A stretch of 64,000 nucleotides of DNA from Bdellovibrio sp. NC01 (GCF_006874625.1 NZ_CP030034.1:2108001-2172000), one strand, 5' to 3'; counted from the stretch's first letter, positions 1-64,000 are shown. Numbers and translations are program-made. Notes: generated from the sequence alone by a model not told the origin.

Positions 1-1412
1 TTTAGAATCGTATCACCAAAATCCTTGGACTCAAAAGTTGGAATAGCTGCGAGCGAACCAAATCTAATATCAGGGCCATAAGTTGTTTCAGTTCTAACCA
101 AATCAGTTTCAACAGTCTTTGAGTTATTATCACTTATGTCAGTTTGCTCATATGAACCATCTGGATTCGTTTTAACACGGCGATAAGTGTTATCGGGATA
201 TCTCACCATTTCGTACTGGGTTTCTCTGTTAAGAGCAGTAGACAGTGAAATTCCTTGCAATCCATAATTAAAGTTCATGTTTAGATTCGTAATATTTCCG
301 GCATCATTAGTATCTTGGATTAATTTTCCAGCTTCGTCATAACTTAGATATGTTGTGTTTCCATTTGGCTTAACAAAAGTTTTTAAAAGCTCGGTACTAG
401 CTACATATGACATTCGATAAAAGTCGCCGTTTGGAAGAATCACTTTCACAAGTTTATCTGCAGAATACTCTAAGTGAGTTACCAATCCTGATGAAGTGGT
501 GATTTTAATTAAATGCCCACTTGAATCACGTTCAAAGTTGGTAAGGTTGCCATAAGCATCAGTTATAGAGCTGATTCGATTTGAATTGTATATGAACGAA
601 TATTTTGTAAAACCAGTTAATGAACCTTTTGTAGCAATCTGCTTGCCTGTCGAATCAAAAATAAATACCTCGCCATCCCCTAAAACCAGATACGTCCCGT
701 CCGGTTGTAATAGTTTAGCTTTTACTGCGCTACCACCGGATCCCAAAAATAATCTTTCATTTGCTATATCATAAAAATTTATTCCACTGATACTCCAGCC
801 CAAATCATGAAACTTTGGTTGAGTTCCGATATTTGTGTAAGTTGAGATATACTGGGAAGTAAAAGATGATGTATAAGTTAGAGAAAACGGAGTTCCAAAA
901 ATAGGAATTGATTCCGACATTGACTGATCATCGACTCGAATAAATGAACCTGTCTTACAATCTCCGTCAGCCGGATCGCTTGGTGGTATCACGTACTCCA
1001 TCGCGTTTGCAGTTCCACTAACATTAAACAACTGAGATGATCCATCCGATTGCCATATACCAAGCACGGTCACAGAAACATTTTTTACGCCGGCCGAGGT
1101 GCCGACAAACTCAAGTTTATATTCACATGATCCTCCAAGAAGCATTTTTCCGGAACAACCATCTTGGGTAATTTTATATTCAGAACTACCACTAAGAATT
1201 AGATTTCCAAGTTGAATAGGTTGATTAACAGAAATTTCCAAAATCACCCACCCAAGCTGTCCAATCCCTAACGTTCCAAAATCATAAGAATAGTTAGTTG
1301 TTCCTTTTCCCTTATTTAAAACTATAATTTTTTTTTGAGCCGCAGTTGGGGCAGCCTGTACGGTCACAAAACCTAAAATTACCAATAAAATTTTAAAAAA
1401 AACATTTCGCAT
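1..1412 (-). CDS. Secreted Rhs/YD-repeat protein, N-terminal part (cut by left edge)
   Basis: An open frame of 470 codons starts at ATG 1412 and runs off the window. Residues 1-20 form a signal peptide. Residues about 40-120 look like an Ig-like domain of the choice-of-anchor type, with the LLGGSCEYKLEF signature. A YD-repeat stretch with Rhs character follows (for example SITDAYGNLTNFERDSSGH and FVKPNGNTTYLSYDEAGKL). YD repeats build hollow beta shells that often enclose a C-terminal toxin; that end is not visible here. The start lies 8 nt after the stop of the preceding gene, whose TGA overlaps the putative ribosome site (TGAGGT), so the gene is the last visible member of the operon. It is probably exported to the periplasm or beyond. 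The tip type and any immunity gene lie outside the window. Confidence 0.85.
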   Translation of the reverse strand, partial: MRNVFFKILLVILGFVTVQAAPTAAQKKIIVLNKGKGTTNYSYDFGTLGIGQLGWVILEISVNQPIQLGNLILSGSSEYKITQDGCSGKMLLGGSCEYKLEFVGTSAGVKNVSVTVLGIWQSDGSSQLFNVSGTANAMEYVIPPSDPADGDCKTGSFIRVDDQSMSESIPIFGTPFSLTYTSSFTSQYISTYTNIGTQPKFHDLGWSISGINFYDIANERLFLGSGGSAVKAKLLQPDGTYLVLGDGEVFIFDSTGKQIATKGSLTGFTKYSFIYNSNRISSITDAYGNLTNFERDSSGHLIKITTSSGLVTHLEYSADKLVKVILPNGDFYRMSYVASTELLKTFVKPNGNTTYLSYDEAGKLIQDTNDAGNITNLNMNFNYGLQGISLSTALNRETQYEMVRYPDNTYRRVKTNPDGSYEQTDISDNNSKTVETDLVRTETTYGPDIRFGSLAAIPTFESKDFGDTIL

Positions 1413-1420
1413 CACATACC

Positions 1421-3919
1421 TCAACGAAAGAAAATTAAGAACTCTGATGAATAGCCTGGCCAAGGGACAATGATACTGGCTGCAACGGGATCAGAATTGA
1501 TTTTTGCCCAAAATGGATCAATTTGTGCCCCACTAGTTTTGAAAAAGCGGCCGTCAGCCCAAATCCGCAAAATGTGACTTCCATTTGCGGAATCATTTGC
1601 CAATTCAATCAGTTTTGTCGCAGCCATTTCACGTTCGTAAACCTGTTCCGCAGCCTCTACCTCGTTCTTGGCTGCAGCCAAATTATACCAACTAGGAGAA
1701 TATCTAGCAGCATCTCCGAACTCACTTCCATAACCTAACGGAGTACCCCCATTCATCGGCGACAGTAAGGTAAAAAACGTCGAGTAGTTGTCTTCCAAAT
1801 AAGCCACGTACTTTGCGACTTGGGGAAGAACCCATTCAGTTCCACCTTCGCCAATTGCGATTTTTGTGTTTCTTGAGTCCAAAAAATTGTAATAAAATCC
1901 AATTGCAGGAAGCTTTCCAATAGTAAGAACTGCCGTATCGTCATGAGGTCCCTCGCTAATAGCCTCAACCGAAACAGTTGCTTCACTTTTTTCCGGAAGT
2001 TTAAAGTCGTAAGGTGTCGCAAATTCAAATGTGACATCTGATTCAAGAATTCCAGATAATGGGAAGAATGATCCTACGATTGAAGAAGCTGAGTTTAACA
2101 AGCTTCCGTCAAGCGATACACCTGCTACGTTTACATTGAGCTTTAAATCTGAAAGTTTATCACCAGGGGTACCGGTTACCTTCACGTGACCGTCAACCTG
2201 TGTTTTTCCATTAGCATAGAATGAAGATCCTACGCTTAGAGCCATAACGTCTTTATTTAAAGAAGCAGCAAGTTGAAGTCTTGATCCATAAATAGGAGCA
2301 ATCTGAAGAAGACTGTCATATAAATCATCCATGACATTCGTAACCGTTAACTTTATCTCTACCGTATCCCCAATCTCATTCATGATTTGAAATTGCATCC
2401 ACTGAGACAAAGCATTTGCATCGAACGCATTTCTTCCCAGGCTTCTCATGCTTCCACTTATCGAATTAGAATATCCAGAGCTTGATCGGTATGAAATTGT
2501 GTATGTGTCGTCGTATTCTGTATCTTCATATCCATTGAAAATCTCCAATGTTTTGAATCGATAATTGATTTTTAGATTTTTCTCAGTAGCTACAAAGGTG
2601 TGTGATGTTGTTTTTGCGCCAACACCAGCTGTTGAAAGAATCAAGGAACATTGACCTAGAAGACAATCTTCATCTTCAAATACGCGAATGCTCTTCTCAT
2701 TTAATATTTTTCGCGTCTTTCTTTCTAAACCATGAATTTTATTTTTTGGTTTAATGAGAAAATTAGAAAGGTCCGATGTGATAGGAGCTCTGTAAACTTG
2801 CCCAGAAGTTAGATCCCATCCTGATAAATCATAATTATAGTTTAGATTTTGGGCTTGAACAGAACCAACGGTAGATAAGGTCACCGATGCCGTGTCAATA
2901 TTTGAAGCCAACGTTCCCGCGGCAAATCCATTTGTAACATATGCTTGATAGTTTAACATCATGTTTGCAGGAAAATTAGTGATAAATATTCGACCCGTTG
3001 AATCTGACATAAGACTTTGAGAAACTTTGGAACCGACAGCATTGATATTTGCGGTAGCATTTTCAACTGGAGTGCCATTTACATCTTTCAAAGTTATGAC
3101 TTTACTTTTTGAACCGGCCCAGAATTTAAACACAGCGAATAGTGGTTTGCCTAAATTATCATATCCGTAAAATCGAATTGTATTCTCACCATCCACAAGC
3201 TTTTTCTGAACAATTAACGAATTGGGGTTTAAAAAGAATTCTGACGTTTGTAAAACTACCCCGTTTAAAAAGACGGTGAAGTCAGAATACTTATTGCTAA
3301 GGCTGACGCCAGTCACGCTTACAACAGGGTTCGTAAATAGATCATTGTAGTCATTAATTATAACACCGCCGAGAGACAAAATACCGATAGATGATTCAAC
3401 GATTGGGCGCGCAAGAATTTTTACTGAAGTTGAATAGATCACAGATCTTAAATTGACCTTTTTGCTGTTAAGGTCTGCAAGTTGGGCTTGAAGTTTAGAT
3501 TTTTCAGTTTCAAGAATTGAATTTGGTCCTGATTGAAGAAGTTCGTCAATCTTAGCGACTCTTAAACCTAAGCTACTAATTTGCGCTATGTATGCATTTT
3601 CTTTAGACTCATCGACAGCGTAAACTGAAATATCTAAGTATTTTGCAAATCCTTCTGATCCAACTACTGCTCCCTGGTAAATATATTCCTTACCGGATTT
3701 CTGAAGTTGAACTGCTTGTGAATCAAAGATGCCTTCAACTTTGACCGTTAGTCTATTGTCAATGGATACCGGCACATTTTTAACACGAACTTTGGGAGTT
3801 TGACCTGAAAAATAAAGGCAGCTTGGCACACATGAAACCGATATTGCTGGATCCAATGCTAATGCGGCTGATCCAACTAGAAGAGACGTTATTAAAAGAA
3901 CTATTTGTTTACCAAACAT
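1421..3919 (-). CDS. Large secreted multidomain protein of the modular RCC1/Rhs operon
   Basis: This 832-residue protein begins with a signal peptide (residues 1-21). Residues about 22-170 resemble the module seen in the four upstream genes: beta strands, a heptad-like helical pair (around KIDELLQSGPNSI to LADLNSKKVNL), then a return strand. A carboxypeptidase-regulatory-like Ig domain follows near residues 280-360 (VITLKDVNGTPVENATANIN). The rest is beta-rich and I do not recognise it. No catalytic motif is visible. Its ATG overlaps the 3' end of the upstream gene by 11 bp, which suggests translational coupling. Its stop sits just before the Rhs gene, a position where an Rhs partner or carrier would be expected. 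That role is inferred only. Confidence 0.85.
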   Translation of the reverse strand: MFGKQIVLLITSLLVGSAALALDPAISVSCVPSCLYFSGQTPKVRVKNVPVSIDNRLTVKVEGIFDSQAVQLQKSGKEYIYQGAVVGSEGFAKYLDISVYAVDESKENAYIAQISSLGLRVAKIDELLQSGPNSILETEKSKLQAQLADLNSKKVNLRSVIYSTSVKILARPIVESSIGILSLGGVIINDYNDLFTNPVVSVTGVSLSNKYSDFTVFLNGVVLQTSEFFLNPNSLIVQKKLVDGENTIRFYGYDNLGKPLFAVFKFWAGSKSKVITLKDVNGTPVENATANINAVGSKVSQSLMSDSTGRIFITNFPANMMLNYQAYVTNGFAAGTLASNIDTASVTLSTVGSVQAQNLNYNYDLSGWDLTSGQVYRAPITSDLSNFLIKPKNKIHGLERKTRKILNEKSIRVFEDEDCLLGQCSLILSTAGVGAKTTSHTFVATEKNLKINYRFKTLEIFNGYEDTEYDDTYTISYRSSSGYSNSISGSMRSLGRNAFDANALSQWMQFQIMNEIGDTVEIKLTVTNVMDDLYDSLLQIAPIYGSRLQLAASLNKDVMALSVGSSFYANGKTQVDGHVKVTGTPGDKLSDLKLNVNVAGVSLDGSLLNSASSIVGSFFPLSGILESDVTFEFATPYDFKLPEKSEATVSVEAISEGPHDDTAVLTIGKLPAIGFYYNFLDSRNTKIAIGEGGTEWVLPQVAKYVAYLEDNYSTFFTLLSPMNGGTPLGYGSEFGDAARYSPSWYNLAAAKNEVEAAEQVYEREMAATKLIELANDSANGSHILRIWADGRFFKTSGAQIDPFWAKINSDPVAASIIVPWPGYSSEFLIFFR

Positions 3920-4976
3920 TGTGTCCCTCCGTAAATGGCGCTACGACTTCAAACGACTGACTTACTGGAGGAATAATATTTTCCCAAAGCGTGCTTTGAA
4001 GGCTAGATAAATGAGCAATCGTTACGGTCAACTGAGCCGCTTTAGCTTGGAAGTATGCCTCAGCAAGTTCGTCAGAAATGTTTGCCTGAGCTAAGTAGTC
4101 AGCTTTCTTTTGATTTGCAGCAAGCAAGACTGCTTTTATCGCTTGGACTTTCTTTTCTGAACGAACTTTCAAATTAGCTGAAATAGTCCAGTTACCTAAA
4201 TTTGCTGAAATGAGTTGCTCGCTTGCGCAAGTAAAATAGGTTTTATCCATTTTTTGAGTGGCGAAAGAAATTGCTGAAATTGCCTCAATCGCACTGCAAT
4301 CCACACCGTAATCAAATGGGCCATCTTCATTTCCTAGAATGCCACCTACGGATACATAAAATAAAGCATGTTGACCAACCGAGAATTCAGAAAGTGAGTT
4401 CGCTGGTTCAATTGTTAATAGCGGCGTTGAAGAAAGATTTATTTTAGTGGATGAGACATCAAAAAAGAAATATTGAGATGAAACCTTAATTCGGTTTCTG
4501 GCCTCCATCGCGCTAACTGATTCAATCAAAGCAAGTTTTTCATTCTTTTCTTGAAGAAGAAGCGCAATTTTGGTCGGCTCAACTTCATTGTTGATATTCG
4601 CATCGATTTCGTCCACTAGTTTTTGATAGCTAAAGATTGATTCACGGTAAAATTGCGCAAGCTTTTTATCTTGAACGTATACGGAAACCTTCCATGAATG
4701 TGACCCCACTTCCGTTAGTGGCGAGGTCACGGATATGGATAAGTTGTTCGCCAACTGCAATACTTCAATTGGATTTCCATCTAGTGAGCCCTCAACGTAT
4801 GTTTCAACTGAGCTATTTGTTGGGAGAATTTTTGTATATGCTATTAATACAGCACTCTGACCAACAGCGTATTTCGTTGCACTTAGCTTAAAATCTAAGA
4901 ATTGAGGGGCAGCAAAAGCGCTATCAAAAGAAAAAAGCGCGAGCCATCCCATTATTGTTAAAATTAACAATTTCAT
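3909..4976 (-). CDS. Secreted protein made of two beta-sandwich/helical-hairpin modules
   Basis: 355 residues with a signal peptide (MKLLILTIMGWLALFSFDSAFA). Two copies of the operon's shared module appear, at roughly residues 25-180 and 185-350. Each has Ig-like strands opening with a pattern like LSATKYAVGQSAVLIA, a predicted antiparallel helical pair (KLVDEIDANINNEV ... EKNEKLALIESV), and a closing strand with alternating aromatics (YFFFDV; QSFEV). There is no enzyme motif. The gene is 33 nt after the 183-residue gene and overlaps the next gene by 11 bp. A structural or adhesive component is the most natural guess, based on architecture alone. Confidence 0.85.
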   Translation of the reverse strand: MKLLILTIMGWLALFSFDSAFAAPQFLDFKLSATKYAVGQSAVLIAYTKILPTNSSVETYVEGSLDGNPIEVLQLANNLSISVTSPLTEVGSHSWKVSVYVQDKKLAQFYRESIFSYQKLVDEIDANINNEVEPTKIALLLQEKNEKLALIESVSAMEARNRIKVSSQYFFFDVSSTKINLSSTPLLTIEPANSLSEFSVGQHALFYVSVGGILGNEDGPFDYGVDCSAIEAISAISFATQKMDKTYFTCASEQLISANLGNWTISANLKVRSEKKVQAIKAVLLAANQKKADYLAQANISDELAEAYFQAKAAQLTVTIAHLSSLQSTLWENIIPPVSQSFEVVAPFTEGHNVW

Positions 4977-5009
4977 TTTACTCTCATTTCAAAAAAAAGG
5001 AAAACCTAC

Positions 5010-5561
5010 TTATTGAACGATAAAGTTAAAGCTTTCAGTTGTGACCAATGTCTTCAATGCCGACAAAGAACTCAATGCACTAGTTTGGTCGGAAACTTTT
5101 GCAGCTCTAGCCGCTTGAAGAACCGCGAGATTACCTGCATCTTCTTCCATTGAGATTTGACCATCAAGAATAGCGATGTCTTGTTCAATTTGCGAAAGAT
5201 TTGCGCGAATGACCTCCGCTTGAGCTTTATCTTCGAGGTAATAGGAAACACTCAAAAAGTGATTTCCAACCGTCGCACTCTCAAGTGCAGCGATCCACAG
5301 CCCTGTCGTTGGGTTTAACAATCCAATACTCAGACCATCTAATTTTGCTTCAAGAATTGTATTCATTTCTTCAGAAGAAGAAAAATCAGTATCGATATTT
5401 AAAAACAGCGTAATCTGATCATTCGAGTGAGGAGCTTCTGGCTGCATTTGAACATTTAAGATACTTGTTAGGAATTTTGAGTCAAAACTTCTAAGCTTAA
5501 CTGCTGCGAATGCATTTGATTGAAGACCTAACGAGAATAATAATGAAAACAATAATTTCAT
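5010..5561 (-). CDS. Small secreted single-module protein of the same operon
   Basis: 183 residues with a signal peptide (cleavage near SNAFA). It is a stand-alone copy of the module found in its neighbours: beta strands (DQITLFLNIDTDF, LEAKLDGLSIGL, HFLSVSYYLEDKAQAE), a helical hairpin (LSQIEQDIAILDGQI ... AARAAKVSDQTSAL) and a closing strand ESFNFIV at the very C terminus. The protein ends exactly where the module ends, which helps define its boundary. It lies 12 nt after the RCC1 gene. The function is unknown. A single-module protein next to multi-module ones could be a cap or subunit of an assembled fibre (inference). Confidence 0.8.
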   Translation of the reverse strand: MKLLFSLLFSLGLQSNAFAAVKLRSFDSKFLTSILNVQMQPEAPHSNDQITLFLNIDTDFSSSEEMNTILEAKLDGLSIGLLNPTTGLWIAALESATVGNHFLSVSYYLEDKAQAEVIRANLSQIEQDIAILDGQISMEEDAGNLAVLQAARAAKVSDQTSALSSLSALKTLVTTESFNFIVQ

Positions 5562-5573
5562 AATGTTTATTTC

Positions 5574-8042
5574 CTAAAAATTGAAGTGATTAAAGCGTTT
5601 AAAGTTAAGAGGTTCCACGATCGGAACTGGTAAAGGTTGGTCCGTTGTATTTCCGTTGCCAAGCATGTAACCCGAACCAGACCCCCAACATTTAATTTTT
5701 GCGTCGATAATACCGCAAGTTGAGTTACCGTTAGTACTAACACCAGTTGCACTACCGTAGATAATATTAATATCTTTTGGAACTGGCGCAGAGTTTTGAG
5801 TTGTACCGTCACCAATATTTCCATAATAGTTTCGCCCCCAACATTTAATTTTACTATCAGTGATTGCGCATGCTGATGCATCTCCCACCGTTATGGACGA
5901 AGTCCAAGTCGTAATATTACTTACAGATACAGGAACTGAAGATTGGAATGAGGCTCCGTTATTTCCAAATCCATCTTGTATTCCGTCGCCCCAACATTTC
6001 ACACCAGTGGTATGAGACAGACAGACGAGCTTATTTAGCATTCCCACCGCAACTCCAGTGATGCCCAGCGAGTTAGAACCAGTAACTAACGTTGGAGAGC
6101 GCCTAAGAGTTGTTGTCCCATCACCGATCTGCCCATACGAATTGTCACCCATGCACAGCACGCGCACTGGATTGATGTCAAAAAGACATGTATTCGCCGT
6201 ACCAGCTGAGATCATGACGACTCTGTTTGGCCCAAGCACCAATTGTGGCGTATTGAAGCTTGCCGTGGTTGAATTAATTCCTAGCTGGCCACTGCTATTG
6301 TCGCCCCAACAATATGCTTGAAGAGAACTAACTGCACATGAATGTCGATAACCCGCAGTTACTGATGTGACTGTGCCCACAGGCAAAGAAGTGATTTGTG
6401 TTGGTGTTAGGTAATTTTGTATAGTCGTTCCAACTCCGACCTGTCCGTAATTATTTCTACCCCAACAAAAGAGCGTGCTATTTTTATTAGCGCAACGATG
6501 AGAGTCCGTGCCTGCAACGTCTATTACACCCGATGACATTGTAGGAACGAGAGTGGGAACCGCACGACTAATCGTATCTCCCATACCCAACTCACCATTA
6601 ACATTTGAACCCCAACAATAGAGCGCGCCGTTTTTAATTGCGCAGACGGAACTGCCTCCTGCAACAACCTTATCCCATGCAAAATCATTGTCGTGAATTA
6701 ACACCGCCTGCACTGTATTCGATATTCCTGAATAGTCAGTTCCGCTCGCTGTTAAGACAATATCCGCATAGTGATCACCTTCGATAACATTGTCGTCATA
6801 AGCACCTACCCAAACTTCTTGATAAACATTCCAATTATGAGATGTAAAAGTTAGTGATGAAATCGACTTGATCTGAATTCCTGTATCGAAGTTAACTGTA
6901 ACATCAGTATCAGGGTCAGAAGTTAAGCGAACTTTGAGAATCTTATCCCCCCCTCCCTCGGTTAACTCCAAACCACCACTTGGTTTCAGATATTGAATAC
7001 CTTTCGGCAAGGAGCCGTCTTTGATTTTGAAGTCGAATGCTGTTGAGTCAAAAGGCTGATACTTCAAGCCTAAATTGGATAATGCAGAAACTAGCATATC
7101 GATTTCTGAAATCTGTAACTCATAGAAAGCGATACGTTTTGGGTCGTTACTTCGATTCTTTTCCTGTATATATTCAGCCTTTTTTACGACTGCCAAGCTG
7201 ATTGCTTCTTTAAATTTTGTGTACTGATTTTTTAATCTGTACTTAAACTGAGGAAGGAACTGTCGCCAACCAGAAGCTGAAGCAGGAAATGCAGGGGAAC
7301 TAAAGGTTACTTGAGTGGGAGAATTTATAGTTTTGTCTAAAGTAATTGCTGGTTGAGAACCAATCGCTGGAATTGTAGCATCGAATGTCCACTCTGCTTC
7401 TTCGTCATTCAACGACGTTCCGCTTAAATTTACTGTGAATTGAGCCGAGGAGCCAACAAGATAAATCCCCGTGCTAGAGTCTGCGGAGATAGATAGAGTT
7501 GGAAGTGCCCGATTAACTAAGCTCTTTGTCGGAGGATTCACTATAAAACTAACTGTTTGTGTGCTCACTGAACTTCTGATCTTATTAAGTTGAACATTTG
7601 CATTTTGCAAAATCGCGTTATCACGTGCTACTTGATTTTGTAAAACTGCAATGACTTGTACATTTTTTTCATCAGCGATTTTACGTTGAAGGTCGCGGAC
7701 TTCCTGTTCGAAAAACACGATTGTTTCGTTCAACTTTTGCGCTTCAAATTTATTTTGAATGAAAGTTTGAACTTCCCAAGAATAACTACCCGCTGGAAGG
7801 TCTTTCGTCACCGCATATGCAACACTCGATGAAATTGGTGTGATTTTCATGCTTACTGCATTAAGTTTCGCTGTGAAAAAGTATTCATTTCTTGAATCAG
7901 TTGGTTGAGTAACTACCCTAACAACCAAAACTGCTCGCTCTCCGGCTGAATAAGTTGCTTTACTCGTAGATAAAGCAATATTTCCATCAGCAAAAGCCTT
8001 CAAACATAAAAGAAAAGAAATAACTAAAAATATGTACTTCAT
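5574..8042 (-). CDS. Secreted RCC1-propeller protein with Calx-beta-like and modular N-terminal domains
   Basis: 822 residues. In order: signal peptide (1-18); two beta/helical-hairpin modules (about 20-170 and 180-340); a Calx-beta-like domain (about 355-455, containing LTSDPDTDVTVNFD and EGDHYADIVL); then seven RCC1-type repeats to the C terminus. Each repeat carries two cysteines, one in a C-A-I-like strand and one in CWG or C-x-G, for example CAIKNGALYCWGSN. Paired cysteines in every blade fit an exported, disulfide-braced seven-bladed propeller. RCC1 propellers normally bind proteins; nothing suggests an enzyme. The gene starts 9 nt after its upstream paralogue, behind a GGGAAC ribosome site. 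It looks like a tandem duplicate of that gene. Confidence 0.9.
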   Translation of the reverse strand: MKYIFLVISFLLCLKAFADGNIALSTSKATYSAGERAVLVVRVVTQPTDSRNEYFFTAKLNAVSMKITPISSSVAYAVTKDLPAGSYSWEVQTFIQNKFEAQKLNETIVFFEQEVRDLQRKIADEKNVQVIAVLQNQVARDNAILQNANVQLNKIRSSVSTQTVSFIVNPPTKSLVNRALPTLSISADSSTGIYLVGSSAQFTVNLSGTSLNDEEAEWTFDATIPAIGSQPAITLDKTINSPTQVTFSSPAFPASASGWRQFLPQFKYRLKNQYTKFKEAISLAVVKKAEYIQEKNRSNDPKRIAFYELQISEIDMLVSALSNLGLKYQPFDSTAFDFKIKDGSLPKGIQYLKPSGGLELTEGGGDKILKVRLTSDPDTDVTVNFDTGIQIKSISSLTFTSHNWNVYQEVWVGAYDDNVIEGDHYADIVLTASGTDYSGISNTVQAVLIHDNDFAWDKVVAGGSSVCAIKNGALYCWGSNVNGELGMGDTISRAVPTLVPTMSSGVIDVAGTDSHRCANKNSTLFCWGRNNYGQVGVGTTIQNYLTPTQITSLPVGTVTSVTAGYRHSCAVSSLQAYCWGDNSSGQLGINSTTASFNTPQLVLGPNRVVMISAGTANTCLFDINPVRVLCMGDNSYGQIGDGTTTLRRSPTLVTGSNSLGITGVAVGMLNKLVCLSHTTGVKCWGDGIQDGFGNNGASFQSSVPVSVSNITTWTSSITVGDASACAITDSKIKCWGRNYYGNIGDGTTQNSAPVPKDINIIYGSATGVSTNGNSTCGIIDAKIKCWGSGSGYMLGNGNTTDQPLPVPIVEPLNFKRFNHFNF

Positions 8043-8051
8043 GGTTGTTCC

Positions 8052-10511
8052 CTAAAGAAGGTCTCTGTTTTTTCGAAAGAGTGAAGGGTTTACGATTGTT
8101 ACCGGAGTAAGTGAATCCGATGCTATCCCGTTACCCAACTTATAGCTTGACCCAACACCCCAGCATTTGACATTGCCATCGATAATTGCGCAGGTACTGT
8201 AACCACCTGACGCCGTAAAAGTGGCTTTGTTATAAGTGTCGGCAATCTCAGTAGCGTACTGAGCTGAAGTTGTGGATCCGTTACCATTCTGTCCACTATT
8301 GCCCCATCCCCAACATTTTACTCGATCAGAAACAACGGCACAAACGTTGGCCGTACCAGCTGAGAGCGCTACAACGTTATCTGAGATTCCAACTACGCTC
8401 GCTGGGATAGCATAAGTACCGTTAACTCCAGTACCCATAGAGTAATAGATACCATCACCCCAACACTTGACACCGTTTTGATAACCAAGACACCCCTGTC
8501 GACTACCGGCTGCAACGGTCACACTATTGATGGTACCCAAAGAGTCTGATCCAACTACAAGAACAGGACTGATACGTTTAATGGTAGTACCATCCCCAAC
8601 CTCTCCTGCACCATTACCTCCAGAACAATAAACTTTATTGTCAAGAGTGACAAAGCACGAACTTGTCGGACCCGTCGCAATGGATTTCGCCTGAAATCCT
8701 CCGGGAACAAGCGTTGGCACCAACAAGGACGTAGCTGTTGAATTTACTCCTGCCTGACCATAAGAATTATCTCCCCAACAGAAAACATTTTTGGAGCTAC
8801 TTTTAATTGAGCAGCTCGCTTCATTCCCAGCAGCAATGTCACTAACTGTCCCAGCACCAGACACTAAGAATGGCGTCAGTACATTAGTTCCAGATGAGTT
8901 AATACCAATCTGTCCTTTGTTGTTCCGACCCCAGCAATAAACTTGTAAGTTTTTAATTGCGCATCTATGAAACCCATTTCCAACTACTTTCAAAACACCC
9001 GAGTCCATTGTCGGCACTAACGTTGGTACCGTACGAGTAACGGTGTCACCCATTCCAAGTTGTCCGTATTCGTTGCCACCCCAGCAATACAAAGCACCTT
9101 TTCGAATGGCACAGCCTGAATCTGCAGCGATCGAGACACTACTCCAAACATCGTCATCCAAAATAGTGATTAAAATGCTTGAAGTGATGCCGTTATAGTC
9201 TCCACCAGTACTTGAGATCTGAAGCGAAGATGAATGATCACTTTCAGAAATATTGTCATCGAATGCCTGAATAGAAACGGATTGCGGTATGTTCCAGTTA
9301 TGAGAATTAAAAACAACGGGCGCAACCGCAGTAATTTGTGAATCATTCGTAAATGTAACGAAGACATCGCTATCAGGGTCAGAGGTTAACCTAATTTGAA
9401 ATGTTTTTGATAGCCCACCTTCAGAAAGAACAAAACCGTCAACAGGAGGCGTAATTTGAAAGCCTTTTGGCAAAGATGCATCTTTAACTTTGAAATCATA
9501 AGAAGCGGCCATAAACGGCTGGTAACTTAAACCCAGATCGGAAAGCGCTGCTATCAGAAGATCAATTTCAGAAATCAGTGATTGATAATATGCGATCTCT
9601 TTTGGATCATTAGACAGATTCTTATCTTTAATGAATTCATTTTTTCTAATCACTGCTAAACCAACAGCTTCTTTAAATTTCGTGTATTGGCTTTTTAAGC
9701 GATACTTAAATTTAGGAACAAACTGACGCCATCCTGCACTGGAAGACGCAAAAACTGCTGAATTGAATGTGACTTGTGTTGCTGAGTTAACAGTTTTTGT
9801 TAATTCAATGGCTGGTTTGGAACCTACCGCGGGAATCTCGGCATCATATGTCCAATCAGCAGCTTCTCCATCGAAAGTCGTTCCACTTAATGTCACAGAG
9901 AATTGCGCAGCAGCGCCAACCAAATAGATTCCAGAAATATTGTCGGGCACAATTGACAGCGTTGGAACTGCACGATTTGCCAAACCAAATGTTGGGGGAT
10001 TCACACTAAAATTAATAGACTGAGTGCTAACTAAACTTCGAATTTTGTCTAACTGAGCTCGTGCTCTCTGAATAATCGAATTGTCTCGCGCTAGTTGAGC
10101 ATTTAAAGCTGCCAATACTTGGGCGTTCGTTTCAGCTTCAATTTTTCGTTGCAGATTCAAAACTTCTTTTCCAAAGAAGACAATTGTTTCATTCAACTTT
10201 TGAGCATCATATTTATTTTGAACGAAGGTTTGAACTTGCCAGACAAAATTTCCAGCAGGAAGTTCATTGGTCACTGTATATGCGACACTAGAAGAAATAG
10301 AAGTAATCTTAACATTTGTTGAATTGAGTTTTGCTTTGAAAACAAACTCTGACTTTGAATCCGAAGGAGTCAACATCGAACGAGCAATCAATACGGCACG
10401 ACTTCCTGAGGTGTACGAAGCTTTGCTTGTTGATAACATCAATGTGCTTTGATCCGCTAACGCCGATACGGCGATAGAGAGCAATAGCAATACACTTGCT
10501 AATACTTTCAT
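8052..10511 (-). CDS. Secreted RCC1-propeller protein, paralogue and first gene of the operon
   Basis: 819 residues, counted from ATG 10511, which follows AGAGGGG by four bases. A longer frame from a TTG 15 nt upstream would place that ribosome site inside the gene. The domain order is the same as in the next gene: signal peptide (MKVLASVLLLLSIAVSALA), two beta/helical-hairpin modules, a Calx-beta-like domain (LTSDPDSDVFVTF, ESDHSSSLQI) and seven RCC1 repeats with a cysteine pair per blade (such as CAIRKGALYCWGGN). The two proteins align along their whole length, so they arose by duplication. About 600 bp of non-coding DNA upstream should hold the operon promoter; I see no clear consensus. 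Confidence 0.9.
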   Translation of the reverse strand: MKVLASVLLLLSIAVSALADQSTLMLSTSKASYTSGSRAVLIARSMLTPSDSKSEFVFKAKLNSTNVKITSISSSVAYTVTNELPAGNFVWQVQTFVQNKYDAQKLNETIVFFGKEVLNLQRKIEAETNAQVLAALNAQLARDNSIIQRARAQLDKIRSLVSTQSINFSVNPPTFGLANRAVPTLSIVPDNISGIYLVGAAAQFSVTLSGTTFDGEAADWTYDAEIPAVGSKPAIELTKTVNSATQVTFNSAVFASSSAGWRQFVPKFKYRLKSQYTKFKEAVGLAVIRKNEFIKDKNLSNDPKEIAYYQSLISEIDLLIAALSDLGLSYQPFMAASYDFKVKDASLPKGFQITPPVDGFVLSEGGLSKTFQIRLTSDPDSDVFVTFTNDSQITAVAPVVFNSHNWNIPQSVSIQAFDDNISESDHSSSLQISSTGGDYNGITSSILITILDDDVWSSVSIAADSGCAIRKGALYCWGGNEYGQLGMGDTVTRTVPTLVPTMDSGVLKVVGNGFHRCAIKNLQVYCWGRNNKGQIGINSSGTNVLTPFLVSGAGTVSDIAAGNEASCSIKSSSKNVFCWGDNSYGQAGVNSTATSLLVPTLVPGGFQAKSIATGPTSSCFVTLDNKVYCSGGNGAGEVGDGTTIKRISPVLVVGSDSLGTINSVTVAAGSRQGCLGYQNGVKCWGDGIYYSMGTGVNGTYAIPASVVGISDNVVALSAGTANVCAVVSDRVKCWGWGNSGQNGNGSTTSAQYATEIADTYNKATFTASGGYSTCAIIDGNVKCWGVGSSYKLGNGIASDSLTPVTIVNPSLFRKNRDLL

Positions 10512-11119
10512 AAATCCCCTCTGCAATTTTTCAATTACAAACGGTTGTTTATTTGTGTCGTTATTGCAACGTTAAAATTTCTTGATGCCCATAGGTGTCG
10601 TATAAACTTTAGTTTGTTGTTTTTATTTGATTCAAAAAATGTTTTGAAATAATGGTGCTGAATTCTGGCAGTTAAAAAGTTAATAATTGTGCATTTATTT
10701 GAAGTGATGTTGCAGTCGAAATTTTCTTACAGGTTTTATCTGTATTGGAAACGGAAATAGTTTTTTCGTCGTTTGTGAACATGAATAACTTTCCCCAGCC
10801 GTCTTTTAGAAATAGTCAATTATAGATGGTGCATTTCTGATTCACACAACAGGGGATTAAGGTGACCAATGCTTGCAGGCCCTCACCTTCACTTGGAAAC
10901 TCACTGCAACTAGATAGTATTTCTTACTGTTCCATCTAAATTAATATATTCAACAACGTAACAATTTCCAATTTCTAAGGTTAGCATTTTACCACCGAGA
11001 TCTTTCTTGCTTTTAACTGAATTTAGAATATCGGATTACACCATTTTTCTTAAATCAACAGCATCCGTTTTCCTTTGTCATAACAAAAACACAAAAGAAC
11101 GATGGCGGAGACCGTTAGA
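10512..11119. other. Intergenic region upstream of the RCC1 operon
   Basis: 608 bases without a convincing complete gene. It should contain the promoter for the minus-strand operon that starts at 10511. An inverted repeat AAGGTGA/TCACCTT (10859-10889, 17-nt loop) is present but lacks a T-run. A short coding-looking remnant lies at 10910-11060 and is listed separately. Confidence 0.5.
10910..11060 (-). pseudogene. Remnant of a small secreted-protein gene
   Basis: Read on the minus strand, a frame with protein-like character (LTLEIGNCYVVEYINLDG, ending TVRNTI) stops at 10910-10912. It is interrupted by an in-frame TAA just before SDILNSVKSKK. The text before that stop (TDAVDLRKMV) also reads like protein. 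The GNCYVVEYIN stretch resembles the G-H-x-Y-x-I segment of the two secreted proteins at 14222-15472. A 25-residue peptide from ATG 10987 could still be translated. I favour a decayed gene fragment; the evidence is short. Confidence 0.3.
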
Positions 11120-11608
11120 TTACTGCACATTGTTTTTAATCTCCATCTCTTTACAGTCATCAGCAACAAAACCTGTTATTGACTTGATACTTTCAACGCG
11201 CACAAATCCTTGTCGATCAACCGTACCTTCGATTTCAACTGGAGCTGCGAAAGGCCCACTATCAATGGATTCGTTAAACATCAGACGAACTTCGCTGTTG
11301 TATCCTTGGGCGCAGCCGAGATCGGTCAAAACCTTATAAGTACTTTTTCTGCTTAAGCTTAGATCAAGCTTTCCACGTGACTTGATCTTTCTGTTCCACA
11401 GAACTGGAAAACCGTCTGAAAGATCACGCACGGAAATATAATCGCCGTCTTTGAAGTTCTTTGTTAAGTTTTCGCGTTTCTTATTTATCTTTTCCTCGAG
11501 TTGATTTTGAACACCTAAGCTTACAAAACTTAAATCTGGAAGCTTATATAAGAACAGCCCAAAGGCGATCACGATAAGAATAGTTATAATGATTGGTTTA
11601 GTCTTCAT
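11120..11608 (-). CDS. Membrane-anchored protein of unknown function
   Basis: 162 residues. One N-terminal hydrophobic helix (about residues 4-21, PIIITILIVIAFGLFLYKL) is followed by a soluble domain that should lie outside the membrane. Two cysteines (in DLGCAQGY and DDCKEM) could pair. I recognise no family. The ATG follows an AAAAGGAAAA stretch and lies inside the 3' end of the 73-residue gene (11-bp overlap), so the two are probably translated together. Confidence 0.65.
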   Translation of the reverse strand: MKTKPIIITILIVIAFGLFLYKLPDLSFVSLGVQNQLEEKINKKRENLTKNFKDGDYISVRDLSDGFPVLWNRKIKSRGKLDLSLSRKSTYKVLTDLGCAQGYNSEVRLMFNESIDSGPFAAPVEIEGTVDRQGFVRVESIKSITGFVADDCKEMEIKNNVQ

Positions 11609-11819
11609 CGGATTTTCCTTTTCCTAATTTAAACCAAGCGAAGAAACCCATGACTGGAAAGATCAAGCACAAAGGGATGATAATACGTAAAGCATCCTCC
11701 CCACACACCAAAGACCCACTGGTAATTTTTGTCACACAATTTGTTAACAGATATTCGGCTGCACATATAAGAGGTAGTCCCACAATCAGAAAGACAAATG
11801 CAATCCATTGCGACTTCAC
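11598..11819 (-). CDS. Small two-helix membrane protein
   Basis: 73 residues with two hydrophobic helices (residues about 6-24 and 46-64) and a short loop holding two cysteines (LTNCVTKITSGSLVCGED). The tail is charged (GKGKSDED). It overlaps the following gene by 11 bp, an arrangement typical of coupled pairs. The function is unknown. Loop cysteines and a partner with an external domain would fit a small membrane complex (inference). Confidence 0.6.
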   Translation of the reverse strand: MKSQWIAFVFLIVGLPLICAAEYLLTNCVTKITSGSLVCGEDALRIIIPLCLIFPVMGFFAWFKLGKGKSDED

Positions 11820-11918
11820 GAATTACCCTTTCTAAACATCAATAGCCCACCATAAATACATTCTTGTATATCAGAACGAGATGGTCAAATTTTGATCGAG
11901 AACTATATCATTCTGGAC

Positions 11919-12512
11919 CTATTGAGCTTTCCAATACTGGTAAGCCTCGGCTGGAGTTTTCTTTTCATGGCTTTGCTTTAGCCCTTTAAAGGTCTTAACA
12001 AATATTTTTTCACTTACACCAGGACATCTCACCTCTAAAAAGCTTATGAATTCCAACCACTCTTCTTCAGCATTTCCTAACCAGCATGGTGTTACTAGAA
12101 ATCGACCCTTGGGTTGGATATAAATGAACGCCAGGTAAGGAGCTTCCATAACAATTTGAGTGATATCGGAATATGAATATCCTGCTGTCCCAGTCAGACT
12201 TCTGATTTCAATTCTATCTTTTAAGAAAGTCCAATGAGCTTTCTGAAGCGATAACCCAAAAATAATATAAAGAACGAAGAACATCAAAACAACAGAGACC
12301 ATTGAAAGCACTAACGCGAAACCCACATCATAAAGAGAAATATTGAATTGTTTGGAAATGGCCCTTGATAAAAGACACAAACAAGAAAAACTAACAATAT
12401 ATAGCAATACAACTTTCCAAGTAAGTAATTTGTTCCTGCGCAAGTTAATCAGGAAATAGTCTGAGACTGTAGGCGCAATTGTTCGATAAGAAAATACGTA
12501 TTTATCCTTCAA
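11919..12512 (-). CDS. YcxB-like membrane protein
   Basis: 197 residues. Two transmembrane helices (about 32-52 and 62-88) are followed by a cytosolic domain with the strand pattern of YcxB/PH-like proteins (FLKDRIEIRSLTGTAGYSYSDITQIVMEAPYLAFIYI). The start is a TTG at 12512, seven bases after AGAGG and inside the last codons of the upstream gene, so the two are translationally coupled. Members of this fold are common as single genes of unknown role and also appear as immunity-type proteins. No toxin gene is adjacent. Confidence 0.6.
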   Translation of the reverse strand: MKDKYVFSYRTIAPTVSDYFLINLRRNKLLTWKVVLLYIVSFSCLCLLSRAISKQFNISLYDVGFALVLSMVSVVLMFFVLYIIFGLSLQKAHWTFLKDRIEIRSLTGTAGYSYSDITQIVMEAPYLAFIYIQPKGRFLVTPCWLGNAEEEWLEFISFLEVRCPGVSEKIFVKTFKGLKQSHEKKTPAEAYQYWKAQ

Positions 12513-12831
12513 TGATTAACCTCTCAACAATCGAATCACTCAATGGAGTAGTCGCTCTCCAAATTAAAAGCGCGCAAACAACAACAAGAACTCTTCCGAG
12601 CACCACGTATTTACGAATGTTGCTTTTCTCAGCCGCGGCATTGATCTTTTGATCAAACCCCATGATGGCGATCCACGGCGCCCCAACTCTTGGTCCACTG
12701 AATGACATGTCGTCAGTTTGGTCTTTAAGAATTTGATTGAGTGGCAAAGCGATAAAGATCTGCAAATACACGACGAGCGATAGTCCCGCCAAAACAGCTA
12801 TAAATAAGAGGCCACCTTCAGTTAACTCCAC
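12502..12831 (-). CDS. Two-helix membrane protein of unknown function
   Basis: 109 residues starting with GTG. One hydrophobic helix lies at about 6-30 (LLFIAVLAGLSLVVYLQIFIA) and another at about 78-95 (YVVLGRVLVVVCALLIW). The loop between them is polar. It sits three bases after the gene upstream and overlaps the next gene by 11 bp, in a compact four-gene run (14003 to 11919). I cannot assign a family. Confidence 0.55.
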   Translation of the reverse strand: MELTEGGLLFIAVLAGLSLVVYLQIFIALPLNQILKDQTDDMSFSGPRVGAPWIAIMGFDQKINAAAEKSNIRKYVVLGRVLVVVCALLIWRATTPLSDSIVERLIIEG

Positions 12832-12834
12832 AGC

Positions 12835-13578
12835 CTAGTCACTCATATAGTGTTGATCGAACTTTTGCGTTTTAGGATTCCAATATAAAGATGAATTTGC
12901 ACTTTCATATTTAAAGAGATTAATTGCGTCGTATTTAAATGTAACAGTTGGAGTATCACCGTCAGTACATTCAAAATACCCTTTACCACAAGCTGTTTGA
13001 TATGTACCAGGTTTATAAAGTTCGATTCCCATTTCAGCTGCTGGGAGTTCGTCATGAATCGCTAATGTAGGAGTAGAATTTCTATTGCAATTCCAAAACA
13101 CGTAAACTGCAATTTCAGTCATCTCACGATTTGCAGTTATTTCTGCTAAATCAGTTATACCATCACCATTAAAGTCTCCAGAAACGTTTATGTATGGCCC
13201 GTTCTTATCGTCGTAACGCCATTTATTATCTGCATTGAACAATCCAAAGTTTGCGACCTTTTTCCACGATTTTGGTTGATAATACATAGGTATTTCTCGA
13301 AGCTCATAACTCATCACAGTTGAAACAGCTGCGATAAAAATACTTATTATGAGAACACCACCAGTTATGAGTATGGGCTTCGGCTTAAAGAAATATTTAA
13401 ACGTAAAAAGGAAAATCAAGATTGCGGTGGGTATCAAAAACCAAATCCAGTAATGAGGTGGAATCATCCCCACAGTCCTTAAGAATAAAATGCAGAGTGT
13501 TTGAGTCCAAAGACCCGCCATGATTAGACAGTAAATAATTGTCGCCCAAATCTCATAGGCTCTGAATATAGACTTCAT
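12835..13578 (-). CDS. Membrane protein with a C-terminal FG-GAP/VCBS-like calcium motif domain
   Basis: 247 residues. Three hydrophobic helices occupy residues 10-100. A soluble domain then contains GDFNGDGITDLAEI, the D-x-N/D-x-D-G loop typical of FG-GAP/VCBS repeats that bind calcium. Several cysteines (WNCN, ACGKGYFECTDGD) suggest an exported domain. ATG 13578 overlaps the DUF3592 gene stop (ATGA). The motif makes a ligand-binding or surface role more likely than an enzyme, but the function is unknown. Confidence 0.6.
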   Translation of the reverse strand: MKSIFRAYEIWATIIYCLIMAGLWTQTLCILFLRTVGMIPPHYWIWFLIPTAILIFLFTFKYFFKPKPILITGGVLIISIFIAAVSTVMSYELREIPMYYQPKSWKKVANFGLFNADNKWRYDDKNGPYINVSGDFNGDGITDLAEITANREMTEIAVYVFWNCNRNSTPTLAIHDELPAAEMGIELYKPGTYQTACGKGYFECTDGDTPTVTFKYDAINLFKYESANSSLYWNPKTQKFDQHYMSD

Positions 13579-14003
13579 TTCGAATTAGCCTTCTTAAATG
13601 GGGGTTCAGCTCTTTTGCGATTTACGATGTATGAAATGAATTGGAATATCACCAAACAGATTGAAGCAATGAGTGACAGCTTAAAATATACCCAATCTCC
13701 CCAATTGCTCTGAACGATATGATGAACCTGACCTGCTTCATCTATTGTATAAAAAACCTGCACACCTTCACTATAATCAGCCCAACTCTCAATAGTTGTG
13801 CCTTGAATCTTGTGGCCGCCCGCTTCGAATTCATAGTGAACGATTTTAAAGCTTCGGCTACCGCCACGGTTTTCTAAGCTTGTAATGATCGCTACAGTTG
13901 AATTCGCATCTTTCTTGAAATTGATAAGTCTCTGGCTCGCGAGATAGCCCGCACTCATAACTACGAGAGCTAAAATAATGAGAAGGTGTTTCTTAAGATC
14001 CAT
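13575..14003 (-). CDS. DUF3592-type membrane protein
   Basis: 142 residues from ATG 14003. A GTG seven codons upstream is possible, and neither start has a strong ribosome site. A transmembrane helix at each end (about 5-23 and 112-130) brackets a beta domain with the DUF3592 pattern: VHYEFEAGGHKIQGTT then SEGVQVFYTIDEAG. DUF3592 proteins are small two-helix proteins of unknown biochemical role. First gene of a tightly packed four-gene minus-strand unit. Confidence 0.6.
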   Translation of the reverse strand: MDLKKHLLIILALVVMSAGYLASQRLINFKKDANSTVAIITSLENRGGSRSFKIVHYEFEAGGHKIQGTTIESWADYSEGVQVFYTIDEAGQVHHIVQSNWGDWVYFKLSLIASICLVIFQFISYIVNRKRAEPPFKKANSK

Positions 14004-14221
14004 TACTTCAAAGGATATATACACATAGATGTTTATACAAACATCTGATACCTACCCCGACCCATTTTAATAGTTTCCGTTCCGGGATTTGAGGTCTCCA
14101 ATCCTGGAATTTTCAGTAAAAATGTCCTTCTTTTCGATTTTAAGAGGGTTTTACGATGGGCACCGTATTGCTTTGATGGGTCAGTGTTCGACTTTAACAA
14201 ACAACCTTACGGAGACTTTTT

Positions 14222-14911
14222 ATGAAATCTTTGATCGTATCCCTAGCACTTATCTTGAGCGTTTCTTCTTCATTTGCGGCTGACCAAAACGGCATGCCTG
14301 AAGTTAATGTTATTAAAACTGTTGCCTTAACTGGACAGACTTACGAGAACCCAACTGCCACTGGAGCAAAGCTCTTTCTCTCTAAGCACTCACTCGAAAC
14401 AAACCGTGCAGATCTTGAGCTTGCGTTTTGGAGCGAAAAAGGTCCTATCGTTGTGCCCGATAGCTCTCCTGACAGTGGCTTTGCCTCCATGATGTCAGAT
14501 TTAGGCATTCTTCCTCTAGAAGAAATCAACGGAAGAAAACTTGTTCTAGATGGAGATAAACAAAGACAGTTCCAACAATACGTGATTTTACAAGTTGGAC
14601 ACTCTTACGCAATCAATTTGAGTACGCATTCAGCTCGCGGCTTTTACATGTTTAAAGTAGAAGACGCTGATCCAAAAACGAAAACATTGATCTTGAGCTA
14701 CGCTGTATCAGTGTATGAGACGATCAATCCGATCAATGAAGTATATCAATCAGAAAATCCAAAACGCGAAGAAAAACCTGAAGCGAAAGTAGCATCGCAA
14801 GAAGTGGAATTGAAATCGGCATCCAAGTTATTTGGTAAAAAAGTAAATTACTCTGGATTGCTGAAGCAACCCGTTCCAACAAAATCGTCACGTAAAAACA
14901 AACTTAACTAA
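14222..14911 (+). CDS. Secreted protein, related to the next gene
   Basis: 229 residues with a signal peptide (MKSLIVSLALILSVSSSFAA). GGAG lies seven bases before the ATG. The mature protein carries GHSYAINL followed by GFYMFKVEDADP, a pattern repeated in its neighbour as GHCYLIYN ... VIAMFRV, so the two are distant paralogues. The C-terminal 60 residues are lysine-rich and probably disordered. Function unknown; periplasmic or secreted location predicted. Confidence 0.75.
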   Translation: MKSLIVSLALILSVSSSFAADQNGMPEVNVIKTVALTGQTYENPTATGAKLFLSKHSLETNRADLELAFWSEKGPIVVPDSSPDSGFASMMSDLGILPLEEINGRKLVLDGDKQRQFQQYVILQVGHSYAINLSTHSARGFYMFKVEDADPKTKTLILSYAVSVYETINPINEVYQSENPKREEKPEAKVASQEVELKSASKLFGKKVNYSGLLKQPVPTKSSRKNKLN

Positions 14912-14926
14912 TAAAGGAATAATGTC

Positions 14927-15472
14927 ATGAAAAAATTAATTATTGCTCTAGCACTTTTTGCTCTACCAGTATTTTCCAACGCAAGCGACTCAGTAACTTT
15001 AACTGCTGATGAACAAGAAGAGATCAACTTCAATGATCCCACTTACAGCTTCGTCTATGAAACTAAGGGAAATTTGTCACAAAAGAAAAACAACTGGGAT
15101 ATCATTTTTTTAACTTCCAAATATACTCCAGACCACTTCAAAGTGACTGTTACCCCTGACGATTTCAGTTTCATTTGGGACTTAGGTGAAAGATCGTGCG
15201 AATCAATTAAATCAGATTCTAAGTATGATCGCTCAAGAGATCCATTGTTGTGGTTAGCGTATACAGATATCGACCCAATGGGAACCGCTGAACGAAGCTC
15301 TACACAACCGGTAAAATTAGGACATTGCTACTTGATCTACAACAATGATTCACAAGGCCGTGTGATTGCAATGTTTAGAGTACTTCAGCACGAAAGAAGT
15401 AAGTCAGTAACTATTGGCGAAATTTTCGTGTTCGACAGTTTGGTCATCACCGATCGTCAGAATTTAAATTAG
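14927..15472 (+). CDS. Secreted protein, paralogue of its upstream neighbour
   Basis: 181 residues with a signal peptide (MKKLIIALALFALPVFSNA). AAGGAAT precedes the start. It shares the G-H-x-Y ... M-F-R/K-V core with the gene 15 nt upstream and holds two cysteines (RSCESI and GHCYLI). The pair is a two-gene plus-strand transcript closed by the strong terminator at 15555-15590. No family recognised. Confidence 0.75.
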   Translation: MKKLIIALALFALPVFSNASDSVTLTADEQEEINFNDPTYSFVYETKGNLSQKKNNWDIIFLTSKYTPDHFKVTVTPDDFSFIWDLGERSCESIKSDSKYDRSRDPLLWLAYTDIDPMGTAERSSTQPVKLGHCYLIYNNDSQGRVIAMFRVLQHERSKSVTIGEIFVFDSLVITDRQNLN

Positions 15473-15554
15473 TTTTTCGTGAGTTCGAGACTTTAACTGT
15501 TGGAGGTCATATAAAAAATTAAAGAAGAGTCTGTAGTTTTTTATCCTTTGAAGC

Positions 15555-15590
15555 AAAAAGAGGCGAGCTAACCCTCGCCTCTTTTTATTT
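15555..15590. terminator. Bidirectional rho-independent terminator
   Basis: A perfect stem AAAAAGAGGCGAG / CTCGCCTCTTTTT with a six-base loop. T-runs on both strands let it end the plus-strand pair and also stop minus-strand transcripts. Confidence 0.9.
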
Positions 15591-15597
15591 ACTCGCG

Positions 15598-15702
15598 GCC
15601 CTGCCGAACAGTGTGGCGAGACCGCATGGCCTCAGAACTGGAGTAGAGAAATTGATTGAATCCGCGAGCAACAAAGTTGAGCGCCATGAAATTCAATCAA
15701 TT
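15598..15702 (+). repeat. Intergenic hairpin repeat, copy A
   Basis: A two-part element. The 5' part contains GAACAGTGTGGCGAG and GAACTGGAGTAG. It is followed by a long hairpin (15650-15702) with outer stem AATTGATTGAAT/ATTCAATCAATT, an inner GCG/CGC pair and a tip CAAC-AAA-GTTG. Copy B at 16852-16955 has the same plan with compensatory changes. It sits between convergent genes, just past the terminator. Confidence 0.75.
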
Positions 15703-15727
15703 TTAAAAAGAATCTATCTACCACGCC

Positions 15728-16252
15728 TCAGCGTACCTTCTTCGCTCTCAAGTCCCAGACGTTTCTGCGATATACAGGCCCCGGAATTTCCACTAAAACT
15801 TTGTCGAAAAAAGAGTCAGTGTCTTGGAAACTTAAAATTTTAATTAAACTAAATTTCGGATATGGAAACCATCCGGAATATAGAAAAACCAAATCTTTAT
15901 TTTCACCTGACCAGAAACCACCAAAAAAACTAGAGACAACTACCCATTTCACTTTACCGACTGCAAACGGCTTCCTCTTGCCAATCTTAATAATTCCATC
16001 ATTTATGAATATGAATTTTTTAGAGTTATGATAATGTCTAACACTCACGAAAACGACGGTAAGAACAAGGTATACTGAATACCAAAGCAAAAACTTAAAC
16101 AGAGGAGTCGATAAGAATTTATGGTCAACCAGATACTCCAAGACCGTCGACAATAACAAAAATGAATAAATAAAAAGTGTGATCTTACAACCACGCACAA
16201 AAAATTCTTTTCTCAATTGCCGACTAGGATAGTCGCTGACTTTAAAAATCAT
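15728..16252 (-). CDS. Two-helix membrane protein with PH-like cytosolic domain
   Basis: 174 residues. Two hydrophobic helices (about 25-42 and 52-72) are followed by a beta domain (KFIFINDGIIKIGKRKPFAVGKVKWVV) with the look of bacterial PH-like proteins. Its ATG overlaps the preceding gene's stop by four bases (ATGA). The pair shares topology and is probably a divergent duplication or a two-subunit complex. Hairpin repeats A and B flank the two-gene unit, so it may have moved as a cassette (inference). Function unknown. Confidence 0.65.
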   Translation of the reverse strand: MIFKVSDYPSRQLRKEFFVRGCKITLFIYSFLLLSTVLEYLVDHKFLSTPLFKFLLWYSVYLVLTVVFVSVRHYHNSKKFIFINDGIIKIGKRKPFAVGKVKWVVVSSFFGGFWSGENKDLVFLYSGWFPYPKFSLIKILSFQDTDSFFDKVLVEIPGPVYRRNVWDLRAKKVR

Positions 16253-16794
16253 AAAACAGAACCTTCACTCTTTATCTCAATCTTCCTGCCCAAATTATTA
16301 AGTCGATAAGCTTTACCGCCGACCGCACTAGCAACTTTCAGCGCGAACTGTTCTGATTCCGATGCAAGACTGAAACGAACAATCTCAATTGAATAGAAAT
16401 ATAAAGACGATTTTTCTTCAACGCAGATTTTTAAATATTTATTTCCGTTGAGGTGGAGATTGATCCACGCTGGCCAGTGATGCCTGATTACGACAATAGG
16501 TTCTCTAAATTTTAAGGTCTTGTTGCCATTAAAGACAACCGTTCCATTTGAGATTGAAACTGATCTTTTCGCGTATAAAAACCAAAAAACAGAGATTGCT
16601 AAAGAAACCAATAACGAAATCAAAAAAAGCTTTCGTTCTTCCGCTAAAATTTCGGTCAACGTAAACGAATTCAAATAAAACCAGTAAAACGAAATGGCTA
16701 AAATAATGCAAAACAATGACATGTTTCGAACAAAGGTTTGAATGAATATCTTTTTTAAATCAAATCTAGTGAAGTCACTGCCAATAAAGTTCAC
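16249..16794 (-). CDS. Two-helix membrane protein with PH-like domain, partner of the next gene
   Basis: 181 residues, counted from GTG 16794, which lies five bases after AGAGG. A GTG two codons upstream overlaps that site and is less likely. Two hydrophobic helices (about 24-44 and 56-74) precede a beta-rich region (KRSVSISNGTVVFNGNKTLKF). Same topology as the gene that follows. No enzyme motif. An immunity or membrane-sensing role is possible but unsupported. Confidence 0.6.
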   Translation of the reverse strand: MNFIGSDFTRFDLKKIFIQTFVRNMSLFCIILAISFYWFYLNSFTLTEILAEERKLFLISLLVSLAISVFWFLYAKRSVSISNGTVVFNGNKTLKFREPIVVIRHHWPAWINLHLNGNKYLKICVEEKSSLYFYSIEIVRFSLASESEQFALKVASAVGGKAYRLNNLGRKIEIKSEGSVL

Positions 16795-16851
16795 TAACAC
16801 CTCTTACGACATCTTTACTGCCAACCAAAAGACTCTTACTACTCCACAACC

Positions 16852-16955
16852 CGCAAGGGACAGAGTGGAAGGAACGCCATGTCCCTGGAACTGAAGTAAC
16901 TTCTATCGATTGAATCCGCGAGCATCAAAGATGATCGCCACAAAATTCAATCGAT
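16852..16955 (+). repeat. Intergenic hairpin repeat, copy B
   Basis: Same plan as copy A. The 5' part has GGGACAGAGTGG and GGAACTGAAGTAA, with a stem GGGACA/TGTCCC. The hairpin 16905-16955 has outer stem ATCGATTGAAT/ATTCAATCGAT, the shared segment CCGCGAG and a tip CATC-AAA-GATG. Relative to A, the T-to-C and A-to-T changes on one side are matched on the other side of both stems. Confidence 0.75.
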
Positions 16956-16999
16956 CAAAAATCAAAACCAACCAACTAAACGACCCAACTCGTTTAACC

Positions 17000-17734
17000 T
17001 CACTCCGAATCAAACAACCGCAGATTGTAGTTCGTTAGAGCAGCTAATCCATCTGGCAACAGCTTCTCCTTTACCCGCTCTCCCTGCGCAACAACGGCGA
17101 CTGAAATTTCATTGAAAGCGATCTTTACGTGTTCTTTGTTCTTAGTCATGATCGCAACATCAGCAACACCACTAGCGAGTATCACAGGATTTGCTGTAAC
17201 AACACCCGCTGTAACTTTGGTCACAACTCCAACTGTAGCTAGAATTGCTACTGAGGGACGGACCAAGTCACCGTTTTCTGCATTCTTATAGAGACTATAG
17301 CTTCCATAAATTGCAGCAGCACCACCTAAGGCTTTTCCTAGATTTTGACTTCCCCAGGTACCAGCTTGCTTCGGTGTGATGACATTATTCTTTGCCGGCG
17401 TCTGCATACCCGGAAGCGGAACTCCGTCTGGAGTAGATGCGTCTTTGAAGATTTCAAAAGGATATTGCGTAAGTGCCTTCTTCAGCCCGAAGCGTTTTAC
17501 GACTTCCGGAAAGTTAGAAACAAAATCATGACCGTGAAAAACGCGATGGAAACGACCGCCGAAGCCTGCGCCAGTTGATGAGATATCCATCCAGCGCGAC
17601 ATTTCTGTGGCTTTGAATGAGTGATCAATCACTTGGGTTAACGTTGTGATTTTATGGCCGGAGGTAATTGCAGTGTTTTTTGCTGCTTCTAAAAAAAGAT
17701 CAAATCGTGATTTCTGAGATTCGTCTTCTGCCAC
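17000..17734 (-). CDS. Unknown protein with a hydrophobic C-terminal third
   Basis: 244 residues. GTG start preceded by a perfect AGGAGG five bases upstream. There is no signal peptide. The N-terminal two thirds are soluble and hold a conserved-looking histidine stretch (RFHRVFHGHDFVSNF). Residues about 130-200 are rich in alanine, glycine and valine (LGKALGGAAAIYGSY, ILATVGVVTKVTAGVV) and could insert in a membrane. I do not recognise the family. An effector with a membrane-active region is one reading, but nothing nearby proves it. Confidence 0.6.
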   Translation of the reverse strand: MAEDESQKSRFDLFLEAAKNTAITSGHKITTLTQVIDHSFKATEMSRWMDISSTGAGFGGRFHRVFHGHDFVSNFPEVVKRFGLKKALTQYPFEIFKDASTPDGVPLPGMQTPAKNNVITPKQAGTWGSQNLGKALGGAAAIYGSYSLYKNAENGDLVRPSVAILATVGVVTKVTAGVVTANPVILASGVADVAIMTKNKEHVKIAFNEISVAVVAQGERVKEKLLPDGLAALTNYNLRLFDSE

Positions 17735-17886
17735 AAATGCCTCCTAAGAAAAAAGGCGTCTCAAATAAATACACATCTTTGTGTTTATATATTTTCTCAT
17801 GAACTTCATTCAAATACCTGTGAATCTTTTGTAAAGGGTGTAATTCAATATAAATATTTACCGATCAATAGATGTCAGGAGAATAA

Positions 17887-18831
17887 GTGAACATTGATTA
17901 TAGCGATTCACATCGTTTTAGAGCATCTTTAGGTCTGGGTCTAATAACACTTTCTGGCGTAATACCTTGGTTGTTCTTAAAAGAAACTTTCGATCTTCAA
18001 TTATCAATTGAAACCCTAGAGAAACTATCTCCTCTAGCAAAAGAAATCATTCTTAACCGAACAACATTAATAAAAACAATAATTGCAATTTTACCTTGGA
18101 TTTCAGTTCCGATGTTTTTTATCGGACTTTATATTTTATTGCGAGGTTATTTAAAATGGAGCGAAAACCAACAGGTAATTGATGAAACAGGTCGACTAAC
18201 TCTCGCTGACTTAAAGAATAAACTCCAAGAAAAAGAAAATGACGTAAATACTAAGAATCAAGTTGCAGCATCTCCTACTGAGGAGCGCAAGCGAGCTCTT
18301 AAAGATGACTCAGAAGATAAAGAAACAAAATCGTCAGATGTAAAACAAGAAAATGCCTTGAAGGGTATTGCATTCAAAGATTCAGCAACTGCATCAATGC
18401 GGAAAGCATTTGAAATTGAAGATAAGATCATCAAATCCCTGCTTCAACAAATGCCCATTCTAACGCACGAGCTACTAATCAATAAACGTCTTGAACGACG
18501 TGAGTATGATGCAATCCTCGCCTCAAAAGAAAAAACTGAAAAAGACATTATTTTTGAGTTCAAATACAGAACAAGCAAAAGCACCCGCCTCCAAGAGATA
18601 GTTAATCAAGTTAGCTCAGCAATTTTTGACTATGAAAAAACAACCGGGAGACAAGCGTCTGGAAATGTCGTAATCGTCGTCTCCAATGACGAACTTAAAA
18701 CTCACTATCGCAATGAAGTTAACAACATGTTCGCAAGTTCACCAATGACAACGAAGAATTTAAAATACTTTGTAATTACTGAAGATGAAATCAGTAAAAC
18801 AAACTTTTTAAAAACAGATTACTTTAATTAA
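17887..18831 (+). CDS. Membrane-anchored PD-(D/E)XK nuclease-like protein
   Basis: 314 residues. GTG start five bases after AGGAG. Two transmembrane helices (about 15-33 and 63-87) lead into a charged, probably disordered linker (100-160). A C-terminal domain then has the PD-(D/E)XK pattern, with Asp208 in REYDAI and Glu224-Phe-Lys226 in IIFEFKYR. Later strands (GNVVIVVSND, LKYFVITEDEI) fit the fold. Nuclease domains tethered to the membrane occur in anti-phage proteins, and the gene begins a defence-type region. A DNA target is inferred, not shown. Confidence 0.65.
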   Translation: MNIDYSDSHRFRASLGLGLITLSGVIPWLFLKETFDLQLSIETLEKLSPLAKEIILNRTTLIKTIIAILPWISVPMFFIGLYILLRGYLKWSENQQVIDETGRLTLADLKNKLQEKENDVNTKNQVAASPTEERKRALKDDSEDKETKSSDVKQENALKGIAFKDSATASMRKAFEIEDKIIKSLLQQMPILTHELLINKRLERREYDAILASKEKTEKDIIFEFKYRTSKSTRLQEIVNQVSSAIFDYEKTTGRQASGNVVIVVSNDELKTHYRNEVNNMFASSPMTTKNLKYFVITEDEISKTNFLKTDYFN

Positions 18832-18839
18832 CCTTTTCG

Positions 18840-19529
18840 CTAATCAAACTTCCTTTCAATAAAATATTTAATCGTATCCTTCAACTTGGTTTCATTCTTA
18901 AAGTCGGCCATAAAGCCGACTTTTTCTAGCTTAGATTGTATACGACCCCAGACTTGTTTCATCTTCTTATCATCTCTTTTGCCCGGCGCCACATCAGCTT
19001 CAGCTCTTAGATAATAAAGCCCAAAAAGAATCATATACTTCTCATCCTCCCCGAACTGTACACGCGACTCCATTTTGCTGATGAGGTTGTTAAAGAAGTC
19101 AAACGGCTTCCACTTGTCGCACTTCTCTTCAGGTACGATTTTCTTTGGAGGTTCAGGGATGATGACAGAGCAAGGCTCCACTTCATAGACGAACGCCTTT
19201 ACGATACGCCAGAAGTGTTCATCAGCTCGGTAAGATTCGAGAATGTTAAGACCAGTCGTTTTTCTTTTTAGTTCCATCCAGTTTTGTTTCAAAACAGATG
19301 GCGGATCACGACGGTCGAGATCAGTGAGACTTTGTTTTTGAAAGTATTCAAATGCTCTGATGAGTTCCATACGAAACGCAATAGGCATATTTACCTTCTT
19401 AACATGTTCAACTAGTTGTTCAAAACAACGGTAAACTTCCATATCAGGCAATCTCACATCAGGAAATACACGAAGGATCGACTCGATATCAGCCGGAACG
19501 TAAGGAAAAACTGACGACCAGATCTTCAT
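18840..19529 (-). CDS. Unknown helical protein, second gene of a pair
   Basis: 229 residues, soluble and predicted mostly helical. No motif recognised. The second half (KPFDFFNNLISKMESRVQFG and onward) is rich in lysine and acidic residues. It starts six bases after the 65-residue gene, so the two form an operon convergent with the membrane nuclease gene; the gap to that gene's stop is only eight bases. Confidence 0.6.
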   Translation of the reverse strand: MKIWSSVFPYVPADIESILRVFPDVRLPDMEVYRCFEQLVEHVKKVNMPIAFRMELIRAFEYFQKQSLTDLDRRDPPSVLKQNWMELKRKTTGLNILESYRADEHFWRIVKAFVYEVEPCSVIIPEPPKKIVPEEKCDKWKPFDFFNNLISKMESRVQFGEDEKYMILFGLYYLRAEADVAPGKRDDKKMKQVWGRIQSKLEKVGFMADFKNETKLKDTIKYFIERKFD

Positions 19530-19535
19530 GACAAA

Positions 19536-19733
19536 TTAAAGACGAACAAATACTTCGTTCGACAACGGCTTTAGAGGCGTCGCAAGATCCAATGCAACAC
19601 TTGAGTCATCCGACTCATCCAAAACGCCCCACTGGCTTTTAAAGAGCTCTGACAACCCAATAAACTCCAACTGCCGAACCTCTTCCTCGGGCAAATAAGC
19701 CTGATAATCAAAATACTCCTTCGTTAACGACAT
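19536..19733 (-). CDS. Small acidic protein of unknown function
   Basis: 65 residues, acidic and without hydrophobic helices. ATG 19733 follows GGAGG by five bases. That ribosome site lies at the edge of a hairpin (TCCGG/CCGGA) in the structured region upstream, so initiation may depend on folding (inference). The small size and acidity next to a larger partner could suit an inhibitor, but no similarity supports it. Confidence 0.5.
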   Translation of the reverse strand: MSLTKEYFDYQAYLPEEEVRQLEFIGLSELFKSQWGVLDESDDSSVALDLATPLKPLSNEVFVRL

Positions 19734-19740
19734 TAACGCC

Positions 19741-19915
19741 TCCGGCGACAGTGAGAAGTAGCCCCCGGAAGCTGATTGAAATAGCAGGACGCTATTTCAA
19801 CGTGTAACCCGAAGGGATAAGAATAGGACATCCTCATCAACTAACTCCAAAGGAATGAGCGCGCGGAATCGCAAAGCGATAACGCTCCAGAAGCTCATTA
19901 CTTTGGATGATTTAA
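19741..19915 (+). repeat. Structured intergenic element C
   Basis: Contains a stem CTCCGG/CCGGAAG around ACAGTGAGAAGTAG (19748-19761), a hairpin GAAATAGC-AGGAC-GCTATTTC, and further on a nested hairpin. Its arms are CCAAAG/CTTTGG and ATGAGC/GCTCAT, and its tip is ATCGC-AAA-GCGAT. The AAA-loop tip framed by GCG and CGC resembles repeats A and B, and the ACAGTG...AAGTAG motif recurs elsewhere. Confidence 0.55.
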
Positions 19916-20023
19916 AAATAAGACTGAAACAGCTTCTCCAGAGGAGAATCCGTTCCTGAAAACAAAAATAGGGCCTAAAAAAGGCCCTGTCAACATATAT
20001 GTAAATTATGTGTAGATTTAGAT

Positions 20024-20632
20024 TTAAAATTCAAATGAACCCTGCGGCTCCCCAGAAATCTTCTCAATAGGTTGAATTCCACGACCAAGAATCTTTAGAT
20101 TCCTAAACGGTGGAACAACACTCGACTCCGAGAAACCATTAGGTCTCTTCATGTCTTCTCTAAGTTGCATAAGTAGTCTACCAAGAGCATTTGTCCCTTC
20201 AAGGACTCCGTCTCCTACTGGCATTGCTCCCCAAAAATTATCCTTATCAGAATACTCAACAATTGATTTATTGCCCGTGGATTTTAACAGTTCTGAAAAC
20301 TTATCCCAGTTTTGATAAAGCTTAACTCTAAGGCACCACCTCATTATTTGAATCTTTTCATTCTCCCAATTTGCGCGGATTTTATCCTGATGAGGCTTCG
20401 TTACCTTTTTCGCAAAAATGGGACTCGACTGATCAAAGATCGCTTGCTGAATTCGAGGATAGTCAGAAAATTTACATGCTTGATAGAGCGCCTCAACTGT
20501 TGAAATTCGCAAACCGTTAACTACAACGGGAAATCCTCCAGCCATATTTGATAGACCACCATATTGTTCCTTGGTTTTCCAGAAAACAATGCACTGCTCT
20601 GAAATGTAACTTCTCAAATCCGGATTCGCCAA
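20024..20632 (-). CDS. NADAR family protein
   Basis: 202 residues, TTG start. The NADAR signature is clear: CIVFWKTKEQYGGLSNM at the N terminus, VEALYQACKF in the middle, then NFWGAMPVGDGVLEGTNALGRLLM. NADAR domains act on ADP-ribose or related N-glycosidic bonds, and some remove ADP-ribose from guanine. The gene starts one base after the phosphoribosyltransferase-like gene, so the two are co-translated. Together they suggest chemistry on a ribosylated nucleotide or nucleic acid, probably in defence. Length fits the family, plus about 40 extra C-terminal residues. Confidence 0.85.
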   Translation of the reverse strand: MANPDLRSYISEQCIVFWKTKEQYGGLSNMAGGFPVVVNGLRISTVEALYQACKFSDYPRIQQAIFDQSSPIFAKKVTKPHQDKIRANWENEKIQIMRWCLRVKLYQNWDKFSELLKSTGNKSIVEYSDKDNFWGAMPVGDGVLEGTNALGRLLMQLREDMKRPNGFSESSVVPPFRNLKILGRGIQPIEKISGEPQGSFEF

Positions 20633-20633
20633 A

Positions 20634-21632
20634 TTAATTATTCTTTCTCGGAAATAAAGGATACCAGTTATCTGTTCCCGCCCAAAGCGCTAAAGGACAA
20701 TTATTAGGGCAATTTCTGTGTGTCACGAATAATGAACCAAATCCCAGAGAATTATGACTAGTAAAACCTAATGGCTTATGAGCACGTTTAAAATTTCCAG
20801 ATTCATTCCTAATCTGTACACTTTTGTGTAGTAAAGCATTTTCGAGAATGTGTCGCGCAGAGCCAGTCGAGAAATAGGAATTTTCCCCAACATCGTTTCC
20901 TGTACGAAAATTTACTGCCTTAAGTCCGTTACTATTTAATTCAACCACGAAGTCTCTAACCTCTTCTTCAAAATCATGCTGAACTGGCCACAGGACATCA
21001 GATTGATCGCGAACATTTACATTATTTCTAAATTTCTTCACATGTAACGATCGATATTTGCCATTCAATTCTAACTCTGAAATTTTACTTTCAATAGCTT
21101 CTTTTACGATCCATTTTCCTAAAGTATGACTCGCAAACGTGATGACTATGATTTCAAACTCCTCACCTACTAGGTCTTCAGCTTTCAAATCTAACCAATT
21201 ACATAAATCGTTTTTGACGGTATTACCAGAGAAGAGTCCATCATCGAGATACAAAAACCTACGGACTTCTTCTGCGCCGCAAGTATCGATATCTATATCC
21301 AATTCCTCATTTAGTATCTTTCCAAATTCAGCAACAAGAAACTTTTGACTCTCACCCTTGTCTTGAATGTTTAAAATCTCCGTATCACCCCAGAATTCAC
21401 TGGGATCATCAAGTCCGATTATAGCCTTAGACGTCAACATACTTTGTAGGTAATGAACCATCGACTCAGAAGTTAAATAAGTTCTATTCAATACATGCAC
21501 TAATTCAGAGAGTACTGGTTCTCTTAATCCCCTATCAAACTGTCCGATCCACTGTTTTACGTGTTCAGAATTAAAATCGACTCGCGAATAGTCGCCCGCA
21601 ATTTCTACAAGTTCTGTAATAAGCTTTTTCAT
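20634..21632 (-). CDS. Phosphoribosyltransferase-like protein partnered with NADAR
   Basis: 332 residues behind AAGGATCT-ATG. The motif RRFLYLDDGLFSGNTVKNDL (around residue 105-125) matches the PRPP-binding loop of phosphoribosyltransferases: hydrophobic strand, two acids, then a G/S/T loop. A following strand (FEIIVITFASHTLGKWIV) fits the fold. The C terminus has a histidine/cysteine group (THRNCPNNCPLALW) that could bind metal. It resembles the PRTase-CE type proposed for conflict systems. Fused in operon with NADAR, it may add or exchange a ribosyl group that NADAR removes (inference). Confidence 0.65.
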   Translation of the reverse strand: MKKLITELVEIAGDYSRVDFNSEHVKQWIGQFDRGLREPVLSELVHVLNRTYLTSESMVHYLQSMLTSKAIIGLDDPSEFWGDTEILNIQDKGESQKFLVAEFGKILNEELDIDIDTCGAEEVRRFLYLDDGLFSGNTVKNDLCNWLDLKAEDLVGEEFEIIVITFASHTLGKWIVKEAIESKISELELNGKYRSLHVKKFRNNVNVRDQSDVLWPVQHDFEEEVRDFVVELNSNGLKAVNFRTGNDVGENSYFSTGSARHILENALLHKSVQIRNESGNFKRAHKPLGFTSHNSLGFGSLFVTHRNCPNNCPLALWAGTDNWYPLFPRKNN

Positions 21633-21777
21633 AGATCCTTACCTAAAGTAATACGGAAAATCGGCATATACAGACTTAAGTTTAATCAAAATAAATTGTT
21701 CAATGTTTATGTTACACTTCTCAAACAGACACATAGCGGATATAAACAATTATTCAGCTATCGCCGATTATACTTAA

Positions 21778-23220
21778 ATGAAAATAAGCGAACACTTTAA
21801 ACTCGGACGTACACAATTTGAACTCGACTTCGTGGACATCCACACAGATCGAGACATTCCACTGTTTCTTGATCCAAACTTCATCAAAAAGTGGCCTGAT
21901 AGATTTTGCCAGGAAGCTAACGAATCAATAAGAAACTTCTTCACAACAATTTCAGAGTTGATCCAGGCAGATGAAATTGAAACCGCCCGGGATTTATTTA
22001 GACAATTAAAAGAGCCCAAAGAAACTTTCCTTGGCCTATCACCAACTGGACAAGGCACCGGAGTCACAAAATCAAACGCGGACGAAATCTTCCAGGGCAT
22101 TCTTGAAAGTGAAGCGATCCAATCTGGATTAGTACAGGATTTGGAAGACATTAGAATCTTTGTGGATGACTTCGATAAAGATCGATTATCAGACATGACC
22201 ACAAATATTATACGTCGACAACTCATAGACTACACAATTAGCCAATGCCAACTCTGGGAAATACCTCTCACAGACAATGTGGCATCTGGTCACTACTGGG
22301 ATCGTAAAGAATCTAATTGGGCTCAAAGTTACGATAAAGCCCTAATTATAGATCATAAGAAAATTTTACTTGTACCCAAACGAATAGTTTCCTTGTCAGA
22401 AAGATATACATCTCACGAATATTATCACCACTATGTATTAGAATTTTTGAGAGAAGAGCAATTGAAAAACGGTGGCCCTTTAGTACAAAGAAGAAAAATA
22501 TCTAACAATCCCTATGTATTAAAAAAGGACGTCGCAAAAACACAAAGTGGCACAAAAATGAATCTTTCCATTTTCTCAAGAAAACATCCTGAGATTTTCA
22601 ATAGATTCAAATCTGCTTTTGTAAGCGGCGGCGAATCTTCCCTGCAAGGAAATGATATTGACGATGGAGAAGTTGAGATTCACCAGCTTTGCAATCACTT
22701 AATAACTGAGCTCAACAGTATTCATCCAGGTAACGACCACGCAACGGAATACCATAAATTAGTCACTGGAATTCTCAGCTTCTTACTGTACCCCAGTCTT
22801 TTCAATCCGCGCACCGAAGTTAAAATTCACGATGGTCGGAAGAGAATTGATATTGCATTTGAAAATTCGGCTCAGGCTGGAGTCTTTAATGCATTGGCAC
22901 AACATCCTAAAACGCTTTGTCCGCACGTTTTCGCTGAATGCAAAAACTATTCAAGACAAGTTGCAAATCCCGAGCTAGATCAACTCGCCGGCCGATTTAG
23001 TCCTCAAAGGGGACTAGTTGGCTTACTCTTATGCCGATCGATCGATGACAATGATAGATTTATAAAAACTTGTGAAGATACGTACAGAGACAATCGCGGC
23101 CTGATCATTCCACTCACCGATGAAGACTTGATCACAAGCCTTCACAAGTATGTTCAGGGAAGTCATAAGGAATTAGAAGAAATCATCAGAACTAAAAAAA
23201 ACAGAATTCAACTAGCGTAA
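21778..23220 (+). CDS. PD-(D/E)XK restriction-endonuclease-like protein
   Basis: 480 residues. No clear ribosome site precedes ATG 21778. The first 340 residues are a helical region I do not recognise. The C-terminal nuclease fold shows Asp358 in RKRIDIAFEN, Glu387-Cys-Lys389 in FAECKNYSRQV, and a following helix with PELDQLAGRF, the usual catalytic arrangement. It is the first gene of a four-gene plus-strand run and is divergent from the PRTase/NADAR pair, with 145 bp between them. DNA or RNA cleavage as an antiviral effector is the natural guess. Confidence 0.7.
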   Translation: MKISEHFKLGRTQFELDFVDIHTDRDIPLFLDPNFIKKWPDRFCQEANESIRNFFTTISELIQADEIETARDLFRQLKEPKETFLGLSPTGQGTGVTKSNADEIFQGILESEAIQSGLVQDLEDIRIFVDDFDKDRLSDMTTNIIRRQLIDYTISQCQLWEIPLTDNVASGHYWDRKESNWAQSYDKALIIDHKKILLVPKRIVSLSERYTSHEYYHHYVLEFLREEQLKNGGPLVQRRKISNNPYVLKKDVAKTQSGTKMNLSIFSRKHPEIFNRFKSAFVSGGESSLQGNDIDDGEVEIHQLCNHLITELNSIHPGNDHATEYHKLVTGILSFLLYPSLFNPRTEVKIHDGRKRIDIAFENSAQAGVFNALAQHPKTLCPHVFAECKNYSRQVANPELDQLAGRFSPQRGLVGLLLCRSIDDNDRFIKTCEDTYRDNRGLIIPLTDEDLITSLHKYVQGSHKELEEIIRTKKNRIQLA

Positions 23221-23244
23221 GATAGAATCTATACAGGACCTACA

Positions 23245-24048
23245 GTGCAAATTAACTACGAACATTATCTAATCGCCTTCCTCGACATATTAGGTTTCAA
23301 AGAAATCTGCAAAGAGTCAGATAGATCTGGAGACACATCAAAACTCTCTCGAATACTTGACGTGTGCACAACTGCTACTAAAGCACTCAAGGAAATCGAT
23401 GGTAAGAAAGAGATACAAACTCTTATCATAAGTGATTCGATAATACTGGGAATGAAGATTCCTGAAGGGCAAACCTCTTTTACGCCGAAAGAGGTCGCAG
23501 ATTTCTTAATTGCGATCGGTCGAATACAATTTGATCTTTTTCTCTCCGAAATCCCTCTCCGTGGCGGAGTATCGATAGGAAAAGTTCATTTTGACCTAAA
23601 TCAAAAGGTAGTAATAGGTCCTGCTTATATTGAGGCGTATGAACTCGAGTTACAAGCCAAATATCCACGAGTAATTGTGAGTTCAAGATTAATTAAAGAA
23701 CTCAATCTTGAAACGCATGCCGACCTAATTCTTTGTGTGAATCAAATTTATCAAGATTCCGGTCAGCAAGCTTTATATAACTGGGACCGCTTCGGTGATA
23801 ATGGTCTCGGCAAATTACAAAAAGATATCCCTTTCTTTATTGATTTTCTTCGCGCGAAGGAAGGACGCATTCAGGTTATCCAGGATAGACTCGACGACCA
23901 TGTTGAAATTCTAAATAAACTTACCATAGATAATCCCAATCACTATTTAAAATATAAATGGCTACAAGACTACTGGCTCACAACATATGGGCAAGCTTTA
24001 GGGAAATATGACGGCAAGACTGTCCGTTATTTAACTTCGATTTCTTAA
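23245..24048 (+). CDS. Class III nucleotidyl cyclase-like protein
   Basis: 267 residues, GTG start seven bases after AGGA. The cyclase core is recognisable. Asp14 lies in FLDILGF and Asp64 in IISDSIILG, the two metal-binding positions of class III cyclases. RGGVSIGKVHFD (106-117) and VIGPAYIEAYELE (123-135) then match the second half of the fold. Pycsar uridylate/cytidylate cyclases belong to this class. The gene lies between a nuclease gene and a small membrane protein gene, so a cyclic-nucleotide signal feeding an effector is plausible. The product nucleotide cannot be read from the sequence. Confidence 0.65.
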   Translation: MQINYEHYLIAFLDILGFKEICKESDRSGDTSKLSRILDVCTTATKALKEIDGKKEIQTLIISDSIILGMKIPEGQTSFTPKEVADFLIAIGRIQFDLFLSEIPLRGGVSIGKVHFDLNQKVVIGPAYIEAYELELQAKYPRVIVSSRLIKELNLETHADLILCVNQIYQDSGQQALYNWDRFGDNGLGKLQKDIPFFIDFLRAKEGRIQVIQDRLDDHVEILNKLTIDNPNHYLKYKWLQDYWLTTYGQALGKYDGKTVRYLTSIS

Positions 24049-24065
24049 AATGACTAGAGGAATTT

Positions 24066-24659
24066 GTGCTCACGGAAACATTAAAGTCAATTAGCGACAG
24101 AATTGAGTCCCCTATCAGCGGAACGTTCATAACCGCGTGGCTAATAACCAATTGGCAAATACCCATTACGACAGTTTTCGGAGATCCATCTAGAAATCGC
24201 GTAGAGCTAATTCAAGGCTATTTAAAACAGTCTAATCTGTGGTGCTTACTAATAATACCTTTAGGTTTCACTCTAATTTATCTTTTCGGAATGCCTTTAG
24301 CTCGGGAATTGTACCGGAACTTCATGAATTCGGTAGAATATCGGATATCCATCAGAGATTTAAAACTTGAAACTGACTTGTCTGAAATTAAAGAATACAA
24401 GCAAACTCTTAAAGCCTTGTTGGGTAATTTAAGCGATCATTATCGTGATAATATTCAGAACCTTCAGAGAATACATACACTCATCAATGACAAACAAGTT
24501 TCGACAGCAAGCACTGAGTTAGACAACTTGATAAAACGACACGAAGAAATTCACAAACAACACGTTTACTTTACCAACACTTATAAAGGTGAACCAAAAG
24601 ACCAATACAGATATCTATTCGTTAGAAGAAATCTACCTACATACGGAGATTCTAAATGA
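24066..24659 (+). CDS. Two-helix membrane protein, possible effector
   Basis: 197 residues, GTG start five bases after GAGG. An N-terminal segment ISDRIESPISGTF and a first hydrophobic stretch (AWLITNWQIPITTVF) are followed by a second helix (LWCLLIIPLGFTLIYLF). The remainder is a long helical, coiled-coil-like cytosolic tail (about 95-185). The S-P-x-x-G-x-F...NW pattern recalls small membrane proteins seen in defence loci. Paired with a cyclase-like gene 17 nt upstream, it could be a Pycsar-type membrane effector, though no cyclic-nucleotide-binding domain is visible. Confidence 0.6.
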   Translation: MLTETLKSISDRIESPISGTFITAWLITNWQIPITTVFGDPSRNRVELIQGYLKQSNLWCLLIIPLGFTLIYLFGMPLARELYRNFMNSVEYRISIRDLKLETDLSEIKEYKQTLKALLGNLSDHYRDNIQNLQRIHTLINDKQVSTASTELDNLIKRHEEIHKQHVYFTNTYKGEPKDQYRYLFVRRNLPTYGDSK

Positions 24660-25585
24660 GTCCGCTAAACATCAAAAGCTTGATTACTTTAATTCAAAAA
24701 GATCGTAAACAAATTGGAAAAGACGAAGCTGCATTGGTTCAAGTCATGCACAAGCGTGGATATCCTTATGGCGACGATGAAGATGAGGCGCGCAATGATT
24801 ACTATTTAGATCTCCAAGAAGCGTCATACCACGCATCAATTCAACACAAAATAAACTTTCTAATAAACGCAGTCATTTCTTGCCTCGATCTCTTGCAGCT
24901 AAATGCCAATCGTGACCGGTTTATAAAAAATGTCGAACAGCTTAGAAATTCCAAAAATGAATTTGAATTGGAATTCAATGCTGATTACGACGTTTTCGAC
25001 TGTAAAGCTGTCGATATTATTGATAATGAAATCAAGATCATTAGCTCTCTTTTGGGAGATAACGAAACAGGGTTTGAGTCAATTACTCACTCACCTATCC
25101 GAGGAATATTATTAGGACAACTTGAACAAACGCCATTTTACTTAGAAAAACTAAGCCCTAATCCAAAAGATGAGTTGGAAATTCAAAACGTGATGCATTC
25201 AGTTCTGGAAGGTAACTTTGGAAAAGATTTTATTAAAAGACCATCCATAAACCAAGCGTTCAAAACTTATATTCCCGATGGAGGTATTAAATCTATTGCG
25301 ACTGCAATAGAGTTTAAATTTATCGACTCAGAAAGGGAATTAAAAACGGCAATGGAAGGACTTTATGCAGATTTTCATGGATATAGCGACTCAAAAGACT
25401 GGAATAATTTTATCTCCATTTTTTATATGACATCCAACTTCAAATCTCCTCGAACAATTAAAGAAGAGATAGAGGAAAAAACAATGAAACGATGGACGGC
25501 ACTTGTATTCACTGGAAATGGAGGAAGAATTAAAACTACGAAATCAATAGTTCCAACTTCACTGAAAACAAAAAACAAAAAATAA
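24656..25585 (+). CDS. PD-(D/E)XK nuclease-like protein
   Basis: 309 residues. ATG overlaps the previous stop (ATGA) with GGAG seven bases upstream. Residues 1-150 are helical. The nuclease core follows, with Asp208 in YIPDGGI and Glu219-Phe-Lys221 in TAIEFKFI, then a helix with an acidic start (SERELKTAMEGLY). The compact D...E-x-K spacing resembles nucleases of the DUF/REase type found in restriction and abortive systems. Last gene of the four-gene operon. The presence of two nuclease-fold genes in one operon is unusual. Confidence 0.65.
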   Translation: MSPLNIKSLITLIQKDRKQIGKDEAALVQVMHKRGYPYGDDEDEARNDYYLDLQEASYHASIQHKINFLINAVISCLDLLQLNANRDRFIKNVEQLRNSKNEFELEFNADYDVFDCKAVDIIDNEIKIISSLLGDNETGFESITHSPIRGILLGQLEQTPFYLEKLSPNPKDELEIQNVMHSVLEGNFGKDFIKRPSINQAFKTYIPDGGIKSIATAIEFKFIDSERELKTAMEGLYADFHGYSDSKDWNNFISIFYMTSNFKSPRTIKEEIEEKTMKRWTALVFTGNGGRIKTTKSIVPTSLKTKNKK

Positions 25586-25617
25586 AGTCTATCAGAACAA
25601 ATATCCCATTGAATCAA

Positions 25618-26352
25618 CTAATCCTCAATGTTGCATATCCTTCGCAGACTCCCCGAGTCTGCGCCTATCAACTTATAGTACTCCAGCACAAACTCCTGAA
25701 CAGCCTTCACTGCCCACTCAGCCCCACCGGCACCTAAACACTTTCGCGGAAAGTAAGGTTGCGAATCATTTCTAAAGAATGCGGAATCTTCAAACTTCCC
25801 TTTGAGTCTTTTTTCAAGACTCACGATGTGATTGCGATCATCGACTTCATCACCTTCAAAACCATTTGTACGCTCAACTTCCACCAAATATGGCTTATAG
25901 TGCATTAATGAATTTCGGACAGCCATTACTCCCGCAGCATTTTGAAAAATGGCACTTCCTCGATCCATTCTCTTTTGGCCAAGAATTTCAGCAAGCCTGT
26001 CGCACTTATCAAAAAGGTTCTTTTTCTCCTTTTCTTCTTTCAGCAACTGGACCTGATCAGGTGTGATGACTTTGCTCAGAGGATGTTCACCTTCTGACTC
26101 ATCAACAACCTTGCTTATTAATTCATTGATTGCAGATTCCATAAAAGCCGCGCAACTCATAAAACAGCTGGCACTGAATCCTTGTAGCCATTCATAGTTT
26201 CGTATCTGGTATCCGTAATCAAATCCGCACTCAGCAAAACTGTTTTCAATCTTGCGACACTCGCTTGCGTAGAATCCAGCCATCTTGAGATGCATTGGAG
26301 ACATGACTGTCTTTAATAAGACGCTACGTTGAACTACAATTTCAAATTCCAT
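25618..26352 (-). CDS. HEPN-fold protein with intact R-x4-H motif
   Basis: 244 residues, helical. Arg146-Asn-Ser-Leu-Met-His151 in VRNSLMHYKP is the R-x4-6-H active-site motif of HEPN ribonucleases. The first helix pair (QGFSASCFMSCAAFMESAINELI) is typical of HEPN four-helix bundles of the MAE_28990/RiboL-PSP type. HEPN proteins usually cut RNA in toxin-antitoxin and abortive systems. A 28-residue hydrophobic peptide gene lies 13 nt upstream on the same strand. No MNT-type nucleotidyltransferase antitoxin is adjacent. Confidence 0.65.
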   Translation of the reverse strand: MEFEIVVQRSVLLKTVMSPMHLKMAGFYASECRKIENSFAECGFDYGYQIRNYEWLQGFSASCFMSCAAFMESAINELISKVVDESEGEHPLSKVITPDQVQLLKEEKEKKNLFDKCDRLAEILGQKRMDRGSAIFQNAAGVMAVRNSLMHYKPYLVEVERTNGFEGDEVDDRNHIVSLEKRLKGKFEDSAFFRNDSQPYFPRKCLGAGGAEWAVKAVQEFVLEYYKLIGADSGSLRRICNIED

Positions 26353-26365
26353 GTTTTTACTCTGA

Positions 26366-26452
26366 CTACTGTTTTAGAACCTTAGCAAACTTCAACAGAC
26401 CGAAAAAAACTAACCCACCACCAATTACAATCCCTACAACAAGCAACTCCAT
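26366..26452 (-). CDS. 28-residue single-span membrane peptide
   Basis: A short gene with an excellent ribosome site (GGAGGATTG-ATG). The product is MELLVVGIVIGGGLVFFGLL followed by KFAKVLKQ: one hydrophobic helix with a basic tail. It ends 13 nt before the HEPN gene and should share its transcript. Such peptides may be membrane toxins, leader peptides or partner subunits. The strong start, typical helix-plus-basic-tail composition and tight spacing argue that it is real; homology cannot be judged by eye. Confidence 0.55.
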   Translation of the reverse strand: MELLVVGIVIGGGLVFFGLLKFAKVLKQ

Positions 26453-26617
26453 CAATCCTCCACAGAAGCAAAATAAGCGGACTGAAGTTTAAGTCAAGGA
26501 TGGGAGTTCGAAAAAAATCGACCTACTTTAGAATTTTTTAGACAATTCAGAGACTTGAATGATTTTACTAATTTATTGTAACGACTCAGCGTTACGCACA
26601 ATTTATTTCTTGGGATT

Positions 26618-27190
26618 TTACCGTAAATTCCCGCAAGTTACTTTGAGTTCCCGCATCTTCCCATGCACTCTCAATTGCAACTTCTTGGCACTCTCCGCAT
26701 CCCTATCGCTCACACACGTTGGCCCATCATCATATCTCTCAACAATAGCATTCACGAGATCAAGAGATTTTAAAAGCGAGCCCCTATCTCCCCGCTTCTC
26801 ATAACACGAAGACAGTTCCATCACCTTATTCACGTAGTAACGCGTATCGGGACATCTCAAATCTTTAGTTTTTTCGTAGACAACTGGTGACACAAAAATT
26901 GGATCACCCTTTTTGCAAAAGCCAGAAAGATTCACACACGGAATTGCCAACAAAACATCTAGTCCCACAGTCACGGGAACTGTCGCACCGTAAACCACGT
27001 AGCCAAAAGACTTTTTTGAAAGACTTATGAATTGGTTTTGATCAGTTTCAAGTGGAATGCGAGCTTCCGCTTCTTCGCATTTGTTTTCTTGGATTTGAGT
27101 GGTGAATAAATCAACAGAAGACTTCTTTTCTTCAGAAATACAAGAAAGAAGAAACAATACTGCTATAGATAGAAGCAAAGCTTTAAACAT
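26618..27190 (-). CDS. Lipoprotein, paralogue of the preceding gene
   Basis: 190 residues from ATG 27190. The signal peptide ends in a lipobox (LFLLSC). The conserved core is DLRCPDTRYYVNKVMELSSC, CYEKRGDRGSLLKSLDLV and PTCVSDRDA, with many cysteines. These segments recur in the upstream gene in the same order (DVRCPDTDYYVQKSL, CYEKRTDEASLKKSLALL, PTCIRDRDA), so the two are tandem duplicates. The intergenic gap is two bases. A periplasmic-face lipid-anchored protein of unknown function. Confidence 0.75.
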   Translation of the reverse strand: MFKALLLSIAVLFLLSCISEEKKSSVDLFTTQIQENKCEEAEARIPLETDQNQFISLSKKSFGYVVYGATVPVTVGLDVLLAIPCVNLSGFCKKGDPIFVSPVVYEKTKDLRCPDTRYYVNKVMELSSCYEKRGDRGSLLKSLDLVNAIVERYDDGPTCVSDRDAESAKKLQLRVHGKMRELKVTCGNLR

Positions 27191-27192
27191 AA

Positions 27193-27780
27193 CTACTTCT
27201 TCGTATCTCCAGCAGCGATTTTGCTCATTACACGGTCGTGTGCATCCTTCACCACAATCGCATCGCGATCCCTGATACAAGTTGGCACATAGCTGTTATA
27301 ATTAATTAGAATTGAATCTAACAGTGCTAGTGACTTTTTAAGTGAAGCTTCATCAGTACGCTTTTCATAACATTGAGCTACAGCTAAAGATTTCTGAACG
27401 TAGTAGTCAGTGTCGGGACATCTGACATCTTTTAGCACTTCGTATGACTGATACGAATATGGAAACATATTCTGCATGAATGGCTTTTTAGGATCGACAC
27501 AACCAATAGCACCCTTTGGACAACCTATAATAAACGCAGCATCAAGAGTCAGGGTTATTGGAAGACTACACACGTAGCCAAGCTGGCCGATCGTATTTTG
27601 ATAGAAACTTAAGTATTTGGTTTCTTCTTTTTCCTGCAGCATTTTTTCTTCAGCAAGTTCACAGTTGCCCCAGGAGATTTGGTCTTGGTAGCTAATGGTG
27701 GTTTGTTTGGAGGCGTCGGTTGCGCACGCAGAGAGCGCAAGACTTGCGATAATGAGAGTGAAATGGCGTTTGAATTCCAT
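27193..27780 (-). CDS. Lipoprotein, first of a tandem pair
   Basis: 195 residues. I place the start at ATG 27780 (MEFKRHFTLIIASLALSAC), which gives a proper lipoprotein signal with lipobox LSAC; the longer frame upstream would push it inward. Shares the cysteine-rich core of its neighbour. Both have a hydrophobic mid-segment (LPITLTLDAAFIIGCP), which may pack against the membrane. No known family recognised. Confidence 0.75.
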   Translation of the reverse strand: MEFKRHFTLIIASLALSACATDASKQTTISYQDQISWGNCELAEEKMLQEKEETKYLSFYQNTIGQLGYVCSLPITLTLDAAFIIGCPKGAIGCVDPKKPFMQNMFPYSYQSYEVLKDVRCPDTDYYVQKSLAVAQCYEKRTDEASLKKSLALLDSILINYNSYVPTCIRDRDAIVVKDAHDRVMSKIAAGDTKK

Positions 27781-27825
27781 AAACCGATTGTAGTTAACAC
27801 CCAATTTATGGCAAGCTAAGATCCT

Positions 27826-28557
27826 GTGAAAGCCATTTCGATCTTAAATATCATTAAAGGCCTTATCATCTCGCTTATAGCGATTGCGAGTGTATATTAC
27901 GCTCTACAGCTAGATATTTTTACAAATTTCCGAATGAAGCTCCTCGGCAAGAAAACAGTTGCTGACCGTGTTTATCAATACGAGGCAAATGTAAACTCTA
28001 AACTCCGTCCATTCTTTGAAGCTGCTCACGCTACCTACCCGCCACAAGATGTAGTCCTTCTTTATATCAAATCGCAAAAGACTCTTTCTCTTTTCGCAAA
28101 AGATCTAACGAACAACTTTGTTCTTATAAAAACTTATACAGTATTAGCTGCTAGCGGAAAATCAGGTCCGAAACTTCGCGAAGGCGATTATCAAGTTCCT
28201 GAAGGCGTTTATGGCGTCGAAGGACTTAATCCCAATAGTGAATACCATCTGGCACTTCGAGTGAACTACCCGAACGCTGATGATCTGAGACACGCACATG
28301 ATGATGGCAGGACTAAATTGGGTGGAGACATCATGATTCATGGGAGTGATGCTTCCATTGGATGTCTGGCTATGGGTGATGAAGCTATTGAAGAGTTATT
28401 TGTACTTGCGGCTAAATCGAATTATCGCAAGTGGCAGTTGATCTTTGCGCCAGTTGATTTCAGGAAAGGTGAAGTAGCGCCGCCACCAAGATTTGCGGCG
28501 TCTTGGATTCCAGATCGCTATGCAGAGATAGCGAAAGAGATGTCTAAACTTCCTTAG
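27826..28557 (+). CDS. L,D-transpeptidase (YkuD) family protein
   Basis: 243 residues, GTG start with a poor ribosome site. An N-terminal membrane anchor (about 8-27) positions the domain in the periplasm. The YkuD signature is present: His172 in IMIHGSDASIGCLAM with nucleophile Cys180. The usual R after GC is Leu here. Such enzymes make or exchange 3-3 cross-links or attach D-amino acids in peptidoglycan. Predators of this group carry many. Divergently arranged with the lipoprotein pair, with 45 bp between them. Confidence 0.8.
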   Translation: MKAISILNIIKGLIISLIAIASVYYALQLDIFTNFRMKLLGKKTVADRVYQYEANVNSKLRPFFEAAHATYPPQDVVLLYIKSQKTLSLFAKDLTNNFVLIKTYTVLAASGKSGPKLREGDYQVPEGVYGVEGLNPNSEYHLALRVNYPNADDLRHAHDDGRTKLGGDIMIHGSDASIGCLAMGDEAIEELFVLAAKSNYRKWQLIFAPVDFRKGEVAPPPRFAASWIPDRYAEIAKEMSKLP

Positions 28558-28570
28558 TCTAATTTCATTC

Positions 28571-28665
28571 CGATGAGCTCACTCAATTGCACACCTTCGG
28601 TGCGCGGTCGTGAGCTCATCGTCTTACTTCAGCTTCGGTGGCTCCGCGACCTCAGCACTGTGCGC
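28571..28665 (-). repeat. Structured intergenic element D
   Basis: A perfect 11-bp inverted repeat CGATGAGCTCA/TGAGCTCATCG (28571-28621) encloses a hairpin CACC-TTC-GGTG. On the minus strand it is preceded by GCGCACAGTGCTG...AAGCTGAAGTAAG. That 5' part matches element E at 36734, and the ACAG...CTGAAGTA motif also occurs in repeat B. It lies between two convergent genes and has no T-run. Confidence 0.55.
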
Positions 28666-28676
28666 GATATACGCGA

Positions 28677-28979
28677 TTAATACCCACTGCGCTTCACCGC
28701 GCCGACAAATGAAAAGTCACAGCTGCAGTAGCAACTGCTACTGCCTGTGCGGTAGACTGGTTCTTCGCCGGAATGGATCATGCCCGATGTGTAGCCGCCG
28801 CTGGTTGGGCGGATGGAATCACAAGATTTTTCTAGCGAGACACCGTGGTCGGATTCGGCGCAGACTTTAAGGGAGCAGCGACCCATGTTGAGCTTTTGAT
28901 CTTGGGAGACCCAAGAGATGGAACCTGCATGAGATAAGCCCGGGATGAGAACGAGAGCGATAAATACTAACTTTTTCAT
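28677..28979 (-). CDS. Small secreted cysteine-rich protein
   Basis: 100 residues, AGGAG six bases before the ATG. The signal peptide is MKKLVFIALVLIPGLSHAG. The mature part has six cysteines (RCSLKVCAES, KSCDSI, SSCYCSCDFS), enough for three disulfides, suggesting a small exported folded protein. The ribosome site is buried in a perfect 9-bp hairpin (28986-29016), so translation may be conditional. Family unknown. Confidence 0.65.
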   Translation of the reverse strand: MKKLVFIALVLIPGLSHAGSISWVSQDQKLNMGRCSLKVCAESDHGVSLEKSCDSIRPTSGGYTSGMIHSGEEPVYRTGSSSCYCSCDFSFVGAVKRSGY

Positions 28980-28985
28980 TTTGAA

Positions 28986-29016
28986 CTCCTGTCGTGGTTG
29001 TTGGTTTCGACAGGAG
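28986..29016 (-). promoter_or_regulatory. Hairpin covering the ribosome-binding site of the cysteine-rich gene
   Basis: In the minus-strand transcript, CTCCTGTCG pairs perfectly with CGACAGGAG across a 13-nt loop. The second arm contains the AGGAG used by ATG 28979. On the plus strand the same stem is followed by TTTTT, so it might instead serve as a terminator for plus-strand read-through. Confidence 0.45.
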
Positions 29017-29102
29017 CTTTTTAATTCAAAGATTAGGGACTGGTGGCGAGTTGACTAATTTCCTTCTATGTCCGAATGCTGACTGCGCCGGAACTGTCAC
29101 CA

Positions 29103-29324
29103 TTAATTCAATCGGATGTACATTAGGTAAATTAGCAATCCGCACACAAAAGGACATAGTAATATCGCAAGCCCGAAGTAGATAACCAAGGCAATTCTTC
29201 GAGCTTCTGAAATATTGGGGATCTGGTGATTGTAAGCTTGTTTAAAATTGAAGATCATCGGTTTCAGACCGATGATTCCAATTATAATAAAAATTATGCT
29301 TCCAATGATTTCGACCTTGTTCAA
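29103..29324 (-). CDS. Two-helix membrane protein, third of three tandem paralogues
   Basis: 73 residues with two hydrophobic helices. It matches the two upstream genes in layout: E-x-x-G-S-I-x-F/M-I-x-x, then NFKQAYNH, then a helix near LCPFVCGLLIYLMYIR. It is the most divergent copy. Only two bases separate it from the second copy. The location behind an Rhs gene favours an immunity role; see the finding on this cluster. Confidence 0.65.
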   Translation of the reverse strand: MNKVEIIGSIIFIIIGIIGLKPMIFNFKQAYNHQIPNISEARRIALVIYFGLAILLCPFVCGLLIYLMYIRLN

Positions 29325-29326
29325 AC

Positions 29327-29551
29327 CTATCTTAACCCTCTCGTGATTAACAAATAAGTTAAAACGGCAATTACGAATGGAATACCTGCGATACCTATCC
29401 CCGCATATATGAGATAAAGCTTTCTAGCTCCTTCAGAAGCGTAAGCACCTTTACGGTAGTAGACGAACTTGAAGTTCTTGATGGCACGAAAGAATCCCAC
29501 CATCAGAAATAATATCATCGCGATAGAGCCGTAGAATTCAAAGCTGGTCAT
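29327..29551 (-). CDS. Two-helix membrane protein, second of three tandem paralogues
   Basis: 74 residues. Begins MTSFEFYGSIAMILFLMVGF, nearly the same as the first copy. It then shares FRAIKNFKFVY and ends in a second helix with IPFVIAVLTYLLITR. Repeated duplication of a small membrane protein directly downstream of an Rhs gene is the pattern of immunity-gene amplification (inference). Confidence 0.7.
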   Translation of the reverse strand: MTSFEFYGSIAMILFLMVGFFRAIKNFKFVYYRKGAYASEGARKLYLIYAGIGIAGIPFVIAVLTYLLITRGLR

Positions 29552-29607
29552 TTATTGCTCCCGTCAGAAACAGCCAAGTTCATAACAATAAGACCCAACA
29601 CAGATGT

Positions 29608-29838
29608 TTACTGAGTTCCGTGCGTCCTCGTAACTAAAAGGTATACGAGAAACCCCACTAGAATCGGCATACAAACGATACTCGTTCCAATAAACAATAA
29701 AGAGAATATTCTTTGTGCCCGAGGTACAGAATCAGATTTTACCCTGTAAACAGCCAGAAAATTTCTTATCGCTGGAATAAAGCCAACAACAAATAGAATG
29801 ATAAACGCTATGCTGCCGTAAAATTCGAAAGTGGTCAT
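29608..29838 (-). CDS. Two-helix membrane protein, first of three tandem paralogues
   Basis: 76 residues. Begins MTTFEFYGSIAFIILFVVGF and ends with MPILVGFLVYLLVTR plus a short tail. Its ATG overlaps the stop of the PH-like gene by four bases. Short soluble loops on either side mean that nearly the whole protein is in the membrane. Function unknown; grouped with the Rhs gene at 30342-34241 by position and strand. Confidence 0.7.
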   Translation of the reverse strand: MTTFEFYGSIAFIILFVVGFIPAIRNFLAVYRVKSDSVPRAQRIFSLLFIGTSIVCMPILVGFLVYLLVTRTHGTQ

Positions 29839-30317
29839 TTATTGATTTTAGATTCGAGGATTGCTTTTAGAAAAACAATATTTTGAAGATAAGTTGTTCC
29901 ACCTAATTTTCTAATGAGAGCAACTTCATCGTCATTAAGACTTGAAGAGTTCAATTTGAAATTATATGAAAAGAAAATTTCCATTCCATTTTTCAATACA
30001 ATAAAGAATGGGGCACCTAGCTTTGATTTTCTAATAGATTGAATATCAGAGAACGGTATCTCAAACTTTTTTGCATGAGATCCGTTGAAGATAGAATACT
30101 CCAAATAATTGTCGAATAATATCAACGTTCGATTATCAACAATCAATTTTTTGATCTCGAAAATACCAGGAATAATCAATAAGAAAAATATCACTGCACC
30201 AAGATATTTCTCTGATTGGACACAGTGTATAGCCAAGATTGAAACAATGGCTATACTCAATAGAAATCCAAAAATTCGAAGTCCCTTATTTATAGAAGTC
30301 GAAAATTCATATCGCAT
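29835..30317 (-). CDS. PH-like membrane protein downstream of the Rhs gene
   Basis: 160 residues. Two hydrophobic helices (about 13-31 and 38-54) precede a beta domain (LILFDNYLEYSIFNGSHAKKFEIPFSD IQSIRKSK region) of bacterial PH-like type. It starts 24 bases after the Rhs stop and overlaps the next gene by four bases. As the gene immediately behind an Rhs tip it is the first candidate for the cognate immunity protein, and its membrane location fits a membrane-acting tip. Confidence 0.65.
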   Translation of the reverse strand: MRYEFSTSINKGLRIFGFLLSIAIVSILAIHCVQSEKYLGAVIFFLLIIPGIFEIKKLIVDNRTLILFDNYLEYSIFNGSHAKKFEIPFSDIQSIRKSKLGAPFFIVLKNGMEIFFSYNFKLNSSSLNDDEVALIRKLGGTTYLQNIVFLKAILESKINK

Positions 30318-30341
30318 TGGCTAATGATAGCTTCAACTATA

Positions 30342-33300
30342 TTAATGACAAACACTATTTCCAGGAATTGCACCCAACCCAAGCTCCATTGGCATCAAGG
30401 CAGTAGAAACCCCAATATCTACCGCTGCTGCAGCCGAAGGCAACATTCCGGTTGTGAGTGCTCCAGAACCGGCGACACCTAAACTACCAAAAATGCCAGA
30501 CAGTCCAGCCGCAGCCCAATCAATTTTTCCTTGAAAATATCGTTGTCCTAAAGCGCTTCCACCGAAGCCTCCAAGACCACCGCCGATAGCAGTTGCTACT
30601 CCACCACCAACCAACACCTCACCAAGCCATGCCCCTGAACCGACAGCTGCCCCCGTCAGCGCACCAGTAAGCACGCTATTCCAGATTTGCTCCGGTTTTG
30701 CTTTTGGGTCTGCTATTAGAGCACCGAGATATCCACTGGCCGCACCAAACGCGCCACCAATCAGAGCTCCGGCAAGCCCAAAATGTCCACTCGGATCGAT
30801 AAAGTTAACAGGATCATTCCCCACATAAGCGTACAAATTACCCTGGCCACCAGCAAAACCAATCGGATCTTTATTCGTCCAACGACCAATCACTGGCGAA
30901 TAGTCACGAGCTCCGAATCTCACAAGTCCAGTATCTGAATCGTTAATACCACCGGCAAAACCGAATGGAATGATCGCACTTACCTTGCCATCTAAATTGT
31001 TACCGAACTCATCGTAACTAAATTGCTCGACGACTGAACCAGTTACTGAGTCTACGATCATCTTTGGAGTTCCAACTTGATCTGAGATGATGCGATACTG
31101 TTTGCCGTTATAATTTACGTAATCTGGTACGTTTACTTTTGTGCCGTATACGAAAGTTTTTGAGATACGACCCGTTCCATCAACTTCAGCCGCGATCTGC
31201 AATTGATTTAAATAGATAAAACCTTGAACTAACTTTCCGTTAATCTTTTTGCCAACACGGCGGTTCAAACCATCAATAACATAGTCAATCACTCCTCCGT
31301 CTGGCAATTTAACTGAACGAAGATTTCCGAAGACGTCATATGTATAACTAGTTACTTTTTCCTCCTTCGTCGCTGGATTTAAATCTGTGCGAAGAAGAAG
31401 ATCGCCGTTATCGTTGTACTCAAATTTTGAATTACCATATGACACTAAACGATCTTGCTCATCATATGTTCCAACATACGATGTTGTGCCACTCGTGTAC
31501 TTTAAGCGATTTCCATTAGCATCATATGTGTAAGTACGTGTAACACCGTTTGATGTCGCCTTAACTAAACGACCCTGCAGATCATATTCAAATTGCGAAG
31601 ACAATTTTGCAGACCCAAGTGTTTCTGTTTTTGAAGCAATACGACCGACTTTATCCAAGGTGCTTGAAAGCGAGTATAAAGCCGCTTTGCCGTTTGAGTA
31701 AGAGTCAGAAACTAGTTTTCCCGTTACATCATACTTAATGGCACTCATAACTTTACCAAGTGTGGTTGCATTCACAGCTGCAAAATCATTACGAGTAAGC
31801 TTTAGGTTACCAACTCCAACTGGGAGCATATCGAGATCATATGCAAATCCCACTTTAGTAGGAACACCTGATGAGTCACTCACCGAGTATGACGCAACTG
31901 TTGCGTCTGCGTTGTAGTCCAGCTTCAAAACTGAATTGAATTCACCTGAAGTTGCAACTTGAAGAGGATAGTTTGCTGCATACTTGTATGAAATATTTTG
32001 CGCATCTGGGGTTTGGATACTTTGAATCAAATCAGTCTTCGGAACGTAATCAATTTTGTAAGCACCAAGAGGAGTGTTCAATGAAGTTAAGAATGATGAA
32101 GCAGGATCATAGTTTAATGAGATCTTTGCGCCATCAGCTCTTGTGACCGATGTCACTTGCTTATTGACGTTGTAGTCATAAATCGTCGCACCAGAGATTT
32201 TTGCGTTGATGGAAGGTGGAAGGTATTTTCCAACTAAGCCAAAAACGTTATATCCAAAAGAATGCGAAGCCTTACCAGGAGGCGTGATGCTTGAGAGATT
32301 TCCATTTGGATCATATGTCATTGCAATCTTAGCTTGATCAGGAAGTGTGATACCAGTCACTCTTGCTGCCAAATCATAAGAAAACTGAGTTTGCCGTCCG
32401 AATGCATCAGTAACGCTGTTTAGAAACTGATTTTGATCGTAAGTGTTCTTTAATAATACGACACCATTTTGGCTAACCGAAGATACCTTATCTCCCCAGT
32501 ATTCAAATTTTACTGGCGCGATGGTTCCAACCGCAACTGTCGACGGCAAGAAATGACGATCAACTAGCTGGATTTTTATAGTTCTTCCTGAAGGAGTCTT
32601 TGAAACTTCAGAATTTGCCTTACGATTAAATGTCGTCACATAAGTGCGTTTTGCATCATTTTGAAATGTATAGCTCGTTGTACGATCGTCGTAATACCAA
32701 GTCATCCCAGCTGGACGGTGCAAATTATCTGATCTTGCCTGAACGACTCTTAGGTTGATATTGGTGTTTGGAACTTGAAAGCGCGAGGACACTGTGGGCA
32801 TATTACTGCCAAAATTCGGATCATCTTTAAAGTTAGCTTCATAGACTGAACCGTAAGCGGTAATGTAACCCTGCCCATTAAATGCAGACGCAGTCTTAGA
32901 AACCGCACCAGATGGTTCTGTCATCGTCGACATAGTGATACCACCATTCAACTGTTGAGTGAGAAAAGTGGACTTCTGACCCAAAGCATTTTTTGCTTCT
33001 ACGACGTTTCCTTCGTTTGAAGAAGTCTTTGTTAAGGAGATGAAGCTTCCACCATCACCTTCATCGCGGATTAAGTTACCATCTTTATCATATGACATTC
33101 TTGAGACTTGCCCACCTGGCTTTTGAAATGACGTGAGCAAACCTCTGTCGTCGTAAGTCATACGGTACGTTTCACCAAGTGGATTTGTGACTGAAGCAAG
33201 ATTGCCTTTAGCATCTAATTCAAACTTAGTTACGTAAGGACCATAACCAGAAATAATGCCACCACTTTGTGTGTATTTAAACGCGGCAGCGCCCGCGGTT

Positions 33301-34241
33301 ATCAAGCCTGCCGAACTAATGCGTCCATCGTCGAAATAGCTAAAACTGCTGATGTCCATGAATGAAGAATAATGACTGGATTTACGAAGATTTCCGGTAG
33401 CAGCATCAAATTGATCCTTAGTTAAACCATCTTGAGAGAAGACAATTCTCGTATCATCAAAATCGTTGTAGCGATTAAAGAAGCGAACTCCGTTGGCACC
33501 TTGGTAAATTCGTCCGTGAGCAAAATCAGCAAATTTGTAAATGGATGGTAACCACCCCCCCAGTCCTAACTTCTTAGGATTGAAGCTTTGTCCTGGACGA
33601 ATACGATCACTTGAATATGTAAGTGTAAATGGAACTCCCGCTAGAGGGATCTCCTCCGAGACTGACATGTTAATCGCATTAACAACGGAGTGGCCGGGAA
33701 TGTTTGGATTACTTACGCCAGGCTGACAAGCGCCGGGCACATTTCCTGGAATTGGCAAGTTGGTTACCGGAGGAGGAGTTGGTGTTGGAGAGGGTTGAGG
33801 TTTTGGCGCTGGGTTCCCGCCATTTGAATTAAGCTCGAAGCTTGCTAATGTAGGTACCTCACTTGCAGAATCATACCCCACAACAACCGCGTAATGGCCG
33901 ACAGGAACATCAACAGATCTTCCCCATTGATTTCCAGCTTTGATTCGCACCTTTACCGTCTGCTGACAATTGTTCGTCCAGTCATACATAAATGCATAAA
34001 TATTTGCATAATAGTCGAATGTTTCACGTATATGCATCGTGCCTGACACCATACAACCCGCAGCCGTACCGTGACCTGTAGGATGAGTAACCTGACTACA
34101 GTGGGCATCAGGATTCGTTCTACAATCATCCATCATTCCCGCGTAAGCATCTGCGTAAGGAACAACTTGAATATCCTGTTCAACAGCTTGAGAAAGAGAG
34201 GCTGAAAATAACACCAATAAAGAAATCACAGCAAATTTCAT
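30342..34241 (-). CDS. Secreted Rhs/YD-repeat protein with glycine-rich hydrophobic tip
   Basis: 1299 residues. Signal peptide (1-19), an N-terminal domain with paired cysteines (about 20-145), a proline linker (PKPQPSPTPTPPP), then about 950 residues of YD repeats. The Rhs core closes with the usual boundary, GARDYSPVIGRWTNKDPIGF ... NDPVNFIDPSG. The 147-residue tip after DPSG is rich in Gly/Ala and hydrophobic runs, and ends without a recognisable toxin domain. It could be membrane-active, or a tip whose catalytic end was lost. Unlike most Rhs proteins it has a Sec signal and no PAAR domain, so it is exported by another route. Followed by four membrane-protein genes. Confidence 0.9.
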   Translation of the reverse strand: MKFAVISLLVLFSASLSQAVEQDIQVVPYADAYAGMMDDCRTNPDAHCSQVTHPTGHGTAAGCMVSGTMHIRETFDYYANIYAFMYDWTNNCQQTVKVRIKAGNQWGRSVDVPVGHYAVVVGYDSASEVPTLASFELNSNGGNPAPKPQPSPTPTPPPVTNLPIPGNVPGACQPGVSNPNIPGHSVVNAINMSVSEEIPLAGVPFTLTYSSDRIRPGQSFNPKKLGLGGWLPSIYKFADFAHGRIYQGANGVRFFNRYNDFDDTRIVFSQDGLTKDQFDAATGNLRKSSHYSSFMDISSFSYFDDGRISSAGLITAGAAAFKYTQSGGIISGYGPYVTKFELDAKGNLASVTNPLGETYRMTYDDRGLLTSFQKPGGQVSRMSYDKDGNLIRDEGDGGSFISLTKTSSNEGNVVEAKNALGQKSTFLTQQLNGGITMSTMTEPSGAVSKTASAFNGQGYITAYGSVYEANFKDDPNFGSNMPTVSSRFQVPNTNINLRVVQARSDNLHRPAGMTWYYDDRTTSYTFQNDAKRTYVTTFNRKANSEVSKTPSGRTIKIQLVDRHFLPSTVAVGTIAPVKFEYWGDKVSSVSQNGVVLLKNTYDQNQFLNSVTDAFGRQTQFSYDLAARVTGITLPDQAKIAMTYDPNGNLSSITPPGKASHSFGYNVFGLVGKYLPPSINAKISGATIYDYNVNKQVTSVTRADGAKISLNYDPASSFLTSLNTPLGAYKIDYVPKTDLIQSIQTPDAQNISYKYAANYPLQVATSGEFNSVLKLDYNADATVASYSVSDSSGVPTKVGFAYDLDMLPVGVGNLKLTRNDFAAVNATTLGKVMSAIKYDVTGKLVSDSYSNGKAALYSLSSTLDKVGRIASKTETLGSAKLSSQFEYDLQGRLVKATSNGVTRTYTYDANGNRLKYTSGTTSYVGTYDEQDRLVSYGNSKFEYNDNGDLLLRTDLNPATKEEKVTSYTYDVFGNLRSVKLPDGGVIDYVIDGLNRRVGKKINGKLVQGFIYLNQLQIAAEVDGTGRISKTFVYGTKVNVPDYVNYNGKQYRIISDQVGTPKMIVDSVTGSVVEQFSYDEFGNNLDGKVSAIIPFGFAGGINDSDTGLVRFGARDYSPVIGRWTNKDPIGFAGGQGNLYAYVGNDPVNFIDPSGHFGLAGALIGGAFGAASGYLGALIADPKAKPEQIWNSVLTGALTGAAVGSGAWLGEVLVGGGVATAIGGGLGGFGGSALGQRYFQGKIDWAAAGLSGIFGSLGVAGSGALTTGMLPSAAAAVDIGVSTALMPMELGLGAIPGNSVCH

Positions 34242-34657
34242 AACGTTCCCATAAACTATAATTTAATTGGACGCTTATACAGGAACTGTCTTCAAAATAA
34301 TACTCAGTTTAGTGGCTCTTGAAGAATTAACGTTCTTATCGAGCAATGACCCTTTTAAATTGGATATGGATGAGTGAGATGTGAAAAGGTTACCGATGTC
34401 TTCACCTTACGGTTTTGACATGTTGAGCGGGCTCACAAGAGCGGCTTGTTCGGACATTGTTTCCGAATGGTTGATGTTCTGTATAGGGTTCAAAACTTGG
34501 TTGATACGAGGCGGAGGGTTCTGAGCGAAACGAGACGTACGTGCACGGATGTGCGGAGAACGCAGTTGGACCAGCTACTTCAGTCTCACTCTGTGACCAT
34601 CCGGTCTGCAGTGAAACGAAGGACCCGACAACAAAGTAGATGCCGGGTTTTAAACCC
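34242..34657. other. Intergenic region with GC-rich structured block
   Basis: 416 bases with no gene I believe. The Rhs promoter should lie at its left end. From about 34430 to 34640 the sequence is GC-rich and full of short inverted repeats (GCAC-GGAT-GTGC inside GTTCT/AGAAC arms; GGGTTTTAAACCC). On the minus strand it carries ACAGAGTGAGACTGAAGTAG (34575-34594), the motif of the intergenic repeats. Long frames through it have protein-unlike composition. Confidence 0.45.
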
Positions 34658-34930
34658 CTATCGAGCAAGTTTGAACTTGCGCTTGAGGGTTTCAGTGGTG
34701 ATTCTGATTTCTTCAGCCAGTACCACTTCGAACAAGTCTTCTGACTTCACCTTATACATGACGCCGAGCTGTTTGATGGCGTTGATCGGTGGAGAAGAAA
34801 CTCCGCGCTCCCAGTTTGAAATAAACTGCGGAGTCGTATAACCAAGCTTATCTGCCACTTCCTTTTGCGACATACCACTTGCGACACGTTTCTCTTTTAA
34901 GAACTTCGCTAGAATACTTGCGCCCTTCAT
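34658..34930 (-). CDS. XRE-family transcriptional regulator
   Basis: 90 residues with GGAGGTCACTC-ATG. The helix-turn-helix spans about residues 8-62 (KEKRVASGMSQKEVADKLGY, TPQFISNWERGVSSPP), a textbook XRE/Cro domain. The 25-residue tail may dimerise. It lies 62 bases after another XRE gene on the same strand. Likely a DNA-binding regulator of this accessory cluster. Confidence 0.85.
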   Translation of the reverse strand: MKGASILAKFLKEKRVASGMSQKEVADKLGYTTPQFISNWERGVSSPPINAIKQLGVMYKVKSEDLFEVVLAEEIRITTETLKRKFKLAR

Positions 34931-34992
34931 GAGTGACCTCCGACATTACGATCCTAAAGCAGTTTTTATTTTCACCGCAAGCAAAGAATTAT

Positions 34993-35247
34993 TTAAAGAT
35001 TATCCAAGTGCTTGGAATAAAGCCTTTGAATCTTAGCGCCCGCTAGCATTGATCCCATCTGATAAGCACGCATCATCGAAAGATAGTCCGGAACAGGTAC
35101 CGGAATCCCCGTTTCGTAATTAATAATGGCTGATTGGTCTAGATGAGCGAGTTTTGCCGCTTCTGGAATTGTTAAACGGCTTTGCAGACGGGCTTTGTTT
35201 AAAAACTGGGCAAGTTCTCTGTTGATTTCGTTCCTCGCATTATACAT
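34993..35247 (-). CDS. XRE-family regulator, divergent partner of the next HTH gene
   Basis: 84 residues with a compact helix-turn-helix (ARLQSRLTIPEAAKLAHLDQ, SAIINYETGIPVPVP). It is transcribed away from the XRE gene at 35356, and the space between them contains two near-identical palindromes, so the two regulators probably control each other and themselves in the manner of a phage or ICE switch. Confidence 0.75.
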   Translation of the reverse strand: MYNARNEINRELAQFLNKARLQSRLTIPEAAKLAHLDQSAIINYETGIPVPVPDYLSMMRAYQMGSMLAGAKIQRLYSKHLDNL

Positions 35248-35274
35248 AAAACACCCCCAACAACATTTAATTTA

Positions 35275-35290
35275 GCATACGATCGTATGC
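35275..35290. promoter_or_regulatory. Palindromic operator 1 of the XRE switch
   Basis: Perfect 16-bp palindrome GCATACGATCGTATGC in the divergent intergenic region. Its centre is 48 bp from operator 2. Confidence 0.75.
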
Positions 35291-35322
35291 ACGTAAAGCC
35301 AATCTTTGAAGCCACAATTAAT

Positions 35323-35338
35323 GCATACGATCATACGC
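35323..35338. promoter_or_regulatory. Palindromic operator 2 of the XRE switch
   Basis: GCATACGATCATACGC, differing from operator 1 at two positions. It overlaps the likely promoter and leader of the plus-strand XRE gene, whose start is 18 bases beyond. Confidence 0.7.
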
Positions 35339-35355
35339 ATTAAAGGTTGGTATTC

Positions 35356-35604
35356 TTGGCAACGCGAAAAACGCAAACCCTCACTAAACGTGATATCAAT
35401 ATTCTGAAAAGCATTGGCGCCAATGTTAAGGCTGAAAGAGAACGCCAGAAGCTCGACGTTTATGATATTACCGGAGATGACTGCCTGATTAAATCAAGAC
35501 AGCATTGGCAGGCTATTGAAAATGGTAAGAAGAATATCAATTTAACAACACTATTTAAAGTTGCTGAAACTCTGAAAGTTCATCCATCAAAGCTCTTAGG
35601 CTAA
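35356..35604 (+). CDS. XRE-family regulator (divergent)
   Basis: 82 residues from TTG 35356, nine bases after AAAGG. A TTG three codons upstream abuts the ribosome site and is unlikely. The helix-turn-helix is recognisable (VKAERERQKLDVYDITGDDC, RQHWQAIENGKKNINLTTL, EVAETLKVHPSKLLG-like end). Divergent from the gene at 34993. Probably one arm of a two-repressor switch for the integrated element. Confidence 0.75.
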   Translation: MATRKTQTLTKRDINILKSIGANVKAERERQKLDVYDITGDDCLIKSRQHWQAIENGKKNINLTTLFKVAETLKVHPSKLLG

Positions 35605-35628
35605 ACATTTTGCAATAACGATCACTCA

Positions 35629-35943
35629 CTATGCTGCCTCGATTTCAACTTTGTAGGGAAGCTTTACTCTCGTCAGCTGATCTTGAAGGCTAAGCTTAAT
35701 GAACATTACCTCCGAGTAGCCGAGCTTCTTCGCAAATGTTTGCGCACGATCTGGACTCACAAACTTTCTTCCATTTTCGATTTGCGAAAGATGACCTTTT
35801 GTAACTCCAAGTTTTTTAGCCATTTGTTCTTGAGTCATTTCATCAGACAGACGAATGGAATTTAACAGCGACCCAAACGTCAAAGGACCACCAGAAACTT
35901 CTTCCAGAAATTTTACTGCCGAACTTTTCTTTTTAGTAGCCAT
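35629..35943 (-). CDS. HigA-like antitoxin (XRE family)
   Basis: 104 residues. The XRE helix-turn-helix (MTQEQMAKKLGVTKGHLSQI, ENGRKFVSPDRAQTFAKKLG) takes up the middle, with an N-terminal extension (KKSSAVKFLEEVSGGPLTFG) likely to wrap the toxin. It overlaps the toxin gene by 11 bp and follows it, the reversed order typical of higBA. It should neutralise the toxin and repress the operon, probably through the palindrome at 36229-36247. Confidence 0.85.
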   Translation of the reverse strand: MATKKKSSAVKFLEEVSGGPLTFGSLLNSIRLSDEMTQEQMAKKLGVTKGHLSQIENGRKFVSPDRAQTFAKKLGYSEVMFIKLSLQDQLTRVKLPYKVEIEAA

Positions 35944-36214
35944 GCTTATTTACCTCTACGATTTCTACGAACTCCAATGATCCATCTTTCAAAATCTTAT
36001 AAATTGCCCTGTATGAACGGTTTAACCTAATTGATCGAAATCCTGTCCACTCACCTTTTAATGGTTCATCGTGGTAACCAGAAATCTTCCTAACCTCTTC
36101 CAAACCTAAGATTTCAACTGATTCAACCCAGTGAAGTAACTTCTTTCTGATAAAGATCGGAACCGATTTAATGCTTGATGCTGCCCGTTTTGAGATTCGA
36201 ACCGTATGTATCAC
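35933..36214 (-). CDS. HigB/RelE-superfamily toxin
   Basis: 93 residues, GTG start. The RelE/ParE fold pattern is clear: RISKRAASSIKSVPIFIRKKL helices at the N terminus, then WTGFRSIRLNRSYRAIYKIL and FVEIVEVNKHGY strands. The basic and aromatic residues near the end (R-x-Y-R-A-I, H-x-Y) match ribosome-dependent mRNA interferases. Encoded upstream of its antitoxin with an 11-bp overlap. Its GTG overlaps the stop of a 17-codon leader frame (GTGA). Confidence 0.85.
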   Translation of the reverse strand: MIHTVRISKRAASSIKSVPIFIRKKLLHWVESVEILGLEEVRKISGYHDEPLKGEWTGFRSIRLNRSYRAIYKILKDGSLEFVEIVEVNKHGY

Positions 36215-36264
36215 TTCACACCTTCTTTGTATACCTTTTTGGTATACTTGTCAATTGATGCCAT
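36211..36264 (-). CDS. 17-residue leader peptide ahead of the toxin gene
   Basis: ATG 36264 has a strong AAGGAG seven bases upstream. The frame reads MASIDKYTKKVYKEGVK and stops at a TGA that overlaps the toxin GTG. It includes the inverted repeat taken as operator. The toxin's own ribosome site is weak, so its translation may depend on ribosomes finishing this leader. An upstream in-frame extension exists, but its composition is unlike protein. Confidence 0.5.
   Translation of the reverse strand: MASIDKYTKKVYKEGVK
36229..36247. promoter_or_regulatory. Inverted-repeat operator of the toxin-antitoxin unit
   Basis: GTATACC-AAAAA-GGTATAC (minus-strand reading), perfect 7-bp arms with a 5-bp spacer, 15 bp upstream of the toxin start. 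Probable binding site for the XRE antitoxin. Confidence 0.65.
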
Positions 36265-36821
36265 GAATTGCTCCTTATACTGTAAAAATAAATATTTCCC
36301 CCCGGCCGGGTACGCCCCCAGCTTGCCTGGGCGGGGGGAAATAAAATTCCATTGGCGCAGTTTGCTCGATTTTCTGAAAAGGCCTGCCGCCAAAAGGCAT
36401 GACAGACTCACAGAGGCTGGCGTGGCTTTATGGTCAGAAAAGCGAAATGCAAAATGTGCCAAGGGAATTTAAAAGAAAAATCAAACTCTCAGAGAGAGTT
36501 TGTCCGAATTCGGGACCGTGACGATAGCTTCAGTTACGTTGGTACTTCACTTACGCTATGTAGTTCGGGGTCAATGGTTGATGAGAGTGAATAGGTTTGT
36601 TTTAGAGTGGAAATTCAACGCAGCTGCTTGCATTTTATCACTCTACACTTGCCTTCGGGGTTTTGTGATTTTAGCGTTTACCTGTGCCTGGAGGCATGCT
36701 CATCGGGATATTAAAGTCTTGTTTATCTCGGTGAGCTTTTTGCGCTCGTGCGCACAGAGCTGGAGCGACGCCAGTCGCAAAAGCTGAAGTAGCACGGCTT
36801 GATGTTTAAAGGATTGAATCT
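36265..36821. other. Intergenic region with several hairpins
   Basis: 557 bases with no gene I support. It contains a very GC-rich hairpin TTTCCCCCC...GGGGGGAAA (36295-36341), a simple stem CAAACTCTC/GAGAGTTTG (about 36482-36502), and repeat element E near the right end. Frames crossing it on either strand read as low-complexity or protein-unlike. Confidence 0.5.
36734..36785 (+). repeat. Structured intergenic element E
   Basis: Stem AGCTTTTTGCG/CGCAAAAGCT encloses GCGCACAGAGCTGG and leads into AAGCTGAAGTAG. The pair of motifs GCGCACAGnGCTG and AGCTGAAGTA is shared with element D (on its minus strand) at the same spacing. Confidence 0.5.
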
Positions 36822-37106
36822 GTGTTCGTTGTTACTTTGACCTATTTGAAGCCGCTCTCTGAAGTTGATAAGAACCTTCCCGCACACCGCGATTACCTTA
36901 AAAAACAATATCAGCAGAATTTATTCTTAGCTTCTGGCCCAATGAATCCACGCTCTGGTGGCATCATCATCGTCCGCAGCATGGAGAAATCAAAACTCTT
37001 TGAAATTCTAGAGCAAGATCCATTTAAGAAAAATGGCGTAGCTTCATATGAAGTTGTGGAATTTGAACCCGCTCTTCATGCTGAAGCTATTAAAGATCAC
37101 GTTTAG
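36822..37106 (+). CDS. YciI-like family protein
   Basis: 94 residues, GTG start behind AAAGGA. The ferredoxin-like YciI pattern is visible: FVVTLTYLKPLSEVDKNLPA, HRDYLKKQYQQNLFLASGPM, then an IIIVRSMEKSKLFEILEQDP helix. The family's H-D pair is partly present (His24 within PAHRDYL). YciI-type proteins are small dimers of unclear function, some with hydrolase or dehydratase activity. It ends flush against a convergent gene. Confidence 0.8.
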   Translation: MFVVTLTYLKPLSEVDKNLPAHRDYLKKQYQQNLFLASGPMNPRSGGIIIVRSMEKSKLFEILEQDPFKKNGVASYEVVEFEPALHAEAIKDHV

Positions 37107-37505
37107 TTAGAACGCGATATCAAGTTCTTTAAGGAATGTTGATCTCACGCGCTCATCAAAGAGCATAATCAGACCGATCACACTTACTGGCAAAATCCAA
37201 CTCGGGATATTCAACATGAATATAACGAGTGCTGCAATCCACGCCCAGCCTTTTTCCTTTTTCAGATCTTGAACCACGTAGAAAGTCGCAACGATCATAA
37301 GCGCTGGAAGAATCGCAGAAGCACCAAAGATTTCCGGCCGATCTACACCGAAGTTTTGATCAGGATACTTTTGAATTAATTTATCAAACTCAGTTCTCGC
37401 CTTCATCATTAAATAAGCTGAGTATCCAAGCTGAGCAATCTGCATTGCTGCGCTAATGAGTAAGCATCTGATTGCATTTTTAATTTTCTGTTCTTTTAAA
37501 TCCAT
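37107..37505 (-). CDS. Three- to four-helix membrane protein, paralogue of its neighbour
   Basis: 132 residues; AGAGGTGAACTT precedes ATG 37505. Hydrophobic helices lie at about 14-32, 62-78 and 88-116. The C-terminal pattern LPVSVIGLIMLFDERVRSTF matches FPVAIVGLIAIFSKEVRSRY in the gene upstream, so the two arose by duplication. Unknown function. Confidence 0.7.
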   Translation of the reverse strand: MDLKEQKIKNAIRCLLISAAMQIAQLGYSAYLMMKARTEFDKLIQKYPDQNFGVDRPEIFGASAILPALMIVATFYVVQDLKKEKGWAWIAALVIFMLNIPSWILPVSVIGLIMLFDERVRSTFLKELDIAF

Positions 37506-37524
37506 AAGTTCACCTCTAAAAACT

Positions 37525-37908
37525 TTAGTTAAAATTCAATTCAGGTTGAGGGTGTTGATTGCTGATGTAGCGAGAGCGAACTTCTTTACTGAAGATCGCG
37601 ATGAGTCCAACAATTGCGACTGGAAAAAGAAGGCTTGAGAGAGATAATGACAGTAGAATCACTCCCCCTACCCATGCACCAGAAAGCCCATGTCTTAGAC
37701 CACTCACCACTTTGTAAATAGCTACAATCATGAGAAGTACGAGCATGAAGATCACACTGAGGAAAATCAGCGTGCCAATAGATCTTTGATCAACTGGCAC
37801 CGCTGCTAGCATATAGATGATACAAGCAAGAATCGCGAATGCCGCAAACATCTCAGCGCCTGCGATGATTTTAAGACATGTAATAACTCGGTTTAATTTT
37901 GATGGCAT
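37525..37908 (-). CDS. Four-helix membrane protein, first of a tandem pair
   Basis: 127 residues; GGGAG lies seven bases before ATG 37908. Helices are predicted at about 10-33, 44-68 and 78-105. It shares the closing helix and the V-R-S motif with its neighbour, 19 bases downstream. No catalytic motif. Unknown membrane protein family. Confidence 0.7.
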   Translation of the reverse strand: MPSKLNRVITCLKIIAGAEMFAAFAILACIIYMLAAVPVDQRSIGTLIFLSVIFMLVLLMIVAIYKVVSGLRHGLSGAWVGGVILLSLSLSSLLFPVAIVGLIAIFSKEVRSRYISNQHPQPELNFN

Positions 37909-38210
37909 ATGCCGCTCCCAGCGTAAAAGCTTGATCAGTTTTAGTTGGCTGATCCAAAGAGCAATGGCCTTGCCAAGGAGATTTGGGGTTTTAAAAGAAT
38001 GGATTGGATTTGAACATGGAGTTTCCTATTTAGAGGACTCAGTTCTGAAACTAAAGAATGAAATCCCGGTGGAGATAATTTGAATGAGATTATACGGAAA
38101 ATCTTCACAAACAAGAAAATCCTGAAAATTACTGATCAGGCTTTGACAGAACAACGAGAATACTAAATTAACCTCTTGCTTGCGAATAGGCTTTTTCTTA
38201 AAGTTGATCC
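37909..38210. other. Intergenic region without a clear gene
   Basis: 302 bases. A plus-strand frame from about 37966 to 38083 (GVLKEWIGFEHGVSYLEDSV) reads somewhat like protein but has no ribosome site and stops soon; it could be a gene remnant. A promoter for the DUF1697 gene is expected at the right end. Confidence 0.35.
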
Positions 38211-38726
38211 ATGGCAAGATATGTCGCATTTCTTCGAGGCGTGAGCCCACTCAACGCAAAAATGTCAGAATTGAAAAATTGCTTTGAAGCAGAAGGCTTT
38301 ACTAACGTCGTTACTGTACTTTCAAGCGGGAATGTCGTCTTTGATACATCAAAAAAAGCTATTAAATCTTTAGAGCGACAAATCGAAGTTGCTTTAGAGA
38401 AGAAATTAGGACGGAGCTTTTCTACAATTGTACGCCTTCAAGTTAACTTACGTGAGATGTTGGATTCAAATCCATTTAAAGACGTGAAGTCGCCGAGCAA
38501 ATCGAAGCACGTGGTAACTTTTCTGAAAGACAGTACCGCCCCAAAACCAAAACTTCCAATTAGGAAAGATGGAGTAGTGATCTTCAAAATTGAAGATCAG
38601 GTTGTGTACTCGCTATACGTTCCACACCCAAAAGGCCCAGCCTTCATGGTCCTTCTGGAAAAGCAATTCGGAAAGTTAATAACTACCCGAACATGGGAAA
38701 CAATCAAAAAAGTGACCAAAAAATAG
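38211..38726 (+). CDS. DUF1697 family protein
   Basis: 171 residues. The N terminus carries the family signature: YVAFLRGVSPLNAKMSELKN, then VVTVLSSGNVVFDTSK. A helix (ERQIEVALEKKLG) and a terminal WETIKKV segment are as expected, and the length is standard. DUF1697 proteins are widespread soluble proteins with no settled function. Single-gene transcript on the plus strand. Confidence 0.85.
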   Translation: MARYVAFLRGVSPLNAKMSELKNCFEAEGFTNVVTVLSSGNVVFDTSKKAIKSLERQIEVALEKKLGRSFSTIVRLQVNLREMLDSNPFKDVKSPSKSKHVVTFLKDSTAPKPKLPIRKDGVVIFKIEDQVVYSLYVPHPKGPAFMVLLEKQFGKLITTRTWETIKKVTKK

Positions 38727-38800
38727 ATGATTTTGAATCACGTGAAACACTGAATTTCTAATTCTATCACGAGAACATTTTGATCCAATCGTAATGGCTT

Positions 38801-39085
38801 CTATTTATCGTTCAGATCATCTAATTCAGTTGAAGAGCACTTTGGACATGAGTGAGCTTCTTTTGAAATGAAAGTAGCAAAACACACAAGTACGGGAAGT
38901 CCCAAACCTGGAGCCAGCTTGATCATTAGAGCGCTAGGCACTCCATAACAGTAGAATGCTACGATTCCCACTGTTACGAGAAGTGAGATTAAGAATGTCG
39001 GGCGGTAGTAGTTATTTACTACTGACTTACCTACGTGCTGGCAGTTTTTGCAGCGAATGTCGGCGGGTTCAAGGATTGTGAACAC
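38801..39085 (-). CDS. Two-helix membrane protein with split zinc ribbon
   Basis: 94 residues, GTG start overlapping the hydrolase stop by one base (TAGTG). Two CxxC pairs, CKNCQ near residue 12 and CPKCS near residue 80, flank two hydrophobic helices (about 29-50 and 55-72). They could bind one zinc ion on the cytosolic side. Coupled to the hydrolase gene upstream. Function unknown. Confidence 0.65.
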   Translation of the reverse strand: MFTILEPADIRCKNCQHVGKSVVNNYYRPTFLISLLVTVGIVAFYCYGVPSALMIKLAPGLGLPVLVCFATFISKEAHSCPKCSSTELDDLNDK

Positions 39086-39888
39086 TAATTACTCTCCAAA
39101 AATGTAAGAAGATTGGGCCAGTAGTCTTTGTACATATCAAGATCGTTGTGATGCCCATCCTGAATCACCACGAACTCAGCTTTAGGAACTAGTGCTGCTA
39201 ATTCTTTTCCTTGCTCGAATGGAACTACTTCGTCATCTGTACCATGAACGATGTAGATTGGCGCTTTAGCATCTTTGATCCACTCAAATGAGGGAAGTGG
39301 ATATTTCATAATGAAGTCTGGAATGAAAGGGAATTTCTCTTTTCCAACTTTGAGCAGGCTCGTATAAGGAGTCTCAAGCACGAGAGCTCTCACCTCGTTA
39401 CGTGAGGCAAGATACACCGCAAGTCCACTCCCCAGTGATCTACCAAAAAGAACTACTTTCTGATCAGGATAAACTTTCTTAACGTCATTAAAAACAGCTT
39501 CTGCTACCCTCAACAGTTGGGATTCAGACGAAACTTTTCCTTCGCTCTTTCCATATCCTGGATAGTCAACCATCCAGACGTCCATGTGAGATTTTTGGGA
39601 AATTTCGTTGGCTACTTCTTCCCAGCTATCTAGCGCTCCACCGTTTCCGTGGAAATAAAGGATGATACCTTTTGAATCTTTAGTATGAATCAGGAGACTG
39701 TGGATCTGGGTGCCGCCAAATTCAGTCCATTTCTCTTCGCCAAAATTAAATTTAAAATCTTTAGGGAGTTTTGTGGGAAAGAAGATCATGCGGTCTTGGG
39801 CAAAATAGATGATCGCGATAAGACCTAAGTACACAAGAAGTGCGATCTTGATAACCTTAAGAAGTAATACCCGTAGTGTTTGCAGCAT
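39085..39888 (-). CDS. Alpha/beta hydrolase, ABHD13/17-like (serine aminopeptidase S33 type)
   Basis: 267 residues with an N-terminal membrane anchor (about 8-26). The fold markers are in order: oxyanion motif LYFHGNGG, DYPGYGKSEG, nucleophile elbow FGRSLGSG, the acid in VHGTDDEVVP and the catalytic His in QDGHHND. Related proteins hydrolyse acyl esters or thioesters at the membrane. Length is normal. Translated together with the zinc-ribbon protein downstream. Confidence 0.85.
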   Translation of the reverse strand: MLQTLRVLLLKVIKIALLVYLGLIAIIYFAQDRMIFFPTKLPKDFKFNFGEEKWTEFGGTQIHSLLIHTKDSKGIILYFHGNGGALDSWEEVANEISQKSHMDVWMVDYPGYGKSEGKVSSESQLLRVAEAVFNDVKKVYPDQKVVLFGRSLGSGLAVYLASRNEVRALVLETPYTSLLKVGKEKFPFIPDFIMKYPLPSFEWIKDAKAPIYIVHGTDDEVVPFEQGKELAALVPKAEFVVIQDGHHNDLDMYKDYWPNLLTFLESN

Positions 39889-39948
39889 AATGAATTATAA
39901 AACAAATTTGTGTATACTTGAAGATGTTTATTGAGGTTTAATTTAAGA

Positions 39949-40653
39949 ATGAACTTTTTGAGATACGTCATTCCCATTATGCCTGCCCTATTACTATCAG
40001 CTTGTGATCCGACTCAGATCATTCGTGATAACCCGGTATACCAAACTCCTATGTCGAATCAGCAGTGTATTAAAGCCGCTATTGATGCAGTTCCAGAAGC
40101 AGAATTTAAAAGTCAAAAAATTGAGATGTTGAGTTTTGGACTCGGCCAAGAAAAGAAGCCACATAGGTATACATTTTATGAGGTGAAGAATTCGAATTCG
40201 GATCCGCAGGGGCTTGGTTCGGTCATGATCTATGAAGAGCAAGATGGCTCACTGTCAGCGTCCCATTCAGTGATTTATCGTTCATTCACTAAGCCGAAAG
40301 ATGCTGAGTATGTGCAATCGGTTGTGACTAAAGTAAAAGAGTCGATTGAAAAAAATTGTGGAATTGTTCAAAAAAATAAAGGCCTGCCTTGTTCTACTCC
40401 AGAGGTAATTAAGAAAGCTCAGCGATTGGCGAATTTGAATGACTACACTTCAAGCGAAGTTGGTTTGAATATACTTCTTTCGCTCCAAACGAAGGAAGCA
40501 CGAGAAGCTCTTCAAGACACTAGGACGAGAGGTACTGCTCAATCTGAACTACGTTCTCACTATCTAAGGTTCTACTTTGAAAAACCAAAGGAGGACAATT
40601 CAGGTGAACCGATCAAGTATTATACTTGTGAAGAGATTCTTGGAACGAAGTAA
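39949..40653 (+). CDS. Lipoprotein of unknown function
   Basis: 234 residues from ATG 39949; an in-frame TTG at 39931 would add six residues ahead of the signal. The signal peptide ends in lipobox LLLSAC. The mature protein has three further cysteines and no recognised domain. It begins a plus-strand run of five closely spaced genes (to 43037). Confidence 0.7.
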   Translation: MNFLRYVIPIMPALLLSACDPTQIIRDNPVYQTPMSNQQCIKAAIDAVPEAEFKSQKIEMLSFGLGQEKKPHRYTFYEVKNSNSDPQGLGSVMIYEEQDGSLSASHSVIYRSFTKPKDAEYVQSVVTKVKESIEKNCGIVQKNKGLPCSTPEVIKKAQRLANLNDYTSSEVGLNILLSLQTKEAREALQDTRTRGTAQSELRSHYLRFYFEKPKEDNSGEPIKYYTCEEILGTK

Positions 40654-40656
40654 TTT

Positions 40657-40947
40657 ATGAGTGATCAAACAGGTTACAAAGAAGTTCTTGAAAATCTGCG
40701 TCGCTATTTACAGCATTGGGACCCAGTTGGCGTTATTCCTAATTTGATCAAAGATGGTCATGCTCCAAGCGAATATGACTCTTACGCGGGGCCTCTCTAT
40801 ACATTACTTGCAAGTGGCGCGTCAGAAGAAAAGGTAGAAGAGCACTTAAAGCAATGTTTGAAATACATGGGTCTGCATTATGTTGAAAAAAGGGATCGTG
40901 CGATGGCGAAGTCTCTTCATACATATTTTAAAAATTCGGGGTTTTGA
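40657..40947 (+). CDS. DUF1871-like small protein
   Basis: 96 residues, three bases after the lipoprotein gene. The pattern WDPVGVIPNLIKDGHAPSEY followed by DSYAGPLYTLLASGAS and a closing helix (KVEEHLKQCLKYMGL) matches DUF1871, a small helical family often seen near toxins as an immunity-like protein. Here no toxin is adjacent. Soluble and cytoplasmic. Confidence 0.6.
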   Translation: MSDQTGYKEVLENLRRYLQHWDPVGVIPNLIKDGHAPSEYDSYAGPLYTLLASGASEEKVEEHLKQCLKYMGLHYVEKRDRAMAKSLHTYFKNSGF

Positions 40948-40949
40948 AA

Positions 40950-42086
40950 ATGAAATTTGTCTCTTTAATCTTTGGCATTCTCATCAGTATCCAGGCAAAA
41001 TCCGAATCTGCTCTCATTTTTGGTGACCAATTTAAATTCTCCATCCACATACCAAATGGCTGGGAATGTCTCTGTGATGGAAAAGAAGCAGCGAAAATTG
41101 GAGCGAACGCCATTCTCCACCCGAAGGGAAAAGAATGGCAGAAAGCAAACGCTTTTATCTTTCTTCGCGTAAATTCCGCCCAAGATGACAACGTTAAAGA
41201 AGATGTTGCCGCTGATATAATGACTTACAAAAAAGAATATCCAGACGCTTCTGTAGAAAAGATAGATATTGAAGCATTAAAGGGATACAAAAAATCTTCG
41301 ATACTTTTCGCACGAATAAATAAATCTTACGAATATGTGACTTATATTGCCCCAGAGCCTTTTCATGGCAAAAATATCTCTGTAGCCATGAACGTTAAAA
41401 GCGTCAAAGCTAGTGATGAAGTACTAGATGCTTACCAAGAAGTCACAAAATCAGTACAATGGTTAGACAACAAGAAAGCGATCCACTGCCCTGACGGTGG
41501 CGAATACACAAATAGTGAAGATACACCAAAGATCATCGCAACAACGTCTTCAGGCTTCAAATTGATCGTTTGTGCGTACAAAGACAAACGCACTGAAAAA
41601 ACGGAACGCGATGCCCCTTATGAAATTTACTTCATTCAAAAGAATGGAACTTACTCTCAACCCATTTTTAATTCCGGCGAAATCGGTTTCTACAATATAA
41701 CAAAAGATTCAAGCGGTCTAACCATAGAAGAAACCTACAAATATGATTCTCAAGAAATTAAGCTATTTCAGCAATCAATTACGTGCACTAGAGAAACTTG
41801 TTCGTTGCAACCAAAGAAATGTATTTTAGATTCAACAAAAATTAATCCAGACAAAGCACGCAAAGTGATTCAGAGGTTCAAAAAAATTAACTCGGATAAT
41901 ACTGAGGAAATTGAAAAGTATATAAATAGCCAAGGGCTTCTGGCGTATTGGGGTGATAAGACTGCTCAGCAATACTTTTTTAATGATGTGAGTACTGGGT
42001 TAGATGGATTTTTGGGTGAGAGCTATTCAAATTATCTTTCAGATTTGAAGGAACTTAAAAAAGCTGGATGCTTGAAAGTCAGATAG
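40950..42086 (+). CDS. Secreted protein of unknown function
   Basis: 378 residues from ATG 40950, two bases after the upstream stop; a TTG two codons earlier is possible. Signal peptide MKFVSLIFGILISIQAKS. An N-terminal domain (about 20-170) has the beta pattern of PsbP-like proteins (FKFSIHIPNGWECLCDG). The second half holds cysteine pairs (ITCTRETCSLQPKKC). No enzyme motif. Periplasmic or outer-surface location. Confidence 0.7.
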   Translation: MKFVSLIFGILISIQAKSESALIFGDQFKFSIHIPNGWECLCDGKEAAKIGANAILHPKGKEWQKANAFIFLRVNSAQDDNVKEDVAADIMTYKKEYPDASVEKIDIEALKGYKKSSILFARINKSYEYVTYIAPEPFHGKNISVAMNVKSVKASDEVLDAYQEVTKSVQWLDNKKAIHCPDGGEYTNSEDTPKIIATTSSGFKLIVCAYKDKRTEKTERDAPYEIYFIQKNGTYSQPIFNSGEIGFYNITKDSSGLTIEETYKYDSQEIKLFQQSITCTRETCSLQPKKCILDSTKINPDKARKVIQRFKKINSDNTEEIEKYINSQGLLAYWGDKTAQQYFFNDVSTGLDGFLGESYSNYLSDLKELKKAGCLKVR

Positions 42087-42095
42087 GAATCTATA

Positions 42096-42587
42096 GTGAA
42101 GAAAGTATTTGCAGCACTCGTTATCCTCACAATTCCCCTCATCGCGAAGGCCGATATGGTATGGCCAGCCTTACTTTTTGCTGATCGTTACGCTTTGATT
42201 GCAATTCCAGTGGGTCTCCTATTAGAATTTTTCATCCTTAAGAAATATTTGCCATACAGTAGTATGAAATCGTTTTGGATTACGTTTTTTATGAATCTAG
42301 CATCCACTATTATCGGAGGCATCCTGATCGCTCTTGCTGGACTCGTATGGGAAGTGGGTCCCGGGATTTTATTATATAGTTACCTAAGTGTTGGGACTTT
42401 TAATCCCTGGACTTGGATCTTTACCTTTGTATCTGCGATCGCAATTACAACTTATATTGAATACACATTCGTTCGAATTACTACGAAGTTAAAAAAGAAA
42501 GAGTTAATTAAGCCTCTACTACTTGCAAACTTAGTTAGTGTTGCGATTGCGTTCGTTAGTTTAATATTCTTTCCGATACAGCTTTAA
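42096..42587 (+). CDS. Multi-helix membrane protein
   Basis: 163 residues, GTG start. Four to five hydrophobic helices cover almost the whole protein. The beginning (MKKVFAALVILTIPLIAKA) could be a cleaved signal or the first helix. The residues around DMVWPALLFADRYAL are shared by predicted membrane proteins in many bacteria, without known function. Ten bases after the secreted protein gene. Confidence 0.65.
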   Translation: MKKVFAALVILTIPLIAKADMVWPALLFADRYALIAIPVGLLLEFFILKKYLPYSSMKSFWITFFMNLASTIIGGILIALAGLVWEVGPGILLYSYLSVGTFNPWTWIFTFVSAIAITTYIEYTFVRITTKLKKKELIKPLLLANLVSVAIAFVSLIFFPIQL

Positions 42588-42704
42588 ATGGTTGGTTGTG
42601 ACCACGCAAGATGAAGTCAATACGCTTTTGCGTAATGCCTTCAGTCGTGCTTAGCCCACGGAGTTCGGGTGCAGTAGAGCGCCTACCGCAGACAGGGGAT
42701 TGTT

Positions 42705-43037
42705 ATGAAGGAAAATTGGTTTGTTAGGAAGTCGTTTCCAATGATTGTTTTTCTTTGTCCTTTGATTGTTATGTATGGTGGCTTTTTATTACTTACTCCC
42801 CGTGAAGTACTTAACTCTAAACCGACTTTGTCTGGTGTATTACTTGGGCTAACTGTCGCTACATTTGGAATGACAATTCTCGTGATAGTCTTTTCCTCTA
42901 TATGGGCACTGCTTATGCGTATTATATTTGGTGCGGCTAGAGTTCGAACGTGGATTGACCAAGATAACTATGACTTCGGCCCATTAGGTAGTAAGTTCGA
43001 GCGGCTAATGCGTAGAATATGTTTTCTCGCTTTATAA
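42705..43037 (+). CDS. Two-helix membrane protein
   Basis: 110 residues; GGGG lies six bases before ATG 42705. Hydrophobic helices at about 10-30 and 44-72, then a soluble tail with DQDNYDFGPLGSKFERLMRR. Its stop abuts the stop of the convergent ATPase gene. No family recognised. Confidence 0.6.
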   Translation: MKENWFVRKSFPMIVFLCPLIVMYGGFLLLTPREVLNSKPTLSGVLLGLTVATFGMTILVIVFSSIWALLMRIIFGAARVRTWIDQDNYDFGPLGSKFERLMRRICFLAL

Positions 43038-44345
43038 TTACGTTAACGAAACTTTTATTTTGTACGCTCTTGAATTCGGATACTTTTTAATTACGACACA
43101 CTCACCTACTCTAAGAGACTTTACAGTATTCGGGTGGATTACAAATTCTTCTACTTCTCTGAGAGATTTATCACCAGTTGGAAGATCCCAAAATAACAAC
43201 CTCTTTGTTCGCTCTGTTTCTTTATAGACTGTTCTTGTACCTGCTCTGCTCGAAACAGCCTCAGCTGATTCCTGAACCGGTTGCAAAAACGAATAAAGAC
43301 TTGAAATGTTAGTTGCAAGCCTCTTAGCGAAAGTATCACTCACCTTATCCAAATCAGACATGCTCTGATGCCCTAGAACTAAACACATTTTAGAACTTCT
43401 TGCTCTATCCGGAAATGCAGTGAAATCTTCGTGTGCAATATCCGGAAACTCATCGATCATCACGGTGAAGACTTTTCGGTCTATTGCCGCTACTTCCGCA
43501 TCGATTCGAGCGGAGGTTGCAATAATATCGCGAATTAAAATTCTTCCCAGTGACTTCGCAGACTCCCCATATCTTCTCGAATCCAAAAATATAAATACTA
43601 CCTTTTGTCCCTTAATTTCCGAGAACAAATCTATTCCGTTTTGGTCTTCACGAAGAAAGATTCCAAAATCAGCTAGCACCAATGATTCTATTTGCGATCT
43701 TAGACCGCTCAGATTCAGATATGTCGTGCTGGAGTTAAGGTATGTGTAACAATCCTCTAGTGCTTTTTTAACTTTGGGCTCTGAGTCTGGTACTTTCACA
43801 CATAAGTCAGCAATATACTCAACAGAGCTTAAACCTTCTAATACTGCGGCTAGATCAAAATTAAATGACTGATTATCTCGAAGCCAACAATATCCAATAA
43901 ATAGTTTTAGTAAGTAGCTACTGCTCTGAGTCTCATAAAACTTATCGCTCCACTCAAGCGATCGCATGATCTTATCTCTGAGCTCAGTAGCATTTCCAAC
44001 TTTCACGAAATTATAAGTTCCAGAAAACTCAGCATGCGAAATTGAAAAGATCTTTAGATCGTTCTCTCTGCCACTAGCTTTTACGGCCTCGCGCATTTGA
44101 TTTATGGTCTCTATGTCTCCCTTTAAATCAATCCACAAAAGCCCCTGTCCTTGAAAGAGCCTTTGTTTCATTATTTTATTGATTAATACTGTTTTACCAA
44201 AGCCGCTCGCTCCAAGCACATGAACATGATGATTAAGTTCTCCGTCAGTTAAGTAATCATACTGAAAGAAAGAACCTTCAATCCGTCCGATTTGGATTGA
44301 AGGTTCCTTGGGAGAAAATAGATAAGACAATAAAGAATTAGGCAT
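43038..44345 (-). CDS. TraD/TraG-like DNA-transfer ATPase
   Basis: 435 residues. Walker A HVLGASGFGKT (41-52) and a Walker B-like VMIDEFPDIA (about 290) with RADSR-type helix (AFPDRARSSKMCLVLGHQSM) place it with type IV coupling-protein/HerA-FtsK ATPases. The short N terminus lacks the usual membrane helices. Such proteins pump DNA to a conjugation channel. It is the third gene of a minus-strand set with two replication-relaxation-like genes, close to the tRNA scar, and so is part of the element's transfer module. No relaxase gene is visible. Confidence 0.8.
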   Translation of the reverse strand: MPNSLLSYLFSPKEPSIQIGRIEGSFFQYDYLTDGELNHHVHVLGASGFGKTVLINKIMKQRLFQGQGLLWIDLKGDIETINQMREAVKASGRENDLKIFSISHAEFSGTYNFVKVGNATELRDKIMRSLEWSDKFYETQSSSYLLKLFIGYCWLRDNQSFNFDLAAVLEGLSSVEYIADLCVKVPDSEPKVKKALEDCYTYLNSSTTYLNLSGLRSQIESLVLADFGIFLREDQNGIDLFSEIKGQKVVFIFLDSRRYGESAKSLGRILIRDIIATSARIDAEVAAIDRKVFTVMIDEFPDIAHEDFTAFPDRARSSKMCLVLGHQSMSDLDKVSDTFAKRLATNISSLYSFLQPVQESAEAVSSRAGTRTVYKETERTKRLLFWDLPTGDKSLREVEEFVIHPNTVKSLRVGECVVIKKYPNSRAYKIKVSLT

Positions 44346-44361
44346 TTGCTTGTAGAGAAAG

Positions 44362-45108
44362 TTACGATTTTGGTTTTGGCTTTTGTGGTGTTGGTGCTTT
44401 TAAGTCTTCAAAGTACTTCTTATATGGCATAACAGAATAGTTTTTAGTATCTGGCGGCAGTGCGCGCTTAATATCACCCATGACCTTTTCATCAGTGCAG
44501 AAGAAAATCACACCTTCAATTTGTTGTTGTTTCATTTCATCTGTTTTTAAGACTTTAGAGTATAAATCCATACGCTCACGGTACTGCTTTAGACCTTTAC
44601 CAGAGATTTCCATTTCCATGAAGTAGCCTTTACCGTTTGCTTTCATGCATACCGCATCTGGAAGGTCTTTAAATTCTCTTAAGAAAAATGGAACGGTTCT
44701 GAGCTGCTCTTCAGAAATATATTTTGATAGAAACCCAAGTTCTTCAAACCGGATTCTTAAGTTATTGATGTGAAGGTCATGGTTAACTCTGAAAGGAAAT
44801 ACTTTACTGTAAAGCTCTGGCAAGCGTTTTTCCGGATACGCTTTCACCACTTCTTCTCGGCCTTTTAACGTTAACAGAACAAGGCTTTCAAGTGTCAGCT
44901 CCTTATCTTTTGTTTTAATAAGCTCACGATCAAAAAGTCGTTTCAGTGCTCCTTCAACTTTACCACCGTCGTAGAACTTTCTAATTAATTGATCCATCGT
45001 CATGTAGCGCATCTCTAAGATGTACTTAAGCATTTCGATTTCAATCTTCGTTAAAGCCTCGGCTTGCACACCTTTAACTGTCGCATTTGTTGGTGCGTAG
45101 TTTTTCAA
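44362..45108 (-). CDS. Replication-relaxation (Replic_Relax) family protein
   Basis: 248 residues. The winged-helix N terminus (IEIEMLKYILEMRYMTMDQL, IRKFYDGGKVEGALKRLFDR) is followed by a conserved region (RVNHDLHINNLRIRF) and a restriction-like core (YFMEMEISGKGLKQYRERMD). Members accompany plasmid and ICE mobilisation genes and are thought to help relaxation complexes. Ends 16 bases before the ATPase gene. Confidence 0.75.
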   Translation of the reverse strand: MKNYAPTNATVKGVQAEALTKIEIEMLKYILEMRYMTMDQLIRKFYDGGKVEGALKRLFDRELIKTKDKELTLESLVLLTLKGREEVVKAYPEKRLPELYSKVFPFRVNHDLHINNLRIRFEELGFLSKYISEEQLRTVPFFLREFKDLPDAVCMKANGKGYFMEMEISGKGLKQYRERMDLYSKVLKTDEMKQQQIEGVIFFCTDEKVMGDIKRALPPDTKNYSVMPYKKYFEDLKAPTPQKPKPKS

Positions 45109-45211
45109 ATCTCTTTCCTTTCTTTTGCCAAAGGTAATTCTTTGGCTCTAGTTGTTTGAAACGAGATTTGATGCAAATGCTCAATCTTCACCCGTAATAA
45201 TATAACACTAA

Positions 45212-45985
45212 TTAGGATCGCTCGCCGGATGTTCCGCCAAAGAAATCCTGCCACGATACGATTTCAAAAAGTTCACCGTAGATCTTTGTTTCTTTAGATA
45301 AAAAATCAATCACCCAAGGTTTTGCTACCACATACAAAACTTTATCGAAGACGTTCACTTTGGTGTCCTTTGATCTCATCATCGATACGTACTTTTTTAT
45401 TTTTGATTGATAAATGGCTTTGGTTTTTGTAGTCGCTTCTACTTCTAAGGCGATACGTTTTCCTTCAGGGGTTTTAAAAAGTCCGTCCGGAACGTTAGAT
45501 AATAACAGACCGCCAGCTAAATCTTTGTTGGAGCGGAGTTTCTTATCAGAAATCCAAGAAGTGGCTGCGCGCTGGTTTTCTAATATAATTCTGGCTTCGA
45601 TCACTTTCTTGTCGTGGTCGAAGGTGTGGTGGTCGATGCCTTTCACAGGTTTAGAGACGTCGGCTTCTGGTTTTACTTTTTCTAAGATGGAATATCCTTT
45701 AACGGTTCCAAGGTAGTATTTGCGGCGTTCGGAAAAGGAATGGATGGGTTTAAGGTAGCCAGCTTTTGAGAGTTGTTGGAGGCGTCTCACGGCCCACTCG
45801 TCGCTTTTCGCTGGTTCGTTGGATAAGGTAACTTTAAAAAATTTTTCGAATACGTCTTGGACAGTGGCGAACTTCATGTCCAAGACGTATTCGATAATTT
45901 GGTAATCTCGTTCGGATAGAATTACGGAACGAGATTTTATATTTTCTGGTTTTGGTTTTATGCCTGGGAAGTTTAGTTGTTTCAA
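45212..45985 (-). CDS. Replication-relaxation-like protein, paralogue of the next gene
   Basis: 257 residues. Same plan as its neighbour: winged helix (SERDYQIIEYVLDMKFATVQDV), HHTFDHDKKVIEARIIL, then GKRIALEVEATTKTKAIYQS, a conserved E-x-E in the place of the nuclease-like core. First gene of the three-gene transfer set. The block upstream (45986-46476) is rich in inverted repeats and may be its site of action. Confidence 0.7.
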   Translation of the reverse strand: MKQLNFPGIKPKPENIKSRSVILSERDYQIIEYVLDMKFATVQDVFEKFFKVTLSNEPAKSDEWAVRRLQQLSKAGYLKPIHSFSERRKYYLGTVKGYSILEKVKPEADVSKPVKGIDHHTFDHDKKVIEARIILENQRAATSWISDKKLRSNKDLAGGLLLSNVPDGLFKTPEGKRIALEVEATTKTKAIYQSKIKKYVSMMRSKDTKVNVFDKVLYVVAKPWVIDFLSKETKIYGELFEIVSWQDFFGGTSGERS

Positions 45986-46027
45986 AAACTCTCCTTTAAA
46001 TACTAACTACTAATTTGGAAAAATGTT

Positions 46028-46197
46028 GGGGGCCGCTCCCTCGGTGGTATGGTTTTCACAGACTAGCGATACGCCTCGGAGGGAGGCTGCAATTAATCAC
46101 CAGCTCTCGTAGGGAGCGGGTGATTAATTGCAGGCGGAGGGAGAGGCGGAGAGCTAGGATGTGGAAACCAGGGCCACATTCCTAGGGAGCGGCCCCC
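46028..46197. repeat. Nested perfect inverted repeats, candidate oriT or origin
   Basis: Outer 14-bp arms GGGGGCCGCTCCCT (46028-46041) and AGGGAGCGGCCCCC (46184-46197) enclose inner 14-bp arms TGCAATTAATCACC (46088-46101) and GGTGATTAATTGCA (46119-46132). Two smaller stems, GCCTC/GAGGC and CTAGGA(T)GTGG/CCACATTCCTAG, fill the spaces between them. AGGGAGCGG occurs a third time at the inner loop. The block is GC-rich within AT-rich DNA and lies between the transfer genes and the tRNA scar. Confidence 0.75.
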
Positions 46198-46278
46198 TCG
46201 CGTCATGGCTTCAAGGTGGGTGCCTTCATGGGGGCAGATTTTTTGAGCAATTTGTGGCTGGAAATCGGATGTTTGGAT

Positions 46279-46310
46279 AAAAAAATCCCGGGAGGTTTTA
46301 AGTCCCGGGA
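46279..46310 (-). terminator. Rho-independent terminator on the minus strand
   Basis: Minus-strand reading TCCCGGGA-CTTAAAACC-TCCCGGGA is followed by a run of seven T. No coding gene lies just upstream, so it either insulates the element or ends a short non-coding transcript. Confidence 0.7.
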
Positions 46311-46330
46311 AGAGTGAAAAGCATTGCTGT

Positions 46331-46410
46331 TTTTTGAGTATCACCGATGGTCCACCGGTGGTCCACGGCAGCTCAAAAAGGATCGAAAACGACCGAAATC
46401 ATCCGAACTT
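46331..46410. repeat. Short direct and inverted repeats beside the attachment site
   Basis: TTTTTGAG (46331) and CTCAAAAA (46372) flank two direct copies of GGTCCACCGG/GGTCCACGG. Three imperfect repeats at 10-11 bp spacing follow (GATCGAAAAC, GACCGAAATC, ATCCGAACTT; 46381-46410). Such arrays near an att site may bind integrase or excision proteins. Confidence 0.45.
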
Positions 46411-46476
46411 AAAGATCACGTAAGTCGATATTATCATTAATATATTTTAAATATTTCGCGGGTTTATGATTTTAAC

Positions 46477-46530
<54 letters not shown>

Positions 46531-46563
46531 ATAAAGGCCTGATGGTAAACCATCGGGCCTTTT
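46531..46563. terminator. Terminator following the tRNA fragment
   Basis: AAAGGCCTGATGG-TAAA-CCATCGGGCCTTTT forms a strong stem. It probably belonged to the intact tRNA gene and also faces the convergent gene at 46576-47121. Confidence 0.85.
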
Positions 46564-46575
46564 CCATTTTTACCC

Positions 46576-47121
46576 CTACAAAATCTTCGCGCGAGTCGCG
46601 AAACTGGTACGAAACAACGCCTCGTGTGCTTGAGTGTCTGGATCAAAACAGCAATCACGCACCAGATAGAGTTGATAGTCGGCGTCACTTGCCCACGCCA
46701 CACTTGAAAACAGAACTCCACTGCTTGCGATGCCAGCCATCACAAGTGAATTAATTCCTCGAGCACGTAAATCTTGATCTAAAGTCGTTCCATAAAAAAC
46801 GCTCGCTCGTGGGCAGGAGTAATGCCAATCCTGAGCTTCGGATTTTAAGACTGTTTGCGGGTTCGCTTCGCGAAAGATACCAGCCTTGCTAACGTTCAAA
46901 GTTAAAAGATTATTGGGATGAACGGCTTCATAGTTTGCACCGAAAGCAAGATTCGCAAAGACAACCTGACCACCCTTTTGTCGCCACATTTGCACCAGAG
47001 CATTCGCACGCTCAAGCATATCTTGAGGAAGATGATTTGCGAGCACTTTAAAAACATCCGCTTGATAATGCATCATCAACAACGCGGTCTTTTCCGTCTG
47101 GATATTTTCTAACTGAACCAT
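46576..47121 (-). CDS. Isochorismatase-fold protein lacking the usual catalytic triad
   Basis: 181 residues from ATG 47121, which follows AGAGG by five bases; a longer frame upstream has no ribosome site. The fold is clear from ALLMMHYQADVF, SCPRASVFYGTTLDQDLRAR and NSLVMAGIASSGVLFSSVAW. The triad positions differ: Asp of the first motif is His, Lys before P-R-x-S is Cys, and the nucleophile Cys after GxxS/T is Val. It is therefore unlikely to act as a normal cysteine hydrolase and may bind a ligand or regulate. First core gene right of the scar. Confidence 0.75.
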   Translation of the reverse strand: MVQLENIQTEKTALLMMHYQADVFKVLANHLPQDMLERANALVQMWRQKGGQVVFANLAFGANYEAVHPNNLLTLNVSKAGIFREANPQTVLKSEAQDWHYSCPRASVFYGTTLDQDLRARGINSLVMAGIASSGVLFSSVAWASDADYQLYLVRDCCFDPDTQAHEALFRTSFATRAKIL

Positions 47122-47322
47122 AAATGCCTCTTTCCAATTCATAAACTTATTCTAGTTAATCCGAATGGAATCTCGCAATCAGATTCACCTTTGATAAGGC
47201 GAGTCGAATATTACCGATTTAATAATGGTAAACAAGACGCGAGAATAAATTTTATTGCGATCATCCCTCTCATTGAGTCCTTTTCTCTTAAACAAGAAGC
47301 AACCAAGACCGAGAAGAACTCT

Positions 47323-49731
47323 ATGATCAGACTCGTACTTTTTTGTCTTTCATCTTGTATGGTTTCTTATGCTTTCGCGTCTCCGACAACGCTGACTTAT
47401 CAAGGGCGCATTCTTGGGTCTGATGGTTCGCCACTAGAATACAATGACGTTAGTTTTCTTTTCGAAATCAAATCTGAAGACGGACTTTGTGTTTATTATC
47501 GCGAGCAGAAAAATGGCGTCAACATGACCAACTCAAAAGGTGTGTTTGATGTTCCACTAGGAACCGGCACACAGCTGTTCCCAACTTCTGGAAGCGTCGG
47601 ACTAAAAGATATTTTCGATAATACAAAAACATTGGATTGTGCCGACGCAAACAATAACGTCGCAAGCAGCAAGGGTCCTGTTGTGAATCAATCACGCAGA
47701 TTGACCGTGAAATTTCACGACGGCATTGGGTGGAATCTGATTTCTCCGGACAATGAGATTCGCTCTGTGCCCTATTCATTGTTTGCGGCAACCGCGGCGA
47801 AATTAGGCAGCTATTCGGCGACCGATTTTGTGCGCACAAATATTTTACCAGCGACAGCGTGCAGCGCTGGACAGGTGGTGTTTTTTAACGGCAGCTCTTT
47901 CACCTGCGTGACGGATGCTGGCGGCACTGGTGTTATTGCAGACGTCGTGGCTGGCACTGGAATTAACGTCACGGGCACAACAACAAAAACAGTCTCTGCA
48001 AATTTCGGAACAACAGCTGGAACTATTGCCCAAGGAAATGATTCACGCATCACAGGTGCATTTCAATCTTCAACAGCACTGGGCGGAGATCTGACAGGAA
48101 CACTTCCGAATCCCACAGTCGCCAAAGTTCAGGGTGTCGCCGTCGCAACAACAGCTCCACAAACAGGTCAGGTCTATCGCTTCAGTGGAACTGAACTTGA
48201 GCCCATCTATTTCGGAGTCGATGATTTAAAAACTTCGACGGGACTTTCACAATTTTCTTCTGCTTGCACAAGTTCGCAAACGTTGACTTGGTCCGCAGTG
48301 ACAGATGCCTTTACGTGCACAAACATCGCAGGTCTAGACGCCGCCGCGATTGCAACAGGTACAATTCCCGCAGCACGACTGCCATCTTCAGTTGTTCTAC
48401 CAGAAATCGCGGCACCGTCGGTATCTGGAACGAATGAGGGAACGATTTATTTTGATTCCACTGCGAAGAAATTTAAAGTCTCACAAAGTGGCTCGGCTTA
48501 CGTTGATCTTATTGGTGGAGTCACGTATCCACTTTTAGGTAGCAGTGGTACAGCGAGCGCCCCGACTTATTCATTCACGAGCACGCCATCGACAGGTATG
48601 TACAGCCCTAACAACAACCAAATTGCTTTTGCAACAGGTGGCACGCAGAGATTGAGGATCCAAGATAACTCTATCTATTTAGGAAGTATGGGCAGCGGCA
48701 ACTCGACCCCTGGGGAATTCCGCTTTGATTCACGCTATTATGGCCCAACAAGCTCATGGGGAACAGGGAGATTCACCGTCTCTGTCTCGCAAAATCAAAC
48801 TGCAGCTGGCAGCATCTCCATGCCCGCCATGGGTGTTGATAACACTATTAGTGGATCCTACACGCAAGGTGGCGAGCAAGGTGCTGTGTCTGGCATCGGA
48901 ACGGTGACCAACACGGCAGGCTTCACCGGAACTTCTTATGGCGTCATGGGGCGAGTGAACCCTGGCATTGGAGCCGCAAACATCACGGGACTACAAACCG
49001 CTCTGTGGGGAAGAATTGAAATTAATGGTCAAGCCGGCCTTCCCACTTCAGATAAAATGAATGCGGTGACAGCGCAAGTTTCTTTAGTCGGTGTTGCTGC
49101 CGGTGGTTCTACTATTACCGAAGCGAATGCCATAGAAATTAAGGCTTCAACGACGGCCTATGACTCTATTACAACATACACTGGCATCAGACTTCGCGCG
49201 CCCACAGGTGCTGGTACGATTACTACTAAATATGCTTTTACCACGGAGCCTAATTCAGGAAACGTCGGTATCGAAACGACGACGCCGCAATACACGCTTG
49301 ATGTGAATGGCAGTTTCCGTTCTACTTCAAATGCCTCCTCGTGGTCGGATATTCGTGCGAAGAAAAATATCGAAGAGATTCCTGAAGCACTTAAGAAGGT
49401 CTCGCAACTTCGTGGTGTGACTTTTGATTGGCGTACAGAGGAATTCCCAGATCAGAAATTTAAAACGACTCGCGATATGGGCGTGATTGCGCAAGAAGTG
49501 GAAAAAGTATTTCCTGAAGCCGTGCAAACTGCGAATGACGGATATAAATCCGTTTCTTACTCAGAGCTTGTGGCGCCACTGATCAATGCCGTTAAAGAAC
49601 TTTACGGCATATACCTGGGGCATGATGAACAGCTTCGTAAATTGGCTTCGGAAAATGAAGGCCTTAAACAAAAGAATGCAGATCTTGAAGAACGTCTGAA
49701 TCGCTTAGAAAAAGCAATTAACAACAAATAG
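47323..49731 (+). CDS. Secreted trimeric fibre protein with Peptidase S74 chaperone (MAT-like)
   Basis: 802 residues from ATG 47323 (GAGAAG ribosome site). Signal peptide; an N-terminal domain beginning TLTYQGRILGSDGSPLEYND that is shared with the gene at 62953; a long Gly/Ser/Thr-rich beta region with tail-fibre-like repeats; then the C-terminal chaperone of endosialidase (SWSDIRAKKNIEEI, GVIAQEVEKVFPEAV) and a coiled-coil end. S74 domains fold trimers and cleave themselves off at the S-D-x-R-x-K-K site. Proteins of this layout coat Bdellovibrio and bind prey surfaces. Monocistronic. Confidence 0.85.
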   Translation: MIRLVLFCLSSCMVSYAFASPTTLTYQGRILGSDGSPLEYNDVSFLFEIKSEDGLCVYYREQKNGVNMTNSKGVFDVPLGTGTQLFPTSGSVGLKDIFDNTKTLDCADANNNVASSKGPVVNQSRRLTVKFHDGIGWNLISPDNEIRSVPYSLFAATAAKLGSYSATDFVRTNILPATACSAGQVVFFNGSSFTCVTDAGGTGVIADVVAGTGINVTGTTTKTVSANFGTTAGTIAQGNDSRITGAFQSSTALGGDLTGTLPNPTVAKVQGVAVATTAPQTGQVYRFSGTELEPIYFGVDDLKTSTGLSQFSSACTSSQTLTWSAVTDAFTCTNIAGLDAAAIATGTIPAARLPSSVVLPEIAAPSVSGTNEGTIYFDSTAKKFKVSQSGSAYVDLIGGVTYPLLGSSGTASAPTYSFTSTPSTGMYSPNNNQIAFATGGTQRLRIQDNSIYLGSMGSGNSTPGEFRFDSRYYGPTSSWGTGRFTVSVSQNQTAAGSISMPAMGVDNTISGSYTQGGEQGAVSGIGTVTNTAGFTGTSYGVMGRVNPGIGAANITGLQTALWGRIEINGQAGLPTSDKMNAVTAQVSLVGVAAGGSTITEANAIEIKASTTAYDSITTYTGIRLRAPTGAGTITTKYAFTTEPNSGNVGIETTTPQYTLDVNGSFRSTSNASSWSDIRAKKNIEEIPEALKKVSQLRGVTFDWRTEEFPDQKFKTTRDMGVIAQEVEKVFPEAVQTANDGYKSVSYSELVAPLINAVKELYGIYLGHDEQLRKLASENEGLKQKNADLEERLNRLEKAINNK

Positions 49732-49741
49732 CATAAATTTC

Positions 49742-50443
49742 CTAAGCGAATGCTTTCTTTAAGCGCTGTTGAGCCAACCATATCTCAAGATTATGTCGTG
49801 CCGTGATGTCCCGAATATAAATTTCCGAAGTTGGATTGTCAGGATTTGGATTTAAGCTGTGATGATATTCTTCGAACACAATAAATCCGTTCGGAAACAG
49901 ATAAGAATTTCGAATCAATGCTCGCTTTAAATTCATACGAAACACGAGTTCCCAGCGTTCCACCGCAGAGCCTTCCAGAACATAAGGCTGAATATCAATT
50001 TGTGCTGCAGAAGCGCCAACAAGCTTTGCCAAATTATCTGATAAGTTCGCGGTCGTGCCTTTTAACTGTGCGCTCAATTCTGACGTCGGAAGATCGAGGC
50101 GATCTTTGGCGATCAAACGCTCGGCCAATTGCAAATCTTGATCTGAAGATTGTGTTTGCAGATTGAGATCACGAAATTGCATCTGCTCATTTGCAGTCGC
50201 AAGATCTCCGATCGAAAGATTTTCAGAATCAGTCACTCGTATTAAGGACGATAACGAAATATCTAAGACTTTCGAAATTCGCGAAAGAGTTTCAAGCCGA
50301 GGCTCGACCTCCCCCAGTTCAAGTCTTTGGTAATTCCGACTTGAGACCCCCAAGGATTCTGCCATGTCGATTTGTGAAAGGCCTTTTTGGCGACGATAGA
50401 AACGAAGAATATAACCAATTTTTTTAATAGCACAAAATTCCAT
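49742..50443 (-). CDS. XRE-family regulator with C-terminal sensory region
   Basis: 233 residues. N-terminal helix-turn-helix (FYRRQKGLSQIDMAESLGVS, SRNYQRLELGEVEPRLETLS). A linker with a glutamine-rich helix precedes a C-terminal domain (ERWELVFRMNLKRALIRNSY, FPNGFIVFEEYHHSLNPNPD) that I do not recognise, likely a ligand or dimer domain. Convergent with the fibre gene; its stop lies ten bases from that gene's stop. Confidence 0.75.
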   Translation of the reverse strand: MEFCAIKKIGYILRFYRRQKGLSQIDMAESLGVSSRNYQRLELGEVEPRLETLSRISKVLDISLSSLIRVTDSENLSIGDLATANEQMQFRDLNLQTQSSDQDLQLAERLIAKDRLDLPTSELSAQLKGTTANLSDNLAKLVGASAAQIDIQPYVLEGSAVERWELVFRMNLKRALIRNSYLFPNGFIVFEEYHHSLNPNPDNPTSEIYIRDITARHNLEIWLAQQRLKKAFA

Positions 50444-50611
50444 AAAACTATCTTATTAAGATTCCCTGAAATCTCTGGTCTAAAACTTAAGACACCTAAT
50501 CATTCTAGGCCTTTCCCGTACTATCGCCCACGCCAACATTGGCGCAATCGTGAATGAGATTTCACTCGCCCTCATATTTACCCTATGAAGGCGATGAAGG
50601 TTCTTATTTAC

Positions 50612-51292
50612 TTAAGAAAGATGGGCATTCGCTTCGGGCGAATGCCCCGTGTTTCGTAATGGAATTTCTGACTCGAGATTTCTATATTCACGGAAATACC
50701 ACTGCACGATTTTGCGAAGTGTATCACCATGACCGCGCGACCAATCCCGTTGTAATTCGCAAGCTAGCGCTAAAGCAGTGATTGGTTTTGCTCCGGCTTG
50801 AATCATGCGTTCCATCGCTGAATCGTGGGAAGTCTTCGTCACTCCACCGATGGCATCGACCACCACATAAACTTCATAGCCCTCTTTGATGGCATCTAAC
50901 GTTGGGTACGCTACGCACACCTCTGTCCACAGGCCCGCGATGATTATTTTTTTTCGGCCCGTCGCTTTGATCGCAGAGTGGAAATCTGCATCTTCCCAGG
51001 AATTCAGAGTTGTACGATCAATTTCTTCAATATCACCGAGCTCTGCTTTGAGTTCCGGGGTTGTAGCCGCATTCACACCCATCTGCACCCCCACTGTCGT
51101 TAAGACCGTGGGCACAGCGAACGCCTTCGCAATTTTACCCAGAGCCACGATATTCAACATCATCTGCTCTTTACTGCCGGAATGGAGTCCATGAAACTGC
51201 TCTGGCTGGTAATCGATAAAGGCAAAAACGGAATTTTGCGGGGTTAACAAACTGTCGTTTTTAGGATCACGAATAGGAGTCGATTGCGCCAT
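50612..51292 (-). CDS. Isochorismatase-family hydrolase, YcaC-like
   Basis: 226 residues. Motifs with catalytic residues kept: Asp in FAFIDYQPEQF, the R-T-T-L-N-S-W-E-D loop typical of YcaC, and the nucleophile Cys in GLWTEVCVAYPTLDA. YcaC-type enzymes hydrolyse small amides or related bonds; the substrate is unknown. The last dozen residues read through a 10-bp hairpin (GGGCATTCGC/GCGAATGCCC, 50623-50647), so the C terminus may have been extended over an old terminator. Confidence 0.85.
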   Translation of the reverse strand: MAQSTPIRDPKNDSLLTPQNSVFAFIDYQPEQFHGLHSGSKEQMMLNIVALGKIAKAFAVPTVLTTVGVQMGVNAATTPELKAELGDIEEIDRTTLNSWEDADFHSAIKATGRKKIIIAGLWTEVCVAYPTLDAIKEGYEVYVVVDAIGGVTKTSHDSAMERMIQAGAKPITALALACELQRDWSRGHGDTLRKIVQWYFREYRNLESEIPLRNTGHSPEANAHLS

Positions 51293-51468
51293 AATCTGCC
51301 CTTTTTGGTTGGTTTTAATTCAACGTTAAAGCACTTATAGGAATAGGGAAGCTCGGATATGATCGATTTGCTGGCAGGCACATTAAAAAACCAGATATTT
51401 TTTCCCTTTTCCCCCTATCTAGTCAGATTTCCCCTTTCAGGTTGTCCCCGACACTGGTAAAAAAGGCC

Positions 51469-54054
51469 ATGGAAAATAAGAACTTAAAGCGCCCTGAACT
51501 GTTACTTCCCGTTGGTACTAAAGACATGGCTTTGGCAGCAATCCATAACGGAGCCGATGCGATCTTTATGGGAGTTCCCGGTTTTAATGCCCGTGGGCGC
51601 AGTCACGATTTCCAAATCGAAGAAGTTAAAGACATCATCGACACTTGTCATCTTCACGGCGTGAAGGTGAACCTTGCATTCAACATTTTAATTTTCCAAA
51701 ACGAACTGCAAAGTGCTGTTGAAGTTTTAGAAAAAATTCTTCCGCTTAAACCCGACGCCTTCATCGTTCAAGACCTTGGCTTGGTGCAATTGATTCGTCA
51801 AATGGCACCATGGCAGCGCATTCATGCTTCTACACAAATGAGTGTCACAAATGCAGAAGCCATCACATGGTTAGACGATTTGGGCATTCAACGTTTCGTT
51901 CTAGCGCGTGAAAATTCAATTAAAGAAATTCAAGCTATCAAACAAAACACGACGAAAGAAATCGAAGTGTTTGTGCACGGAGCTTTGTGCGTAAGCTATT
52001 CTGGCCAATGCTTTACATCTGAAGGTATCGGCGGTCGTTCTGCCAATCGTGGTCAGTGTGCACAAAGCTGCCGTTTCACTTACGAAATGCATGTCGACGG
52101 CGAGAAAAAAGATCTTAACGGAAAGTCATTCCTGGTTTCTCCGCAAGATCTTTGCGGTATCAACGAAGTCCCGCAATTGCTTGAAGCCGGTGTGGACTGC
52201 TTCAAAGTCGAAGGTCGTCTTAAAACTCCTGAATACGTTGCCACTGCTGCACGCAGTTTCGACGAAGCGATTGAAGCAGCCCAAGCGGGCCAAGATCTTT
52301 CAAAGGCCATCCTTCTTAAAAAACAAATGGGTTCCGCATTCTCTCGCGGATTTTATAGTGGTTGGTTCCATGGTGTAAATCACCAAGAACTTGTTGAAGG
52401 CACATTCAGCTCACACCGTGGTTTTGAATTCGGCAAGATCAAACGCGTGAACGAAAATTCTCTTGAAGTGGATTTGACTGACATGACCATCCTTCAAGGT
52501 CTTAAAGCTGATTTCATTAAGCCTGGTGATGGTATTCTTTGGGTCTACGCAGATAAAAATGGCAAGAGCGTTGAAAAAGGCGGCTTCGTCTTTGCGGTGA
52601 AGTCTTTGTCAGCTCGTCGCTTTGAATTGGAATTCTCGCGCGATATCGTGATGGATGAAGTCTTCAATGGCGCCCGCGTATTCTACAATCACGACAAAGA
52701 CCTTAAGCGTGATGTTTCTTTGAGTGTTGAAGACAAACAAAGAAAAAAACGTCTGCCCGTTTCTATTCGTGCTGAAGCCTCTTTGGGTAAACCTTTAACT
52801 GTGACTTACACAGATGGCAAATATACGGTTTCAGCTTCATCAGAAAATATTTGCGAGGCTGCTAAGAACAAAGGCTTGAATGCCGCAGATCTACAAGAAG
52901 AGCTTTTTGCTTTGATGGGTAGCCCCTTCCGTGGCGAAAGCTTTGAATGCCACATTGATCCTGCAACACCTTTATTTTTACCAAACCGCCAAGTTAAAGA
53001 ATTACGTCAGCAGTTGGTAAAAGAACTGACAGACTTGCGTATTCAAAATGGGACGACTCCTGTTTTGCCGACATTGACAGAAACAATGTCGTGGATCAAT
53101 GCGAAGAAGATCGAAGGATCATCTAAGCCTGGCGTTAAATTGAATCTTCTATTGCGCGATAAAGGCCAAGTTGAAGACGTCGCCAATGCTGTGAAATCAG
53201 GACAATTGATTGCCACTGATATCAATCTTGCAATCTTGGATTTTGAATTCGGTCTAGACTTCGAACCAAGCTTGAAAGCTTTGAAAGAACAAAACTTCAA
53301 AGTGGGTATTGCGACGACTCGTATTTTAAAACCTAACGAACATCGCAATGTGAAACATCTGTTGAACTTAAATCCCGATGCTATCTTGGCTCGTAACTTG
53401 GGCGCGGTTCAATACCTGCAAGCCAACAACTACCAAGGCCAAATCCTTGGTGACTTTAGCTTGAACGTCGCAAACCACCTGACGGCGAAATATCTTTTGG
53501 ATAAAGGCATTTCAAGTCTTTGCTTGGGTTACGACCTGAATCACCTGCAAGTCAGTGAATTGATTCAAGCTGGCCAAGCAGAGCGCTTTGAAGTCACTGC
53601 TTACCAATACATGCCAAGCTTCCACATGGAGCACTGTGTGTTCGCGGCCTTCCTAAGCAAAGGTTCAAGCTTTAAAGACTGTGGTAAGCCTTGTGAAAAA
53701 CACGACGTCAAATTGAAAGACCAATTCGGCAACTGGCACCAAATCAAACCAGACCAAGAGTGTCGCAATACGATGTACAATGGCACATCGCAATCAGCCG
53801 CTCGTTACGTTAAAGAGTGGGAATCATTCGGTCTTGGCTTTATTCGTTATGAAGCTCTGAAAGAGCGTGGTGCTGAATTGATAACGAAAATCCAAGCTCA
53901 CTTGGAATTCATTAACGGTAAAAAAGATTTAGATTCGTTGATCAAAGATCTTGGCGACGTTGAAAGCTATGGTCTTTCTGAAAGCCATTTCCAACGCGAA
54001 AAAGAATATCAAAGCAGAAAAAGATTCGTTCCGACTTCTGTGACACCAAAATAG
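51469..54054 (+). CDS. U32 family peptidase-like RNA hydroxylation protein (RlhA/YegQ type)
   Basis: 861 residues from ATG 51469; a TTG nine codons upstream lacks a ribosome site. N-terminal U32 domain: PELLLPVGTKDMALAAIHNG, then the cysteine cluster SGQCFTSEGIGGRSANRGQC with AQSCRF. The middle resembles DUF3656, and a second barrel-like half has its own cysteines (HMEHCVFAAFL, CGKPCEKH, QECRN). U32 proteins TrhP and RlhA hydroxylate tRNA or 23S rRNA using prephenate and Fe-S clusters. A chorismate mutase-like gene, the source of prephenate, lies just beyond (convergent), which supports this reading. Confidence 0.8.
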   Translation: MENKNLKRPELLLPVGTKDMALAAIHNGADAIFMGVPGFNARGRSHDFQIEEVKDIIDTCHLHGVKVNLAFNILIFQNELQSAVEVLEKILPLKPDAFIVQDLGLVQLIRQMAPWQRIHASTQMSVTNAEAITWLDDLGIQRFVLARENSIKEIQAIKQNTTKEIEVFVHGALCVSYSGQCFTSEGIGGRSANRGQCAQSCRFTYEMHVDGEKKDLNGKSFLVSPQDLCGINEVPQLLEAGVDCFKVEGRLKTPEYVATAARSFDEAIEAAQAGQDLSKAILLKKQMGSAFSRGFYSGWFHGVNHQELVEGTFSSHRGFEFGKIKRVNENSLEVDLTDMTILQGLKADFIKPGDGILWVYADKNGKSVEKGGFVFAVKSLSARRFELEFSRDIVMDEVFNGARVFYNHDKDLKRDVSLSVEDKQRKKRLPVSIRAEASLGKPLTVTYTDGKYTVSASSENICEAAKNKGLNAADLQEELFALMGSPFRGESFECHIDPATPLFLPNRQVKELRQQLVKELTDLRIQNGTTPVLPTLTETMSWINAKKIEGSSKPGVKLNLLLRDKGQVEDVANAVKSGQLIATDINLAILDFEFGLDFEPSLKALKEQNFKVGIATTRILKPNEHRNVKHLLNLNPDAILARNLGAVQYLQANNYQGQILGDFSLNVANHLTAKYLLDKGISSLCLGYDLNHLQVSELIQAGQAERFEVTAYQYMPSFHMEHCVFAAFLSKGSSFKDCGKPCEKHDVKLKDQFGNWHQIKPDQECRNTMYNGTSQSAARYVKEWESFGLGFIRYEALKERGAELITKIQAHLEFINGKKDLDSLIKDLGDVESYGLSESHFQREKEYQSRKRFVPTSVTPK

Positions 54055-54071
54055 AAGTCAGAACTTTCAAA

Positions 54072-54368
54072 TTAAGATTTCGGAGAGTATTTGGATTTCA
54101 AATACTTTTCGAATTCACGCAACAAAGAGTTCATAACACCCTTTAGAAGCTCTTCGAACTGCGGGTCCTGGGGTTGTCCCTCGCCCATACCCATCTTCAT
54201 AAAATCAGCGACAATCTGCTCTTCACGTTCGGCATTGAAGAATGGCAGACCTTGCTCTTGTTTGATCTTCCAAATCGCCATTGTAAGCTCGCGACGGCGC
54301 AACAACAATGCGTGAAGGTCTTTGTGGATCTGATCAATTTCTTGGCGAAGCTCTGGAATATTACTCAC
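54072..54368 (-). CDS. Chorismate mutase, AroQ class
   Basis: 98 residues, all helical. The AroQ pattern is present: LRQEIDQIHKDLHALLLRRR, ELTMAIWKIKQEQGLPFFNA, EREEQIV. Arg in the first helix, Lys in WKIKQ and Arg/Glu in AEREEQ match active-site positions. It converts chorismate to prephenate, the step to Phe and Tyr and the precursor for prephenate-dependent RNA hydroxylation. It starts 15 bases after the stop-side of the rlmI-like gene on the same strand, so the two are likely co-transcribed. Confidence 0.75.
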   Translation of the reverse strand: MSNIPELRQEIDQIHKDLHALLLRRRELTMAIWKIKQEQGLPFFNAEREEQIVADFMKMGMGEGQPQDPQFEELLKGVMNSLLREFEKYLKSKYSPKS

Positions 54369-54383
54369 AGTGAGGATCCTTCT

Positions 54384-55598
54384 TTAGTCCAAACGGAATA
54401 GCGCAAATTTCAAATAACGAAGTTCTTCCATCGCTAAAGGGTAAGGATGATCGACCGGCTGTCCACCTTGATAAATCAACGTCCCCTTTTTACGAGCGCG
54501 TGAAAAAGCCTCCTGACAGATCTCCATGAATACTTTTGTAGAGATGTGGCTTGAGCACGAACTTGCCGCAAACAGACCTTCCTGATTTACCAGTTTAATG
54601 GAATTCGAGAAGACTTTCGCGTAAGCGGCCTTCGCTTGCTCCACTGATTTTTCATTGGGCGCAAAGCTTGGTGGATCTGTGATAACCAGATCGTAGCGTT
54701 TCTTTTCAGTATTCAATTGCTCAAGATAAGCAAAGGCATCTGTCGCGATATCGTGATGAACCGTTTGTAGATTATTGATTTCAAAATTGCGTTCAACCGC
54801 TTGGATCGCCACTTTAGCGATATCAACGCTGGTCACTTCTTTTGCGCCACCTTTAGCAGCGAAAATTGAAAACCCACCTGTGTAGCTGAAAAGATTTAAA
54901 ACAGTCTTATCCTTCGCGAAGGACTGAATCATTTTTCGGTTATCGCGTTGATCAAGGAAGAATCCTGTTTTTGCGGCATCACGGATATTCGAAGCGAATA
55001 GCACGCCGTTTTCCAAGAACTGAACCTCTGGAGCAAGCGTCCCAATGATGTTCGTCCCCTTCTCATCAGCGTCATTACGGCGTTTAAGATAAACGCATTT
55101 GATTTGCGGGAACGATTCCTGGATTTGCTCGGCAATAGCTTGCGCGTTCCAAGTCTTTTCCATGATCGGATGATCGTGTTTAATCACCGCTGTGTCGTTG
55201 TAAATATCAACGATCAAACCTGGGAAGCCATCGCCCTCCCCGTTAATCAAACGAAATGAGTTCGTAACAGAAAGATCGAAAGTTTTACGGATGGCCACCG
55301 CTTTACGCCACTGGCTTTCAAAATAAAGTTCCAAAGTGCGCTTCATGTTGTTGCGTCTAAAGATCGGCTCCTCAGCCAAAACCAAAACGCGGAAACGCAA
55401 TTGAGTATCGCTTTGCCAAATACCCAAGGCCAAGGTTTCACCCTTATAGTTCAAAAGATGAATGCCCGACTTTAAAGAACGACCCTCATCGAAACAATTC
55501 GCGAAAATCCAGCGGTGCCCCTGCCTAAGGTGCTTAGTCACGTCACGCTTAAGTTCGATCGTTTGAGGGTCTTGAAAAGCAATAGGGGCAGATTTCAT
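54384..55598 (-). CDS. Class I SAM-dependent rRNA methyltransferase, RlmI-like
   Basis: 404 residues. N-terminal PUA domain (about 10-85), a central EEHUD-like region (FPGLIVDIYNDTAVIKHDHP), and a Rossmann methyltransferase: NLFSYTGGFSIFAAKGGAKE for SAM binding, DLVITDPPSFAPNEKS with the D-P-P-S catalytic motif, and AASSCSSHIS with the cysteine expected of m5C enzymes. RlmI modifies C1962 of 23S rRNA. Length and order match. GGAG precedes the ATG by nine bases. Confidence 0.85.
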   Translation of the reverse strand: MKSAPIAFQDPQTIELKRDVTKHLRQGHRWIFANCFDEGRSLKSGIHLLNYKGETLALGIWQSDTQLRFRVLVLAEEPIFRRNNMKRTLELYFESQWRKAVAIRKTFDLSVTNSFRLINGEGDGFPGLIVDIYNDTAVIKHDHPIMEKTWNAQAIAEQIQESFPQIKCVYLKRRNDADEKGTNIIGTLAPEVQFLENGVLFASNIRDAAKTGFFLDQRDNRKMIQSFAKDKTVLNLFSYTGGFSIFAAKGGAKEVTSVDIAKVAIQAVERNFEINNLQTVHHDIATDAFAYLEQLNTEKKRYDLVITDPPSFAPNEKSVEQAKAAYAKVFSNSIKLVNQEGLFAASSCSSHISTKVFMEICQEAFSRARKKGTLIYQGGQPVDHPYPLAMEELRYLKFALFRLD

Positions 55599-55778
55599 TA
55601 GCGGGTCTCCAGAGAGTGAATATTTAAGCTAATTTACGCTCGGCCACAAGAGGTTCTGCGGGCCTTCCAGGGCCTTGAGAAATTTACATCACTTGCGGTG
55701 TTTTTAGGGCTCATTATTTGACTCACAGATCATTCTCGCCGACTCTCTGAACGACCCTATTTCCATTTGGAGTGCCCT

Positions 55779-57020
55779 TTGAGTCAGAAACAGCTTGATC
55801 AGAAATTTTGGCAAAATTTTGCAAAGAATCATTGGGAAAAGAAGCCCCTAGTTTTGAAAAATGTGAAGTCTGGCTTATTGGAAATGGGTGATGCCGAAAT
55901 CTTCAATCTTTTGGTTCTTTACAGCGACCGCTGCCGCGAACTTAACGATCCTACCGGCTTTAAATTCTATATCGATGGCTTTAAGGCCGAGGCCGAAGAC
56001 GTCCTGCAAGTTCTGCCCGAAAAAGAGGACACATCTTTATTGGGTTATCACGAGCGCATGAAGTCTTTATTTTCTGATTACTGCTTGGTTTGCGACGAAC
56101 TTTTGCAAGTGAATGGTAAAAAACAGCACCTGCTGACTGAATTCACAAACGAACTTTATCGTCATGTCGGATTTCCAAATCGTTTTTCAGAAATTGGTCT
56201 TTACTTAGGCAACTACCGCAAAACTCCATTTGGAGTTCACGTTGACTCCTGCGGAGTCTTCAGTTTTCCAGTGGTTGGCGTGAAACGTTTCAGGCTCTGG
56301 ACCTCGGCTTACGCTAAGAAAAATCCAGCACTCGACCGCGCCTTTAAATATGACAAACACAAAAAAGCTTCGCAGCTTTTGGAAGTGAAGCCCGGTGATA
56401 TTTCTTACTGGCCATCATCGGCTTGGCATATCGCGGAATCAGATGGCTCGTTTAGCGCGACCTGGAGCTTAGGCGTATGGGTCGATCAACCGCACAAAGA
56501 GCTCGTTGCACAATCCTTGAATGATCTTTTGGATGCAAAGCTCGGTATCGCGGGTGCCCGTGTGACAACTCCGTTTAAAACTTTGCATGAAAAATCAGGC
56601 GAAGTGACGGAGTTGCCTGAGGCTTACGAACAATCCATCGCCCTGCTGAAAAATCTTTCTACTTCAGAACTTCAGGAAACCTTCTTAAAGTCCTGGATGA
56701 AGCATATTTCTCTGCAAGGATTTAAGAACATCCCGCGCGTGAATATGAAGCTGTCATTGAAATCGAAAGTTCGCTTGCGCAGTGAAAAATCATTAATATT
56801 ATGGCAGCAAAGTCTGACTAAAAAAGATAAATTCTTTTTTAGTTTCGGCGGAGTCGTGGTTGAAAGTTCAAAAGCTCAAGGTCTTCTTAAACTCGTGAAG
56901 GCCCTGAACAACGGTGACACGGTTGTGATCGGTGAGTTTTTAAAAGGTGCCGAAGCAAAACAGGATCTTCACGCTTTGCAAAGCCTCACGGATGCTGGCG
57001 CCCTCAGTACCGCAAAATAA
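55779..57020 (+). CDS. JmjC/cupin oxygenase, RoxA-like
   Basis: 413 residues. I choose TTG 55779 (six bases after GGAG), giving MSQKQLDQKFW; a TTG four codons upstream has no site. Features are WEKKPLVLKN at the N terminus, the iron ligands His154 and Asp156 in FGVHVDSCGVF, and the distal His217 in SSAWHIAESDG. Bacterial proteins of this type hydroxylate ribosomal proteins using Fe(II) and 2-oxoglutarate. The C-terminal 150 residues resemble the winged-helix tail of ROX enzymes. Divergent from the methyltransferase gene. Confidence 0.75.
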   Translation: MSQKQLDQKFWQNFAKNHWEKKPLVLKNVKSGLLEMGDAEIFNLLVLYSDRCRELNDPTGFKFYIDGFKAEAEDVLQVLPEKEDTSLLGYHERMKSLFSDYCLVCDELLQVNGKKQHLLTEFTNELYRHVGFPNRFSEIGLYLGNYRKTPFGVHVDSCGVFSFPVVGVKRFRLWTSAYAKKNPALDRAFKYDKHKKASQLLEVKPGDISYWPSSAWHIAESDGSFSATWSLGVWVDQPHKELVAQSLNDLLDAKLGIAGARVTTPFKTLHEKSGEVTELPEAYEQSIALLKNLSTSELQETFLKSWMKHISLQGFKNIPRVNMKLSLKSKVRLRSEKSLILWQQSLTKKDKFFFSFGGVVVESSKAQGLLKLVKALNNGDTVVIGEFLKGAEAKQDLHALQSLTDAGALSTAK

Positions 57021-57021
57021 T

Positions 57022-57147
57022 CTAGATGTAGATCCACACAGCAATAAGCGTAAAAACAATTGGCAGAATGAAAGTCAACCCAAGGACCATCATCGCTTTT
57101 TTGCGGCTTTCTAGATTTTCCTGTTCTAAGTTTTCTTCAGGACTCAT
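57022..57147 (-). CDS. Small single-span membrane protein
   Basis: 41 residues from ATG 57147 with AAGGGAGAGTC before it; a longer frame upstream has no site. The N-terminal 18 residues are acidic and basic (MSPEENLEQENLESRKKA), followed by one helix (MMVLGLTFILPIVFTLIAVW). It ends one base from the convergent oxygenase gene. Function unknown, but the clear ribosome site argues it is made. Confidence 0.6.
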   Translation of the reverse strand: MSPEENLEQENLESRKKAMMVLGLTFILPIVFTLIAVWIYI

Positions 57148-57312
57148 GACTCTCCCTTGTGATGTTGGAGTGAATAAACCAAGAACACGGACCTTTTTCA
57201 AGGAAGCATATTGCTGCACTCACAAAGCTTCTTACTTAAAACCTTTGATGCATGAAGTTAAAGGCGGCGCTGCCTCTGAATTTTCGATAAAGTAAGAGGT
57301 TAGAGGTTCTTT

Positions 57313-59256
57313 ATGCAACAAGGTCCAAAAGGCGAAAATAAATTCACTCCACCAACAGATGTTAAGTCTGTTCTTAGCATGTTCAAAAAGCCAAAGAAAG
57401 TTGTTGTTACGGCAGGCATGCCTTACGCAAACGGTCCTTTACACTTGGGCCACTTGGCTGGCGCCCATGTTCCAGCGGACATCTATGCACGTTGGATGCG
57501 TATGTTGATCGGTGGCGAAAATGTTTTATTCGTGAACGGTAACGACGATCACGGTTCAACAAGCGAAGTGGCGGCAGTTAAAGCTGGCAAAACAATTCGC
57601 GAATTCATCGATACAATTCATGAACAACAAAAAGACACTCTAAAAAAATATTCAATTCAAACGGATATCTTCACAGGCACATCACGCCCGGAAACATATC
57701 CAGCGCACGAAGCATATTCACAAGATTTCTTGCGTCGTTTGTTTAACAACGGTCTGCTTGAAAAACGCATCACTAAGCAATGGTACGATTCAAAAATGAA
57801 TCGTTTCCTACAAGACCGCTTTGTTCGCGGCACATGCCCGAACTGTGGCAATACCGAGGCGTATTCTGATGAATGCGACGTGTGTGGTGCCCAATATGAT
57901 CCGACAACATTGAAAGATCCACGCAGTCAGTTGAGCGACGCAATTCCTGAATTGCGTGATACGGCTCACTGGTGGTTGGACATGTGGAAAGTCGCTGATC
58001 CATTGAAAACATGGATTGAGACAAAACAAAAAGCATGGCGTGCGGCTGTTGTACAAGAAGTGACAAACACTGTTTTGATCGGCTGCCGTTTTGAAAACGT
58101 GCACGAACCTAAATACAAAGAAATCAAAGACACTTTACCAAAACATAAATCTCGTTATGTCGCTGGTAAAAAAGTCGAATGTCTTTTCGATTCAAAAGCG
58201 GATCTTGCAAAAGGCCAAGAGGTTTTGGAAGCCGCAGGCATTCCTTCTGTAGAAACGAAGAACTGGGCCGCTCGTCCGATCACGCGTGACGTGTCTTGGG
58301 GTATTCCCGTTCCTGCAGAATTAGACCCAGACATGAAGGGTAAAACTCTTTACGTATGGCCGGATTCATTGATTGCACCGATCGTATTCACGCAAGTGGC
58401 GTTGAAGCAATCTGGTCGCAATCCCGAACAATACAAAGACTTCTGGTGTGATCCTGAAGCCACAGTTGTGCAGTTCCTAGGACAAGACAACGTGTTCTTC
58501 TATGTGATCATGCAAGGTTCAATGTGGTTGGGTCACAAAAACAATCCCCTTGAGTTGCCACAAAAAGGCGATTTGCAAATGACTGAAATTTTAAGCTGCT
58601 ATCACTTGATGGTAAACGGCGAAAAAATGAGTAAGTCGAAGGGCAACTTCTACACTGGCGACCAGTTGGTAGAGATGGGGTATTCTCCAGATCAAGTTCG
58701 TTATTTCTTGGCGCTATTAAGCTTGCCAGTGAAATCTTCAAACTTCGATTTCGAGCACTTCGCTGAAAGAAATAAATTCTTGGCTGGTCCAATGAATGCC
58801 GCTTTCGAAAAGCCAATCTCTGCATGTCACTCAAAATACGGTGGCAAAGTTCCAGAAGGTAAATTGATCGGCAAAGTTGAAGCTGAAACTGTGAAGCTGG
58901 TGCAAATGTATTTGCGCTCTATGCAAAAAGGCGATTATGCGATTTTATTGGGCCAAGTGGAAAACTATGCCCGTCAGATCAACTCGCTCTTTACGCAGTT
59001 CAAGCCGCACGACGACCGTGCGCCTGAAGCGGAAAGAAAAGATGCTTTGTACACATGCTTCTATGTATTGAAGAACTTAATGATTATGTTGGCACCATTC
59101 GTTCCTTCAACAATGGAAGAGCTACGTAAATCATTGAATCTACCAGCAGACGTTTTCCGCGCTGAAGAACTGGGCACAGGCATTCCGGCTGGTCATGTTA
59201 TCAACCCTAAAGGCGTGTACTTCCCTGCTGTTCCTGAAGCGACTGAAAATACGTAG
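57313..59256 (+). CDS. metG: Methionyl-tRNA synthetase
   Basis: 647 residues, GAGG seven bases before the ATG. Class I signature HLGH at 44-47 and KMSKS at 438-442, a zinc knuckle with two CxxC pairs (CPNCGNTEAYSDECDVCGAQ), and the WGIPVP motif of the connective region. It charges tRNA-Met, including initiator tRNA. About 70 residues between the WRAAVVQEV helix and RPITRDVSWG appear to be an insertion relative to common bacterial enzymes. No C-terminal EMAP-like RNA-binding domain is visible. Ended by the terminator at 59284-59317. Confidence 0.95.
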   Translation: MQQGPKGENKFTPPTDVKSVLSMFKKPKKVVVTAGMPYANGPLHLGHLAGAHVPADIYARWMRMLIGGENVLFVNGNDDHGSTSEVAAVKAGKTIREFIDTIHEQQKDTLKKYSIQTDIFTGTSRPETYPAHEAYSQDFLRRLFNNGLLEKRITKQWYDSKMNRFLQDRFVRGTCPNCGNTEAYSDECDVCGAQYDPTTLKDPRSQLSDAIPELRDTAHWWLDMWKVADPLKTWIETKQKAWRAAVVQEVTNTVLIGCRFENVHEPKYKEIKDTLPKHKSRYVAGKKVECLFDSKADLAKGQEVLEAAGIPSVETKNWAARPITRDVSWGIPVPAELDPDMKGKTLYVWPDSLIAPIVFTQVALKQSGRNPEQYKDFWCDPEATVVQFLGQDNVFFYVIMQGSMWLGHKNNPLELPQKGDLQMTEILSCYHLMVNGEKMSKSKGNFYTGDQLVEMGYSPDQVRYFLALLSLPVKSSNFDFEHFAERNKFLAGPMNAAFEKPISACHSKYGGKVPEGKLIGKVEAETVKLVQMYLRSMQKGDYAILLGQVENYARQINSLFTQFKPHDDRAPEAERKDALYTCFYVLKNLMIMLAPFVPSTMEELRKSLNLPADVFRAEELGTGIPAGHVINPKGVYFPAVPEATENT

Positions 59257-59283
59257 GTTTATAATTCCAATAGTTTACTTTTT

Positions 59284-59317
59284 AAAGAGCACTGCTGATC
59301 CCAGTGCTCTTTTTTTA
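59284..59317 (+). terminator. Rho-independent terminator of metG
   Basis: AAAGAGCACTG-CTGATCC-CAGTGCTCTTTTTTT: an 11-bp stem followed by a T-run, 28 bases after the stop codon. Confidence 0.95.
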
Positions 59318-59406
59318 TTACATTCAGCGCAGCTTTCTAAACTCTAATCCTCGAGCTCTTGTTTTACCTTCGTTATTTTTCTAGAACCTCATGCACCGAG
59401 GATTCT

Positions 59407-59961
59407 ATGAAAATTATATTTATGAGCGTTTTATTTTTTTGTACTTCAGTATTCGCACAATCTACTCCACCGCATGATGAAATCGATGAGCGCATTCAAG
59501 CAAACTTTGACTGGATCAATGCGCGCGCCAATCAAAGAGACTTCGTACCAAAAAGAGCTGACGAATCTGCCATTGTTAAAGTCCAGTTAGTAGATGCTGA
59601 CGGCACTTTCCGAGTTTTTGGATTTTCGGAACAAGAAATTCTTAAAATGAATGGCGACGACCATGGGGGTGCGTGTACGTCCCGCCACAATCACGACGAT
59701 ATTGCCAACCGTTGGTGCCATGCCTCTATTGTAAAGGTCGTAGATGCGGCATTACGCTCTATTGGCGTACCTCCACTGATTGCAGCCTCTGCGGCGGCTT
59801 CCATCTTTGTTTTTAAAGAATACGCTTACGATCTACATCCGTCCCATGCAGATCTCGTCGCCGTGGCCGATCAGAATATTTACTCGTCTGATGATCTTAG
59901 CATCTCGTTCACTCTTTTTGGTGATGGCTCCCCTTTTATCGTATTACGTAAAAGATTTTAG
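59407..59961 (+). CDS. Secreted protein of unknown function
   Basis: 184 residues from ATG 59407 (GAGG six bases upstream). Signal peptide MKIIFMSVLFFCTSVFAQ. The mature protein has a His/Asp-rich stretch (NGDDHGGACTSRHNHDD) that could bind metal, two cysteines, and one hydrophobic segment (GVPPLIAASAAASIFVFKEY). No family recognised. Convergent with the catalase gene; the stops touch. Confidence 0.7.
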   Translation: MKIIFMSVLFFCTSVFAQSTPPHDEIDERIQANFDWINARANQRDFVPKRADESAIVKVQLVDADGTFRVFGFSEQEILKMNGDDHGGACTSRHNHDDIANRWCHASIVKVVDAALRSIGVPPLIAASAAASIFVFKEYAYDLHPSHADLVAVADQNIYSSDDLSISFTLFGDGSPFIVLRKRF

Positions 59962-59962
59962 C

Positions 59963-60955
59963 TTATTGTTTTTTCTGCGCTTGTTCGCTAACCCTTTTAC
60001 CAAAAGAGATTGCATAAGCTGGTGAACGGAAGCGCAGGATTTGGTCATCTGAGGGAGCGATTCCTTCAGCCAAATTGTTGGGATCGTAGTTAATAAGATC
60101 GCAATTGCTCGATCCATTACCGCTGGTTTTCTTAATCGTTAACATGCCCAACTGAACTTTCTTATGCTCGCCTTTCCATTCGACTGTGGGATCAGTCAAG
60201 CTATCGCCGTCTTTGGCAAGAATAGCTTCCATTTTCCACGTGACGGGGCCTTTTTTAAGTTCTTCTTCTAAAGTTTTAGATAAGAAGTCTGCGGATTTTG
60301 CCTTCGCTTGATCGACAGTTAAAAAATGATTTCCTTGATCTGAAATGAAATTCCAGCGCACAAATTGCTCTTTGCCTTTTTTATTCGTGAATTTAAATGC
60401 GTGAAGACTGTGATAATCCACTGTCGCGTAACTTTGTGGCACGCCGAAGTCCTTAATAAAAGCAAAGAACGGTGCCGACTCGGGATGCTTTTCTTTAAAA
60501 GCCGCGACTTGCTCCGGTGTTTTGACCTTTAATAATTCAAGAAATGCTTCAGGTGTGTTTACGGAAAATAACGGCACATCTAACATCGACATGTTTGAAC
60601 TCGCACCTTTACTTGGACGAAACTGCATTGCAAAACCACGCGGCATCGGAGCGTTATCTGGTGAATTTGGATTTGGTCCTGGATTCGAGAATCTACCTAT
60701 GACTTCAACTGCCGAAGCAGAAAAGATATTTGAGGAACTCAGTTCGCGCGCTTCCTTGGTCCCTTTAAAAATTCCCTCGACACACAAACCCTTTGCGTGA
60801 TTTCTGCGAAAACCGGTGTGACTGCCATTCGCTTCCATTTGATTCACAATATCGACGGGGGATACTTTGGCGTCAGAGGATGATTTTACCTCGGTGGCAA
60901 AAACTGAAAAAGAAAGAAGACCTATTGAACACGAAAATAAAAGACGCGACACCAT
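59963..60955 (-). CDS. Periplasmic catalase-related peroxidase (SrpA-like small heme catalase)
   Basis: 330 residues from ATG 60955, with GGAGG five bases upstream. Signal peptide (MVSRLLFSCSIGLLSFSVFA). The catalase core is short and lacks the usual N-terminal arm. Catalytic His53 lies in GFRRNHAKGLCVEG. GRFSNPGPNPNSPDN and MPRGFAMQF are typical, and the proximal heme Tyr is in RFRSPAYAISFGKR near the C terminus. This subfamily works as periplasmic peroxidase more than true catalase. Probably removes peroxide, which may come from host or prey. Confidence 0.9.
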   Translation of the reverse strand: MVSRLLFSCSIGLLSFSVFATEVKSSSDAKVSPVDIVNQMEANGSHTGFRRNHAKGLCVEGIFKGTKEARELSSSNIFSASAVEVIGRFSNPGPNPNSPDNAPMPRGFAMQFRPSKGASSNMSMLDVPLFSVNTPEAFLELLKVKTPEQVAAFKEKHPESAPFFAFIKDFGVPQSYATVDYHSLHAFKFTNKKGKEQFVRWNFISDQGNHFLTVDQAKAKSADFLSKTLEEELKKGPVTWKMEAILAKDGDSLTDPTVEWKGEHKKVQLGMLTIKKTSGNGSSNCDLINYDPNNLAEGIAPSDDQILRFRSPAYAISFGKRVSEQAQKKQ

Positions 60956-61069
60956 TGGAACCTCCACAATAAGGTTCATTAAAGCATTTATGGTATCCGT
61001 CGAGCATCTTATTCAGCGATAGCTGGGGCAAGACTGCTTATCAGCAAAGAGATTTGCTGTCTGTTGCGC

Positions 61070-62545
61070 TTAAGCAGCTTTGGGAGCTGTGCGCTCCCGT
61101 TTACCTGCTACAAATGTATTTAAAGTCAGAACGTCAGATTCGACATTCATGGCCTGACCTCTGATTTCACCTGAAGCCGCCGCGATTTGTTCCGCAGCCG
61201 CTGCATTACTTTGTGAAGATTGATCAAGATTCGCCATGGCCTGGTTCACTTGGCTTAAGCCGGCATTTTGCTGATGACTTGCTTCTGCAATTTGTCCGTT
61301 AAGATCAGAAACCTGCTTTACGGATTGCACGATATCAGAAAGAACAACGCCAGAACGATCCGCGATCTTTGAACCATTTTCGATTTCAGCAACACTCTTA
61401 CCGATAAGTTGTGAAATATCTTTCGCCGCAAGTGACGAACGATGCGCAAGACCCCGGACCGCCTCCGCGACCACGGCAAAGCCTTTACCTTGTTCTCCGG
61501 CACGAGCTGCCTCGACCGCCGCATTTAAAGCCAACAAATTTGTTTGAAAGGCGATATCGTCAATAACGTTAATAATTTCTTCGATCTTCTTAGACGATTC
61601 CGAAATACTTTGCATAGAGCTGATAAGAAGTTTGATTTCAACTTCCCCACGCTCTGCAGATTTGTAGGAGTCATCTGAAAGTGTGGCCGCTCTTTGTGCA
61701 TTTTCAGAATTAGTTCTTACCATTGAATTGATTTCTTCCAAGGAAGCCACTGTTTCTTCAAGCGATGCGGCCGCAGAAGTCGAATTCTTAGACAGTGAAT
61801 CACCGGCTTGCGAAAGTTGTTCGATGGATTCACGCACATCTTTACCTGTTGTCATGAGATGTTCAGCAATATTTGAGATATTACGAACGATACTTTCAGA
61901 CATTAAGAATGTAATGACCCATAAAATCACGCTTGAAATAATAGAAGTCCAAAGATTCGCTTGTTTTAATTCCGAATGATTTTGTTGAGTACGAATGCTT
62001 TCTTCGGCGCCGACCTTGTTGTAATAGGCCATGACCTTTTCACAATAAGTGCTCAACGACGTTCCAAGCTCTAGGTATCTGTGATCCATTAAGCTTGTCG
62101 CCTGATCGATACTTTCCTGCGAGCCTTCTTTAATCAGTTGCGCAATTTTATAAAAAGTCGCTTTGTATTCGGGAAGCATTGCTTTTACTGCAGGGAATTC
62201 GTTTTTTTCAAATTCAACGAATGGTGTTTTTTCGTAATCATCCAAACTCTTTTCTAAGATCTTGAACTCCGCAATGGATTTATCAACCGCCGCAATTCGT
62301 TTATCAGAATCTTTCGCATGAACGACTGCCGACCAAAACCACTGACGTGATGCATTTCTTGATTTACGAATTTCACCAACCGCTTGCACAGTCGGAATAA
62401 CATTTTTAGTTAGGTCTTGAATCGACGCACTCATACGATCTGCCCGATTGAATGTTAACCATGTTCCCACTGCTGAAAAAACCAATGGCAAACAAGCCAA
62501 CAGCAAAAGCTTACCGCGAATACCAGAGAACAACTTTTGAAACAT
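61070..62545 (-). CDS. Methyl-accepting chemotaxis protein
   Basis: 491 residues from ATG 62545; AGGAG lies ten bases upstream, inside the longer frame. First membrane helix at about 12-30, a four-helix-bundle sensor (about 31-195), second helix LWTSIISSVILWVITFLM, then the cytoplasmic signalling hairpin. The hairpin tip is canonical (IDDIAFQTNLLALNAAVEAA, RAGEQGKGFAVVAEAVRGLA). There is no CheR-binding pentapeptide at the C terminus. The ligand is unknown; 4HB sensors often detect small organics. Confidence 0.95.
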   Translation of the reverse strand: MFQKLFSGIRGKLLLLACLPLVFSAVGTWLTFNRADRMSASIQDLTKNVIPTVQAVGEIRKSRNASRQWFWSAVVHAKDSDKRIAAVDKSIAEFKILEKSLDDYEKTPFVEFEKNEFPAVKAMLPEYKATFYKIAQLIKEGSQESIDQATSLMDHRYLELGTSLSTYCEKVMAYYNKVGAEESIRTQQNHSELKQANLWTSIISSVILWVITFLMSESIVRNISNIAEHLMTTGKDVRESIEQLSQAGDSLSKNSTSAAASLEETVASLEEINSMVRTNSENAQRAATLSDDSYKSAERGEVEIKLLISSMQSISESSKKIEEIINVIDDIAFQTNLLALNAAVEAARAGEQGKGFAVVAEAVRGLAHRSSLAAKDISQLIGKSVAEIENGSKIADRSGVVLSDIVQSVKQVSDLNGQIAEASHQQNAGLSQVNQAMANLDQSSQSNAAAAEQIAAASGEIRGQAMNVESDVLTLNTFVAGKRERTAPKAA

Positions 62546-62952
62546 ACCGCAACTCTCCTGATGCCCTGATATCGGCATTCTAAAAATTAACTACCAGGAA
62601 CATATGTTCTTATTTCGGAAGAATAATAAAATCCGACCCCGGTGTTGAGGGTTGAAAGTCTAGCGATTCACTTGTTTCCATGCAGTCCCAAGAGAAACTA
62701 TGGAAAAAATCTCGTGTCGCGAAATTGCAAAGTTGGCAGCTGAAGAAGTAGAAAATCCATAAATTCGAATTTCTCCATTTAAAGTAATAAGTCCTTCTTC
62801 ACTGGACTTCCAACTGAAGGGCTTTTATTGCCCCCGACCTTAACCTTATCTTTACGTCATTTAACTGTCTCATTCTGAGAATCTGGACAATTTCCCTCGT
62901 ATTTACTCGATAAACTCTCTTGAGAATCAATAAGTTAGCCGAAATATAGAGT
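62546..62952. other. Intergenic region between the chemoreceptor and the fibre gene
   Basis: 407 bases. It should carry promoters for both divergent genes. A 20-codon frame (62700-62762, MEKISCREIAKLAAEEVENP) with AGAG upstream reads like protein and might be a tiny gene or a remnant. A stem AGTCC/GGACT lies near 62790. Nothing else is clear. Confidence 0.4.
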
Positions 62953-64000
62953 ATGAGTTTTGGGCGTCTATTGAACGTATTTGTATTAACCATTTCTTTA
63001 TTGGGTTACTCACTTAGTGAGGCATCCAATAAGTCTTTGACGTATCAAGGACGCATTCTAAAGTCTGATGGTTCGCCACTCGAATTCAATAATGTCAGCT
63101 TCATTTTTCAAGTTTTAAATCCAAGTGGTTCCTGCGTTCTTTATCAAGAGCAAGTCACGGGCTACAACATGGTGAATTCCGGTGGTGTGTTCGATGTCAC
63201 GATTGGTGGCGGAACAATTAACTTCCCACTGACTGCTAGCTTTTCAATTCTGGACTCATTTAATAACTCAGGCCCGTATACTTGTGGATCTTGTTCTGGT
63301 TATACGTGCACGAATGGTTCTAGCACTTACAATCCCCTTGCGGATGATGGACGTGTCTTAAGAGTGCAATTCCATGATGGCTCGGGTTGGAAAACAATCT
63401 CTCCAGATAATATTATTCGTTCGGTTCCTTATGCGGCGTATTCTTTGAGTGCGCAAAAATTAGGAACGAATGATGTCACCGACTTTGTTCTGAAAAACGA
63501 AGTCAACAGTAATACAAATTGCGACAGCGGTAACTTCCTTACTTGGAATGCGACGACAAAATCATTTGGTTGCTCCGGTGTGTCTGGCGCAAGTGGTGGT
63601 ACAGTTACGAACGTTGCCTCTTCGAACTCTTATATAACAATTACCAATGGTTCTGCGAATGCATCTCTGACTTTGAATGTCGGAACTGTTGCGAATACGG
63701 TCGCTGCTGGTAATGATCCACGCATCGTGAATGCGATTCAATCTGGTGCGACAGCAAGTGGTGATCTTGGCGGCACTTACCCAGGTCCTTCTGTTATCGC
63801 CCTTCGTGGAGTTGGAATTTCAGCAACGACTCCAACGTCAGGACAATTCTTCAAATTCAATGGTACGAACTGGACTCCGGCTGCTATTGCGATAAGTGAC
63901 GTTACAAACTTAACGACAACACTATCGGGATATCAAACAACTTCTGCATTTAATACGGCAGTTGGTTCTGCAAATTGTGCTGCTTATGAAACTCCTTATT
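62953..64000 (+). CDS. Secreted fibre protein, N-terminal part (cut by right edge)
   Basis: 349 codons visible from ATG 62953. Signal peptide, then SLTYQGRILKSDGSPLEFNN, matching the N-terminal domain of the fibre protein at 47323. FHDGSGWKTISPDNIIRSVP and a Gly/Ser/Thr-rich beta region with short repeats (GNDPRIVNAIQSGATASGDL) follow. By analogy it should end in an S74 chaperone beyond the window. Another member of the chimeric adhesive fibre family used in prey recognition. Confidence 0.85.
   Translation, partial: MSFGRLLNVFVLTISLLGYSLSEASNKSLTYQGRILKSDGSPLEFNNVSFIFQVLNPSGSCVLYQEQVTGYNMVNSGGVFDVTIGGGTINFPLTASFSILDSFNNSGPYTCGSCSGYTCTNGSSTYNPLADDGRVLRVQFHDGSGWKTISPDNIIRSVPYAAYSLSAQKLGTNDVTDFVLKNEVNSNTNCDSGNFLTWNATTKSFGCSGVSGASGGTVTNVASSNSYITITNGSANASLTLNVGTVANTVAAGNDPRIVNAIQSGATASGDLGGTYPGPSVIALRGVGISATTPTSGQFFKFNGTNWTPAAIAISDVTNLTTTLSGYQTTSAFNTAVGSANCAAYETPY

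What the first reader, a model, noticed from the sequence alone, without database searches (positions are those of the whole stretch)
1..10511. Operon of secreted proteins built from one repeated beta/helical-hairpin module, ending in an Rhs gene
Seen: six minus-strand genes with gaps of 33 nt or less or overlaps, each with a signal peptide. Five share a module of Ig-like strands, a predicted two-helix hairpin of about 40-60 residues and a closing strand with alternating aromatics. The module occurs seven times (2+2+1+2+1). The 183-residue protein is one bare module, which defines its limits. Two members add Calx-beta-like and RCC1 propeller domains; the last gene is Rhs/YD. Inference: the proteins assemble into one surface or secreted complex, with the Rhs shell as cargo or tip. 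I know no described system with this set.
Basis: partly seen in the sequence, partly recalled or inferred. Interest (0 to 1): 0.82.

Follow-up and report, generated by a model that had tools for sequence, protein, structure and literature searches.

The report
Multi-part scaffold operon beside Rhs toxin
A probable predatory bacterium carries, on a mobile DNA element, a set of secreted proteins all built on the same undescribed domain (an antibody-like sandwich with a helical spike), and distant relatives keep the same kind of set next to, or fused to, a toxin-capsule (Rhs) protein, so they probably form one machine for displaying or delivering variable toxins.

Summary
Confirmed, with corrections. 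The six-gene operon is real and the repeated module is one homologous domain. It occurs eight times (2+2+1+2+1), not seven. AlphaFold models of the 183-aa protein and of a tandem module (mean pLDDT 80 each) show an Ig-like sandwich with a two-helix hairpin (27+27 residues in g183) inserted before the last strand. Pfam and NCBIfam scans gave no family for it.

Related loci were examined in the same genus and in three other families of the phylum. Module proteins occur in sets. In 7 of 8 genus loci an Rhs gene is next door, in changing order and orientation. Those Rhs genes fall in one clade. In a distant family the module is fused to an NHL/YD (Rhs) protein. Modules fall into about four classes conserved across families. 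Rhs C-termini differ between loci and mostly have a small gene downstream, as in toxin/immunity pairs.

Best reading: a secreted scaffold of defined subunits that displays polymorphic toxins, mostly Rhs-shelled. The operon sits on a ~66-kb conjugative-type element in a tRNA-Met gene, which may explain its patchiness (7 of 24 genus genomes). Physical assembly, export across the outer membrane and toxicity are not shown.

The parts
8052..10526 (-). g824: signal peptide, tandem modules (class II-III), Calx-beta-like segment, RCC1 propeller
9999..10442 (-). module 1 of g824 (class II)
   Evidence: profile E 6e-24; limits by homology with the g822 model
9483..9962 (-). module 2 of g824 (class III)
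   Evidence: profile E 1e-5; limits by homology with the g822 model
5574..8042 (-). g822: signal peptide, tandem modules (class II-III), Calx-beta-like segment, RCC1 propeller
7536..7979 (-). module 1 of g822 (class II)
   Evidence: profile E 3e-28; AlphaFold model m931e580d3ad1
7020..7499 (-). module 2 of g822 (class III)
   Evidence: profile E 7e-8; AlphaFold model m931e580d3ad1
5610..6680 (-). RCC1 repeats of g822
   Evidence: Pfam RCC1 9e-48, six stretches; end approximate
8076..9149 (-). RCC1 repeats of g824
   Evidence: Pfam RCC1 2e-35, six stretches; ends approximate
5010..5561 (-). g183: signal peptide and one bare module (class I)
   Evidence: profile E 7e-24; AlphaFold model m656d5b94a9cc, pLDDT 80
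3909..4976 (-). g355: signal peptide and tandem modules (class II-III), nothing else
   Evidence: profile E 8e-28 and 8e-5
1421..3919 (-). g832: signal peptide, one module (about 3416-3814), C-terminal part of unknown family with no relative in the genus
   Evidence: profile E 9e-6
1..1412 (-). N-terminal part of the Rhs/YD protein (1245 aa in all; rest at L009:9726 onward, outside the window)
46477..46532 (+). attR-like 56-bp copy (96%) of the tRNA-Met gene that bounds the element carrying the operon
43038..45985 (-). TraD-type coupling protein and two replication-relaxation-like genes of the element

Best explanation
The operon encodes a Sec-exported, multi-subunit scaffold linked to a polymorphic Rhs toxin, carried by an integrative conjugative-type element. 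SHOWN by computation: all non-Rhs members contain one homologous domain, an Ig-like beta-sandwich with a two-helix hairpin inserted before its last strand. There are about four classes: I single, II and III in tandem, IV in the large gene at the Rhs junction in distant families. The set recurs in other families of the phylum. The Rhs proteins next to modules fall in one clade, and in another family a class IV module is fused to NHL and YD/Rhs sequence. INFERRED: the Ig sandwiches stack or pair into one complex, the hairpins act as rigid spikes or contact arms, the propeller, TIG, PKD and LamG domains are binding heads, and the complex holds the Rhs shell at the cell surface or on a released particle. 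The Rhs shell would carry a variable C-terminal effector, in some relatives peptidoglycan-directed by motif, with the small downstream gene protecting the producer.
For: Eight modules by a held-out profile; same predicted fold in three of them; signal peptides by rule. Linkage with Rhs in 7 of 8 genus loci with different gene orders. Rhs tree: module-linked Rhs plus G021/G022 form one clade (100/99), 14 other Rhs of the genus lie outside; label changes 2 against 6.3 in shuffles. Module classes conserved across families, 7 changes against 28.9 shuffled. Module fused to PKD, NHL and RHS repeats in G100; Rhs beside module genes in G354. Differing C-termini with small downstream genes. Nearest solved shells are bacterial teneurin-like toxins (PMC13018210).
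Against: No interaction, export or toxicity was tested. G006 has the operon without Rhs, G303 has modules without Rhs, and G021/G022 have the same Rhs clade without modules. The own Rhs C-terminus matches no toxin family. The window's Rhs itself carries no module. Signal peptides without lipobox leave the route across the outer membrane open. Shared ancestry makes the linked loci non-independent.
Confidence: 0.6

Rival explanations
1. The module proteins are independent surface adhesins or prey-binding proteins that multiplied by duplication. Rhs is a separate toxin gene that accumulated in the same variable region.
For: RCC1, TIG, PKD and LamG domains are common in adhesive surface proteins; the operon lies on a mobile element with another, unrelated Rhs; G303 has modules without Rhs and G021/G022 Rhs without modules.
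Against: Rhs near modules belong to one clade of the genus's Rhs, linkage survives changes of gene order, the module is fused to Rhs in G100, and module classes keep their identity across families.
Confidence: 0.25
2. The module proteins are periplasmic or outer-membrane export helpers (chaperone or secretion parts) for Rhs and other large effectors, not part of the final particle.
For: Signal peptides without anchors, helical hairpins of fixed length as contact arms, constant module set with changing effector.
Against: The module is fused to adhesion-type domains and propellers, which suggests surface exposure; no membrane or usher-type protein is constant in the operons.
Confidence: 0.09
3. 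The window's Rhs is a decayed or non-toxic copy and the operon's present role is adhesion only.
For: The own Rhs C-terminus (about 100 aa) matches no family; G022's relative is interrupted.
Against: The 1245-aa frame is intact and the Rhs core is conserved; a 169-aa membrane protein starts 15 nt downstream, as in toxin/immunity pairs.
Confidence: 0.06

Closest known systems
Bacterial teneurin-like proteins (PDB 9ifo, 9pt5; PMC13018210)
   Same: YD shell is the nearest solved relative of the Rhs here (E 2e-80); polymorphic C-terminus with a downstream immunity gene; secreted
   Different: Teneurin-like proteins carry FN-plug, NHL and YD in one chain; the window's Rhs has no NHL hit. The paper's text names neither RCC1 nor Bdellovibrio
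Rhs/WapA polymorphic toxins
   Same: RHS repeats, Rhs-associated core, variable C-terminus, small downstream gene
   Different: Accompanied by a conserved set of secreted Ig/hairpin proteins; exported by a signal peptide rather than as a type VI effector (own reading; no VgrG or PAAR sought)
Insecticidal Tc (ABC) toxin complexes
   Same: Multi-subunit idea with an Rhs shell and a beta-propeller (resemblance from general knowledge)
   Different: No TcA-like pore-forming gene was seen among the operon's annotated domains; similarity of plan only
GlgE domain N with its helical insert (PDB 3zss)
   Same: Best Foldseek match to the module: Ig-like sandwich with helices inserted (E 3e-4)
   Different: Cytosolic enzyme part; TM-score only 0.39, no sequence similarity; VIA aligned only the sandwich, to many Ig domains
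Bdellovibrio Rhs protein Bd0109 (hit locus, PMC3818213)
   Same: RHS-family protein in probably the same genus; a 550-aa Rhs beside pilus-type genes is also in this genome (L010)
   Different: Linked in that paper to pilus regulation; no module proteins described

Membership tests
Rhs polymorphic toxin | RHS/YD repeats and Rhs-associated core domain | tested here: met
   RHS_repeat 9e-22, Rhs_assc_core 5e-16 and YD_repeat 2e-16 over cut-off
Rhs polymorphic toxin | Variable C-terminus after a conserved core, differing between relatives | tested here: met
   C-termini of seven related Rhs differ after the DP-rich core end
Rhs polymorphic toxin | C-terminus is a toxin neutralised by the downstream gene | not testable with these tools
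   Small genes follow at 15 nt here and at -3 to 266 nt in most relatives; own C-terminus has no family
Teneurin-like protein | NHL propeller followed by YD shell in one chain | tested here: not met
   Pfam: YD shell 7e-29, no TEN_NHL in the window's Rhs; the distant G100 fusion does have TEN_NHL 3e-6
Type VI secretion Rhs effector | No Sec signal; PAAR/VgrG linkage | tested here: inconclusive
   N-terminus fits a signal peptide by a crude rule and Pfam shows no PAAR in the Rhs; VgrG was not searched genome-wide
Known Ig/FnIII families for the module | Match to a curated family | tested here: inconclusive
   No Pfam (E<=1) or NCBIfam (E<=0.5) family for module regions; fold of the sandwich is Ig-like
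Integrative conjugative element | Integrase at a tRNA gene, flanking att repeats, conjugation genes | tested here: met
   Integrase 6e-26 beside tRNA-Met, 56-bp repeat, TrbI/TraG/TraD-type families
Integrative conjugative element | Excision or an empty site in relatives | tested here: inconclusive
   Flanks not syntenic in the relatives examined

The most novel reading that the evidence does not exclude
A new extracellular toxin-display or delivery apparatus: a complex of about four paralogous Ig/alpha-hairpin subunit classes with swappable propeller or adhesive heads, loaded with an Rhs-caged or other hydrolase effector, patchily spread over several families of one phylum and moved, at least here, by a conjugative-type element.
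Probability: 0.35. Interest if true: 0.88.

Novelty: new variant of a known kind. Interest (0 to 1): 0.72.

Why it matters
How Rhs and teneurin-like shells that are exported by signal peptides reach target cells is open. A conserved set of secreted partners that stays linked to one Rhs clade gives concrete candidates for the missing parts. It also names a domain family for which no Pfam or NCBIfam model was found, and shows a polymorphic Rhs toxin carried by a conjugative-type element in what is probably a predatory genus.

Tried and rejected
Profile of 13 tandem modules for the named genome collection: no conserved stretch. Two narrower profiles found no relatives there, so organisms remain unnamed; plasmids and viral contigs gave none either. 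PDB sequence search with the module profile gave only weak, coiled-coil-type matches, best E 0.006. g832 C-terminus: no family, no genus relative, no match to the L034 1053-aa protein; the idea that g832 ends in an M15-like peptidase was dropped for lack of any match. Own Rhs C-terminus: no family. Viral structure library: no match at E<=0.001. VIA listed only plain Ig/FnIII sandwiches; the absence of a hairpin-bearing Ig fold from that list is not taken as proof of a new fold. Empty-site test for the element: inconclusive. Papers holding Bdellovibrio, Rhs and RCC1 together: none in the library; RCC1 proteins of Bdellovibrio were annotated as RTX toxins in one genome paper (PMC5941755).

Full report
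What is there. The window lies in a single 3.98-Mb contig at C1:2108001-2172000. Minus-strand genes at 8052-10526, 5574-8042, 5010-5561, 3909-4976, 1421-3919 and an Rhs gene form an operon-like run with gaps of 9, 12 and 33 nt and one 11-nt overlap. The Rhs start is most likely ATG 1412; the whole protein has 1245 aa and ends outside the window, followed after 15 nt by a 169-aa membrane protein. All have signal-peptide-like N-termini by a simple rule, not by a trained predictor. The genus is probably Bdellovibrio (inference from gene content; the tools gave no name).

The module. With a profile trained only on other genomes all eight are recovered at E 3e-28 to 8e-5, while the best of 1200 shuffled window proteins has E 0.55. 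A profile trained on distant families recovers six of the eight, g832 only at E 0.6. AlphaFold models built from window sequences alone (8 and 5 rows, mean pLDDT 80) show, for g183 and for both modules of g822, an Ig-like sandwich with an antiparallel helical hairpin inserted before the closing strand. Over 64 modules the hairpin shows a regular 3-4 hydrophobic spacing and a conserved E-T-D-P turn. The sandwich is ordinary Ig/FnIII (Z up to 9.7); the nearest match with a helical insert is GlgE domain N (E 3e-4). Pfam and NCBIfam gave no family for it.

Related loci in the genus. Seven of 24 genomes carry tandem modules, at eight loci counting the window. Typical contents are a single-module protein (bare, or with TIG and PKD domains), a tandem-module protein (with RCC1 in seven of eight loci), and Rhs next door. 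Rhs is adjacent in seven of eight loci: last in the window, first in five, divergent in one. In two loci the Rhs gene runs into the contig end, and in one a transposase-type gene lies between. In G006 the genes 834-186-367-1053 match the window's order but no Rhs is there; the 1053-aa gene has a module, PEGA and a weakly M15-like C-terminus, followed by a small gene with a signal-peptide-like start.

Beyond the genus. Twelve of 369 phylum genomes match. Two other families repeat the plan. G100 has LamG | module+helical | tandem module | module+PKD+NHL+YD, on two contigs. G354 has module | tandem | module+PKD+LamG | Rhs, and a second set with a PQQ propeller. G303 has modules without Rhs. The fusion in G100 ties the module to the Rhs shell in one chain.

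Trees. In the module tree (quick method) class I (g183 type) and class III (second of tandem) are each supported at 99, class IV (large gene at the Rhs junction in G100 and G354) at 96, class II (first of tandem) at 86. They span families, and no shuffle of labels is as ordered. Half of the inner branches are unresolved, and g832 with its G006 counterpart pair on long branches, so their class is unsure. In the Rhs tree (careful method) seven module-linked Rhs and the pair G021/G022 form a clade at 100/99; fourteen other Rhs of the genus lie outside. Ancestry makes these observations non-independent, but the changed gene orders show that linkage was kept through rearrangement.

Effectors. Rhs C-termini differ between loci. 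L035 resembles YkuD/Tlde1 L,D-transpeptidases (E 0.0024 and 0.14), L040 has an HExxH motif, and the non-Rhs C-terminus in L034 is weakly like M15 peptidases (E 0.11). These matches lie below curated cut-offs. The own C-terminus is unassigned. The shell is closest to solved bacterial teneurin-like toxins (PMC13018210), but the NHL part that helps define them is absent from the window's protein.

Context. The operon lies between a tRNA-Met with an adjacent integrase and a 56-bp, 96% copy of that tRNA at window 46477-46532, with TrbI-like, TraG P-loop and TraD-type genes between, and mostly lower GC (about 0.38-0.43 against 0.43-0.46 outside). This is an integrative conjugative-type element of about 66 kb; an empty site could not be shown.

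Mechanism. Shown by computation: homology, predicted fold, classes, linkage, clade and fusion. Inferred: assembly of the classes into one complex; spikes and propellers as contact parts; Rhs or another effector as cargo; protection by the small downstream gene; action outside the cell. Main weaknesses: no contact, export or toxicity data, and exceptions in G006, G021, G022 and G303. The toxin kind is known; the partner set is what is new, hence 'new variant of a known kind'.

Noticed in passing
window 1-46532, with L009 and L096:12595-20000: The operon lies on a ~66-kb integrative conjugative-type element in a tRNA-Met gene: integrase, TrbI-like, TraG P-loop and TraD-type genes, and a 56-bp att-like repeat at window 46477-46532.
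   Followed up: partly
window 29835-34241: A second Rhs protein (1299 aa) with a small gene just downstream, on the same element but outside the module-linked Rhs clade.
   Followed up: partly
window 20634-21632: PRTase-CE protein (Pfam 7e-54), a family that may belong to an anti-phage or conflict system, on the same element.
   Followed up: no
window 47191-49731 and 62953-64000: Two secreted proteins with similar N-termini; the first has a C-terminal Peptidase_S74 chaperone, the plan of trimeric fibres described for Bdellovibrio (from memory).
   Followed up: no
L083:10523-12169, L084:6443-8089, L085:6286-7908: Class I module fused to a conserved, mostly helical domain of about 370 aa in two other families; no Pfam family.
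   Followed up: no
L087:10658-14425, L088:7255-10968 and 12210-15878: G303 has three copies of a protein of about 1240 aa with a single module at its C-terminus instead of the N-terminus.
   Followed up: no
L010:7994-9646: A 550-aa Rhs protein beside Tad/CpaF-type pilus genes, the setting described for other Bdellovibrio Rhs genes (PMC3818213).
   Followed up: no
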